Origin: Arcticibacter svalbardensis MN12-7
GTDB lineage: Bacteria; Bacteroidota; Bacteroidia; Sphingobacteriales; Sphingobacteriaceae
Direction: 5' to 3'
DNA length: 36,660 bases
Assembly: GCF_000403135.1 (NCBI RefSeq)
Contig: NZ_AQPN01000109.1
Coordinates: 1-36,660, forward strand
The notes under the pieces are model-generated. The model was not told where the DNA came from. It saw nothing but the letters and a program-made list of their open reading frames with translations, and searched no databases. A program made the position numbers and the translations under genes. Below are positions 1 through 36,660 of this stretch, piece by piece; within the stretch, counting starts at the first letter, position 1, and each line of letters opens with the position of its first letter.

Positions 1-621
1 CCATCCAATCTCAAAACTGAACATTTTGTAAATGATGGTGATGTCTATGTTATAGACAGCGGATTTATTACCAGTGGTAAATTCTACATACATCGAAACT
101 TCAGAATGATTACAAACGAACATTTTCAATCTGTAAAAAGGAGCGAGTGTAAGACAAATGATATAATCATTTCTAAGATAGGAGCTAATTTTGGCATGTC
201 TGGAATTTTACCAGAATTGAACAAACCTTCATTAGTTTCTGGAAACACATTAAAACTTACGGTTGATACATCTAAGTATTGTCTTGAATTAATTCATTTT
301 CAACTTTTGAATCTTAAACAACTTGGGGAAATTGACTTATTAGTGAAAGGATCTGCGCAGCCAGCGTTATCTATGGGTGAGATGAGTAAATTACAATTCC
401 CCTTATCTCTTGATATTACGGAGCAACAAGAAATTGTAGTATATATAAAAGATCAAATAGAAAGAATTAATTCACTTGTCATAAAAAACAAACAAGAAAT
501 TGAATTCTTAGGAGAGTATAAAACAGCGTTAATATCTGAAGTGGTGACAGGTAAGGTAGATGTGAGAGATGAAATTATTGGAAAATTTTATACTCCGCTA
601 ATATTAGAAAACACCATTTAA
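1..621 (+). CDS. hsdS: Type I restriction specificity subunit HsdS, 3' part (5' end outside window)
   Basis: The reading frame is open from base 1, so the ATG at 106 is internal and the gene begins upstream of the window; about 206 codons are visible. HsdS recognises the DNA target for a type I restriction-modification complex (HsdR2M2S). The visible part looks like the second target-recognition domain followed by the C-terminal conserved helix: a 'KTNDIIISKIGANFG' block of the kind found in these domains (about bases 150-200), then ITEQQEIVVYI and LISEVVTGKVDVRDE near the end, the classic HsdS terminal motif. It lies 64 bp upstream of hsdR on the same strand. hsdM is not visible and is expected to the left. 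Family call is secure; sequence specificity cannot be read from it. Confidence 0.88.
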   Translation, partial: PSNLKTEHFVNDGDVYVIDSGFITSGKFYIHRNFRMITNEHFQSVKRSECKTNDIIISKIGANFGMSGILPELNKPSLVSGNTLKLTVDTSKYCLELIHFQLLNLKQLGEIDLLVKGSAQPALSMGEMSKLQFPLSLDITEQQEIVVYIKDQIERINSLVIKNKQEIEFLGEYKTALISEVVTGKVDVRDEIIGKFYTPLILENTI

Positions 622-685
622 TGAAAGACTTATCCCTATTAATTTGGCCTATTAATTATAACAAAAATTCAACAAAATCTCATAA

Positions 686-3600
686 ATGGCAAGTGGTATC
701 CATACCGAACACACGTTCGAAGCAGCAATAGAAGAATCATTATTAAACGATGGCGGTTATATTAAAGGCTACTCGAACGACTTTGATGTAAATCTAGGTT
801 TGTTTCCTATTTATATCACCGATTTTTTAAAATGTTCACAGCCGAAAGAATGGAGTAAAATTTCCCTTATCCACAAAACTGATATAGATAAAAAAGTAAT
901 TCAGCGCCTTATCAAAGAATTAGACATACGAGGAACACTAGACGTTATTCGTAATGGTTTTACTGATTACGGTGTCAAATTCAAAATGAGCTTTCTAAAA
1001 CCTGAATCCTCATTAAATCCAAATGCAGAGTATCTATATACCATAAATCATTTATCTATAACAAGACAATTATTTTACGAACGAAAAGGCAACAATTCAC
1101 TCGATATGGTTTTAAGTCTTAATGGATTGCCAATCGCAACTATTGAACTTAAAAACCAGTTTACAGGTCAGGATATAAGTAATGCAAAAAAGCAATATGT
1201 ATACGACCGCGAGCCATCTGAACCTATATTCCAATTTAAAAAACGTACACTAGTTCATTTTGCCGTTGATGCTGATGAATGTTCAATGACCACTAAATTA
1301 GACGGTAAAAACACTCGTTACCTCCCTTTTAATTTAGGGAGAGATAATGGTGCTGGTAATCCTCTTAACAAAGATGGCTACCGCACCTCCTATCTGTGGG
1401 AATATGTTTGGGCTAAAGATAGCTTTATGGATATTGTAGGGAAGTTTCTTCACTTAAGTGTGGAAGAATATAATTTTAATGGTATTACAAAAGTTAAAGA
1501 AACCATTGTATTTCCTCGATACCATCAATTACAGGTTGTCCGCAAACTTGAGGAAGATGCAAAAGTAAATGGCGCTGGTAAAAATTATCTTATACAACAT
1601 TCTGCAGGCTCAGGAAAATCCAATTCAATTGCCTGGCTATCTTACCGGTTATCCAGCCTACATGATAACAGTAATAACCGCATTTTTGATTCTGTTATTG
1701 TAATCACGGATAGGAAAGTATTAGATAATCAATTGCAAAATACGATTTACCAATTTGATCACAAACAGGGTGTAGTACAAAAAATAGATAAAGATTCCCA
1801 ACAATTGGCTGATTCCATTGCTTCTGGATCTAATATTATTATAACGACACTTCAAAAATTCCCTTTTATCTTAGATAAAATTGGAACCTTGCCAAATCGT
1901 AAATATGCAGTAATCATTGATGAAGCACATTCATCACAGGGTGGAGAAGCTAGCAAAAAATTAAAGGAAGTATTAGCGAATAAATCGTTAGAAGAAGCTG
2001 AAAAAGAAGAAGCTTACAATGGTTTAGATGAAGATGCAGAAGATGAAATAAGAAAATCTATGCAAGCCAGAGGCAAACAAGATAATTTAAGTTTTTTCGC
2101 TTTTACAGCAACCCCTAAGTCAAAAACCATAGAGGTATTTGGAACAATGAATCAAAATGGCAAGCCAAGGGCTTTTCATGTTTATTCAATGAAACAAGCT
2201 ATTGAGGAAGGATTCATATTAGATGTTTTAAACAACTATACCACATATAAAACCTTTTTTAAGCTTTCGAAGCAAATTGAAGACGATCCTAATGTAAATA
2301 AGAAACAAGCAGCAACTGCAATTGCACGTTTTTTATCATTGCACCCACATAATCTGTCGCAAAAAACAGAAGTGATTGTTGAACATTTCAGACAAATCGT
2401 TTCTAAAAAGATTGGTGGAAAAGCAAAGGCTATGGTGGTTACTAGCTCCCGCCTACATGCAGTGCGATATAAGAAAGAATTTGACAATTATATTAAAGAC
2501 AAAGGATATACTGATATCAAAACAATCGTGGCCTTTTCAGGAAAAGTAATATATGATGAATATCCTGAAGGTGTTTCAGAAGTTGAGCTGAACGGTTTCA
2601 AGGAAAAAGAAGTCCCTAAAAAGTTCAATACTAACGAATTCCAATTACTGCTTGTAGCTGACAAATATCAAACTGGTTTTGATCAGCCCTTGCTTCATAC
2701 CATGTATGTAGATAAAAAATTGTCTGGGGTTAAAGCAGTGCAAACACTTTCACGTTTAAACCGCATGTACCCAGGTAAGGAAGATACATTTGTACTTGAC
2801 TTTGCAAATGAGGTTGATGATATTTTAACTTCCTTTCAGCCATACTGCGAAGTAACTACTGTTGAAAACACGACTGACCCAAATCATTTATATGATCTAC
2901 AAACTGAGATAAAAAAGGCACAGGTTATTTGGGAAAGCGAAGTTGATAATTTCTGTAACGTTTATTTTAAATCTGCAAAAGCATTCTCAGTAAGCGAACA
3001 AAAGAAACTGTATGCTTACATGGGGCCTGCAATTGACCGATATAAGCAATTGCCTGCAGAAAATACTAAAGATGATTTGATTAATACCGAATCTACTAAG
3101 GAGGGCTTCAAAAATTCAGTTCAATCTTTTGTAAGATTATATTCATTTCTCACTCAGATAATGCCTTTCACAGATATTAATTTAGAAAAGCTTTTTACCT
3201 ATTGCAAATACCTGCTAAGAACCTTACCTCGTAATAGTGGTGACAAGTTCAAACTAGGTGACGAAGTTTCATTAGAGTATTACAGGCTCCAGCGTATCAG
3301 CACCACGAACATTGCAATGGAAGATATAGAAACTTATGGTCTTGATGGTGGAAATGAAGCTGGAATAAGGATGAATAAAGACGAACGCGCCGCATTGTCT
3401 GAAATCATCGAGGTTCTAAATAAAAGATTTTCAACAGAATTTAATGATGCAGATAAGTTATTCTTTGATCAGATAGAAGCAGAATTAGTTGCTGATAAAA
3501 AGTTAACCCAACAAGCTAAAACGAATACGATTGAAAACTTTAAATTTTGCTTTGATGATATTTTCATGGAGAAGCTTATCAATCGTATGGAGCAGAATCA

Positions 3601-3703
3601 GGATATTTTCTCTAAAATGATGGATGATAAGGAGTTTGGGGGATTAGTTAAAGGTTATATGTTGAAGAAGGTTTATAGTAGTTTGAATAATGTTAAAGTC
3701 TGA
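686..3703 (+). CDS. hsdR: Type I restriction endonuclease subunit R (HsdR)
   Basis: This is the ATP-dependent motor and nuclease subunit of a type I restriction system; it translocates and cuts unmodified DNA. The 1005-residue length is normal for the family. The N-terminal PD-(D/E)xK nuclease is visible as D140 followed by E154-L-K156 in IATIELKNQ. The SF2 helicase core has Walker A HSAGSGKS (305-312), Walker B DEAH (412-415), FTATP motif III (473-477) and motif VI QTLSRLNR (686-693). A helical C-terminal region follows, likely for contact with HsdM/HsdS. The gene follows hsdS by 64 bp and starts at the ATG giving MASGIHTEHTFE, a common HsdR N-terminus. All key catalytic residues are present, so the subunit looks intact. 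Confidence 0.96.
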   Translation: MASGIHTEHTFEAAIEESLLNDGGYIKGYSNDFDVNLGLFPIYITDFLKCSQPKEWSKISLIHKTDIDKKVIQRLIKELDIRGTLDVIRNGFTDYGVKFKMSFLKPESSLNPNAEYLYTINHLSITRQLFYERKGNNSLDMVLSLNGLPIATIELKNQFTGQDISNAKKQYVYDREPSEPIFQFKKRTLVHFAVDADECSMTTKLDGKNTRYLPFNLGRDNGAGNPLNKDGYRTSYLWEYVWAKDSFMDIVGKFLHLSVEEYNFNGITKVKETIVFPRYHQLQVVRKLEEDAKVNGAGKNYLIQHSAGSGKSNSIAWLSYRLSSLHDNSNNRIFDSVIVITDRKVLDNQLQNTIYQFDHKQGVVQKIDKDSQQLADSIASGSNIIITTLQKFPFILDKIGTLPNRKYAVIIDEAHSSQGGEASKKLKEVLANKSLEEAEKEEAYNGLDEDAEDEIRKSMQARGKQDNLSFFAFTATPKSKTIEVFGTMNQNGKPRAFHVYSMKQAIEEGFILDVLNNYTTYKTFFKLSKQIEDDPNVNKKQAATAIARFLSLHPHNLSQKTEVIVEHFRQIVSKKIGGKAKAMVVTSSRLHAVRYKKEFDNYIKDKGYTDIKTIVAFSGKVIYDEYPEGVSEVELNGFKEKEVPKKFNTNEFQLLLVADKYQTGFDQPLLHTMYVDKKLSGVKAVQTLSRLNRMYPGKEDTFVLDFANEVDDILTSFQPYCEVTTVENTTDPNHLYDLQTEIKKAQVIWESEVDNFCNVYFKSAKAFSVSEQKKLYAYMGPAIDRYKQLPAENTKDDLINTESTKEGFKNSVQSFVRLYSFLTQIMPFTDINLEKLFTYCKYLLRTLPRNSGDKFKLGDEVSLEYYRLQRISTTNIAMEDIETYGLDGGNEAGIRMNKDERAALSEIIEVLNKRFSTEFNDADKLFFDQIEAELVADKKLTQQAKTNTIENFKFCFDDIFMEKLINRMEQNQDIFSKMMDDKEFGGLVKGYMLKKVYSSLNNVKV

Positions 3704-3704
3704 G

Positions 3705-3743
3705 GATGTAAATATTGAACTTCAATTCTTAATATTTTACATC
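3705..3743 (+). terminator. Hairpin just after hsdR
   Basis: Immediately after the hsdR stop, GATGTAAATATT (3705-3716) can pair with AATATTTTACATC (3731-3743) with one bulged base. A second small dyad, ATTGAA-C-TTCAAT (3714-3726), is centred inside. There is no long T tract, so this may be a weak or factor-aided terminator or an mRNA-end structure. Confidence 0.4.
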
Positions 3744-3843
3744 AGCTTTAGTCAATGTTTGAACTTATAGACCTTGCTTTCCAAATCAATACTAATGTAT
3801 CAAAAGGGAAAAGAAAATAACTATAACAAAACAAATATTTAAA

Positions 3844-3851
3844 TACATTTG
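3844..3851 (+). promoter_or_regulatory. Candidate Bacteroidota -7 element upstream of the DUF5131 gene
   Basis: TACATTTG fits the Bacteroidota TAnnTTTG -7 consensus and lies 34 bp before the ATG at 3886, leaving a leader of roughly 28 nt. No convincing TTTG -33 box is seen at the usual distance, so the call is tentative. Confidence 0.35.
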
Positions 3852-3885
3852 TCTACCTTAGTAAATACTAAATTAATTAGCAATT

Positions 3886-4656
3886 ATGGCACAATCAAAT
3901 ATTGAATGGACCGAATTAACCTGGAATCCAGTAACTGGATGTAATAAGGTTAGCCCAGGGTGCAAATTCTGCTATGCGGAAATTATGTCTAAACGGCTAA
4001 AATCTATGGGAATAGAGAAATATGCTAACGGATTTAAACTAAGAACTCATCCAGAATACTTAAACACTCCTTTTACATGGAAAAAACCTAAAGTTGTATT
4101 TGTAAATTCTATGAGTGATTTATTTCATGATGATGTACCGTTAGAATTTATCCAGGCAGTTTTCAAGGTCATGAATGCAACTCCTCAACATACTTATCAA
4201 GTTCTTACAAAACGTTCAGAAAGATTAGCTTTAATTTCGAAACAACTTAACTGGTCTGCTAATATATGGATGGGAGTCTCAGTGGAGAACCAGGCATACA
4301 CATATCGTATAGATGATTTATCCAAAACAGGTGCAAAAACTAAATTCCTATCGATAGAGCCATTAATTGGATCAATAGATAAAATGAATTTATCTAAAAT
4401 CAATTGGGTGATTGTTGGAGGAGAATCAGGTCATAAAGCCAGACCTTTAAAAAAAGAATGGGTAGATACAATTAAAGTATTATGCCAAAAACAAAACATA
4501 GCGTTTTTTTTCAAGCAATGGGGTAAACCAAAATTCAATATTGATCAAACAGATCCTACTATTGATTCGGACCATCCAGAGCATGCTAAAGGCGGATGTC
4601 AACTCGATGGGCAGATATACCGCCAGATGCCGTTAATTTCTTTAACGGTAGTCTAA
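3886..4656 (+). CDS. DUF5131 / phage Gp37-Gp68-like three-Cys-motif protein
   Basis: The 256-residue protein opens with AQSNIEWTELTWNPVTGC, the signature of the DUF5131 (Gp37/Gp68) family. Three cysteines, C19, C26 and C29 (CX6CX2C, ending in CKFCYAE), form the three-Cys motif and resemble the cluster-binding loop of radical SAM enzymes, although the spacing is not the canonical CX3CX2C. A later block, FVNSMSDLFHDDVP followed by TKRSERL, is also typical. The biochemical function is unknown; iron-sulfur or SAM chemistry on nucleic acid is inference. The gene converges on tcmP with a 15-bp overlap of their 3' ends. That family is named as the partner of three-Cys-motif proteins, which supports a joint function. 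The phage name is historical: no phage genes are nearby. Confidence 0.88.
   Translation: MAQSNIEWTELTWNPVTGCNKVSPGCKFCYAEIMSKRLKSMGIEKYANGFKLRTHPEYLNTPFTWKKPKVVFVNSMSDLFHDDVPLEFIQAVFKVMNATPQHTYQVLTKRSERLALISKQLNWSANIWMGVSVENQAYTYRIDDLSKTGAKTKFLSIEPLIGSIDKMNLSKINWVIVGGESGHKARPLKKEWVDTIKVLCQKQNIAFFFKQWGKPKFNIDQTDPTIDSDHPEHAKGGCQLDGQIYRQMPLISLTVV
4630..4648. terminator. Hairpin inside the convergent DUF5131/tcmP overlap
   Basis: CCGTTAA (4630-4636) and TTAACGG (4642-4648) form a perfect 7-bp stem with a 5-nt loop, lying within and just before the 15-bp overlap of the two opposing stop regions. It could end transcription from both sides, but there is no clear T tract. Confidence 0.35.
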
Positions 4657-5502
4657 TAAGTCATTATAAGGACGAACTATATCGTTGGCAATATTTATTG
4701 CCGTTTGGTTGTCAGATGCAAGGAAAAAATGATACATGACAGAATTGTTTCTATTGATTATAATATATGGATCTGAAGTATAGTTAAATACAGTCTTCAT
4801 CCTACCTTGATACATTTCAAATATTTTCGATGTAGCCTTTGTAACTTTAATTGTCCTCTTAGTAATACCTCCAAAAAGGTCAGGGTCAACATATTCTTTA
4901 TACATAGTATTTAAAATCAATTTTCGATTCACACCAAAAAAACGTTCTAATCTTAACCACCAAGATTCAGGTAAATTTGCTTTATTTTCCAGCATTCGGT
5001 TAACTCCTAATCCGGTCGGGGCTAATATCCATAAATCAACACCTAATCCTCTCAGAATTTCAATTGAAGCCCAATCCAGATTTATGCCAAAAGGATCTAT
5101 AAATACTAAAGCTTTGTAGTTATTATTCTGAAGAAACTCAGCCATTTTTTTTATCTTCTCATTACAGTCGTCTGAGACTACATGCACATTTTCCTTTCTA
5201 ATAAAATGTAAAGCTGATTTAAGCTTTGAAGCTTTAATAGAATCTTTTTCCACAAAATAACATATATCAAATGGTATTGGATTATTTATAGATACTATTC
5301 TTTTTGAAGCCCCTTTGATTATATTATCTTCAATATCTCCTTCAATTACAATATCACCCGTCCCTGCAAAACCATCAAAATACAATACCTTCCACGGTTT
5401 ACCTTTCATGATTTGTAAATATGCTTTGGCATACTTTTCAAGGATAATAACTTTCTGTTCTGTCCAGCTTCCACCGAAATGATTGTCTTTTAATTTTTTC
5501 AA
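4642..5502 (-). CDS. tcmP: Three-Cys-motif partner protein TcmP (methyltransferase-like)
   Basis: This 286-residue protein begins MKKLKDNHFGGSWTEQK, followed by LEKYAKAYLQI and a YFDGFAGTG block, the hallmark of the TcmP family. FAGTG (45-49) matches a Rossmann-type SAM-binding motif I, FVEKD (83-87) the acidic end of the second strand, and FIDPFG (134-139) a DPFG/DPPY-like motif IV. A SAM-dependent methyltransferase fold is therefore plausible; activity and substrate are unproven. It is transcribed towards the DUF5131 gene and overlaps its last 15 bases, rather than following it in an operon. The start at 5502 is the ATG giving this conserved N-terminus; upstream lies about 190 bp of A/T-rich sequence that may carry its promoter. 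Family assignment is strong, function open. Confidence 0.87.
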   Translation of the reverse strand: MKKLKDNHFGGSWTEQKVIILEKYAKAYLQIMKGKPWKVLYFDGFAGTGDIVIEGDIEDNIIKGASKRIVSINNPIPFDICYFVEKDSIKASKLKSALHFIRKENVHVVSDDCNEKIKKMAEFLQNNNYKALVFIDPFGINLDWASIEILRGLGVDLWILAPTGLGVNRMLENKANLPESWWLRLERFFGVNRKLILNTMYKEYVDPDLFGGITKRTIKVTKATSKIFEMYQGRMKTVFNYTSDPYIIINRNNSVMYHFFLASDNQTAINIANDIVRPYNDLLDYR

Positions 5503-5536
5503 AATAATTTAAATAATAAGATTAGGTCTCTTATAA

Positions 5537-5573
5537 AAGCTAGCAAACTAAAAGATAAACTTTTAGCTAGCTT
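5537..5573. terminator. Bulged hairpin between tcmP and the remnant genes
   Basis: The right arm CTTTTAGCTAGCTT (5560-5573) pairs with AAGCTAG (5537-5543) plus CTAAAAG (5548-5554), with a 4-nt CAAA bulge and an ATAAA loop. It lies 3' of the minus-strand remnant genes and 5' of tcmP, so it may have ended transcription from the former or act in the tcmP leader. Confidence 0.4.
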
Positions 5574-5698
5574 ATTGTTGTTATAGGTTAAATAATTGTA
5601 TCAAAAATATTTTACTTTAAAAAGTCCAATATCGAAACAAAACATGATTAAATGGTGAACAATGTGATATTTATTTTCTCATTTATTACTATTCTTAT

Positions 5699-5817
5699 CT
5701 CAAACAATACAACAACAAGATCACCAGACAAAGGTAACCACTCAGGGAATTGAGCTAAATATTCCACCTCGATCAGGTTAGATGACCAGTACCTGCAAAA
5801 ATCTTAAAAGCGCCCAT
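5699..5817 (-). pseudogene. Internal fragment of a DoxX-like gene, doubly broken
   Basis: Read on the minus strand, this segment gives GAFKIFAGTGHLT, then a stop, and after a one-base shift VEYLAQFPEWLPLSGDLVVVL. This matches residues of the intact DoxX protein encoded at 9425-9874 (GAFLIFAGTGHLTWSRVEFLAQVPKWLPLSGDLVVVL). The DNA is also clearly similar: both contain the 18-base run ACAACAACAAGATCACCA and the run GTACCTGCAAAAATC. Two lesions are visible: the Trp codon TGG has become TGA, and one base is missing about ten bases later. Neither the beginning nor the end of the gene is present. It is a dead fragment, directly abutting the Fic-like remnant. Confidence 0.8.
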
Positions 5818-6186
5818 AGTAGCGAGTTCATTTTGAAGTAATTGGAGAAAGTCCTCTTCAGCTTTTATAAACAATGATACACTGTCCAAAACCTCTTCTG
5901 TTAGAGATAAATTTAAGCTTTCCTTTATTTCAAGCTCATCTATTTCTTATTCAAGGTATTGTTCAATATCAACATCATATAATAAATTATATAATGGACT
6001 TAATAAATATTTTGTTCCTTTACCTTTTCCTTCGGATTCAATAAAATTACCGTCAATAAGTTTAGTTAACTGACGCTTTAGGGTAGAATTTGCCCTCACA
6101 GATTTAATACCCTCATGTATTTCTTTAGAGGATTGCAAGGGATGTTCTTTGATGAACTTTAAGATTTCGGTACTACTACCCTTCAT
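5818..6186 (-). pseudogene. Truncated Fic-family-like protein gene with in-frame stop
   Basis: From the ATG at 6186 the frame reads MKGSSTEILKFIKEHPLQSSKEIHEG, a winged-helix-like N-terminal domain ending in DVDIEQYLE. A TAA stop follows (5947-5949). Beyond it the same frame continues EIDELEIKESLNLSLTEEVL and onward to about 5818. The run DIEQYLE-x-EIDE-xxIKES-NLSLxEEVL resembles the linker found in Bacteroidota Fic (AMP-transferase) proteins before the Fic domain; this is recalled from family knowledge and not verified. The Fic domain itself with its HPFxxGNGR motif is absent: the frame runs straight into the DoxX fragment. A TTG at 6207 is an alternative start. The short upstream part (79 residues) could still be made as an HTH-only peptide. 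Confidence 0.55.
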
Positions 6187-6240
6187 GAATTTTCTATTCA
6201 AGCTCAATGTATATGTAAATATAGCCTAAAAAGTACTCGT

Positions 6241-6271
6241 TTTGAGCTATAAAACCCTAGGGATTGAGCTA
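6241..6271. repeat. Direct repeat TTGAGCTA upstream of the HTH/Fic remnant
   Basis: TTTGAGCTA (6241-6249) and ATTGAGCTA (6263-6271) are spaced 22 bp, about two helical turns. An inverted half-copy, AGCTCAAT (6201-6208), lies close to the start of the minus-strand HTH reading frame. Position and spacing suggest an operator for the adjacent HTH protein or a similar regulator, but this is inference. Confidence 0.35.
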
Positions 6272-6335
6272 GAAATAATTTGCTTAATCATTAACCTAAA
6301 ACGTTTAAGGCAAAACCAAAACAGAACCCCAATTG

Positions 6336-6626
6336 TCAATTTTCTTTAATCAAAACAAACGTAGAACGTTTTCCCGATGGAATCGCACCATTTGCATCTT
6401 TCGCACCCTCATTGAACAAAGTAAATTTTCAGCTCAATTTTAGCTTATACTTATTAATCAAATCAAACTCAATATATGATGAATCAGGGGTAATTACCAT
6501 TTTCTTCGGTAATACATAAAATTTAGGGTCACTTTTAATCGTTTTAGCGTAAGATGCTACGATACAATCATCTTCTTCTACCAGTTCATTTAAAATTGGA
6601 GTCTCTTTTAAATTAGAAAAGATCAA
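6336..6626 (-). pseudogene. Unidentified gene remnant with an in-frame TGA
   Basis: The minus-strand frame opens with a TTG (6626) rather than ATG and reads KETPILNELVEEDDCIVASY and on to KYKLKLS. It then meets TGA (6429-6431) and continues in the same frame KFTLFNEGAKDANGAIPSGK to a second stop at 6336-6338. The protein-like quality on both sides of the stop suggests the 3' end of a decayed gene (Trp TGG to TGA would explain the stop). I do not recognise the family. It lies between the SDR-operon terminator and the Fic-like remnant, in the same A/T-rich stretch. The first 65 codons alone could also be a small hypothetical gene. Confidence 0.4.
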
Positions 6627-6667
6627 TTTATTTCTGAAATTATTTATATGAATGTAATAAAACGTAT

Positions 6668-6692
6668 AAAAAGCTACAACTTGTAGCTTTTT
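6668..6692 (-). terminator. Rho-independent terminator after the SDR genes
   Basis: AAAAAGCTAC (6668-6677) and GTAGCTTTTT (6683-6692) form a perfect 10-bp stem with a 5-nt loop; the A/T ends supply a U tract in either direction. It lies about 90 bp beyond the stop of the downstream dehydrogenase gene and would end the minus-strand SDR transcript. A weaker GTTGC/GCAAC dyad (6714-6749) lies between them. Confidence 0.7.
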
Positions 6693-6784
6693 GATGTGAA
6701 TGGTTCTTATAAAGTTGCCCGCAGGCAGATAAACTACCGGCGAGCAACAAAATAATATTTATCCTTTATATTATTGTTAAATGA

Positions 6785-7537
6785 TTATTGATTAGCACCA
6801 CCATTAACTAACAAATGCTGACCATTTACGAACGAAGATAGATGGCTTGCAAAAAACTCAGCAACATCAGCTACATCCTCTACCTCTGCCAATCTTCCCA
6901 TGGGGCAACTATCCAGCAAAGATTTTCTCAGTTCTGGATAACTATCCGCTTCCGCAAAGATGCCTGAATGATCAACGGCAAACGGAATAATGGAATTAAC
7001 GGTTACGCCCCGATGTCCAATTTCTTTGGAAAGCACATCTACCATATATCTGGGTGTAATTTTGCTCCCCCCATAAACTGCCATACCCTGAACAGGAAAA
7101 GCAGTAGTACTGGATGCGATGTAGATGATGCGTCCGTTGTCTTCTACATTTTTAGCAGCTTGTTGCATAGTAAAATATGCACCTTTGGTGTTGATGCTAA
7201 ACAAACGGTCAAACTGCTCTTCGGTGAATTGCGTTACAGGTGTTTCAACCATTTCCATACCTGCATTAGCGACAACAATGTCTATTTTTCCGAATGCTTT
7301 TTTGGCTTCATCAAAAAGGCTTTCAATATCGGCAACTTTGCTTACATCTGCCTGAATGGCGATAACCTTCACGCCCATTGCAGTGATGTTCGAAACTACT
7401 TCATCTGCCGAAGTTTTGTCTTTTGAATAATTGATTACAATATTAGCTCCAAGTGCAGCATAGCGTTTGGCTATGGCTTTTCCTAATCCCCTTGCAGAGC
7501 CAGTAATTAAGGCTGTTTTATTTACTAATGTGTTCAT
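6785..7537 (-). CDS. Short-chain dehydrogenase/reductase (SDR), second of a pair
   Basis: This is a classical SDR of 250 residues from the ATG at 7537 (MNTLVNKTALITGSARGLG); a longer in-frame start at 7579 would overlap the preceding SDR gene and adds no conserved sequence. The cofactor-binding TGSARGLG, the VANAG strand motif (variant of NNAG), the catalytic Ser in YIASSTT and the YGGSK active-site Tyr/Lys pair are all present. The C-terminus FVNGQHLLVNGGANQ is typical of the FabG-like branch. It is an NAD(P)-dependent oxidoreductase of unknown substrate. It lies 25 bp after the other SDR gene and shares its transcript and terminator. The pair are paralogues, similar along the whole length. 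Confidence 0.9.
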   Translation of the reverse strand: MNTLVNKTALITGSARGLGKAIAKRYAALGANIVINYSKDKTSADEVVSNITAMGVKVIAIQADVSKVADIESLFDEAKKAFGKIDIVVANAGMEMVETPVTQFTEEQFDRLFSINTKGAYFTMQQAAKNVEDNGRIIYIASSTTAFPVQGMAVYGGSKITPRYMVDVLSKEIGHRGVTVNSIIPFAVDHSGIFAEADSYPELRKSLLDSCPMGRLAEVEDVADVAEFFASHLSSFVNGQHLLVNGGANQ

Positions 7538-7562
7538 GTTGATTTTCTTATTTAGATTTCTA

Positions 7563-8303
7563 TTAAGCCATTCCTCCATTTACGCCAATATTCTGTGCGT
7601 TGATCCATTTGGCTTCATCGCTTGCAAGAAATACAATTACTCCTGCGATGTCATTAGGTTCGCCAATTCTTCCAAAAGGGTTCATCGATGCCAAACGATC
7701 AATTGCTTCCTGCGGTTTCCCATTTAAAAATAAGGCTGTAGCGGTTGGACCAGGCGAAACAGAATTCACATTGATGCCTCTACCACCTATTTCTCTTGAA
7801 AAAACCCGTGTCAGTTGCTCAACAGCTGATTTTGTAGCCACATAAGTTCCGTAAGTTGGCAACATCAAACGGTTTACCGTACTGGAAAAGTTAATAATAC
7901 TTCCATTGTCTGCCAATCGGGTTGCGGCTTCACGAAGTGTATTGAAAACTCCTCTGACGTTAATATCAAACTGACGGATAAAATCTTCGTCTGTTGTGTC
8001 TTTAATGAGTTTTGTAATCATGACTCCGGCGTTGTTTACCAACACGTCAATCTTTCCATAATGCGCAATGGCCTGGTCAAAAAGCGATTTTACATCTTTG
8101 GGGTTACTTACATCGGCTTGTATCGCAATAGCATCGCCACCATTGTTCTTTATGGATTCTACAACGCGCTCTGCATCTGCTTTACTGCCAGCATAGTTCA
8201 CAATAACACTTGCGTTTTCTGTAGCGAATCTTTTAGCAATTTCTGCCCCTATACCTTTTGAAGCTCCTGTTACAAGAATTACTTTGTTATTTAAATTTCT
8301 CAT
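7563..8303 (-). CDS. Short-chain dehydrogenase/reductase (SDR), first of a pair
   Basis: The protein has 246 residues from the ATG at 8303 (MRNLNNKVILVTGASKGIG); a further upstream ATG at 8378 would only add a non-conserved, Cys-free extension reaching into the promoter. TGASKGIG binds NAD(P), NNAG is canonical, the catalytic Ser is in NFSSTVN, and YVATK gives the active-site Tyr and Lys. The C-terminal NAQNIGVNGG loop is FabG-like. The substrate is unknown. It is followed at 25 bp by a second SDR, and an AraC-type regulator gene lies 87 bp upstream on the same strand, a common arrangement for inducible aldehyde or ketone-reducing modules. Confidence 0.9.
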   Translation of the reverse strand: MRNLNNKVILVTGASKGIGAEIAKRFATENASVIVNYAGSKADAERVVESIKNNGGDAIAIQADVSNPKDVKSLFDQAIAHYGKIDVLVNNAGVMITKLIKDTTDEDFIRQFDINVRGVFNTLREAATRLADNGSIINFSSTVNRLMLPTYGTYVATKSAVEQLTRVFSREIGGRGINVNSVSPGPTATALFLNGKPQEAIDRLASMNPFGRIGEPNDIAGVIVFLASDEAKWINAQNIGVNGGMA

Positions 8304-8330
8304 CTGTTTATCATTTAAAGGTTGATAGAA

Positions 8331-8338
8331 CAAATGTA
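8331..8338 (-). promoter_or_regulatory. Candidate -7 element for the SDR pair
   Basis: On the minus strand TACATTTG matches the Bacteroidota TAnnTTTG -7 box and would place a start about 20 nt before the chosen SDR ATG at 8303. This also supports that ATG over the upstream one at 8378. No clear -33 box is seen. Confidence 0.35.
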
Positions 8339-8390
8339 CCGCTGACTTATCCCTCACATGTTGCCAGGAATACAGCATTACTTGTAAGTT

Positions 8391-9314
8391 TCACAGATTA
8401 TCAGTTTTTCGATATTCAATAGGGGAAGTATGGGTATGTTTCTTAAAGAAATTACTAAAATGTGCAGTTTCTGAAAATCCTAATTTGTATGTGATTTCCT
8501 TAATTGATAAAGTGGAATTTTGTAGCAGCGACTTAGCCTCAGCAATGGTTTTATCAGCAATCCAAACTGCAATAGGCTTCCCTGTTTTGCTTTTAATAAC
8601 ATTGCTCAGATAATTGGAATTTAAGTTTTGTGCGCTTGCATAATCCTGAACCCTAAAAGTAGTATCTGCTTTACCAGAGCTCAAATCACGGTAATGTTTC
8701 TCTAATAATTGTTTGAACGATTTAACGATTTGAGAACTTCTATTTCCTTCGTAAATCGGGTTATAATCTTTCCAAAAATACGCTTTGATTTTATAGAGCA
8801 AGATTGCTAGCAAATGCCCAATAATTTTGTATTTTGAAGATGAATTGCTGATGTATTCCTGCTGAATTTGAAGACAAATATTTTCCACCGATTGGTAAAA
8901 ATCGTCTGTCACTACTTTAGGCTGAATGGTTTCAGTCAATAGAAACGGAAAATCTTGAAATATGTCTTTGTTAATGTATTTCTTCAAAAATGCTTCATCA
9001 AATGTAATCAGGTAAATTTCTTCTATGTTTTCCCAGCTAAACGTTCTATAATTGCTTGGATTGGTAAAATAAATGGAATGAGGTCCTGCCTGAAACGAAT
9101 GTTCATCAATCGTATATTTTCCTGTTCCATCCTTTATGAAGAGGAAAGAGAAATAATCCGGACGAAAGGAAGGTGATTCGTATGGAAGCTTAAACCCAAC
9201 GTCCTTCAGGTTAAGGATAGTAAAGCCTTCTGAAGCTTGTATTAATTCAACCGGCAGGTTTAAATGCAGATATAGGTCATGCAGTGATTTTGCTTCTGGG
9301 TTGTCTTTTTGCAT
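8391..9314 (-). CDS. AraC-family transcriptional regulator
   Basis: The 307-residue protein has an N-terminal cupin-like sensing region (FLFIKDGTGKYTIDEHSFQAGPHS is the typical β-barrel stretch) and a C-terminal pair of helix-turn-helices. The second helix-turn-helix carries the AraC signature: IKEITYKLGFSETAHFSNFF followed by KKHTHTSPIEYRK. It starts at an ATG at 9314. It is transcribed in the same direction as the two SDR genes 87 bp downstream and most likely regulates them. The inducer is unknown. Length, domain order and signature are all normal for Bacteroidota AraC regulators, with no sign of damage. Confidence 0.9.
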   Translation of the reverse strand: MQKDNPEAKSLHDLYLHLNLPVELIQASEGFTILNLKDVGFKLPYESPSFRPDYFSFLFIKDGTGKYTIDEHSFQAGPHSIYFTNPSNYRTFSWENIEEIYLITFDEAFLKKYINKDIFQDFPFLLTETIQPKVVTDDFYQSVENICLQIQQEYISNSSSKYKIIGHLLAILLYKIKAYFWKDYNPIYEGNRSSQIVKSFKQLLEKHYRDLSSGKADTTFRVQDYASAQNLNSNYLSNVIKSKTGKPIAVWIADKTIAEAKSLLQNSTLSIKEITYKLGFSETAHFSNFFKKHTHTSPIEYRKTDNL

Positions 9315-9369
9315 TTAAATAAAGTGATAAGTTGATAAGTATTGGCCAGGATTTCATCTAATAGATTAT

Positions 9370-9416
9370 TTATCTAAAATAACTTATTTTCCTTAGAATA
9401 AAATTTATTTAGATAA
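9370..9416 (-). terminator. A/T-rich hairpin after the DoxX gene
   Basis: TTATCTAAAATAA (9370-9382) pairs with TTATTTAGATAA (9405-9416) with one bulged base. It begins 9 bp past the DoxX stop in the minus direction and 50 bp before the AraC start, so it could end the DoxX transcript. The stem is almost purely A/T, so the call is weak. Confidence 0.35.
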
Positions 9417-9424
9417 TATGTTTG

Positions 9425-9874
9425 TTAGCGCCCCCTCCAAGCTTTCCAGGCATTTGTACACCACAATGCCCAAACTACCAACACCGGTTGAAACAACAAC
9501 CTGATCCCACGCGACAAATCTGAGTTTAACCCAAACGCATCCGTATGCGTGATGTACTGAGAGATATTTCCCGGAAAAACGAGTACAAAGAATGAGGCTA
9601 CAACCCAACCAACAAGTACCCGCTGTTTTGATAAGACAATTAAACTTAAGCCGAGTAGAATTTCTACAATCCCTGACAAGACAACAACAAGATCACCAGA
9701 TAAGGGTAGCCACTTTGGTACCTGTGCTAAAAATTCAACCCTCGACCAGGTAAGGTGTCCTGTACCTGCAAAAATCAAAAATGCACCAAGAATTACTCTT
9801 CCTATTGTTTGTCCTGTACTTGTTTTTCTGTAATCGTTCATAACGTATTTAGTATCCATTTTGGAGAAGTCCAT
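9425..9874 (-). CDS. DoxX-family membrane protein
   Basis: The 149-residue protein has four hydrophobic segments (about 24-42, 60-80, 86-104 and 123-143), the layout of the DoxX/DoxD-like family. The stretch GAFLIFAGTGHLTW followed by SGIVEILLGLSLI is characteristic of Bacteroidota members. Its function is unclear; relatives are linked to quinone or thiol redox and stress membranes. An ATG at residue 6 or 12 could also be the start. It follows the copper-related genes on the same strand but is separated from the YHS gene by 245 bp containing a strong inverted repeat, so it may be a separate unit. A broken copy of the same gene lies at 5699-5817. Confidence 0.82.
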   Translation of the reverse strand: MDFSKMDTKYVMNDYRKTSTGQTIGRVILGAFLIFAGTGHLTWSRVEFLAQVPKWLPLSGDLVVVLSGIVEILLGLSLIVLSKQRVLVGWVVASFFVLVFPGNISQYITHTDAFGLNSDLSRGIRLLFQPVLVVWALWCTNAWKAWRGR

Positions 9875-10038
9875 TAAAGAATCAAAAATTCTTCTAAAGA
9901 GGTAAGTCTAAATAGGCAACACTTGTTTTTAATGTAAAGGGAAATCCGTTTATATCTTTCCTATTGTAAAGGTAAACCTCTGTCAATCGTAGCTATTTGA
10001 ATATAAAAGATTACAGTATGATACTAGTATGAATCCGA

Positions 10039-10076
10039 TATAAGTCCGACTGTAGGTACTTTAAGTCGGACTTATA
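10039..10076. repeat. 13-bp perfect inverted repeat downstream of the YHS gene
   Basis: TATAAGTCCGACT (10039-10051) and AGTCGGACTTATA (10064-10076) form a perfect 13-bp stem with a 12-nt loop. It lies 43 bp past the YHS gene stop and 165 bp before the DoxX start, both on the minus strand. No T tract follows in that direction. It may be a factor-dependent terminator of the copper cluster or a protein-binding site for the DoxX gene. A 10-bp palindrome ATACTAGTAT (10021-10030) lies just beside it. Confidence 0.5.
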
Positions 10077-10119
10077 CCAGATTTATACTGCATTTTTTAC
10101 CCTATCATTAATAACCAAA

Positions 10120-10416
10120 TTACTTCTTGGCTTTAACTTTTACAAACTTTTCAGGCTGCTTTGAAAAAGAGGCTTTACATGATCTGGTACAAAAGCCATA
10201 TACTTTATCCTTATACAATACCGTCAAAGTACTCCCCTTTTTAACGGGCATTCCACAAACCGGGTCTTTCGTATCCGCTTTAAGTGTATCCAACAATGTA
10301 GCTGCTACAACTCTAGTACCTTTCAAAATAGGATGAACTCCAGAGGAAGCTTTCACTTGTAGAGACAACACTGTCATCCCACAAATCAGAAGAAATAGTA
10401 ATCTATAATTTTTCAT
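10120..10416 (-). CDS. Secreted YHS-domain protein (metal-binding)
   Basis: The 98-residue protein has an N-terminal signal-like hydrophobic segment (about 5-20) and a C-terminal YHS domain: DPVCGM (51-56), then VYGFCTRSCKASF with C76 and C80, and the usual FxKxPEKFV end. YHS domains bind heavy metals, often copper, through these cysteines and are found in P-type ATPases and small periplasmic proteins. It follows the copper-type TonB receptor gene by 33 bp on the same strand, so it is probably the last gene of that operon. A role as periplasmic copper carrier or sensor is inferred from context; the domain call itself is firm. Confidence 0.85.
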   Translation of the reverse strand: MKNYRLLFLLICGMTVLSLQVKASSGVHPILKGTRVVAATLLDTLKADTKDPVCGMPVKKGSTLTVLYKDKVYGFCTRSCKASFSKQPEKFVKVKAKK

Positions 10417-10449
10417 GTTATCAAATAAATTAAATTAAAAATAACCCGG

Positions 10450-12492
10450 TTAAAACAGAGCCGTCATCCGGAATAAGAAATTGCGCCCGGGCCTTGCAAT
10501 CTTCATGATATCCAGGTGCTGCACATATTCACGATCCAATACATTATCTACTCCAGCATTTGCTCTTAAAACCGGAGATCCTTTAAACTTAAACTCCTTA
10601 CTTATATTTAAATTCAGGATCGTTGATGATGGCGTAGAAGTTTCCCCATAAACCGCGGTGTTCACATTGTTTTGTGCGGCATAGCTAATTGATTCGGCCT
10701 GCAAAGACACCTTTTTTAAGTTATAAAGCACCGCATTTACCGTCTTCAGCGGTGCAATCATCGGCAAGCCGTTCCCCTGGTTGTCGGAACCCCTGGTATA
10801 GGTATTCAAACTGGTCAGGATCAGATTTTCTACTGGCGACCATTTCAACGCCAGCTCTGCGCCAACTAATTTAGCGGATGGAAGGCTGACGTAATGTTTT
10901 ACCCCATTTGCGCCGATGGTCATCACACTATACCCATCCAATAAACTGCCTGTGATATAATTGTTGAAAAAATAACCAAATCCACTAATCTCTGCAACGA
11001 AATGCGCGCTATGAAAACGGGTACTTAAGTTGATATTCGTGGATTGTTCCTGCTTTAAATCCGGGTTTCCGATATAATCGTATCCATCCAGCCGGTTGTA
11101 AATATAAAAGCTATACGCTTCCTGAAGTGTAGAGGAACGTGCTGCACGGGCAACTTCTGCAGAGAATTTCCAGGCATGACTCAGGGTATATCCCAATTCA
11201 AGATTCAGATTAGTCAAAAAACGATTGCGACTAAGATCACCGGGAAACATGCCCGAGAGTTGCTCCTTACCTACCTCGCTGAAAATATAATCGTGCGCAT
11301 AGTCAAACCTACCGCCGATCTGCAGATTAAACTGGTCATTCAAACTGATGTCATCGGACAGATTCAGCCCGATATCGGTCCGCGCCAGGTCTGGCAACGT
11401 ATACATAAACATGGCTGCTCCATCATCGGGATACATGGTCATCTCGGCACTCAGCTGATTATTAAACCCATCAAGCCTTGCTTTGATATGATGCTTTAAA
11501 GAGGGCTGGTACGTCAAAGCGGAATAAGCACCCATTGTCTTTGAGTTCCCCGGCATATCCATGTGCATAGGAACCGTCTCCTTTGGCCGCTGGGTATCAT
11601 CCATGGCATGGTCAATGTAATTGTAATAACCCTTAGTTTCCCAGGATATATTCTTTTCGGGATGAAAATAAACGTAGGAGATCGAACCTATTTTTGCTTT
11701 TGCAAACGAAACATCCATTGTTAGAGCCGGATAACCGATATCAAACCCTTCATCCTGTATGTAATCCGTTTTTAAATAGCTATGCGCAGCCGTTTTAAAT
11801 AGAGCGGAAACATTTCCATTCCACTTCCTGTACTGCGAAAAGGAGATCTCTTGGCCATTGCCTGCCGTGTAATTGGCACTGCGACGAAAGATCCCATTAG
11901 CCTGAATAGCGAAATTCGGAGTACTATACTCCATTCCGGCCAGACTTTGGAATGCCTGTCCATTACTTTCAAAGCCTAAACCTGCCGTTCCTGACATTTT
12001 TTTTGAGGAAGTAAACGAAGGGCTCTTAAGTTTAAAGTTGATCCCGCCCCCCATGGAGGAGCCATAAGATCCGCCACCCGGATTAACATCAAAGGAAAGA
12101 CTTTCCAGGTTATTGGGCTCCACATACGAACTGATCGGATCCATACGGTCCGTACAAGCACCAAAAATCCTCATCCCATCAATGGTCATCGTAATCTGTC
12201 CGTTGTTTAAACTCCTGATAGTAGGCTCCATAGCAAAGTTTCCCCGCCGGATCATATTTATTCCGGGGGTAGACTCAAGGATCTTATCGGTCAGTACCTG
12301 CAGATTACTGCGCTGCTGTTCCTGATAAATCGCGCTGATCTCTTTTTCGGGCTGAACAATTACCTCCTTTAACAATAAAGTACGGTCAATCGCATTGGAA
12401 GACAGGCTATCAGCTTGTTGCGCCGATGCTGTATAAATAGCAAGGGCGCAACAATAACTTAAAATTTGTTTCTTGTTCATGAAGAATCTCAT
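10450..12492 (-). CDS. TonB-dependent outer-membrane receptor, OprC/NosA copper type
   Basis: The 680-residue protein has a signal peptide ending near residue 24 (YTASA), a plug domain (about 45-155) and a β-barrel ending in the aromatic FRMTALF. The plug carries IDGMRIFGACTDRMDPISSY, with C113-TDR-M117 (CxxxM), and the barrel has H295-A-M297 (HxM). These match the CxxxM/HxM copper site described for Pseudomonas OprC, so copper uptake is the likely role. A MHMDM stretch (309-313) is also Met/His-rich. The first ATG overlaps the stop of the preceding lipoprotein gene (TAATG), but an ATG four codons later (12480) is an equally good start. No N-terminal carboxypeptidase-like domain is present. 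Assignment to copper rests on motif plus neighbours. Confidence 0.9.
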   Translation of the reverse strand: MRFFMNKKQILSYCCALAIYTASAQQADSLSSNAIDRTLLLKEVIVQPEKEISAIYQEQQRSNLQVLTDKILESTPGINMIRRGNFAMEPTIRSLNNGQITMTIDGMRIFGACTDRMDPISSYVEPNNLESLSFDVNPGGGSYGSSMGGGINFKLKSPSFTSSKKMSGTAGLGFESNGQAFQSLAGMEYSTPNFAIQANGIFRRSANYTAGNGQEISFSQYRKWNGNVSALFKTAAHSYLKTDYIQDEGFDIGYPALTMDVSFAKAKIGSISYVYFHPEKNISWETKGYYNYIDHAMDDTQRPKETVPMHMDMPGNSKTMGAYSALTYQPSLKHHIKARLDGFNNQLSAEMTMYPDDGAAMFMYTLPDLARTDIGLNLSDDISLNDQFNLQIGGRFDYAHDYIFSEVGKEQLSGMFPGDLSRNRFLTNLNLELGYTLSHAWKFSAEVARAARSSTLQEAYSFYIYNRLDGYDYIGNPDLKQEQSTNINLSTRFHSAHFVAEISGFGYFFNNYITGSLLDGYSVMTIGANGVKHYVSLPSAKLVGAELALKWSPVENLILTSLNTYTRGSDNQGNGLPMIAPLKTVNAVLYNLKKVSLQAESISYAAQNNVNTAVYGETSTPSSTILNLNISKEFKFKGSPVLRANAGVDNVLDREYVQHLDIMKIARPGRNFLFRMTALF

Positions 12493-13298
12493 TAGAACAA
12501 AAGATCTAATGCAGCATCTTCTACAATAACGGTGTTGTTTCGAAGCAGTTTCAGATGTAAACGCCAGTCTCCTGTCATGGTGAAATTGACTTTCCCTGTG
12601 TAATGTCCATTGCCACTGCTTACCGGGTTCACATTATTGGGTGATCCATGTCCCATAGAGGGCATTTCAGGGGTCACTTCGATGGTCAGACTTGCATCAG
12701 CGGGGAAATTTAACAAGTCTTGTTTCACATTTACCAAAACTTCCAGATCATTCATCCCTGTTTGTGGGGCTGCTGGCTGTACAATTGATACGCTATAACT
12801 CTTGCCATCGGTGCCTACAAAGGTTCCTGTATGTTTCGTATTCGTCGCAGTAGAATTTACGGGGACATTGAATACAAGACTTTCATTATTCACTTTTACG
12901 GTGAGGCCCCAGGTGCCCATATCGCCTGATGGCATAGAAAAAACAACTGCTCCTTCGTAAAGTTGATCGGATGTGTTATAAATGGGTTGTTCAACCGGAC
13001 TGGAATGTGTCATGGTCATCATATCCATTAATGAGCTATAGGTCACCGTTGCATTGCTTAAAGATGTCCCATCGGCCTTTTTAACTTGTACATAAACTTT
13101 ATTGTAAGCTACCAGATAACTGGTATTATCGGAGTATAACGAAACGATAAGTCCACTTGATGTAGTACTTTCAGCGATCTTCGTTTTTTCGGGTGAAGGT
13201 GTTGTTTCTGTGTCTTTAGAGCAGGCAGCAAGAAAAACAATTCCCACTAGTAGCAGGATTATATTTGTAATTTTTTTCATTTTTAAAATGCTTTTCAA
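12492..13298 (-). CDS. Lipoprotein with two FixH/YtkA-like β-domains
   Basis: The 268-residue protein has a lipoprotein signal with lipobox LAAC (C26); an ATG at codon 7 is an alternative start. Two similar β-sandwich repeats follow. Each contains a Met/His-rich loop, then YxGxVxFxMxxxxxW: MDMMTMTHSSP (91-101) with YEGAVVFSMPSGDMGTW, and MPSMGHGSP (212-220) with YTGKVNFTMTGDW. This is the FixH/YtkA-like pattern, and the Met/His loops suggest copper binding. The stop shares a base with the first ATG of the TonB receptor, so the two are translationally linked. It is probably a surface or periplasmic copper-binding partner of the receptor; that role is inference. Confidence 0.82.
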   Translation of the reverse strand: MKSILKMKKITNIILLLVGIVFLAACSKDTETTPSPEKTKIAESTTSSGLIVSLYSDNTSYLVAYNKVYVQVKKADGTSLSNATVTYSSLMDMMTMTHSSPVEQPIYNTSDQLYEGAVVFSMPSGDMGTWGLTVKVNNESLVFNVPVNSTATNTKHTGTFVGTDGKSYSVSIVQPAAPQTGMNDLEVLVNVKQDLLNFPADASLTIEVTPEMPSMGHGSPNNVNPVSSGNGHYTGKVNFTMTGDWRLHLKLLRNNTVIVEDAALDLLF

Positions 13299-13444
13299 CA
13301 GATGTTTAATTCAAATTTGAAGGAATTAACATCTAATAAAGAAATGGATACACTGATGTTTAAAGGGTATTAACACCCATTGTAACATTCAAAATAAAGA
13401 ATGCCAATCAGTTTTATGATCTTGAATAAGAAGGGGTGCTTATC

Positions 13445-13819
13445 TTAACAGGATGGTGGACGATATACTATTTCGTTGAAAGCAGTAGGCTCCCCGATGG
13501 TCTGGGGATATAAAAATAGTAAAAGGGAATAGGATTGAACTACTTGGTGAGCCGGGCTTGTTGCCTTTTGACTCATCAGGAGTATTTCTGAATCGGAAGA
13601 TGTTTTGGTATTGCTTTTATCTTTTTTACTTTCTTCCTGTTTGATCTTTTTTGCTAATGCGCATTTACCGTTACAATGCAACATCGGCAATTTCTTATTT
13701 ATACAAAGTCTTTCGTAAGCAGCGGTATTGGTATAATAGGTTGCCAGCAGCAGACTTCTGCTGACTGTATGTGCCATGATGGCCATGACTAAAACCAGTA
13801 TTAAACCTATTCTAAACAA
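13445..13819 (-). CDS. Small membrane-anchored CNGKC protein, probable metal-binding
   Basis: The 124-residue protein has one N-terminal hydrophobic segment (about 3-16), then a short conserved Cys region: ERLCINKKLPMLHCNGKCAL with C39, H48, C49 and C53. A charged KKIKQEESKKDK stretch follows, and a hydrophobic patch, SYSLLLFLYP, lies near the end. I do not know a named family, but proteins of this type occur beside copper-type receptors in Bacteroidota; that memory is unverified. It lies 33 bp after the phosphatase-like lipoprotein gene and 146 bp before the FixH-like lipoprotein, all on the minus strand, so copper handling at the membrane is a reasonable guess. Confidence 0.65.
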   Translation of the reverse strand: MFRIGLILVLVMAIMAHTVSRSLLLATYYTNTAAYERLCINKKLPMLHCNGKCALAKKIKQEESKKDKSNTKTSSDSEILLMSQKATSPAHQVVQSYSLLLFLYPQTIGEPTAFNEIVYRPPSC

Positions 13820-13852
13820 TATTTTTTCCTATTTCAGAACAAATATAGCCAA

Positions 13853-14836
13853 TTAAACTCTATTTAGCTTTAAATCCCGCCAATATTTAAACATGCCAAA
13901 TGAAGCCGCTCCTTCATAGGTGAAGGTTTTATCGGCGTTTACCTTTACAAAGAATGCAGCGGTCCAATTATATACGGAGACCTTTGGAAATGTGGGAATG
14001 CCGCTGTCATTGAATTCATTTATCGGATGATGAGTGGAAACTAAAGTAATCTTATTATCTACAGGCGTTTCACTGATGATATGCTGAAGCCCCTGGAATA
14101 ATGTTTCTCCAGTCTTCAGATAATCAGGATGATTGATTCGCTTATCTATAGTGATAGATGGGCCAGAATTGATTAACTGAGCCGTAGTAATAGCCCGGCA
14201 GAATTCGCTGCTGATGACACGGGTAATAGGCATTTTTAAATCCTTGAGCGCAACTCCAAGTTCAGTTGCCCTGGTAATTCCCTGCGGATTAAGCTGCCTG
14301 GCTAGGGTAGAATCGCATGATTTCCACCAGTTGGCAGGGATCACCGGATCCTGATGACCTAAATTGTAATCAAAACCCACACTTGCATCTGCATGCCGAA
14401 GCACAATGAAATACGTTTGACCCGATTCAGCCAGTTTGCGAAGTGTTGCCCAACCTTGAATATATTGCCCGTCCGGGTTATCTGATGCAGCAGCATGATA
14501 CTTTTCGAAGGGATTGACGTGTTCATCATCAGTAGAGCCTAAAACGTATAATTTGGTCATTTTGCCTGTCCTGGGCCAGTTTACATTCACAATAACAACT
14601 TCGCCGGAGGTAATCCGACTGATTAAACCGGAAGCGGAAATGGTAATACTATGATCGGAGGAAGAGTAGGTTGCCGCTTCACTTGTGGTAATTTGAAAGT
14701 CGTGTTTATTCACGAAAAGCAAATCGTCATGTAATGCGGAGGATGTTATTACAGGATCAGGAATAACTTTATCATCTTTTTTACAGGCTCCACAAATAAT
14801 AGATATAATTAATAAAGTAAAGAGAAGGGGTTTCAT
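13853..14836 (-). CDS. Lipoprotein with C-terminal histidine-phosphatase domain
   Basis: The 327-residue protein has a lipoprotein-type signal (GAC, C18) followed by an acidic KKDDK stretch. Residues about 30-105 form a β-rich region (TISASGLISRITSGEVVIVNVNW, resembling an Ig-like segment). The C-terminal half is a histidine phosphatase (phosphoglycerate-mutase-like) domain: catalytic FIVLRHAD with R147-H148, NPQGITRATELG, ISSEFCRAITTAQL carrying the second Arg, and the second catalytic His in STHHP (H269/H270). An extracytoplasmic phosphatase is likely; the substrate is unknown. It is the first gene of the minus-strand group leading into the copper cluster, 33 bp from the CNGKC gene. Whether it is truly part of copper handling is uncertain. 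Confidence 0.82.
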   Translation of the reverse strand: MKPLLFTLLIISIICGACKKDDKVIPDPVITSSALHDDLLFVNKHDFQITTSEAATYSSSDHSITISASGLISRITSGEVVIVNVNWPRTGKMTKLYVLGSTDDEHVNPFEKYHAAASDNPDGQYIQGWATLRKLAESGQTYFIVLRHADASVGFDYNLGHQDPVIPANWWKSCDSTLARQLNPQGITRATELGVALKDLKMPITRVISSEFCRAITTAQLINSGPSITIDKRINHPDYLKTGETLFQGLQHIISETPVDNKITLVSTHHPINEFNDSGIPTFPKVSVYNWTAAFFVKVNADKTFTYEGAASFGMFKYWRDLKLNRV

Positions 14837-14840
14837 AGGG

Positions 14841-14870
14841 AAGATCGTGTTTTTAGGTAATTACGATCTT
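14841..14870. promoter_or_regulatory. Inverted repeat directly before the phosphatase lipoprotein start
   Basis: AAGATCGT (14841-14848) and ACGATCTT (14863-14870) are a perfect 8-bp inverted repeat with a 14-nt spacer. The repeat ends 4 bp before the ATG of the lipoprotein gene at 14836. It may be an operator or a 5'-UTR hairpin limiting ribosome access. On the far side, ATAAGG/CCTTAT (14894-14911) is a weak dyad that might end the pentose-phosphate operon. Confidence 0.4.
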
Positions 14871-14939
14871 TGCGCATAAAAGTTTAACAGATGATAAGGG
14901 TTGTACCTTATATGTATAATATTGTGAAGTTCGCTTAAA

Positions 14940-15665
14940 CTATTTCCCTAAAGCTAATTTTTTAGCAGCCGCTTCATCCACTAGCCAATGCACTTCTCCA
15001 TCTATTGGTTGGATCAGCTGAGCAGGATACTTCTCTGTGTTGCGCTCGCCTTCCAGCACTTCATACAATGCATTTGCCTTGTTTAGTCCGTAAAGCATAA
15101 TGATAATCGTGCGGGCCAGGTTAATCATAGGGGCCGTAAGTGTGATCCGATACATTTCCTGTGCAGCGAGATAATAAGCAGCTACTCTTTTTTTATTCTC
15201 CTGCAAGACAGCTGTTCCCGGAAATAAAGAGGCAGTGTGTCCATCATCTCCCATACCTAAAAGGATCAGGTCGAATCGTTCTGCCGTTACATGAAGATCC
15301 AGCAGCTGCTCGTACTTAATGGCATATAACTGAGGAGACTCGCCCTCTTCCCACATCGGAAAAATATGATCATGTGGTATAGGTACATGATTGAGTAAAG
15401 TGTCGAAAGCCATCCGGGCATTACTTTTTTCATCATCCAAAGGAACCCAGCGTTCGTCTCCCCAATACACAAATACCTTGTCCCATTCTACCTCTTCCTT
15501 GTAAGGGCTGTCGCCTAACAGCGCATATAATAATGCAGGTGAATTACCGCCGGTTAAAGCGACGGTAAAAGACCCCCTTTTTGTGATTGCATCTTTTGCG
15601 GTAGCGATAAACAGATCCGCTGCCGCAGTACTTAAATCTTGTTGGTTTTTATAAATCCCAATCAT
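14940..15665 (-). CDS. pgl: 6-phosphogluconolactonase
   Basis: The enzyme hydrolyses 6-phosphogluconolactone to 6-phosphogluconate, step two of the oxidative pentose phosphate pathway, in the cytosol. The 241-residue protein is of the NagB/DevB-like type: FTVALTGGNSPALLYALL near the N-terminus, VFVYWGDERWVPLDDEKSNARM in the middle, and FDLILLGMGDDGHTASLFPGT, the three landmark blocks of this family. It is the last gene of the operon, 5 bp after zwf, matching the order of the reaction steps. Length is normal. No lesion is seen. Confidence 0.96.
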   Translation of the reverse strand: MIGIYKNQQDLSTAAADLFIATAKDAITKRGSFTVALTGGNSPALLYALLGDSPYKEEVEWDKVFVYWGDERWVPLDDEKSNARMAFDTLLNHVPIPHDHIFPMWEEGESPQLYAIKYEQLLDLHVTAERFDLILLGMGDDGHTASLFPGTAVLQENKKRVAAYYLAAQEMYRITLTAPMINLARTIIIMLYGLNKANALYEVLEGERNTEKYPAQLIQPIDGEVHWLVDEAAAKKLALGK

Positions 15666-15670
15666 TTATT

Positions 15671-17173
15671 TTACTTTGAATGTAAGTTAACTGCCCACAC
15701 GTGGCCTTCTTTGGCAATCAGCGCTTCGGCACTTTCAGGTCCCCATGTTCCTGCGGCATAGTTAGCAAAATCAAGCGACTCCCTGTTTTCCCATACTTCC
15801 TGGATAGGCGTGATCACATCCCATGCTTCTTCCACTTGATCTGATCGCATAAATAAAGTGGCATCCCCCAACATGGCATCCAGAAGCAGCGTTTCGTAGG
15901 CTTCGGGAGTTTGTGTGGAGCATTTATCATAATCAAAGATCATCTCTGCGGGATTCAGGTCCATTTCCAGACCTGTCTTTTTTGCCATGAACCGCAGACG
16001 GATGTCCATGTGTGGTTGGATGTCAATGGTCAGCCTGTTATTCATGAAACTATCCGATTGACTGTTAGCAAAGGTGGAATGTGGCACCGGACGGAAATGT
16101 ATGGTAATGGATGATGTTTTTTCCTGCATTCTTTTACCGGTACGGAGGTAAAAAGGTACGTTCTGCCACCTCCAGTTATCTAAAAAGAATTTGATCGCTA
16201 CATAAGTTTCTGTGTTGGAGCGGGGATTAACATCAGGCTCGTTCCGGTAGGCTGGCACTTTCTTTCCTTCTAACCAACCGTCTGCATATTGTCCTCTTAC
16301 TGCGTACTGATGTACTTCTTCCGGTTTTATACGACGGATAGCGCGCAATACATCTACTTTCCGGTTCCTGATCTCTTCGGCCTGGAAGGAGACGGGTGGT
16401 TCCATGGCAATCATGCAGAGCACTTGTAAAAGGTGGTTCTGGATCATATCACGCAATGCCCCTGAGCCTTCATAATAATCACCACGCTCCTCTACTCCTA
16501 CTTGTTCGGCTACAGTAAGCTGCACATAATCGATATAATTACGATTCCAGATCGGTTCAAAAAGCGCATTGGCAAAGCGAAAGGCAAGAATATTTTGCAC
16601 CGTTTCTTTACCCAGATAATGGTCAATACGGTATATTTGCTTCTCCTGAAAAGTTTGAGTAAGCATGTTATTCAGTTCGATCGCGGTTTCTTTATTGTGA
16701 CCGAATGGTTTTTCAATAACTATGCGGTCTAACTCCGCATCAGAAGCCAGGCCAGCCTTGCTGATATTGACCGTTACAGCTTCAATAAATTGAGGGGATA
16801 CAGAAAGATAGAACAAGCGGTTTGCGCGTGTTCCCCACTCTGCATCCTGGGCATCCAGCTTTTTTGCAAGCTCCTTGTATGATCCTTCTTTATTAATTTC
16901 AGATATAAAATAGGAAATAGCTGGTTTAAAAGAATCCCATTTCGACTTATCCGGTTTGGTTCTGGAAAACTCGACTAATCCTTCATGCAAGCGTTCCCTG
17001 TATTGCTCGTCATCTAATGGTGTTCTCCCTAAACCAATGATGGCGAATTTATCAGGCATCCAATCTTCAAGGAACAAGTTATAGAATGCAGGTAGTAGCT
17101 TTCTCTTCGCAAGGTCACCTGTGCCTCCGAAAATTATAATGATCGTGGCATCAGCCTTTTTATTCGATTTCAT
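15671..17173 (-). CDS. zwf: Glucose-6-phosphate 1-dehydrogenase
   Basis: The enzyme oxidises glucose 6-phosphate to 6-phosphogluconolactone, reducing NADP(+), the entry step of the oxidative branch. The 500-residue protein shows the dinucleotide-binding GGTGDLAKRKL (16-26), EKPFG (154-158) and the substrate-binding active-site RIDHYLGK (182-189). Length is usual for bacterial Zwf. It starts 21 bp after gnd and ends 5 bp before pgl, so all three oxidative-branch genes are together. Cofactor preference cannot be decided from the sequence. Confidence 0.97.
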   Translation of the reverse strand: MKSNKKADATIIIIFGGTGDLAKRKLLPAFYNLFLEDWMPDKFAIIGLGRTPLDDEQYRERLHEGLVEFSRTKPDKSKWDSFKPAISYFISEINKEGSYKELAKKLDAQDAEWGTRANRLFYLSVSPQFIEAVTVNISKAGLASDAELDRIVIEKPFGHNKETAIELNNMLTQTFQEKQIYRIDHYLGKETVQNILAFRFANALFEPIWNRNYIDYVQLTVAEQVGVEERGDYYEGSGALRDMIQNHLLQVLCMIAMEPPVSFQAEEIRNRKVDVLRAIRRIKPEEVHQYAVRGQYADGWLEGKKVPAYRNEPDVNPRSNTETYVAIKFFLDNWRWQNVPFYLRTGKRMQEKTSSITIHFRPVPHSTFANSQSDSFMNNRLTIDIQPHMDIRLRFMAKKTGLEMDLNPAEMIFDYDKCSTQTPEAYETLLLDAMLGDATLFMRSDQVEEAWDVITPIQEVWENRESLDFANYAAGTWGPESAEALIAKEGHVWAVNLHSK

Positions 17174-17194
17174 GGTACATGTATTTGATGAAGG

Positions 17195-18613
17195 TTACTG
17201 TTGATCCCAATGCGTATGAAAGGTTCCTTCCTGATCAATCCGCTCATAAAGATGGGCACCAAAATAATCGCGCTGTGCCTGGATCAGATTGGTTGGCAAC
17301 GTCGCACTCCTATACGCATCAAAATAGGCTAAAGAGGTCATAAATGCGGCAACAGGAATGCCTTTATCTACGGCAAGCTTGATAGTCGAACGTATGGCCA
17401 TTTGTTTGGATATCAAAGTTTTACTGATCTGCTCATCCAGCATAAGATTGGGGAGTTCCCGGTCTCTGTTAAACGCTTGTCTGAAATCTTCTAAACATAA
17501 TGCCCTGATAATACATCCACCTCTCCAAATCCGGGTAACGTTTTCCGGATTCAATCCATAATTATATTCCCTGGAAGCTTTATGTAGCTGAGCCATCCCC
17601 TGCGCGTAGACAGTGATCATGGCAAAATGATAGGCTTCTTTGATCTCATCGATCAATCCGGGATCATAAACGGATGATTCCTCCTCTGAAAGGTTCCATT
17701 GTAAGGCTACAGATGCTCTGACCCGTTCGTCCTTATAAGTGGATAAATCACGCATCGTTACTGCTGCGTCAATTACCGGAATGGGTGACTGAAGATCCAT
17801 GGCATTCTGTGATGTCCACTTACCTGTTCCTTTTGCCATGGCACGATCGGAAATCAGGTTAACAAGCCTGATACCTGTTTTATCATCAAATTTACTTAAT
17901 ACTTCGCCTGTAATTTCAAGGAGATAGGATTGAAGTTCCCCCTGATTCCATTCTTCGAATGTTTTCTGAAGGTCTACGTCGCTATAATTCAGTCCTCTTT
18001 TTAGTAAATCGTATACTTCTGAAATGAGCTGCATTATGGCATATTCAATTCCGTTATGCACCATTTTGACGTAGTGACCTGCGGAACCAGTCCCCATGTA
18101 AGTCACACAAGGTTCATTATTCACCTTAGCAGAGATGGCTTCAAAGATGGGACGAAGTCGTTCGTATGCTTCTTTATCCCCTCCCGGCATCATACTTGGG
18201 CCAAAACGTGCACCTTTCTCTCCTCCGGAGATTCCCATTCCGAAAAAGTGAATCCCTTTTTCATTCAGTTCTGCTACACGACGGTTTGTATCTGTAAAAT
18301 GAGAGTTTCCTCCATCAATTACAATGTCGTCTTCTTGCAAAAAGGGGAGCAAGTTCTGTATGGCTGCATCTACCGGTTTTCCGGCGGGCACTAATAACAT
18401 CAGTGCCCGGGGTTTTTTTAAGGATTCGATGAATTCCTTTGGGGAGATTGTGCCTTTTACCTGTTGTCCGCTTTTGGCGTCTTTTTCAAGAAAGTCTGCT
18501 TTCTCCTGATCTATATCAAGTCCTGAAACAGCAAAATTATTATCTGCCATATTTAAAAGCAGATTCCGGCCCATCACACCGAGTCCTACCATTCCAAAAT
18601 CATATATTTCCAT
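17195..18613 (-). CDS. gnd: 6-phosphogluconate dehydrogenase (decarboxylating)
   Basis: The enzyme oxidatively decarboxylates 6-phosphogluconate to ribulose 5-phosphate and CO2, producing NAD(P)H. The 472-residue protein is the long dimeric form: GLGVMG (10-15) binds the cofactor, and GISGGEKGARFGPSMMPGG with YVKMVHNGIEYA carries the substrate site and the catalytic Lys. The C-terminal FHTHWDQQ tail is typical. It is flanked by tal (19 bp) and zwf (21 bp) in the operon. No damage is visible. Confidence 0.97.
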   Translation of the reverse strand: MEIYDFGMVGLGVMGRNLLLNMADNNFAVSGLDIDQEKADFLEKDAKSGQQVKGTISPKEFIESLKKPRALMLLVPAGKPVDAAIQNLLPFLQEDDIVIDGGNSHFTDTNRRVAELNEKGIHFFGMGISGGEKGARFGPSMMPGGDKEAYERLRPIFEAISAKVNNEPCVTYMGTGSAGHYVKMVHNGIEYAIMQLISEVYDLLKRGLNYSDVDLQKTFEEWNQGELQSYLLEITGEVLSKFDDKTGIRLVNLISDRAMAKGTGKWTSQNAMDLQSPIPVIDAAVTMRDLSTYKDERVRASVALQWNLSEEESSVYDPGLIDEIKEAYHFAMITVYAQGMAQLHKASREYNYGLNPENVTRIWRGGCIIRALCLEDFRQAFNRDRELPNLMLDEQISKTLISKQMAIRSTIKLAVDKGIPVAAFMTSLAYFDAYRSATLPTNLIQAQRDYFGAHLYERIDQEGTFHTHWDQQ

Positions 18614-18632
18614 GTCGTATGTACAATCGCCG

Positions 18633-19763
18633 TTATTTAGATTCTAACTTTTCTTCACGCTTTTCATTTAAAGCGCTCATTAAACTATCAAAGGGTTTGA
18701 TAAACTTCTGGATGCCTTCTTCTTCTAACTTTTTGGTTACTGCAGCAAGATCGATGCCTACTTCCTCTAATTGCTGAAGTGCTTCCTCTGCTTCTTCCAT
18801 ACCTGATTCCAGGCGGTTAGCGGGATTACCATGTTTACGGTAGGAGTTTAAGGTTTCCTTCGGAACAGTGTTGACTGTTTCGGGCCCGATTAACGCTTCA
18901 ATGTACATCAGTTCATTGTATAAAGGGTTCTTTGTACTGGTACTGGCCCATAACAAACGTTGTGGTTTGGCTCCTTTTTCTTCTAGCGCTTTAAAACGAT
19001 CGGAGGAGAACTTTTCCTTGAAGATATGATAGGCCATGCGTGCGCTGGCAATGGCAGTCTTGCCTAATAATGCTTTTGCCAAAGTGGATTTATCATTCTT
19101 TTTGTCTACAATCTCCTGCAGCATAGGATCTACCATCGTATCAATACGACTCAGAAAAAAGCTGGCAACAGAGGCAATATGTGCTATTGGTTCGCCTTTT
19201 TCAACGCGTTTTTCTAATCCTTTTATATAAGCTTCGGCTACTTTGCTGTAACGATCTAAACCGAACAATAAGGTTACGTTGATATTAATTCCATCACTGA
19301 TAAGCTGCTCAATAGCGGGCAAACCTTCATTTGTTCCCGGAACTTTAATCATCACATTTTTACGGTCAAGGGTTTTCCATGAAGAACGGGCTTCTGTGAT
19401 GGTGCCTTCGGTTACTAAAGCTAGTCCGGGAGATACCTCCAAACTCACATAACCATCCAGCGCATCTGTTTTTTCATACACGCCACTAAATAAATCAGCA
19501 GCACTTTGTACGTCTTCAATAGCCAGGTTCAGAAAGATCTCTTCTGCAGAATGGCCTGCTTTAGCTAATTTTTTGATCGTATCGGCATAGTCGTCACTCT
19601 TTGAAATAGCTTCTTCAAAGATAGCAGGGTTTGATGTGAGTCCCCTTAATTCATCTTCATCAATCAGTTTTTTAAGCTCACCTGAAGCTATAAATTTTCT
19701 ACGTATGTAATCCAGCCAGATGCTTTGGCCAAATGTTGGAATCTTTGCTAATGGATTTTTCAT
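18633..19763 (-). CDS. tal: Transaldolase (long, Tal2-type)
   Basis: The enzyme transfers dihydroxyacetone units between sugar phosphates in the non-oxidative branch. The 376-residue protein is the longer transaldolase form (about 370 residues) seen in actinobacteria and some Bacteroidota, unlike the short FSA-like form. GLTSNPAIFEEAI (41-53) is the N-terminal signature, and the Schiff-base lysine is K140 in NVMIKVPGTNEG. LLWASTSTKNP is also diagnostic. It starts 4 bp after rpiB. The C-terminus is helical and highly charged (EEAEEALQQLEE). Confidence 0.95.
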   Translation of the reverse strand: MKNPLAKIPTFGQSIWLDYIRRKFIASGELKKLIDEDELRGLTSNPAIFEEAISKSDDYADTIKKLAKAGHSAEEIFLNLAIEDVQSAADLFSGVYEKTDALDGYVSLEVSPGLALVTEGTITEARSSWKTLDRKNVMIKVPGTNEGLPAIEQLISDGININVTLLFGLDRYSKVAEAYIKGLEKRVEKGEPIAHIASVASFFLSRIDTMVDPMLQEIVDKKNDKSTLAKALLGKTAIASARMAYHIFKEKFSSDRFKALEEKGAKPQRLLWASTSTKNPLYNELMYIEALIGPETVNTVPKETLNSYRKHGNPANRLESGMEEAEEALQQLEEVGIDLAAVTKKLEEEGIQKFIKPFDSLMSALNEKREEKLESK

Positions 19764-19767
19764 ATGT

Positions 19768-20217
19768 TTATTTATTTTTTTCTAATGCGATTACTTTATC
19801 TAAACGGCGTTGAAATCTTTCTCCGCCATCATATTTTGCCTTAATGAAGGCCTGTACGAGTTCCCATATTAAAGCCTGACCGATTACCCTACCGCCAAGG
19901 CAGATGAGGTTCATGTCGTCATGCTCCACGCCCTGGTGAGCAGAATAACTTTCCGTAATCAGGGCAGCACGCACACCTGGGATTTTGTTGGCGGCAACGG
20001 AAACACCGACACCACTTCCACATACCGCAATACCACGATCTACATCACCATTAGCAACTGCGCGTCCTAATGGAACGATGATATCCGGATAATCGTCTGT
20101 GGCATCATAGGTATGAGCACCGTAATCAATAACCTCATACCCGGCATCAGTCAGGAGGTCAACAACTTGTTGTTTTTGTTCAAAGCCGGCATGGTCGGCT
20201 GCTATACCAATCTTCAT
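19768..20217 (-). CDS. rpiB: Ribose-5-phosphate isomerase B
   Basis: The enzyme interconverts ribulose 5-phosphate and ribose 5-phosphate. At 149 residues it has the usual RpiB/LacAB length. AADHAGFEQK (7-16) opens the protein and VCGSGVGVSVAANK contains the catalytic cysteine C66, the same position as in E. coli RpiB. The conserved SYSAHQGVEHDDMN block with the second substrate-binding region follows. It lies between tkt (7 bp) and tal (4 bp), so translation is probably coupled. An allose-6-phosphate side activity is possible, but the operon points to pentose metabolism. Confidence 0.96.
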   Translation of the reverse strand: MKIGIAADHAGFEQKQQVVDLLTDAGYEVIDYGAHTYDATDDYPDIIVPLGRAVANGDVDRGIAVCGSGVGVSVAANKIPGVRAALITESYSAHQGVEHDDMNLICLGGRVIGQALIWELVQAFIKAKYDGGERFQRRLDKVIALEKNK

Positions 20218-20224
20218 AGCCGGA

Positions 20225-22234
20225 TTAAGGTTTTATAAGCGCTTTCGCTTTGTTCACTACATTTTCTACAGTAAAGCCAAAGTATATAAGAACTTCTTCA
20301 CCTACTCCTGATTCGCCAAAACGGTCTATTCCGATGACATCACCTTCAGCGGTTACATATTTCCACCATGCTTGTGTGACACCTGCTTCAACAGCTAAAC
20401 GCGCATGGATGGATGGCGGAAACACGCTCTCTTTGTAAGCCTGATCCTGCTTTTCGAAGAGTTCGAATGAAGGCATACTCACCACACGGGCTTCAATTCC
20501 CTCTTGTTTGAGTTTTTCCTGTGCGGCTACAATAAGTTGTACTTCGGACCCGGTAGCTATGAGGATCACGGAAGGAACTCCATTGGATTCGCTTAAGATA
20601 TAAGCGCCCTTGGCCACATTGCTAGCAGGGGCATACTTTGTTTGATCAATGACAGGTAGCTTCTGACGGGATAGGATCAGCGCAACGGGTTCTTTTGTTC
20701 TCTGGATCGCGATGCGCCATGCTTCAACGGTTTCATTCGCATCTGCAGGACGGATCACGGTTAATCCGGGAATGGCACGTAAAGCGGTAACCTGCTCTAC
20801 GGGTTGATGTGTTGGACCGTCTTCTCCAAGGCCTACGCTATCGTGAGTAAAGATATAGGTAACGGGTGCCTGGGTCAAGGCTGCCAGACGAATAGCTCCC
20901 CGCATGTAGTCGCTAAAGGTTAAAAAAGTACCTCCGTAAACGCGTACACCACTGTGGGAAGCCATTCCATTCAGGATAGCCCCCATTGCATGTTCCCGTA
21001 CCCCAAACCAGATATTACTGTTCCCGTAATGACCGGGTTGAAAGCTGATATCGCTTTGTGTGGGTGTATCGTTTGAGCTGGCCAGATCGGCAGATCCACC
21101 GATAATCCATGGAATTGCATTTTTTAAAGCTTCGAGTGCCTTGCCTGATGCCTGACGGGTAGCCAATGATTCTCCAGCTTTGAAGGTGGGTAAGTTGCCA
21201 TCCCAATCTTCAGGTAACTTTCCGCTGAAGCTTAAATTGAACATTTTTGCTTCTTCGGGATAGGCCTGACTGTAGGCTTCAAATTTAGCATTCCATAAAA
21301 CTTCAAGTGCTGCACCTTTTTTACCAGCTTCTAATAGAGGCTCTTTGACTTCTTCAGGTACATAAAAGGTTTTCTCAGGATCCCATCCGAAGAACTCTTT
21401 AGTTTTCCGAACATTCTCTTCGCCTAAAGCACTTCCGTGTACTTTACTGGTGCCTTCCTGGGGACTTCCATAACCTATAATAGTTTTAACTGCTATAAGT
21501 GAAGGCTTTGTTGTTTCTGCCTGTGCTTCGATAATAGCCTTTTCAATGGCTTCTAAATCATTACCATCTTCGACAATAAGGGTCTGCCATCCGTAAGCGT
21601 TAAAGCGAGCCAGTACATCTTCGGTAAAAGATAAATTCGTTGGACCATCCAGAGAGATCAGGTTGTCATCATAGAGATAGATCAGCTTACCCAGTTGTAA
21701 ATGTCCGGCTAGTGATGCGGCTTCAGAAGCAACTCCTTCCATAAGGTCGCCATCGCTGACAATCCCATAGGTGTAATGATTCATTATTTCGTGACCTTCA
21801 CGATTAAACTTTGAGGCAATGAATTCTTCGGCAATGGCCACACCTACTCCATTTCCAAAACCTTGTCCTAATGGTCCGGTGGTTACTTCAATACCGGGAG
21901 TTAACAAAGATTCAGGATGGCCTGGGGTTTTAGATCCCAACTGCCTGAAGCGTTTAAGTTCTTCCATCGGCAGGTCATATCCGGAGAGATGGATCAGGCT
22001 GTATAATAATGCTGAACCATGTCCTGCAGATAAAATAAAACGGTCGTGGTTTGGCCAGTGTGTATTTTGAGGATTGAATTTTAAAAATCGATTCCAAAGT
22101 ACGTAGGCCATTGGTGCTGCTCCTAAGGGTAAACCGGGGTGACCGGAGTTAGCCTTTTGCACCATATCTATTGATAGAAATCGGATCGTATTAACACTTA
22201 GTTCGTCAAGTGGTGTGAACGGTTTTTCAGTCAT
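20225..22234 (-). CDS. tkt: Transketolase
   Basis: The enzyme uses thiamine diphosphate and Mg2+ to move two-carbon units between sugar phosphates. The 669-residue protein is full length: SGHPGLPLG near the N-terminus, [23 protein letters not shown], and the ThDP/metal motif SDGDLMEG. The middle domain has [13 protein letters not shown] and the catalytic region [19 protein letters not shown]. It is the first gene of the pentose-phosphate set, 93 bp after the GH2 gene on the same strand. No clear TAnnTTTG promoter was found in that gap, so transcription may partly come from upstream. Confidence 0.97.
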
Positions 22235-22327
22235 GACAATTATTTGTTCTAATATGTAAAGTACAAGTTAGCTATGTTAAAGTTTGAAAAGAGGTATAAA
22301 ATGACATGTTTTGTTATACAAATGTTA

Positions 22328-24172
22328 TCAAGGCTCAATATAATTAGAATTTAGCAAACCTTGGGGCACTCTTAACTCTCCTGAATCAAAATCGATCAGG
22401 CCATTACGTTCTTCTTCGATATTGGTAGCCTGGGTGTATACATCACCTGCTATGGGACGCTTTCTTAACTCTTTTTTGAAAAGAGCTATTTGTTTGGTTC
22501 TTTCATCTGCATCTTTGGGTCCTCCATAGCCAATAAAACCAAACCCTCCCCATTCGCTTACGAGTAAAGGAATTTGTTTCCGGAAGAAAAAAGGATCTCC
22601 TACTACTAAGGGGAAGGCAGCAACACCGATCTGTTGACCAATGATGAGATCATTAAGCATTTCGCCCCATCTATTCAGATCAGGAGTATACAAATGGACA
22701 GTCAGCAAATCACTTTTTAATTTACCTTCATAAGATACATGCTGCCAACCGTCGTTATCAACCACTAGAAATTGAGGATAAGTGATCTTCATATAATTGT
22801 ACATCTCCCTGATGTAGTCCCTTGGATCGGGATTTGTCGCAATGTCTTGCACACCCCAGTCTTCATTATATAAGCTCCAGATAATTACAGATGGATGGAT
22901 TGCAATTAGAGCAAGCATTCTTAGGAGTTCTGCTTTATGATTTAGCCTGCTTTGGGGAGTTGAGCGATGCGGACTAGGTACCTCCACCCATAACAATAAA
23001 CCTAACTTATCTGCAAGATTATAAATTCGTGGATCCACTCCTGCGATGTGAATGCGTACCAAATTACATCCCAAGGATTTCATAGCATACATGTGTCGCT
23101 TTATTGCTTCATAACCTGCGATTCCAGGCTGATATAAAATACCATCCATATAAATCGGTTTGTTGTTCAGATAAATACAGCAACCATGAGTTTTAACTTT
23201 CCTTAGCCCAAAAAAGGATTCGATCTCCGCAGTATAACCATCTGCATCTTCGAGCTGTGCAACCAAACGATACAAATGTGGCCTTTCAGGGCTCCATAGG
23301 GTTATTTCAGGAATTTCGATGGCCACACGTTGTTGTTTTTGTCCGGCTTCCAAATGCAGCACATACTTGTCTGTTGCTATAGGTTCTTTTGATTCCTGCT
23401 TTTTATTATAAACATGAAGTCGGATGGTATAGGTGCCGGCATCGTGAATACGTGTGGTCAGGTTAAAGGGAACAATGCGTTCCTCTATCACATTATCTAC
23501 ACCAAGGCGCGAACGCAGGCGATTCCGTTCTACTCTTTCAATCCAAATACTCCGCACAGCACCGGTATAGGTTTGATACCAGATTCCTCCTCTTTTGTAA
23601 ACACTGGATTCCTGTTTTCCCCGGGTGTTATCGGCATTTTTCGTATCGTTAATATGTACGGTAAGCCGATTATTTTCTTGTAAAAACTCATCGTCAAGTT
23701 CATAGGAGAACGAGGTAAATTCGCCAAAATGGACATCTTCCTCCTCCACAGTCTTAAGCAGCACTCCGTTTAACCATACCCTGGTTTCGTATCCGCATGC
23801 GCCAAAAGTTAAGAGCAATTGTGTTTTCGAAGAGGCTTTCTCTTCAGAAATGGATGAAAGGTTGAATTCTCTTTCATACCACACGCTGATACTATCGGTC
23901 CAGGGTTTTCCTTGAGGCTTAAGCAAGGACATATGCGTCTCCACACTTCCTGGCCATTCTGCTGTATCGCTATAATTATGAGCAATGAACCAATTTTCAC
24001 TGATTCCTTTATTTTCAAGATCTACAGCAAATTTCCATTCTCCATCCAGTAAAGTAAATGAATTCGGTCTGACCACAGCGCGAGGAAGCGGATTATGATA
24101 TAATTCTTCTGTACCTTCCTCTTCCTGGCAATTTGTTAAACTGTAATTGGGGTGATTATTATCTTTAATCAT
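22328..24172 (-). CDS. Glycoside hydrolase family 2 enzyme
   Basis: The 614-residue protein follows the GH2 plan: an N-terminal sugar-binding β-domain (about 35-215, with GSVETHMSL and VWYEREFNL), an immunoglobulin-like domain (about 235-325) and a TIM barrel (about 330-600). The acid/base is E437 in IIWSLYNEDWG and the likely nucleophile E540 in LLVSEWGGFG. There is no signal peptide, so it acts in the cytosol. β-galactosidase, β-glucuronidase or β-mannosidase activity cannot be separated by eye. It sits between ligD (33 bp) and tkt (93 bp), all transcribed leftwards, an odd location for a polysaccharide enzyme with no transporter or SusCD pair nearby. Confidence 0.9.
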   Translation of the reverse strand: MIKDNNHPNYSLTNCQEEEGTEELYHNPLPRAVVRPNSFTLLDGEWKFAVDLENKGISENWFIAHNYSDTAEWPGSVETHMSLLKPQGKPWTDSISVWYEREFNLSSISEEKASSKTQLLLTFGACGYETRVWLNGVLLKTVEEEDVHFGEFTSFSYELDDEFLQENNRLTVHINDTKNADNTRGKQESSVYKRGGIWYQTYTGAVRSIWIERVERNRLRSRLGVDNVIEERIVPFNLTTRIHDAGTYTIRLHVYNKKQESKEPIATDKYVLHLEAGQKQQRVAIEIPEITLWSPERPHLYRLVAQLEDADGYTAEIESFFGLRKVKTHGCCIYLNNKPIYMDGILYQPGIAGYEAIKRHMYAMKSLGCNLVRIHIAGVDPRIYNLADKLGLLLWVEVPSPHRSTPQSRLNHKAELLRMLALIAIHPSVIIWSLYNEDWGVQDIATNPDPRDYIREMYNYMKITYPQFLVVDNDGWQHVSYEGKLKSDLLTVHLYTPDLNRWGEMLNDLIIGQQIGVAAFPLVVGDPFFFRKQIPLLVSEWGGFGFIGYGGPKDADERTKQIALFKKELRKRPIAGDVYTQATNIEEERNGLIDFDSGELRVPQGLLNSNYIEP

Positions 24173-24205
24173 ATCATTTACCTGTAGCTGATCGTTTCAG
24201 CGGTA

Positions 24206-26911
24206 TTACGAACCAAATATACTTTTGGTTTTTTTTATAGTTTTTTCCAGATCTATCCCTTTTCCAAGTACACCTTTGAAAAGATCGCCTTCTACTTTTA
24301 AACGTTCAATTGCATTATGAATAGTAAAATCTTTCATTTTAAGTCCGGGTTTCACTTCTTCCCAATGAAGCGGCATGGATACGGTTGCGCCTACTTTGGG
24401 CCTGAGGGAATAAGGTCCGGCTATTGTTGCACCCGGACGGTTTTGTAAAAAATCGAGGTACATTTTTCCCTTTCTGTTCGCGATCATGCGTTCCAGGCTG
24501 GTATAGTCCGGGAGTTGATCATGCACAATACCCACAATAATACGGGCAAACATTTGCGACTGATCATAGGTGTATTTTGCGTTCAGGGGGATATAAATAT
24601 GCATTCCTGTGGATCCTGATGTTTTGCAGAAGGAAGGAACATCTACGGCATCTAATACTTGTTTTACATGTTGTGCGGCTTCAACCACCTGATCAAACGT
24701 ATTTTTGTCGGGATCCAGATCAATTACACAGTAGTCAGGGTTTTCGGGTGACTGGATCCTGCTAAACCAGGGGTTCATTTCAATACAGCCAAGAGAGGCC
24801 ATCCAAAGCAAACTTGCTTCATCGGTGCCTACGAGGTACTGTTTTTTCTCCTCCTCACTGGTGGTATAAGGAAAGGTTTTGGCCCATTCAGGTGCTTTAT
24901 CCGTTACGTCTTTCTGGTAAAAGCTGGAACCATGGATGCCACCAGGAAAGCGGTTGAGTGACATGGGCCGGTCCTTCAGATAAGGCAGCATATACTCCGC
25001 AACCTGGTAATAGTAGTTGAACATATCCCTTTTTGTGATCCCATCTTCGGGCCAGTAGACCTTACTTAAGTGGGTAAACTTCAGCTCACGGTTACAGATC
25101 TTGCGCACCTGGGTTTCATCCTTGGGATTTAATAAGGTTTTGCGTTCTTTTCCTTTCGGGGGACTGATGACATCGGTATGCTGATCTTGGTCGGGTTCTT
25201 CTGTTGTTTCCAGTACTTCTGCAGCAGAGATTTCAGCTTCCCGGACTACTTCTTTAGCATTTTTATCAATCCGCATCCCTTGAAAAGAAGGGTGGCGAAA
25301 TACGCCATCATCCGTTACTTCGGTAAATGCGACTTCACATACTAATTCCGGTTTTAGCCATGTTGCGAGGGCTTTAGGGGGATTGGGACGAAAACGGGAT
25401 GGTTTGTTAACATCAGGGATTGCTTTAAAAGGACTTTCCTCTGTAATCAAGGGTTTAAACTGTGCAATCATCTCTTTTTGCAATTTGTCGGAAAACCCGG
25501 TACCCACCTTGCCTACGTATTGTAAGTCACCATTTTCATATACCCCCAGGAGAAGGGAACTGAATTGTTTAGAAGTATCTTTTTTCTTTGTGTAACCTGC
25601 AATGATGACTTCCTGTCTTTTATGAACCTTAACCTTCAGCCATTCTTTGGAACGAAGATCCGGAGAGTAGGTGCTGCTGCTTTTTTTAGCTATGATCCCT
25701 TCCAGTCCTATCTTTTCAGCCGCCTGATAAAAATCTATTCCACTAGTTTTAAATACTTTACTAATCTGGATGCGATCATCATCCGTTGGTAGAATTTCTT
25801 TCAGAATAGCTTGCCGTTCGCTAAGAGGTAAATCCATGAGGTTCTTTCCATCATACCAAAGCAGGTCAAACACATAATAAACCAGTTCGCCATCTGCTTC
25901 GCTCCGCCAGTTCTGCAAGTCACCGAAATTGGAGATCCCTTTTTCATTGAGCACTAAAACTTCACCGTCTAAAAGGGCATTGATCTTCCACTCTTTTAGG
26001 ATCCGGTGTATCGGGTAAAATTTATCATTAAAGGATTTGTTGTTGCGGGAATAGAGTTCTACTTCGCCCTTGTTGATGGATGCTAAAGCACGATAGCCAT
26101 CCCACTTGACTTCAAACTGCCAGTCGGGGTCATCAAAAGCTTCATCAACGAGGGTTGCCAGCATCGGTTTGACATTTTCTGGAAGCTTTGATTTTGGAGC
26201 AGCTTTAATTAATTTGGCAGGATCTATTTGCTTAAGATCTGCCTCTTCCTCCTGGTCAGCTTCTACAGGAGGTTCAGCAGCTTCAGTTATTGGCTCTGCT
26301 GTTTCCTCGTGACCACTTTGCCAGATCTTATCACTGGTTTTTTCTACTTTATCAATTGTTTTGCCAGAGATAACGGATTTATCCTGTTTGGTTACATCCT
26401 TTGTGGAAGCAAAATCATCATTGTGTTTGATGAGCAACCAGCCATTTTCTCCCATGCCATGCGTTTTAACCAGCGCGTATTCACCTTGTAACTTTTCACC
26501 ATGCAGTTTAATCTTCAGGGAGCCGGATTGTAATTGTTTAAGCAGATGTTTTTCCTGTGCTTTTTTCCCTTTAATTTCTTCGATGGGCTCGTAAGTACCC
26601 TGATCCCATACAATCACAGTACCCCCTCCATATTCCCCCTTAGGGATGATGCCTTCGAAGGAGCGGTAATCAAAAGGATGATCTTCTACCATCATGGCAA
26701 GACGTTTCATTTTGGGATCCGTAGAAGGCCCCTTTGGAACCGCCCAACTCTTCAATACACCTTCCATCTCTAACCTGAAATCGTAGTGCAAACGAGATGC
26801 GTCATGTTTTTGAATCACAAAGATTAACTGCTCTTTGTCTTTGCTTTTCCCTGACTTGGGTTCTGCTGTTTTAGTAAAATTCCTTTTCTTAACGTATTTC
26901 TCCAGGGTCAT
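24206..26911 (-). CDS. ligD: DNA ligase D (LigD), phosphoesterase-ligase-polymerase
   Basis: LigD joins double-strand breaks in bacterial non-homologous end joining. All three domains are present in 901 residues. The N-terminal 3'-phosphoesterase has HDASRLHYDFRLE (36-48) and GEYGGGTVIVWDQG (92-105). The ATP-dependent ligase has the nucleotidyl lysine K269 in FEVKWDGYRA, plus EGIIAKK (404-410). The C-terminal primase/polymerase has the metal-binding DLDPD (731-735). The acidic, Glu-rich linker (about 196-240) is unusually long but in frame. It is transcribed divergently from the antiporter gene. No ku gene lies in the window; the usual partner may be elsewhere in the genome. Confidence 0.97.
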   Translation of the reverse strand: MTLEKYVKKRNFTKTAEPKSGKSKDKEQLIFVIQKHDASRLHYDFRLEMEGVLKSWAVPKGPSTDPKMKRLAMMVEDHPFDYRSFEGIIPKGEYGGGTVIVWDQGTYEPIEEIKGKKAQEKHLLKQLQSGSLKIKLHGEKLQGEYALVKTHGMGENGWLLIKHNDDFASTKDVTKQDKSVISGKTIDKVEKTSDKIWQSGHEETAEPITEAAEPPVEADQEEEADLKQIDPAKLIKAAPKSKLPENVKPMLATLVDEAFDDPDWQFEVKWDGYRALASINKGEVELYSRNNKSFNDKFYPIHRILKEWKINALLDGEVLVLNEKGISNFGDLQNWRSEADGELVYYVFDLLWYDGKNLMDLPLSERQAILKEILPTDDDRIQISKVFKTSGIDFYQAAEKIGLEGIIAKKSSSTYSPDLRSKEWLKVKVHKRQEVIIAGYTKKKDTSKQFSSLLLGVYENGDLQYVGKVGTGFSDKLQKEMIAQFKPLITEESPFKAIPDVNKPSRFRPNPPKALATWLKPELVCEVAFTEVTDDGVFRHPSFQGMRIDKNAKEVVREAEISAAEVLETTEEPDQDQHTDVISPPKGKERKTLLNPKDETQVRKICNRELKFTHLSKVYWPEDGITKRDMFNYYYQVAEYMLPYLKDRPMSLNRFPGGIHGSSFYQKDVTDKAPEWAKTFPYTTSEEEKKQYLVGTDEASLLWMASLGCIEMNPWFSRIQSPENPDYCVIDLDPDKNTFDQVVEAAQHVKQVLDAVDVPSFCKTSGSTGMHIYIPLNAKYTYDQSQMFARIIVGIVHDQLPDYTSLERMIANRKGKMYLDFLQNRPGATIAGPYSLRPKVGATVSMPLHWEEVKPGLKMKDFTIHNAIERLKVEGDLFKGVLGKGIDLEKTIKKTKSIFGS

Positions 26912-27035
26912 AGCATGATCTGTTTATTATCCAGGGATACTGTTTTTATGATAAAAGAAATAATAGATTTAAATGTTTGACCAGAGAATCTTTAAAGTTT
27001 GTTAGGGTCTTTTCTGTGTTTTTGAACCATTTATT

Positions 27036-27071
27036 TTTGTTAGTAATCGAATGTAAGAAAATTTAGTTTTG
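27036..27071 (+). promoter_or_regulatory. Candidate Bacteroidota promoter for the antiporter
   Basis: TTTG (27036-27039) as -33 and TAGTTTTG (27064-27071) as -7 are separated by 24 nt, near the TTTG-N19-23-TAnnTTTG consensus. A start near 27078 would give a leader of about 14 nt to the ATG at 27092. Confidence 0.42.
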
Positions 27072-27091
27072 TTGTTTATCTTTAAATTACA

Positions 27092-28732
27092 ATGGAACAG
27101 GCTATTGTATATGGAAATAAAAACATTCCCATGATTCATGATAATATCTTAATCCTAATTTCCTTACTTGTTGCGGTGTTTTTGCTTGTCATAGCTGCAA
27201 ATAAACTGGGTATTCCCTATCCCCTGTTTTTAGTTATAGGTGGTCTGCTGATCAGCTTTATTCCCGGAATCCCTGACTTTAGGATCAGTCCTGATCTGGT
27301 CTTTTTAATTTTCCTTCCTCCCCTGCTTTATGAAGCGGCATGGTATACGTCCTGGTCTAATTTCTGGAAGCGGCGGAAAGTAATTGGTATGTTGGGTTTT
27401 GGGATGGTAATCTTTACTTCATGCCTGGTCGCTGTGGTGAGCACATCTCTGATTCCTGGTTTTACGCTCGCTTTAGGCTTTCTGTTAGGAGGGATCATCT
27501 CGCCTCCGGATGCTGTGGCTGCTACATCTGTGTTGAAGACATTGAATGTACCTAAAAGTGCCATGACAATCCTGGAAGGGGAAAGTTTGATCAATGATGC
27601 ATCCAGTTTGATTGTATTCCGCTTTGCTTTGGCAGCTGTGATTTCCGGAACATTTGTTTTCCAGGATGCAACAATCGATTTTTTCGTCGTTACACTCATG
27701 GGTATTGTAATTGGATTGGCTTTGGCTAATTGTATCTATGTGTTGCATCGCTGGTTTACTATTCATGCCAGTATGGATGCCGCCCTTACATTAGTGGCTC
27801 CTTATCTGATGTATATGTTAGCCGAACATTTTCATTATTCAGGCGTGATGGCAGTGGTGAGCGGTGGTTTATTTCTATCTTATCGCTCCCATGAGATTTT
27901 TAACTATCGCGCCCGACTTCAAACGATCAGCGTTTGGTCTACGGTCGCTTTCATGCTCAACGGTTTGGTTTTTATTTTAATTGGGCTACAACTTCGTTTA
28001 ATTACGGAAGGATTGGGTGATTATTCATTGATGGAGGCAATTAAGTATGGATTGCTGATTAGTGTACTGATCATTATCATACGGCTTGGTTTGGTTTTCC
28101 CACTCTCCTATCTCCCTTTATGGATGCGGGGGAAGAAGAATAAAGAGGCAAGCCCAAGGTGGCAAAATATATTTATAATAGGCTGGACGGGTATGCGTGG
28201 AGTGGTTTCACTTGCTTCTGCGCTTTCAATACCGGTGATGCTGAACGACACAGAGGCCTTTCCTCAGCGAAACCTGATTTTGTTTATCACTTTTACAACG
28301 ATCCTGATTACACTGGTGCTACAGGGTATTACCTTACCGCTGGTGATCAAATGGCTGAATATAAAAGATGAGACGGGAGCAGTGACGCTAGAGGAGCAAC
28401 AGTCCCAAATTAGTTTACATCTTAAAAAACGATCGCTTAACTTACTTAAGGAGAACTTGCAGCAAACACCAGAACTGGAAAACAATGACCTTGCTGTAAA
28501 CCTGAAAAAGCAATTAGAGAGTGACGTCAATATTTCAAAGCAGAAATTATTTTGTTTTGAATGCAGGGAAGTGGAGAAAGGTGAGGTATTGGTGTATAAG
28601 AATTTGCAGCGTAAATTAATCGCAGATCAACGAAAGGCATTATATGATTTCAGAAAAAGCGGGAAGTTTGAGGATGAAATGCTCCGTAAACAAGAAGAGC
28701 AACTCGATCTGGACGAGGCTAAACTAAGCTAA
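27092..28732 (+). CDS. Na+/H+ antiporter, CPA1 (NhaP/NHE-like) family
   Basis: The 546-residue protein has about a dozen hydrophobic helices in residues 17-430, followed by a charged cytoplasmic tail (about 430-546). Two ion-binding landmarks of the CPA1 family are visible: GGIISPPDAVAATSV (around 133-147) and GESLINDASSLIVFR with the N168-D169 pair. GMRGVVSLASALSIP near residue 370 is another conserved helix. It exchanges sodium (or potassium) for protons at the inner membrane. The start could be the second Met (codon 14, MIHDNILILISLLV), which removes a short polar leader. It is divergent from ligD. No partner gene is seen beside it. Confidence 0.94.
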   Translation: MEQAIVYGNKNIPMIHDNILILISLLVAVFLLVIAANKLGIPYPLFLVIGGLLISFIPGIPDFRISPDLVFLIFLPPLLYEAAWYTSWSNFWKRRKVIGMLGFGMVIFTSCLVAVVSTSLIPGFTLALGFLLGGIISPPDAVAATSVLKTLNVPKSAMTILEGESLINDASSLIVFRFALAAVISGTFVFQDATIDFFVVTLMGIVIGLALANCIYVLHRWFTIHASMDAALTLVAPYLMYMLAEHFHYSGVMAVVSGGLFLSYRSHEIFNYRARLQTISVWSTVAFMLNGLVFILIGLQLRLITEGLGDYSLMEAIKYGLLISVLIIIIRLGLVFPLSYLPLWMRGKKNKEASPRWQNIFIIGWTGMRGVVSLASALSIPVMLNDTEAFPQRNLILFITFTTILITLVLQGITLPLVIKWLNIKDETGAVTLEEQQSQISLHLKKRSLNLLKENLQQTPELENNDLAVNLKKQLESDVNISKQKLFCFECREVEKGEVLVYKNLQRKLIADQRKALYDFRKSGKFEDEMLRKQEEQLDLDEAKLS

Positions 28733-28764
28733 TTGCCCTTATTATCAGAAATTGAGTAAATTTG

Positions 28765-28802
28765 CCATCAACATTTGGGTGCTTATCCCTACCTGTTGAT
28801 GG
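28765..28802. terminator. Hairpin downstream of the antiporter
   Basis: CCATCAACA (28765-28773) and TGTTGATGG (28794-28802) form a perfect 9-bp stem with a 20-nt loop, 33 bp after the antiporter stop. There is no T tract. It may end the antiporter transcript or mark a small decayed element. Confidence 0.4.
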
Positions 28803-28856
28803 TAGGCATGATCTGTTCAATAAGGAATTTTCCATTGCTTATGCCGCATTATAATT

Positions 28857-29030
28857 TTAAATACTGTTCTGCACAAATTCAAGAAAACTAAAATACTCTT
28901 CCTTAATCTCCTTCCACTGTGATTCTGCCTCTGCTAGTGCAGAATCCTTAGTAATCAGATTTATAAACCCCGCTTCCTGATACTCTTCATAATAAATGAA
29001 TAATTGGGAAAGAATGAATGAAGCTATTTT
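28857..29030 (-). pseudogene. Open C-terminal-like frame without start (unidentified remnant)
   Basis: A minus-strand frame open from about 29030 to a stop at 28857-28859 reads ASFILSQLFIYYEEYQEAGF, then INLITKDSALAEAESQWKEI, and ends FSFLEFVQNSI. The composition is protein-like (amphipathic, Trp-containing), but there is no ATG and the frame begins right after a stop. It looks like the 3' end of a decayed gene. I do not recognise the family. Confidence 0.4.
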
Positions 29031-29162
29031 TTAAACACTTTGTCCATAAAACCAGTGATGTAGTTTACGGTTAGATTAAAACATGGATCAAAAAGACAGG
29101 AAGAATGTGGGGTACCATCGAATTTACGCACTTCAGAGTAGAGCAGGTAAAGCCAGTTTCAG

Positions 29163-29273
29163 GTAGAGTACCGTCTTTCTACAGAGGCCCTTTATTCAGC
29201 TGTGGTTTTTGATATTAAAGCTGCATTGCGCTGGTTGCGTGCCAATGCAAAGAAATTTAACCTGGATTATTAA
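29163..29273 (+). pseudogene. Fragment of an α/β-hydrolase (BD-FAE/esterase-lipase type)
   Basis: The plus-strand frame reads VEYRLSTEALYSAVVFDIKA and continues ALRWLRANAKKFNLDY to a stop at 29271-29273. The pattern YRLS...A...D(I/V)KAAxRWLRANAKK(F/Y)xLD is the well-known central segment of esterases of the BD-FAE/lipase α/β-hydrolase group, just before the GxSxGG nucleophile elbow. The elbow and everything after it are missing and a stop lies shortly upstream, so only about 37 codons remain. It abuts the 3' end of the radical SAM gene, 6 bp from its stop. Confidence 0.75.
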
Positions 29274-29279
29274 TCATTT

Positions 29280-30494
29280 CTATCTTTTCAAATTCATCAC
29301 ATGAGCGGGAGAACGTTGATGCAGCAGTTCATTGTTCATATACTTCATGTAAGGTTTAGCATGGCGGAAAAACAATTTATACCCTTCACATAAATAGTTC
29401 AACCCACCCTCATTAGTCCTGCTTACAAGAAAGCGATTCTTGGGACATTCCCCTTTGCAATAACTATAAACGTCACATTCCTTACATTGTCTGGGTAAGG
29501 AATCATACTTATTCAAGCCAAATTGCCGCTGTTCATCAGAGAGAAGCACCTTCTTTAGCGAAGTACTGTGAATATTTCCCAACTTATATTCCGGATAAAC
29601 ATAATGATCACAGGAGTACAGATCACCATTATGCTCTACGGCAAGTGCATTTCCGCAGCGTTCACTAAAAACACATATTCCCGGAGAAACACCTGCTTCA
29701 TTTGCTAATGTGGCATCAAAGATCTGCACAAAATATCGGCCTACATCTTTTTTTACCCATTCATTAAAAATAGCAACAAGAAACTTTCCAAATTTCAATG
29801 GAGAAACAGACCATGGAGCCAAGGTTGTCTTGCCAGCATAATCCGGAGAGAGCAGCACTACTCCTTCTGGTAAAACACCTTCTGCTACCTGCTCCACAAT
29901 AGGTATAAACTGCAAATATTGACTCCCTATCTGCTTTAAAAACCGATATACTTCAAGCGGATGGTCACAATTTATGTTATTAATGACCGTAAGTGTATTG
30001 AATTTCACCTGATGTTTTTTTAACAATTCTATCGCTGCCATAACCTTGGAAAAGGTTCCATGCCCTCCTTTATCAAGTCGATACTTGTCGTGTAGTTCCT
30101 TCGGACCATCGATAGATATCCCGATCAGAAAATCATGTTCTTTAAAAAACAGACACCATTCCTCGTTTAAAAGGACACCATTGGTTTGAAATGAATTATG
30201 AATGCGTTTACCACTCCCGTACTTTTGCTGAAATTGTAAGGCTTTTTTGTAATACTCCAGGCCAAGTAATGAAGGCTCCCCTCCTTGCCACACAAAGGTA
30301 ACTTCAGGCCCTGGTTGCTCATGTATATATTTACGGGTAAACACTTCAAGTGTCTGTTCCGTCATTTTAAAACTTGAAGTACCCGGATATATTTTTTCTT
30401 TCTCCAGATAATAACAATAGGTACAGTTAAGATTACAAATTGGACCGGTTGGATTGGCCAGGATATTAAATCCCGATAGTTCTGGAAAACTCAT
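29280..30494 (-). CDS. Anaerobic sulfatase-maturase-like radical SAM/SPASM enzyme
   Basis: The 404-residue protein carries the radical SAM cluster motif C20-NLN-C24-TY-C27 (CxxxCxxC) and the anSME-type continuation TFVWQGGEPSLLG. The C-terminal SPASM region has several cysteines: CVFSERCGNALAVEHNGDLY, then SCDHYVYPEYKLGNIH, CKECDVYSYCKGECP and YLCEGYKLFF. Such enzymes convert an active-site Cys or Ser of type I sulfatases to formylglycine; some relatives modify peptides instead. The window has no sulfatase gene, so the target lies elsewhere or the enzyme has another substrate. It is divergent from the sigma-54 regulator, sharing a 162-bp intergenic region. Family call is strong, target inferred. 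Confidence 0.92.
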   Translation of the reverse strand: MSFPELSGFNILANPTGPICNLNCTYCYYLEKEKIYPGTSSFKMTEQTLEVFTRKYIHEQPGPEVTFVWQGGEPSLLGLEYYKKALQFQQKYGSGKRIHNSFQTNGVLLNEEWCLFFKEHDFLIGISIDGPKELHDKYRLDKGGHGTFSKVMAAIELLKKHQVKFNTLTVINNINCDHPLEVYRFLKQIGSQYLQFIPIVEQVAEGVLPEGVVLLSPDYAGKTTLAPWSVSPLKFGKFLVAIFNEWVKKDVGRYFVQIFDATLANEAGVSPGICVFSERCGNALAVEHNGDLYSCDHYVYPEYKLGNIHSTSLKKVLLSDEQRQFGLNKYDSLPRQCKECDVYSYCKGECPKNRFLVSRTNEGGLNYLCEGYKLFFRHAKPYMKYMNNELLHQRSPAHVMNLKR

Positions 30495-30656
30495 GCAGTT
30501 AGATTTACGAATTAAGGTTGCTAATATAAGCCGTTTAAAACTTTATCACATAGATATTCTTTATTTATCTAAAATATACCTCTCTTAATTCTTTTTTAAT
30601 ATCATTAAACCTTCCGACAGGAGAAAATGAGTAATATTGAATTTTAAATATTCTAT

Positions 30657-31994
30657 ATGGGTCCTACAGTTCTTATTATTGATGACGAAAACAAGTTACG
30701 CGGTTTGCTTGCCCGCATTATAGAACTGGAGGGATTTACAGTTTTGCAAGCTTCGAATGGAAAATCAGGACTAAAGATGGTCGAAAACGAGGATCTCAGG
30801 GTGGTAATCAGCGATGTAAAACTACCTGATGCCAACGGAGTTGAACTCGTTAAACAGATCAAAGAGATCAAACCATTTGTTGAGGTGATCAACCTAACCG
30901 CCTATGGAACCATCCAAGATGGTGTCCTGGCCATTAAAAATGGGGCGTTTGACTATATAACCAAGGGCGATGATAATGACAAAATCATTCCCCTACTGAA
31001 CAAGGCGCTAGATAAAGCAAATTTGCAATATCGGGTCAGTCAGCTTGAACAAAAGGTGGGTAACAAATATAGTTTTGATACTATACTGGGTAATTCCAAT
31101 GCCATAAAAGAGGCAAAAGAACTAGCCAGGAAAGTAGCAAAAACCGATACTACCGTTTTATTCTTAGGGGAAACGGGAACTGGAAAGGAAGTATTTGCAC
31201 AGGCAATTTTATATGAAAGTGCCCGTAAGATGAAACCCTTTGTAGCGGTCAACTGTAGTGCCATTTCACGCGAACTATTAGAGAGTGAACTCTTCGGGTA
31301 TAAAGCCGGAGCATTTACCGGCGCTCAAAAAGATAAAAAAGGACTCTTTGAGGAAGCTCATGGAGGCACCATCTTTCTGGATGAGATTGGCGAAATGAGT
31401 CTCGATCTTCAGGCTAAAATGTTACGCATCCTTGAATCCGGTACTTTCATTAAAGTGGGGGATACTAAAACTACTGAAGTCAATGTCCGCCTGATGGCTG
31501 CAACAAATCGCAACCTACAAGAGGAAGCTGAAGCTGGACGCTTTCGACTGGATCTCTTTTACCGCCTTTCCGTTTTCACTATCTATCTACCCGCTTTGAA
31601 AGACCGTAAAGATGATATTGAACTCCTTGCCAAACATTACCTGAAAGAGTTTGCTGAAAAAACGAATATTCGGTTCGGTAAAATGGACGAGAAATTCCTC
31701 CAACTTTTAAAGGATCATGCCTGGAAAGGAAATATAAGGGAACTTAAAAATATAATGGAACGCGTAACCATTCTTTCCGATGGAGGTACTATTACTCCGG
31801 ATTTACTTCCCTACGAGTTTCATTCCGAACAACCGGAAACTCAATCCTTTGATCTCGCTAGCGTAGAAAAATACCATATTTCTAAAGTATTGCGACATAC
31901 CAAAGGGAACAAAACGGAAACATCAAGACTTCTTGGTATCGGTTTAACCACCCTTTACCGTAAAATTGAAGAGTATAATATCCAGTCTTTTTAA
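30657..31994 (+). CDS. Sigma-54-dependent response regulator (NtrC family)
   Basis: The 445-residue protein has three domains. The receiver (about 3-120) has the phosphorylation site D53 in VVISDVKLPD and the acidic pocket IIDDE (7-11). The AAA+ domain has Walker A GETGTGKE (171-178), the sigma-54-contact loop GAFTGA (218-223) and Walker B GTIFLDEIGE (237-246). The C-terminal Fis-type helix-turn-helix (about 405-445) ends TLYRKIEEY. It activates RNA polymerase containing sigma-54. It precedes the kdp genes on the same strand, a layout seen in Bacteroidota kdp loci, and the kinase at 34190 is the likely partner. A candidate -24/-12 site lies at 32124. It is followed by a strong terminator. Confidence 0.95.
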   Translation: MGPTVLIIDDENKLRGLLARIIELEGFTVLQASNGKSGLKMVENEDLRVVISDVKLPDANGVELVKQIKEIKPFVEVINLTAYGTIQDGVLAIKNGAFDYITKGDDNDKIIPLLNKALDKANLQYRVSQLEQKVGNKYSFDTILGNSNAIKEAKELARKVAKTDTTVLFLGETGTGKEVFAQAILYESARKMKPFVAVNCSAISRELLESELFGYKAGAFTGAQKDKKGLFEEAHGGTIFLDEIGEMSLDLQAKMLRILESGTFIKVGDTKTTEVNVRLMAATNRNLQEEAEAGRFRLDLFYRLSVFTIYLPALKDRKDDIELLAKHYLKEFAEKTNIRFGKMDEKFLQLLKDHAWKGNIRELKNIMERVTILSDGGTITPDLLPYEFHSEQPETQSFDLASVEKYHISKVLRHTKGNKTETSRLLGIGLTTLYRKIEEYNIQSF

Positions 31995-32017
31995 GCTTAA
32001 ATACCCTTCCATAATAA

Positions 32018-32048
32018 AAAAAACCCTTCCATAACGGAAGGGTTTTTT
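32018..32048 (+). terminator. Strong Rho-independent terminator after the response regulator
   Basis: AAAAAACCCTTCC (32018-32030) and GGAAGGGTTTTTT (32036-32048) form a 13-bp stem with a 5-nt loop and end in a T run. It lies 23 bp past the regulator stop and separates it from the kdp genes. The left arm core ACCCTTCCATAA occurs a second time 20 bp upstream (32003-32014), offering an alternative, weaker stem. Confidence 0.88.
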
Positions 32049-32123
32049 CATTATGAATTTCCACAAACCATCACAACACTTTTATTCGTCTGTATATAAA
32101 CCAGTTATACCTAAATCATCATT

Positions 32124-32140
32124 TCGGTACAAGCATTGAT
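32124..32140 (+). promoter_or_regulatory. Candidate sigma-54 promoter for the kdp genes
   Basis: TCGGTACAAGCATTGAT resembles the -24/-12 consensus TGGCAC-N5-TTGCW: GG at 32126-32127, then exactly 10 nt, then GA where GC is expected. The invariant GG and the TTG are kept, the -12 C is not. A start near 32151 would leave an 11-nt leader to the ATG at 32162. The neighbouring regulator is a sigma-54 activator, which supports it, but a one-base mismatch in the key -12 dinucleotide keeps confidence low. Confidence 0.35.
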
Positions 32141-32161
32141 ATAGTAGGTCAAACGAAAAGT

Positions 32162-32254
32162 ATGTTAACGATCCTATTACTACTCGCCCTGCTGATTTGT
32201 TGCTGGCTTTTTGGAATTAAATTAATTGATCTCCTGATTACTTTTATGTTTTAA
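32162..32254 (+). CDS. 30-residue single-span membrane peptide at the kdp operon head
   Basis: The reading frame gives MLTILLLLALLICCWLFGIK and then LIDLLITFMF, one hydrophobic span of a length fitting the small peptides (KdpF or a similar tiny ORF) that precede kdpA in many kdp operons. It starts 22 bp after the candidate sigma-54 site and ends 10 bp before kdpC. KdpF normally stabilises the KdpFABC potassium pump. Here kdpA and kdpB, which should follow, are missing. The assignment is by position and character only: a 30-residue peptide cannot be identified securely. Confidence 0.5.
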   Translation: MLTILLLLALLICCWLFGIKLIDLLITFMF

Positions 32255-32264
32255 AATTACTAAA

Positions 32265-32837
32265 ATGAAAAAATACATCCTACAATCTATCCGTTTGACT
32301 TTGGTGCTTATCGTACTGTTATGCGTGCTATATCCTATCTTAATCGCTTTCGTTGGTAAACTTTCAAAAGGTGAAGGAGGCGGACAAAAGATAGTAGTAG
32401 ACGGAAAAACAGTTGGTTATACCAATATTGGACAGCTATTTACACGCCCTGATTATTTTTGGGGACGCCCATCTGCAGTGGAATATAATGCAGCAGGATC
32501 TGCCGGCTCTAATAAGGGCCCTTCTAATCCGGATTACCTAAAACAAGTAGAGGAACGAATTGATACCTTATTGAAGTATCACCCTTATTTGAAACGTGCT
32601 GAAATCCCTGCAGACCTGGTAACTGCTTCAGGAAGTGGTCTTGATCCTGATATATCATCTGAGGCTGCTCGTATCCAAATCAGAAGAGTGGCAGAAAACC
32701 GAAAATTAAATATAAACGAAGTAACTGCTTTGGTAAACAAAAACACCGAAGGTCCCTTTCTTGGATTAGTTGGACCATCAAAAGTAAATGTGCTCCAATT
32801 AAATCTTGCCTTGAATGAAATGGCTAAAGCTAAATAA
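32265..32837 (+). CDS. kdpC: Potassium-transporting ATPase subunit KdpC (orphan)
   Basis: KdpC is the single-span accessory subunit of the KdpFABC potassium-uptake ATPase. The 190-residue protein shows an N-terminal membrane anchor (about 7-30), then the conserved FTRPDYFWGRPSA, SNKGPSNPDYL, PADLVTASGSGLDPDIS and EGPFLGLVGPSKVNVLQLN blocks; all are intact. KdpC alone has no known pump activity: it needs KdpA and KdpB. Neither lies upstream, where only the 30-residue peptide and the regulator are present, nor downstream. About 225 bp without recognisable genes follow before kdpD. A porin often found in this place in Bacteroidota is also absent. Confidence 0.95.
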   Translation: MKKYILQSIRLTLVLIVLLCVLYPILIAFVGKLSKGEGGGQKIVVDGKTVGYTNIGQLFTRPDYFWGRPSAVEYNAAGSAGSNKGPSNPDYLKQVEERIDTLLKYHPYLKRAEIPADLVTASGSGLDPDISSEAARIQIRRVAENRKLNINEVTALVNKNTEGPFLGLVGPSKVNVLQLNLALNEMAKAK

Positions 32838-33062
32838 TCCGAGCTTTAGATTATAGTGAAACAAGGGATGATTTATAGATTCGCAAATCAACAATTGGAT
32901 TATCTAACAGCAAAAGTGTAGTTGATCTAACAGGTTGCAAAGAATTATACAAGGCCAAATAACAGAGCTAGTAAATTACTAACTTGCCGGTTTAATGCTC
33001 AGGTTTTTAATAATGAATACTTAAGATCTTAGTGAAATAAGTACTAATAAATTGCTTAAATA

Positions 33063-34193
33063 ATGGACGACGACTTCCGGGAAAACTCCGTACAAAAGTT
33101 TCTTGATCTGGTAAAAAAGACCAGGAGAGGAAAATTTAAAGTTTACATCGGCATGAGTGCCGGTGTAGGAAAGACGTACCGGATGCTTCAGGAAGCGCAT
33201 TCCCTACTCAGAAATGGAATCAATATTCAGATTGGCTATATAGAGACACACAACCGTTCGGAGACACATTCTTTACTCGAGGGCATTCCTCTGATTCCAA
33301 GAAGAAAAATATTTTATAAGGGTAAACAACTGGAAGAGATGGATGTAGCTGCTATTCTGAACAGGCATCCCGAAGTAGTTATTGTTGATGAACTTGCGCA
33401 TACCAATGTAGAAGGGAGTAAAAATCAAAAACGCTGGCAGGATGTTGTAGACCTTTTAGAAGCTGGGATCAGTGTTATTTCTGCGGTCAATATTCAGCAC
33501 ATGGAAAGTCTGAATGAAGATGCACAGAAAATAACAGGCATCCTGATCACGGAACGGATTCCCGACAATATTCTTTCTATGGCAGATGAAATTGTCAATA
33601 TCGACTTAACAGCCGACGAACTTATTGACCGCCTCAAAGAAGGAAAGATCTATGACAGCAGCAAAATTAACCTGGCTCTTAAAAATTTCTTTCAGGCTGA
33701 TAAGATCCTGCAATTGCGTGAACTGGCATTAAAGGAAGTTGCTCATTATGTAGAACGCAAAATCAATGCGGAGATACCCAAGCAGATTAAACTGCGTCCT
33801 GAACGTTTTCTTGCATGCATTTCTTCCAATCATGATATTGCAAAAACAGTGATCAGGAAAACTGCCCGCCTGGCTTCCTATTACCGTTCCCCCTGGTTAG
33901 TGTTGTATGTGCAACGCAGTGCTGAAAATAGCGATCGGATTAAGCTTGATAAACAACGGCATTTAATTAACAACATGAAGCTCGCTACAGAGTTAGGCGC
34001 CGAAGTAATAAGAGTTAAAAGTGACCACATTACGAGAACTATTATGCAAATTGCTGAAGAAAAAGAAATCACTACAATTTGTATTGGAAAACCTCATTTA
34101 AATATCTGGCAGGTCATGTTGCGCACTGCCATCTTCAACCAGCTACTCCAAAAGATAGCAGCAACTGATACTGATTTAGTTATATTGTCATGA
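33063..34193 (+). CDS. kdpD: Short KdpD (KdpD plus USP domains, no kinase)
   Basis: The 376-residue protein corresponds to the N-terminal cytosolic half of classical KdpD. It has the KdpD domain with Walker A GMSAGVGKT (30-38) and Walker B-like VDELAHTN (108-115), followed by a universal-stress-protein-like domain (about 245-376, ending TICIGKPHLNIWQ). It has no membrane segments and no kinase core. This split form is normal in Bacteroidota, where the kinase is a separate protein. Its stop overlaps the start of the kinase gene (ATGA), so the two are likely made together and act as a potassium or c-di-AMP-responsive sensing pair. It is not a truncation caused by damage. Confidence 0.92.
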   Translation: MDDDFRENSVQKFLDLVKKTRRGKFKVYIGMSAGVGKTYRMLQEAHSLLRNGINIQIGYIETHNRSETHSLLEGIPLIPRRKIFYKGKQLEEMDVAAILNRHPEVVIVDELAHTNVEGSKNQKRWQDVVDLLEAGISVISAVNIQHMESLNEDAQKITGILITERIPDNILSMADEIVNIDLTADELIDRLKEGKIYDSSKINLALKNFFQADKILQLRELALKEVAHYVERKINAEIPKQIKLRPERFLACISSNHDIAKTVIRKTARLASYYRSPWLVLYVQRSAENSDRIKLDKQRHLINNMKLATELGAEVIRVKSDHITRTIMQIAEEKEITTICIGKPHLNIWQVMLRTAIFNQLLQKIAATDTDLVILS

Positions 34194-35944
34194 AAATCAA
34201 AAACAAACTACGCCTCGGATTCGGATTCCTATTCGTTGTGGTTATATTATTCGGTGGTCTATCTTTATATTATCTGCGTGAGATCTCAAACAACGCAAAA
34301 GTTATCCTGAAGGATAATTATGAGAGTCTTCATTATGCGCGTGAAATGAGAACGGTACTGGATGAAACTGATTTGCCACTTTCAGACATTGCCATCAACC
34401 GTTTTAATGCAGAACTGCAGAGTGAATTTAAAAACATTACCGAACCTGGTGAAGCGGAAGCTGCAGCTAATCTCCGTAAAAGCTTTGAAAGCTTGCAAAG
34501 CTCTACTCTTCCTCTAAAGCAGCTGCAGTCAGCACAACGTTTTGCCCGCGTTTACCTCCGTAAAATTGAAGAGTTAAATATGCAGGCTATTGTGCGTAAA
34601 AACAACCAGGCGCAGCAGTCCGTAGAAAAGGCTACCATCTACCTGGGCATGATCGGCACGGTCACCTTCCTCATTTTGTTCAGTTTCAGTATCAACTTTC
34701 CAGGCTTTATAGCCAACCCTGTTAATGAACTGACAGAAGGAATCAGGGAGATCTGCAGGAAAAATTATAAAACCAGACTAAATTTTAAAACCACAAGAGA
34801 ATTTGAAGAAGTAGCGAGTGCTTTTAACCAAATGGCCTCCCGACTAAATGAATGGGAAAACAGTAACCTGGCACAGGTAATATCAGAAAAACTACGAATT
34901 GAAACTATTATTGAACAAATGCAGGACGGGATCATTGGTTTAAATGAGAAAAACAAAGTCATTTTTATTAACCCTACTGCAGAAAGTCTTTTGAACTTAA
35001 ACGAAGAGAATATTGTAGGCTCTGATGCCTTTGATGTTGCAAAGAGAAATGATTTGCTCAAGAACCTTTTGGAAAATAAAAACCAGGATAAACCCATTAA
35101 GATCTATGCGAATGGGAAAGAGTCCTACTTCCAATTAGAAAGTCGGGAAATCACCATACCCATATACAATCAGAATTACGATAACCCAATCATTAAATCA
35201 GAAGAATCTGCAGGTGAGGTTTATATACTAAGAAATATAACCAAATTCAGGGAGCTTGATGAAGCCAAAACCAATTTCATTGCCACCATTTCACATGAAT
35301 TAAAAACCCCTATCGCTTCCATAAAAATGAGTTTAAGGTTGCTTTATGATAACCGTGTAGGCGATTTGAACACAGAGCAATCTGAGTTATTAAATCACAT
35401 CAAAGATGATGCGGAGCGCCTTCTTAAAATTACTACGGAGCTACTTGATCTGGCACAGGTAGAGACTGGAAACATTCAACTCAATCTCATGGCCGCCGAT
35501 CCAAAACAAATTGTGGAATATGCGGTCAACGCAGTGAAATTTCAGACTGAACAAAAGCGAATCACATTAGGTATCAAAGTAAAAGATAACCTGCCTAAAG
35601 TGCATGCTGATCTTGAAAAAACCGCTTGGGTGTTAGTTAACTTCCTCTCAAACGCCATAAGATATAGTCCGGAGAACTCATCAATAATCATTGAAGTGAA
35701 AAGCATGAGTAACTTTATTCAGTTTACGGTTCAGGATTCAGGGAATGGAATCGAAGAGAAATATTTAGACCGGCTGTTTGAACGCTATTTTCAGGTGCCA
35801 ACAGATGGGCGCAACAAATCAGGATCAGGACTAGGATTAGCTATTTCCAAAGACTTCATCGAAGCACAAAAAGGGGATATATTTGTTGAAAGTGAATTAG
35901 GTACCGGAAGTAAGTTTGGATTTAACCTGCCTAAAACCGCTTAA
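34190..35944 (+). CDS. Membrane sensor histidine kinase (HAMP-PAS-HisKA-HATPase)
   Basis: The 584-residue kinase has two membrane segments (about 9-28 and 149-170) around a periplasmic domain of about 120 residues, a HAMP linker (about 175-225), a PAS-like domain (about 235-350), the phosphoacceptor H369 in FIATISHELKTP, and an ATPase domain with N488 in LVNFLSNAIRYSP, then QDSGNGIEE and SGSGLGLAIS. It overlaps the kdpD stop by 4 bp and is the probable kinase for the sigma-54 response regulator at 30657. The pairing is inferred from locus layout. All boxes are intact. Confidence 0.93.
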   Translation: MKIKNKLRLGFGFLFVVVILFGGLSLYYLREISNNAKVILKDNYESLHYAREMRTVLDETDLPLSDIAINRFNAELQSEFKNITEPGEAEAAANLRKSFESLQSSTLPLKQLQSAQRFARVYLRKIEELNMQAIVRKNNQAQQSVEKATIYLGMIGTVTFLILFSFSINFPGFIANPVNELTEGIREICRKNYKTRLNFKTTREFEEVASAFNQMASRLNEWENSNLAQVISEKLRIETIIEQMQDGIIGLNEKNKVIFINPTAESLLNLNEENIVGSDAFDVAKRNDLLKNLLENKNQDKPIKIYANGKESYFQLESREITIPIYNQNYDNPIIKSEESAGEVYILRNITKFRELDEAKTNFIATISHELKTPIASIKMSLRLLYDNRVGDLNTEQSELLNHIKDDAERLLKITTELLDLAQVETGNIQLNLMAADPKQIVEYAVNAVKFQTEQKRITLGIKVKDNLPKVHADLEKTAWVLVNFLSNAIRYSPENSSIIIEVKSMSNFIQFTVQDSGNGIEEKYLDRLFERYFQVPTDGRNKSGSGLGLAISKDFIEAQKGDIFVESELGTGSKFGFNLPKTA

Positions 35945-36052
35945 TCAATCATGCATAAAAATGAGCCATGCTATATATATTAGAACTTATTGAACAATAA
36001 AGAACTAAAAAACCTATTTTAAAAGTGTTTAGTATGTCACAATATTGAAATT

Positions 36053-36066
36053 ATGACGCTGGTCAT
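36053..36066 (+). promoter_or_regulatory. Crp/Fnr-like dyad upstream of the azurin gene
   Basis: ATGAC (36053-36057) and GTCAT (36062-36066) are perfect inverted arms with a 4-nt spacer, the geometry of Fnr/Dnr-type sites (TTGAT-N4-ATCAA). The centre is at 36059.5. With a start near 36101, estimated from the -7-like box at 36089, it would lie at about -41.5, the usual activating position. The arm sequence differs from Fnr consensus, so the regulator is unknown. Confidence 0.4.
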
Positions 36067-36088
36067 TTTCCACCTTTAAGCTTTTTGC

Positions 36089-36096
36089 TAAAATTG
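36089..36096 (+). promoter_or_regulatory. Candidate -7 element for azurin
   Basis: TAAAATTG differs from TAnnTTTG at one position and lies 16 bp before the ATG at 36113. No -33 TTTG is obvious, which would fit an activator-dependent promoter. Confidence 0.35.
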
Positions 36097-36112
36097 GCAA
36101 AACAATTAAATT

Positions 36113-36607
36113 ATGAAAAGACTAATCATGTTCACCGCTTTTGTTGTTCCTGTACTTTTAACCGCTTGTGGAGGTAATCCAAAAAGCACTGAAACCACAC
36201 AAACAGAAGCAACAACAGAAACACCAGAAGCCACTATTTCAAATACAATTGTCATTACCGCTAGTGACCAGATGAAATATGATCTTACCGAGATCAAAGT
36301 AAAGGCAGGCGAAGAAGTAACACTAACTTTAAAAAATGCAGGCACTATGGCTAAAGAAGCTATGGGTCATAATTTCGTTTTATTAGCACAAGGAGCTGAT
36401 GTAGCTGCATTTGCTACCGAAGCTATGGCTAATAAAGCTTCCGATTATATCCCTACCGGTTCAAAAGCAATTTTAGTACATACCAAACTTCTTGGACCAG
36501 GTGAATCTGATACCATCACTTTCACAGTTCCAGCAGGTGAATATGAATTCATTTGTAGTTTCCCTGGTCATTACGGTATGATGCGTGGAAAAGTTATCGC
36601 TGAATAA
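36113..36607 (+). CDS. azu: Azurin, membrane-anchored lipoprotein form
   Basis: Azurin is a type-1 blue copper protein that shuttles electrons in the periplasm. The 164-residue protein has a lipoprotein signal with LTAC (C19), a Thr/Glu-rich linker (about 22-42) and a cupredoxin domain. All copper ligands are present: H86 in AMGHNFVL, then C148, H153 and M157 in CSFPGHYGMM, with the azurin spacing C-x4-H-x3-M. The lipid anchor is common in Bacteroidota. The gene lies alone at the right of the window, downstream of the kdp kinase by about 170 bp, with a Crp/Fnr-like site. It may be a client for copper brought in by the 10-14 kb cluster; that is inference. Confidence 0.95.
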   Translation: MKRLIMFTAFVVPVLLTACGGNPKSTETTQTEATTETPEATISNTIVITASDQMKYDLTEIKVKAGEEVTLTLKNAGTMAKEAMGHNFVLLAQGADVAAFATEAMANKASDYIPTGSKAILVHTKLLGPGESDTITFTVPAGEYEFICSFPGHYGMMRGKVIAE

Positions 36608-36660
36608 TTAACAAGATTATCCATAAAAGAAAACCCTTATTGAAATCCTAAGTTAAAGAT

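Follow-up and report, generated by a model that had tools for sequence, protein, structure and literature searches.

The window analysed here is a stretch of 36,660 nucleotides (G000:C109:1-36660) from Arcticibacter svalbardensis MN12-7, probably an Arctic soil bacterium, whose genome comprises 4,687,695 bases in 149 contigs with a completeness of 99.99%. It is the one genome of the species that was compared, no other strain being present in the sample. Near the start of the contig, a type I restriction enzyme R-subunit-like protein is encoded at 686-3703. The kdp locus occupies the forward strand and begins with an NtrC-type, sigma-54-dependent response regulator (RR; 30657-31994) that has a receiver domain, an AAA+ domain and a Fis helix-turn-helix (Pfam PF00072, PF00158 and PF02954, respectively) and carries a GAFTGA motif at residue 218. 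A terminator-like hairpin with a T-run, identified by eye, follows the RR gene at 32024-32048, and a similar hairpin lies 3' of the RR gene in the sister locus described below. A possible -24/-12 (sigma-54)-like element, GG-N8-TTG, is found at 32125-32140, 36 nt upstream of a small ORF of 30 codons (32162-32254). The next gene is an intact kdpC (32265-32837) encoding 190 amino acids (PF02669, E = 1.2e-67), and its product also scores above the cut-offs of NF010606, NF001454 and TIGR00681.

Downstream of kdpC, a short KdpD of 376 amino acids (33063-34193) consists of a KdpD domain (PF02702, E = 3.1e-90) without a kinase domain. No Usp family was reported for it in the Pfam search, and it aligns with NF038185 over nearly the full model length at 345 bits, below the cut-off of 550. 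A whole-genome search returned this protein as the single PF02702 match. It is followed by a histidine kinase (HK; 34190-35944) in which Pfam recognizes a 4HB sensor-like start and HAMP, PAS, HisKA and HATPase domains. The kinase is likely the partner of the short KdpD, and an HK match follows KdpD in all 41 of the loci L061-L101. The intergenic region between kdpC and KdpD (32838-33062) measures 225 nt in the window versus 162 nt in the sister locus and aligns poorly; neither holds a porin, a gene that is present at this position in two other genomes (G001 and G005).

Neither kdpA nor kdpB is found between the RR gene and kdpC. The first-pass annotation had already described both genes as missing between the front of the operon and kdpC, with RR, kdpC, KdpD and HK placed around them, and our analysis confirms this layout. 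There is also no kdpF at the locus, as the window has no counterpart to the ORF ending in PEKF that precedes kdpA in 39 of 40 loci (counting L018 and L061, which are one locus); in relatives, kdpF is a separate ORF of 25-26 amino acids just 5' of kdpA. Measured against a functional kdpFABC operon, the window thus offers an intact kdpC and lacks kdpA, kdpB and kdpF. Of a KdpDE system it has the KdpD sensor domain and a histidine kinase, split over two proteins (PF02702; HisKA/HATPase), and the regulator beside KdpD is of the NtrC type with a sigma-54 AAA+ domain instead of an OmpR-type KdpE.

The missing genes are present in a sister species, Arcticibacter eurypsychrophilus MJ9-5 (G002), in which two kdpA and two kdpC genes belong to two complete pumps. 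In the genus sample, kdpC and kdpA are present in four of six genomes, with two of each in this one. One of its operons, on contig C7 (NZ_MDFN01000016.1; locus L018), is syntenic with the window and reads RR (140-1474), leader (1647-1730), kdpF (from 1735), kdpA (1822-3537), kdpB (from 3549), kdpC (from 5599), KdpD (from 6334), HK (from 7461) and cupredoxin (from 9384). The window retains RR, kdpC, KdpD and HK in the same order and as the same proteins (95%, 92% and 95% identity for RR, KdpC and HK), but kdpF and kdpA are absent and only 13 codons of kdpB remain. At the DNA level, 88-90% identity flanks a single large gap. The ATG codons of the leader and kdpC stand 3952 nt apart in L018 versus 103 nt in the window, so that 3849 nt (3 x 1283) are missing, and the 10-nt spacer before kdpC is the same in both. 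Comparison with this sister species places a full operon where the window has its gap.

The small ORF records both ends of this gap. Its sequence is MLTILLLLALLICCWLFGIKLIDLLITFMF, and the L018 leader begins MLTILLLLALLILCW; 14 of the 15 N-terminal residues match. Its last 13 residues (GIKLIDLLITFMF) are those of the KdpB C-terminus of L018 (13/13). It is therefore a chimera made of leader codons 1-15 (32162-32206), two junction codons, and the last 13 kdpB codons plus the stop codon (32213-32254), with the best ungapped breakpoint at 32206-32212. The leader itself is a conserved hydrophobic peptide of 26-27 amino acids with a DWFEKI-like end, located 5' of kdpF or kdpA. Besides the window, five further kdp loci of Arcticibacter have a similar leader (L018, L019, L002 on contig C12, L020 and L021). 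It was found in 7 of 40 loci, or six distinct ones given that L018 and L061 are the same (L018, L002, L019, L020, L021 and L101), which belong to Arcticibacter and one Mucilaginibacter. We considered and rejected the 30-residue ORF as a kdpF, since the kdpF of relatives is a separate ORF of different sequence. We likewise rejected it as an intact operon head, which is how the first-pass annotation had read it, because of the KdpB residues at its end.

These comparisons make it very probable that a clean in-frame deletion took away kdpF and kdpA together with kdpB up to its last codons. Such a deletion, leaving a sensing system and an orphan subunit, had been among the explanations offered at first pass, and it now gains the 3849 bp still present in the sister and the breakpoints legible in the chimeric peptide. 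Microhomology between the breakpoint sequences of L018 does not exceed 2 bp in register, and exact words common to both sides within 100 nt are 7 bp long at most. Sequences of this kind fit the end-joining of a deletion, and their scarcity of repeats argues against an assembler having joined repeats. The in-frame fusion is a one-in-three chance and by itself proves nothing. A LigD-type DNA ligase/primase is encoded in the window at 24206-26911 (Pfam); it is speculation that an end-joining ligase of this type could make repeat-free deletions of such a kind.

A genome search for kdpA and kdpB, also proposed at first pass, located both genes on another contig, C12, together with a second kdpC. 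KdpA gave one match in the genome (E = 1.9e-220); KdpB gave one match above the curated cut-off, with nine weaker rows below it; and KdpC gave two, on C12 and in the window. The C12 operon (locus L002) comprises a leader (9495-9578), kdpF (from 9584), kdpA (9670-11388), kdpB (11403-13442), kdpC (13453-14019) and a porin-like gene (14104-15174), where "porin" is our own label and NCBIfam gives a weak maltoporin match. Its kdpF, kdpA, kdpB and kdpC are open and complete, with TIGR00680, TIGR01497 and TIGR00681 above cut-off, and C12 kdpFABC is thus a predicted complete potassium pump. Loss of the pump from the organism as a whole was rejected on account of this operon. Within 19 kb around the C12 kdp genes, there was no match to RR, KdpD or HK.

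The same findings bear on whether the 3.85 kb might be present in the cell and have been dropped from the draft assembly, a collapse that the first-pass annotation had raised. The genome was sequenced with 454 reads at 23x into a 4.69 Mb draft of 151 contigs (PMC3709154), which leaves some room for such an artefact. However, the sole kdpA found in the genome belongs to C12, and the C12 copy, whose KdpC is 69% identical in protein to that of the window, is too divergent to have absorbed another copy. The near absence of shared sequence at the breakpoints, the reading frame kept across the junction (at its one-in-three chance), the preserved spacing to kdpC and the completeness of 99.99% point the same way. 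We consider an assembly artefact very unlikely.

The C12 operon has its own counterpart in the sister, on contig C35 (L019), with the order RR, leader, kdpF, kdpA, kdpB, kdpC, porin; no KdpD match was found in the approximately 620 nt left on C35 past the porin. C12 aligns to C35 over positions 9342-15721 and 8049-8687 of L002, the alignment including an upstream acetyltransferase-like ORF. Between the aligned blocks, C12 has 654 nt versus 1432 nt in C35, where the RR gene is located. The 654-nt segment (8688-9341) thus lies upstream of the surviving operon in place of the sister's RR gene; elsewhere in the genome it has only a 195-nt match at 65%. The hairpin that follows the RR gene survives at C12. 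Because the next closest RR in the genome is only 42% identical, the C12-type RR appears to have been lost and not moved. In G005 the RR gene is directly upstream of kdpA, and this gene order favours loss of the RR on C12; in G001 the RR gene lies past HK in the opposite direction.

Taken together, the two loci hold one each of RR, KdpD, HK, KdpFAB and porin, and two kdpC genes. Since the sister has two complete pumps, the two copies in A. svalbardensis appear to have decayed reciprocally. The common ancestor with A. eurypsychrophilus would have carried one operon of the window type (RR-leader-F-A-B-C-KdpD-HK) and one of the C12 type (RR-leader-F-A-B-C-porin). A single deletion of about 3.85 kb would then have fused leader codon ~15 in frame to the last 13 kdpB codons, so that kdpF, kdpA and almost the whole of kdpB disappeared while kdpC, KdpD and HK stayed, and the C12 operon would separately have lost its own RR. 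This looks like a redundant operon decaying in the usual way, and the resulting separation of control from pump is instructive. Between the same two species, synonymous divergence is 0.73-1.06 for the C12/C35 genes versus 0.44-0.54 for RR, KdpC, KdpD and HK of the window and C7.

In order to assess how unusual the locus is, 47 KdpD loci in named genomes were surveyed, one of which is the sister itself. Among the 38 with more than 6 kb of sequence upstream of KdpD, matches to kdpA, kdpB and kdpC were found in 37; the exception, from an Acidobacteriaceae bin (L106), shows none of the three. The other nine loci have less upstream sequence, and two of them still show all three genes. At higher cut-offs, one locus (L094) has broken kdpA matches and no kdpB. 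In the family sample, kdpC is present in 210 of 301 genomes and kdpA in 207 of 301. The kdpC-only genomes, from the rows read, are G030, G132 and G176; the G132 match starts 1373 bases into its contig, and the two G176 matches are fragments at contig edges. Two kdpC matches occur in eight genomes, of which G031 (two pieces in one place) and G176 (the edge fragments) were set aside. The remaining six (G000, G002, G055, G249, G287 and G292) have two separate kdpC genes, taken as full-length, and two of them, A. svalbardensis and G055, have a single kdpA. The reverse count, two kdpA matches with one kdpC, applies to G172, G215, G230 and G269.

The second kdp locus of G055, a one-contig genome of the same family, resembles the window in that kdpA and most of kdpB are gone from a locus (L121 8265-9731, on G055:C1) that keeps kdpC, KdpD and HK. 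Unlike the window, it adjoins a transposase-like ORF (a label assigned by eye), behind which lie 93 C-terminal KdpB residues, kdpC, a porin, KdpD and HK; it also has no leader fusion, and no RR match in 16 kb. At least two events of different kinds thus seem to have removed the pump core from a second operon. G030 has a single shortened kdpC (L122 8638-9120, on G030:C22) without any match to kdpA, kdpB, KdpD, HK or RR within the 17 kb around it, and its genome has no kdpA match.

The window KdpC could be a passive leftover or could retain a role. It contains no stops and compares with the sister KdpC at a dN/dS of 0.081, against 0.091 for the C12/C35 pair; residue changes number four on the window lineage and five on the sister lineage, with four ambiguous. 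By this low-power test no relaxed selection was seen, and the undecayed state fits a recent deletion and retained function alike. If the window KdpC, possibly together with the chimeric peptide, were kept by selection as a regulatory or alternative subunit of the C12 pump, this would accord with the intact ORF and its dN/dS, with the conserved spacing from kdpC to the upstream ORF, and with an alignment spanning residues 13-186 of 190 to KdpC from solved KdpFABC complexes. We regard such retention as improbable, in that the C12 operon has its own kdpC, a large share of the dN/dS signal may be older than the deletion, and the G055 kdpC beside a kdpB stub and the lone shortened kdpC of G030 are as expected for passive leftovers. 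The first-pass suggestion that KdpC serves a pump encoded elsewhere therefore survives in part: C12 does encode a pump, yet one with a kdpC of its own, and the window KdpC would be at most redundant or alternative. Similarly, that reciprocal loss split the pump system, with the leftover KdpC and perhaps a chimeric membrane peptide modulating or joining the distant pump, is a long shot. We favor the reading in which KdpC and the chimeric peptide would be by-products that are still undecayed.

Sigma-54 control is expected because the RR of the window has a GAFTGA motif and the genome has a sigma-54 factor match. All seven loci examined, the window and C12 among them, have GG-N8-TTG at 36-41 nt 5' of the start of the leader (41 nt in G001), although the motif was chosen by visual inspection of these same, related loci after a stricter pattern had been applied. 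In single-base shuffles, it arises 30-45 nt upstream at a frequency of 0.00025-0.008 per locus, and four of the seven elements end in TTGA versus the canonical TTGC. The stricter sigma-54-like pattern matched 6 of 40 loci (with L018 and L061 again one locus) and missed C12 and L019. A search for an enhancer repeat common to the regions 5' of the two leaders (window and C12) found none; the terminator region alone gave the best local match. In the recognition-helix stretch, the window RR agrees with the C35 RR at 15 of 16 residues. As judged from these upstream sequences, the promoters hint weakly at control of C12 in trans.

KdpD may provide a second connection. The C12 KdpB retains the TGES serine that corresponds to E. 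coli S162 (aligned to 6hra chain B, with the position counted by hand), which is the target of KdpD acting as an atypical serine kinase. The short KdpD of Deinococcus geothermalis has been seen to phosphorylate KdpB of E. coli, and the same source describes species in which the two activities reside on separate chains (PMC11018627). By analogy, the short KdpD of the window may phosphorylate C12 KdpB in trans.

We therefore weighed whether the sensing system of the window serves other promoters, with C12 being constitutive or otherwise controlled. No pump is retained at the window, no regulator lies within 19 kb of the C12 kdp genes, and C12 lacks a match to the stricter promoter pattern, all of which would suit such an arrangement; another HK in the genome could also serve C12. 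Nevertheless, C12 retains a leader and GG-N8-TTG positioned as in the sister locus that still has its RR, and HK, KdpD and RR of the window differ from those of the sister at a dN/dS of 0.038-0.051. We view this alternative as unlikely, if somewhat less so than a selected role for KdpC. The explanation that we prefer, and hold to be probable overall, is a lineage-specific deletion that made the window the control half of the system, serving the C12 pump in trans, with KdpC left over. HK and RR of the window would respond to low potassium by activating the C12 pump, and the short KdpD, a relative of a serine kinase on KdpB, would act on C12 KdpB in trans. We infer this control in trans, as well as the promoter type, the redundancy of KdpC and any expression.

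The arrangement can be placed against known systems. Like E. coli kdpFABC-kdpDE, it has a protein of the KdpC family, the KdpD N-terminal domain and, in the C12 pump, the KdpB serine; unlike E. coli, it divides KdpD and the kinase between two proteins, has an NtrC-type regulator where E. coli has KdpE, and carries the pump on another contig. A short KdpD, a separate HK and a sigma-54-type RR are also found in other Bacteroidota kdp operons (L018 and loci of Mucilaginibacter and Chitinophaga), although an RR match is not near the operon of every relative. In a comparison of two Arcticibacter strains (PMC5435697), potassium metabolism appears as one of the main transferred-gene categories of MN12-7, and the main text does not contain the term "kdp". 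Among the literature matches listed, no title concerns an orphan kdpC of the kind seen in the window.

In summary, a seemingly broken potassium-uptake locus is best explained by a deletion, specific to this lineage, that affected one of a pair of redundant operons; both breakpoints are readable and an intact sister is at hand for comparison. The chimeric ORF serves as a caution that a tidy small ORF may be the scar of a deletion even when it lies beside a conserved gene. The two loci illustrate how duplicated operons can lose complementary parts in nature, such that regulators and pump become unlinked, and the window lends itself to a clean test of control in trans over a pump by a split KdpD and kinase with a sigma-54-type regulator.
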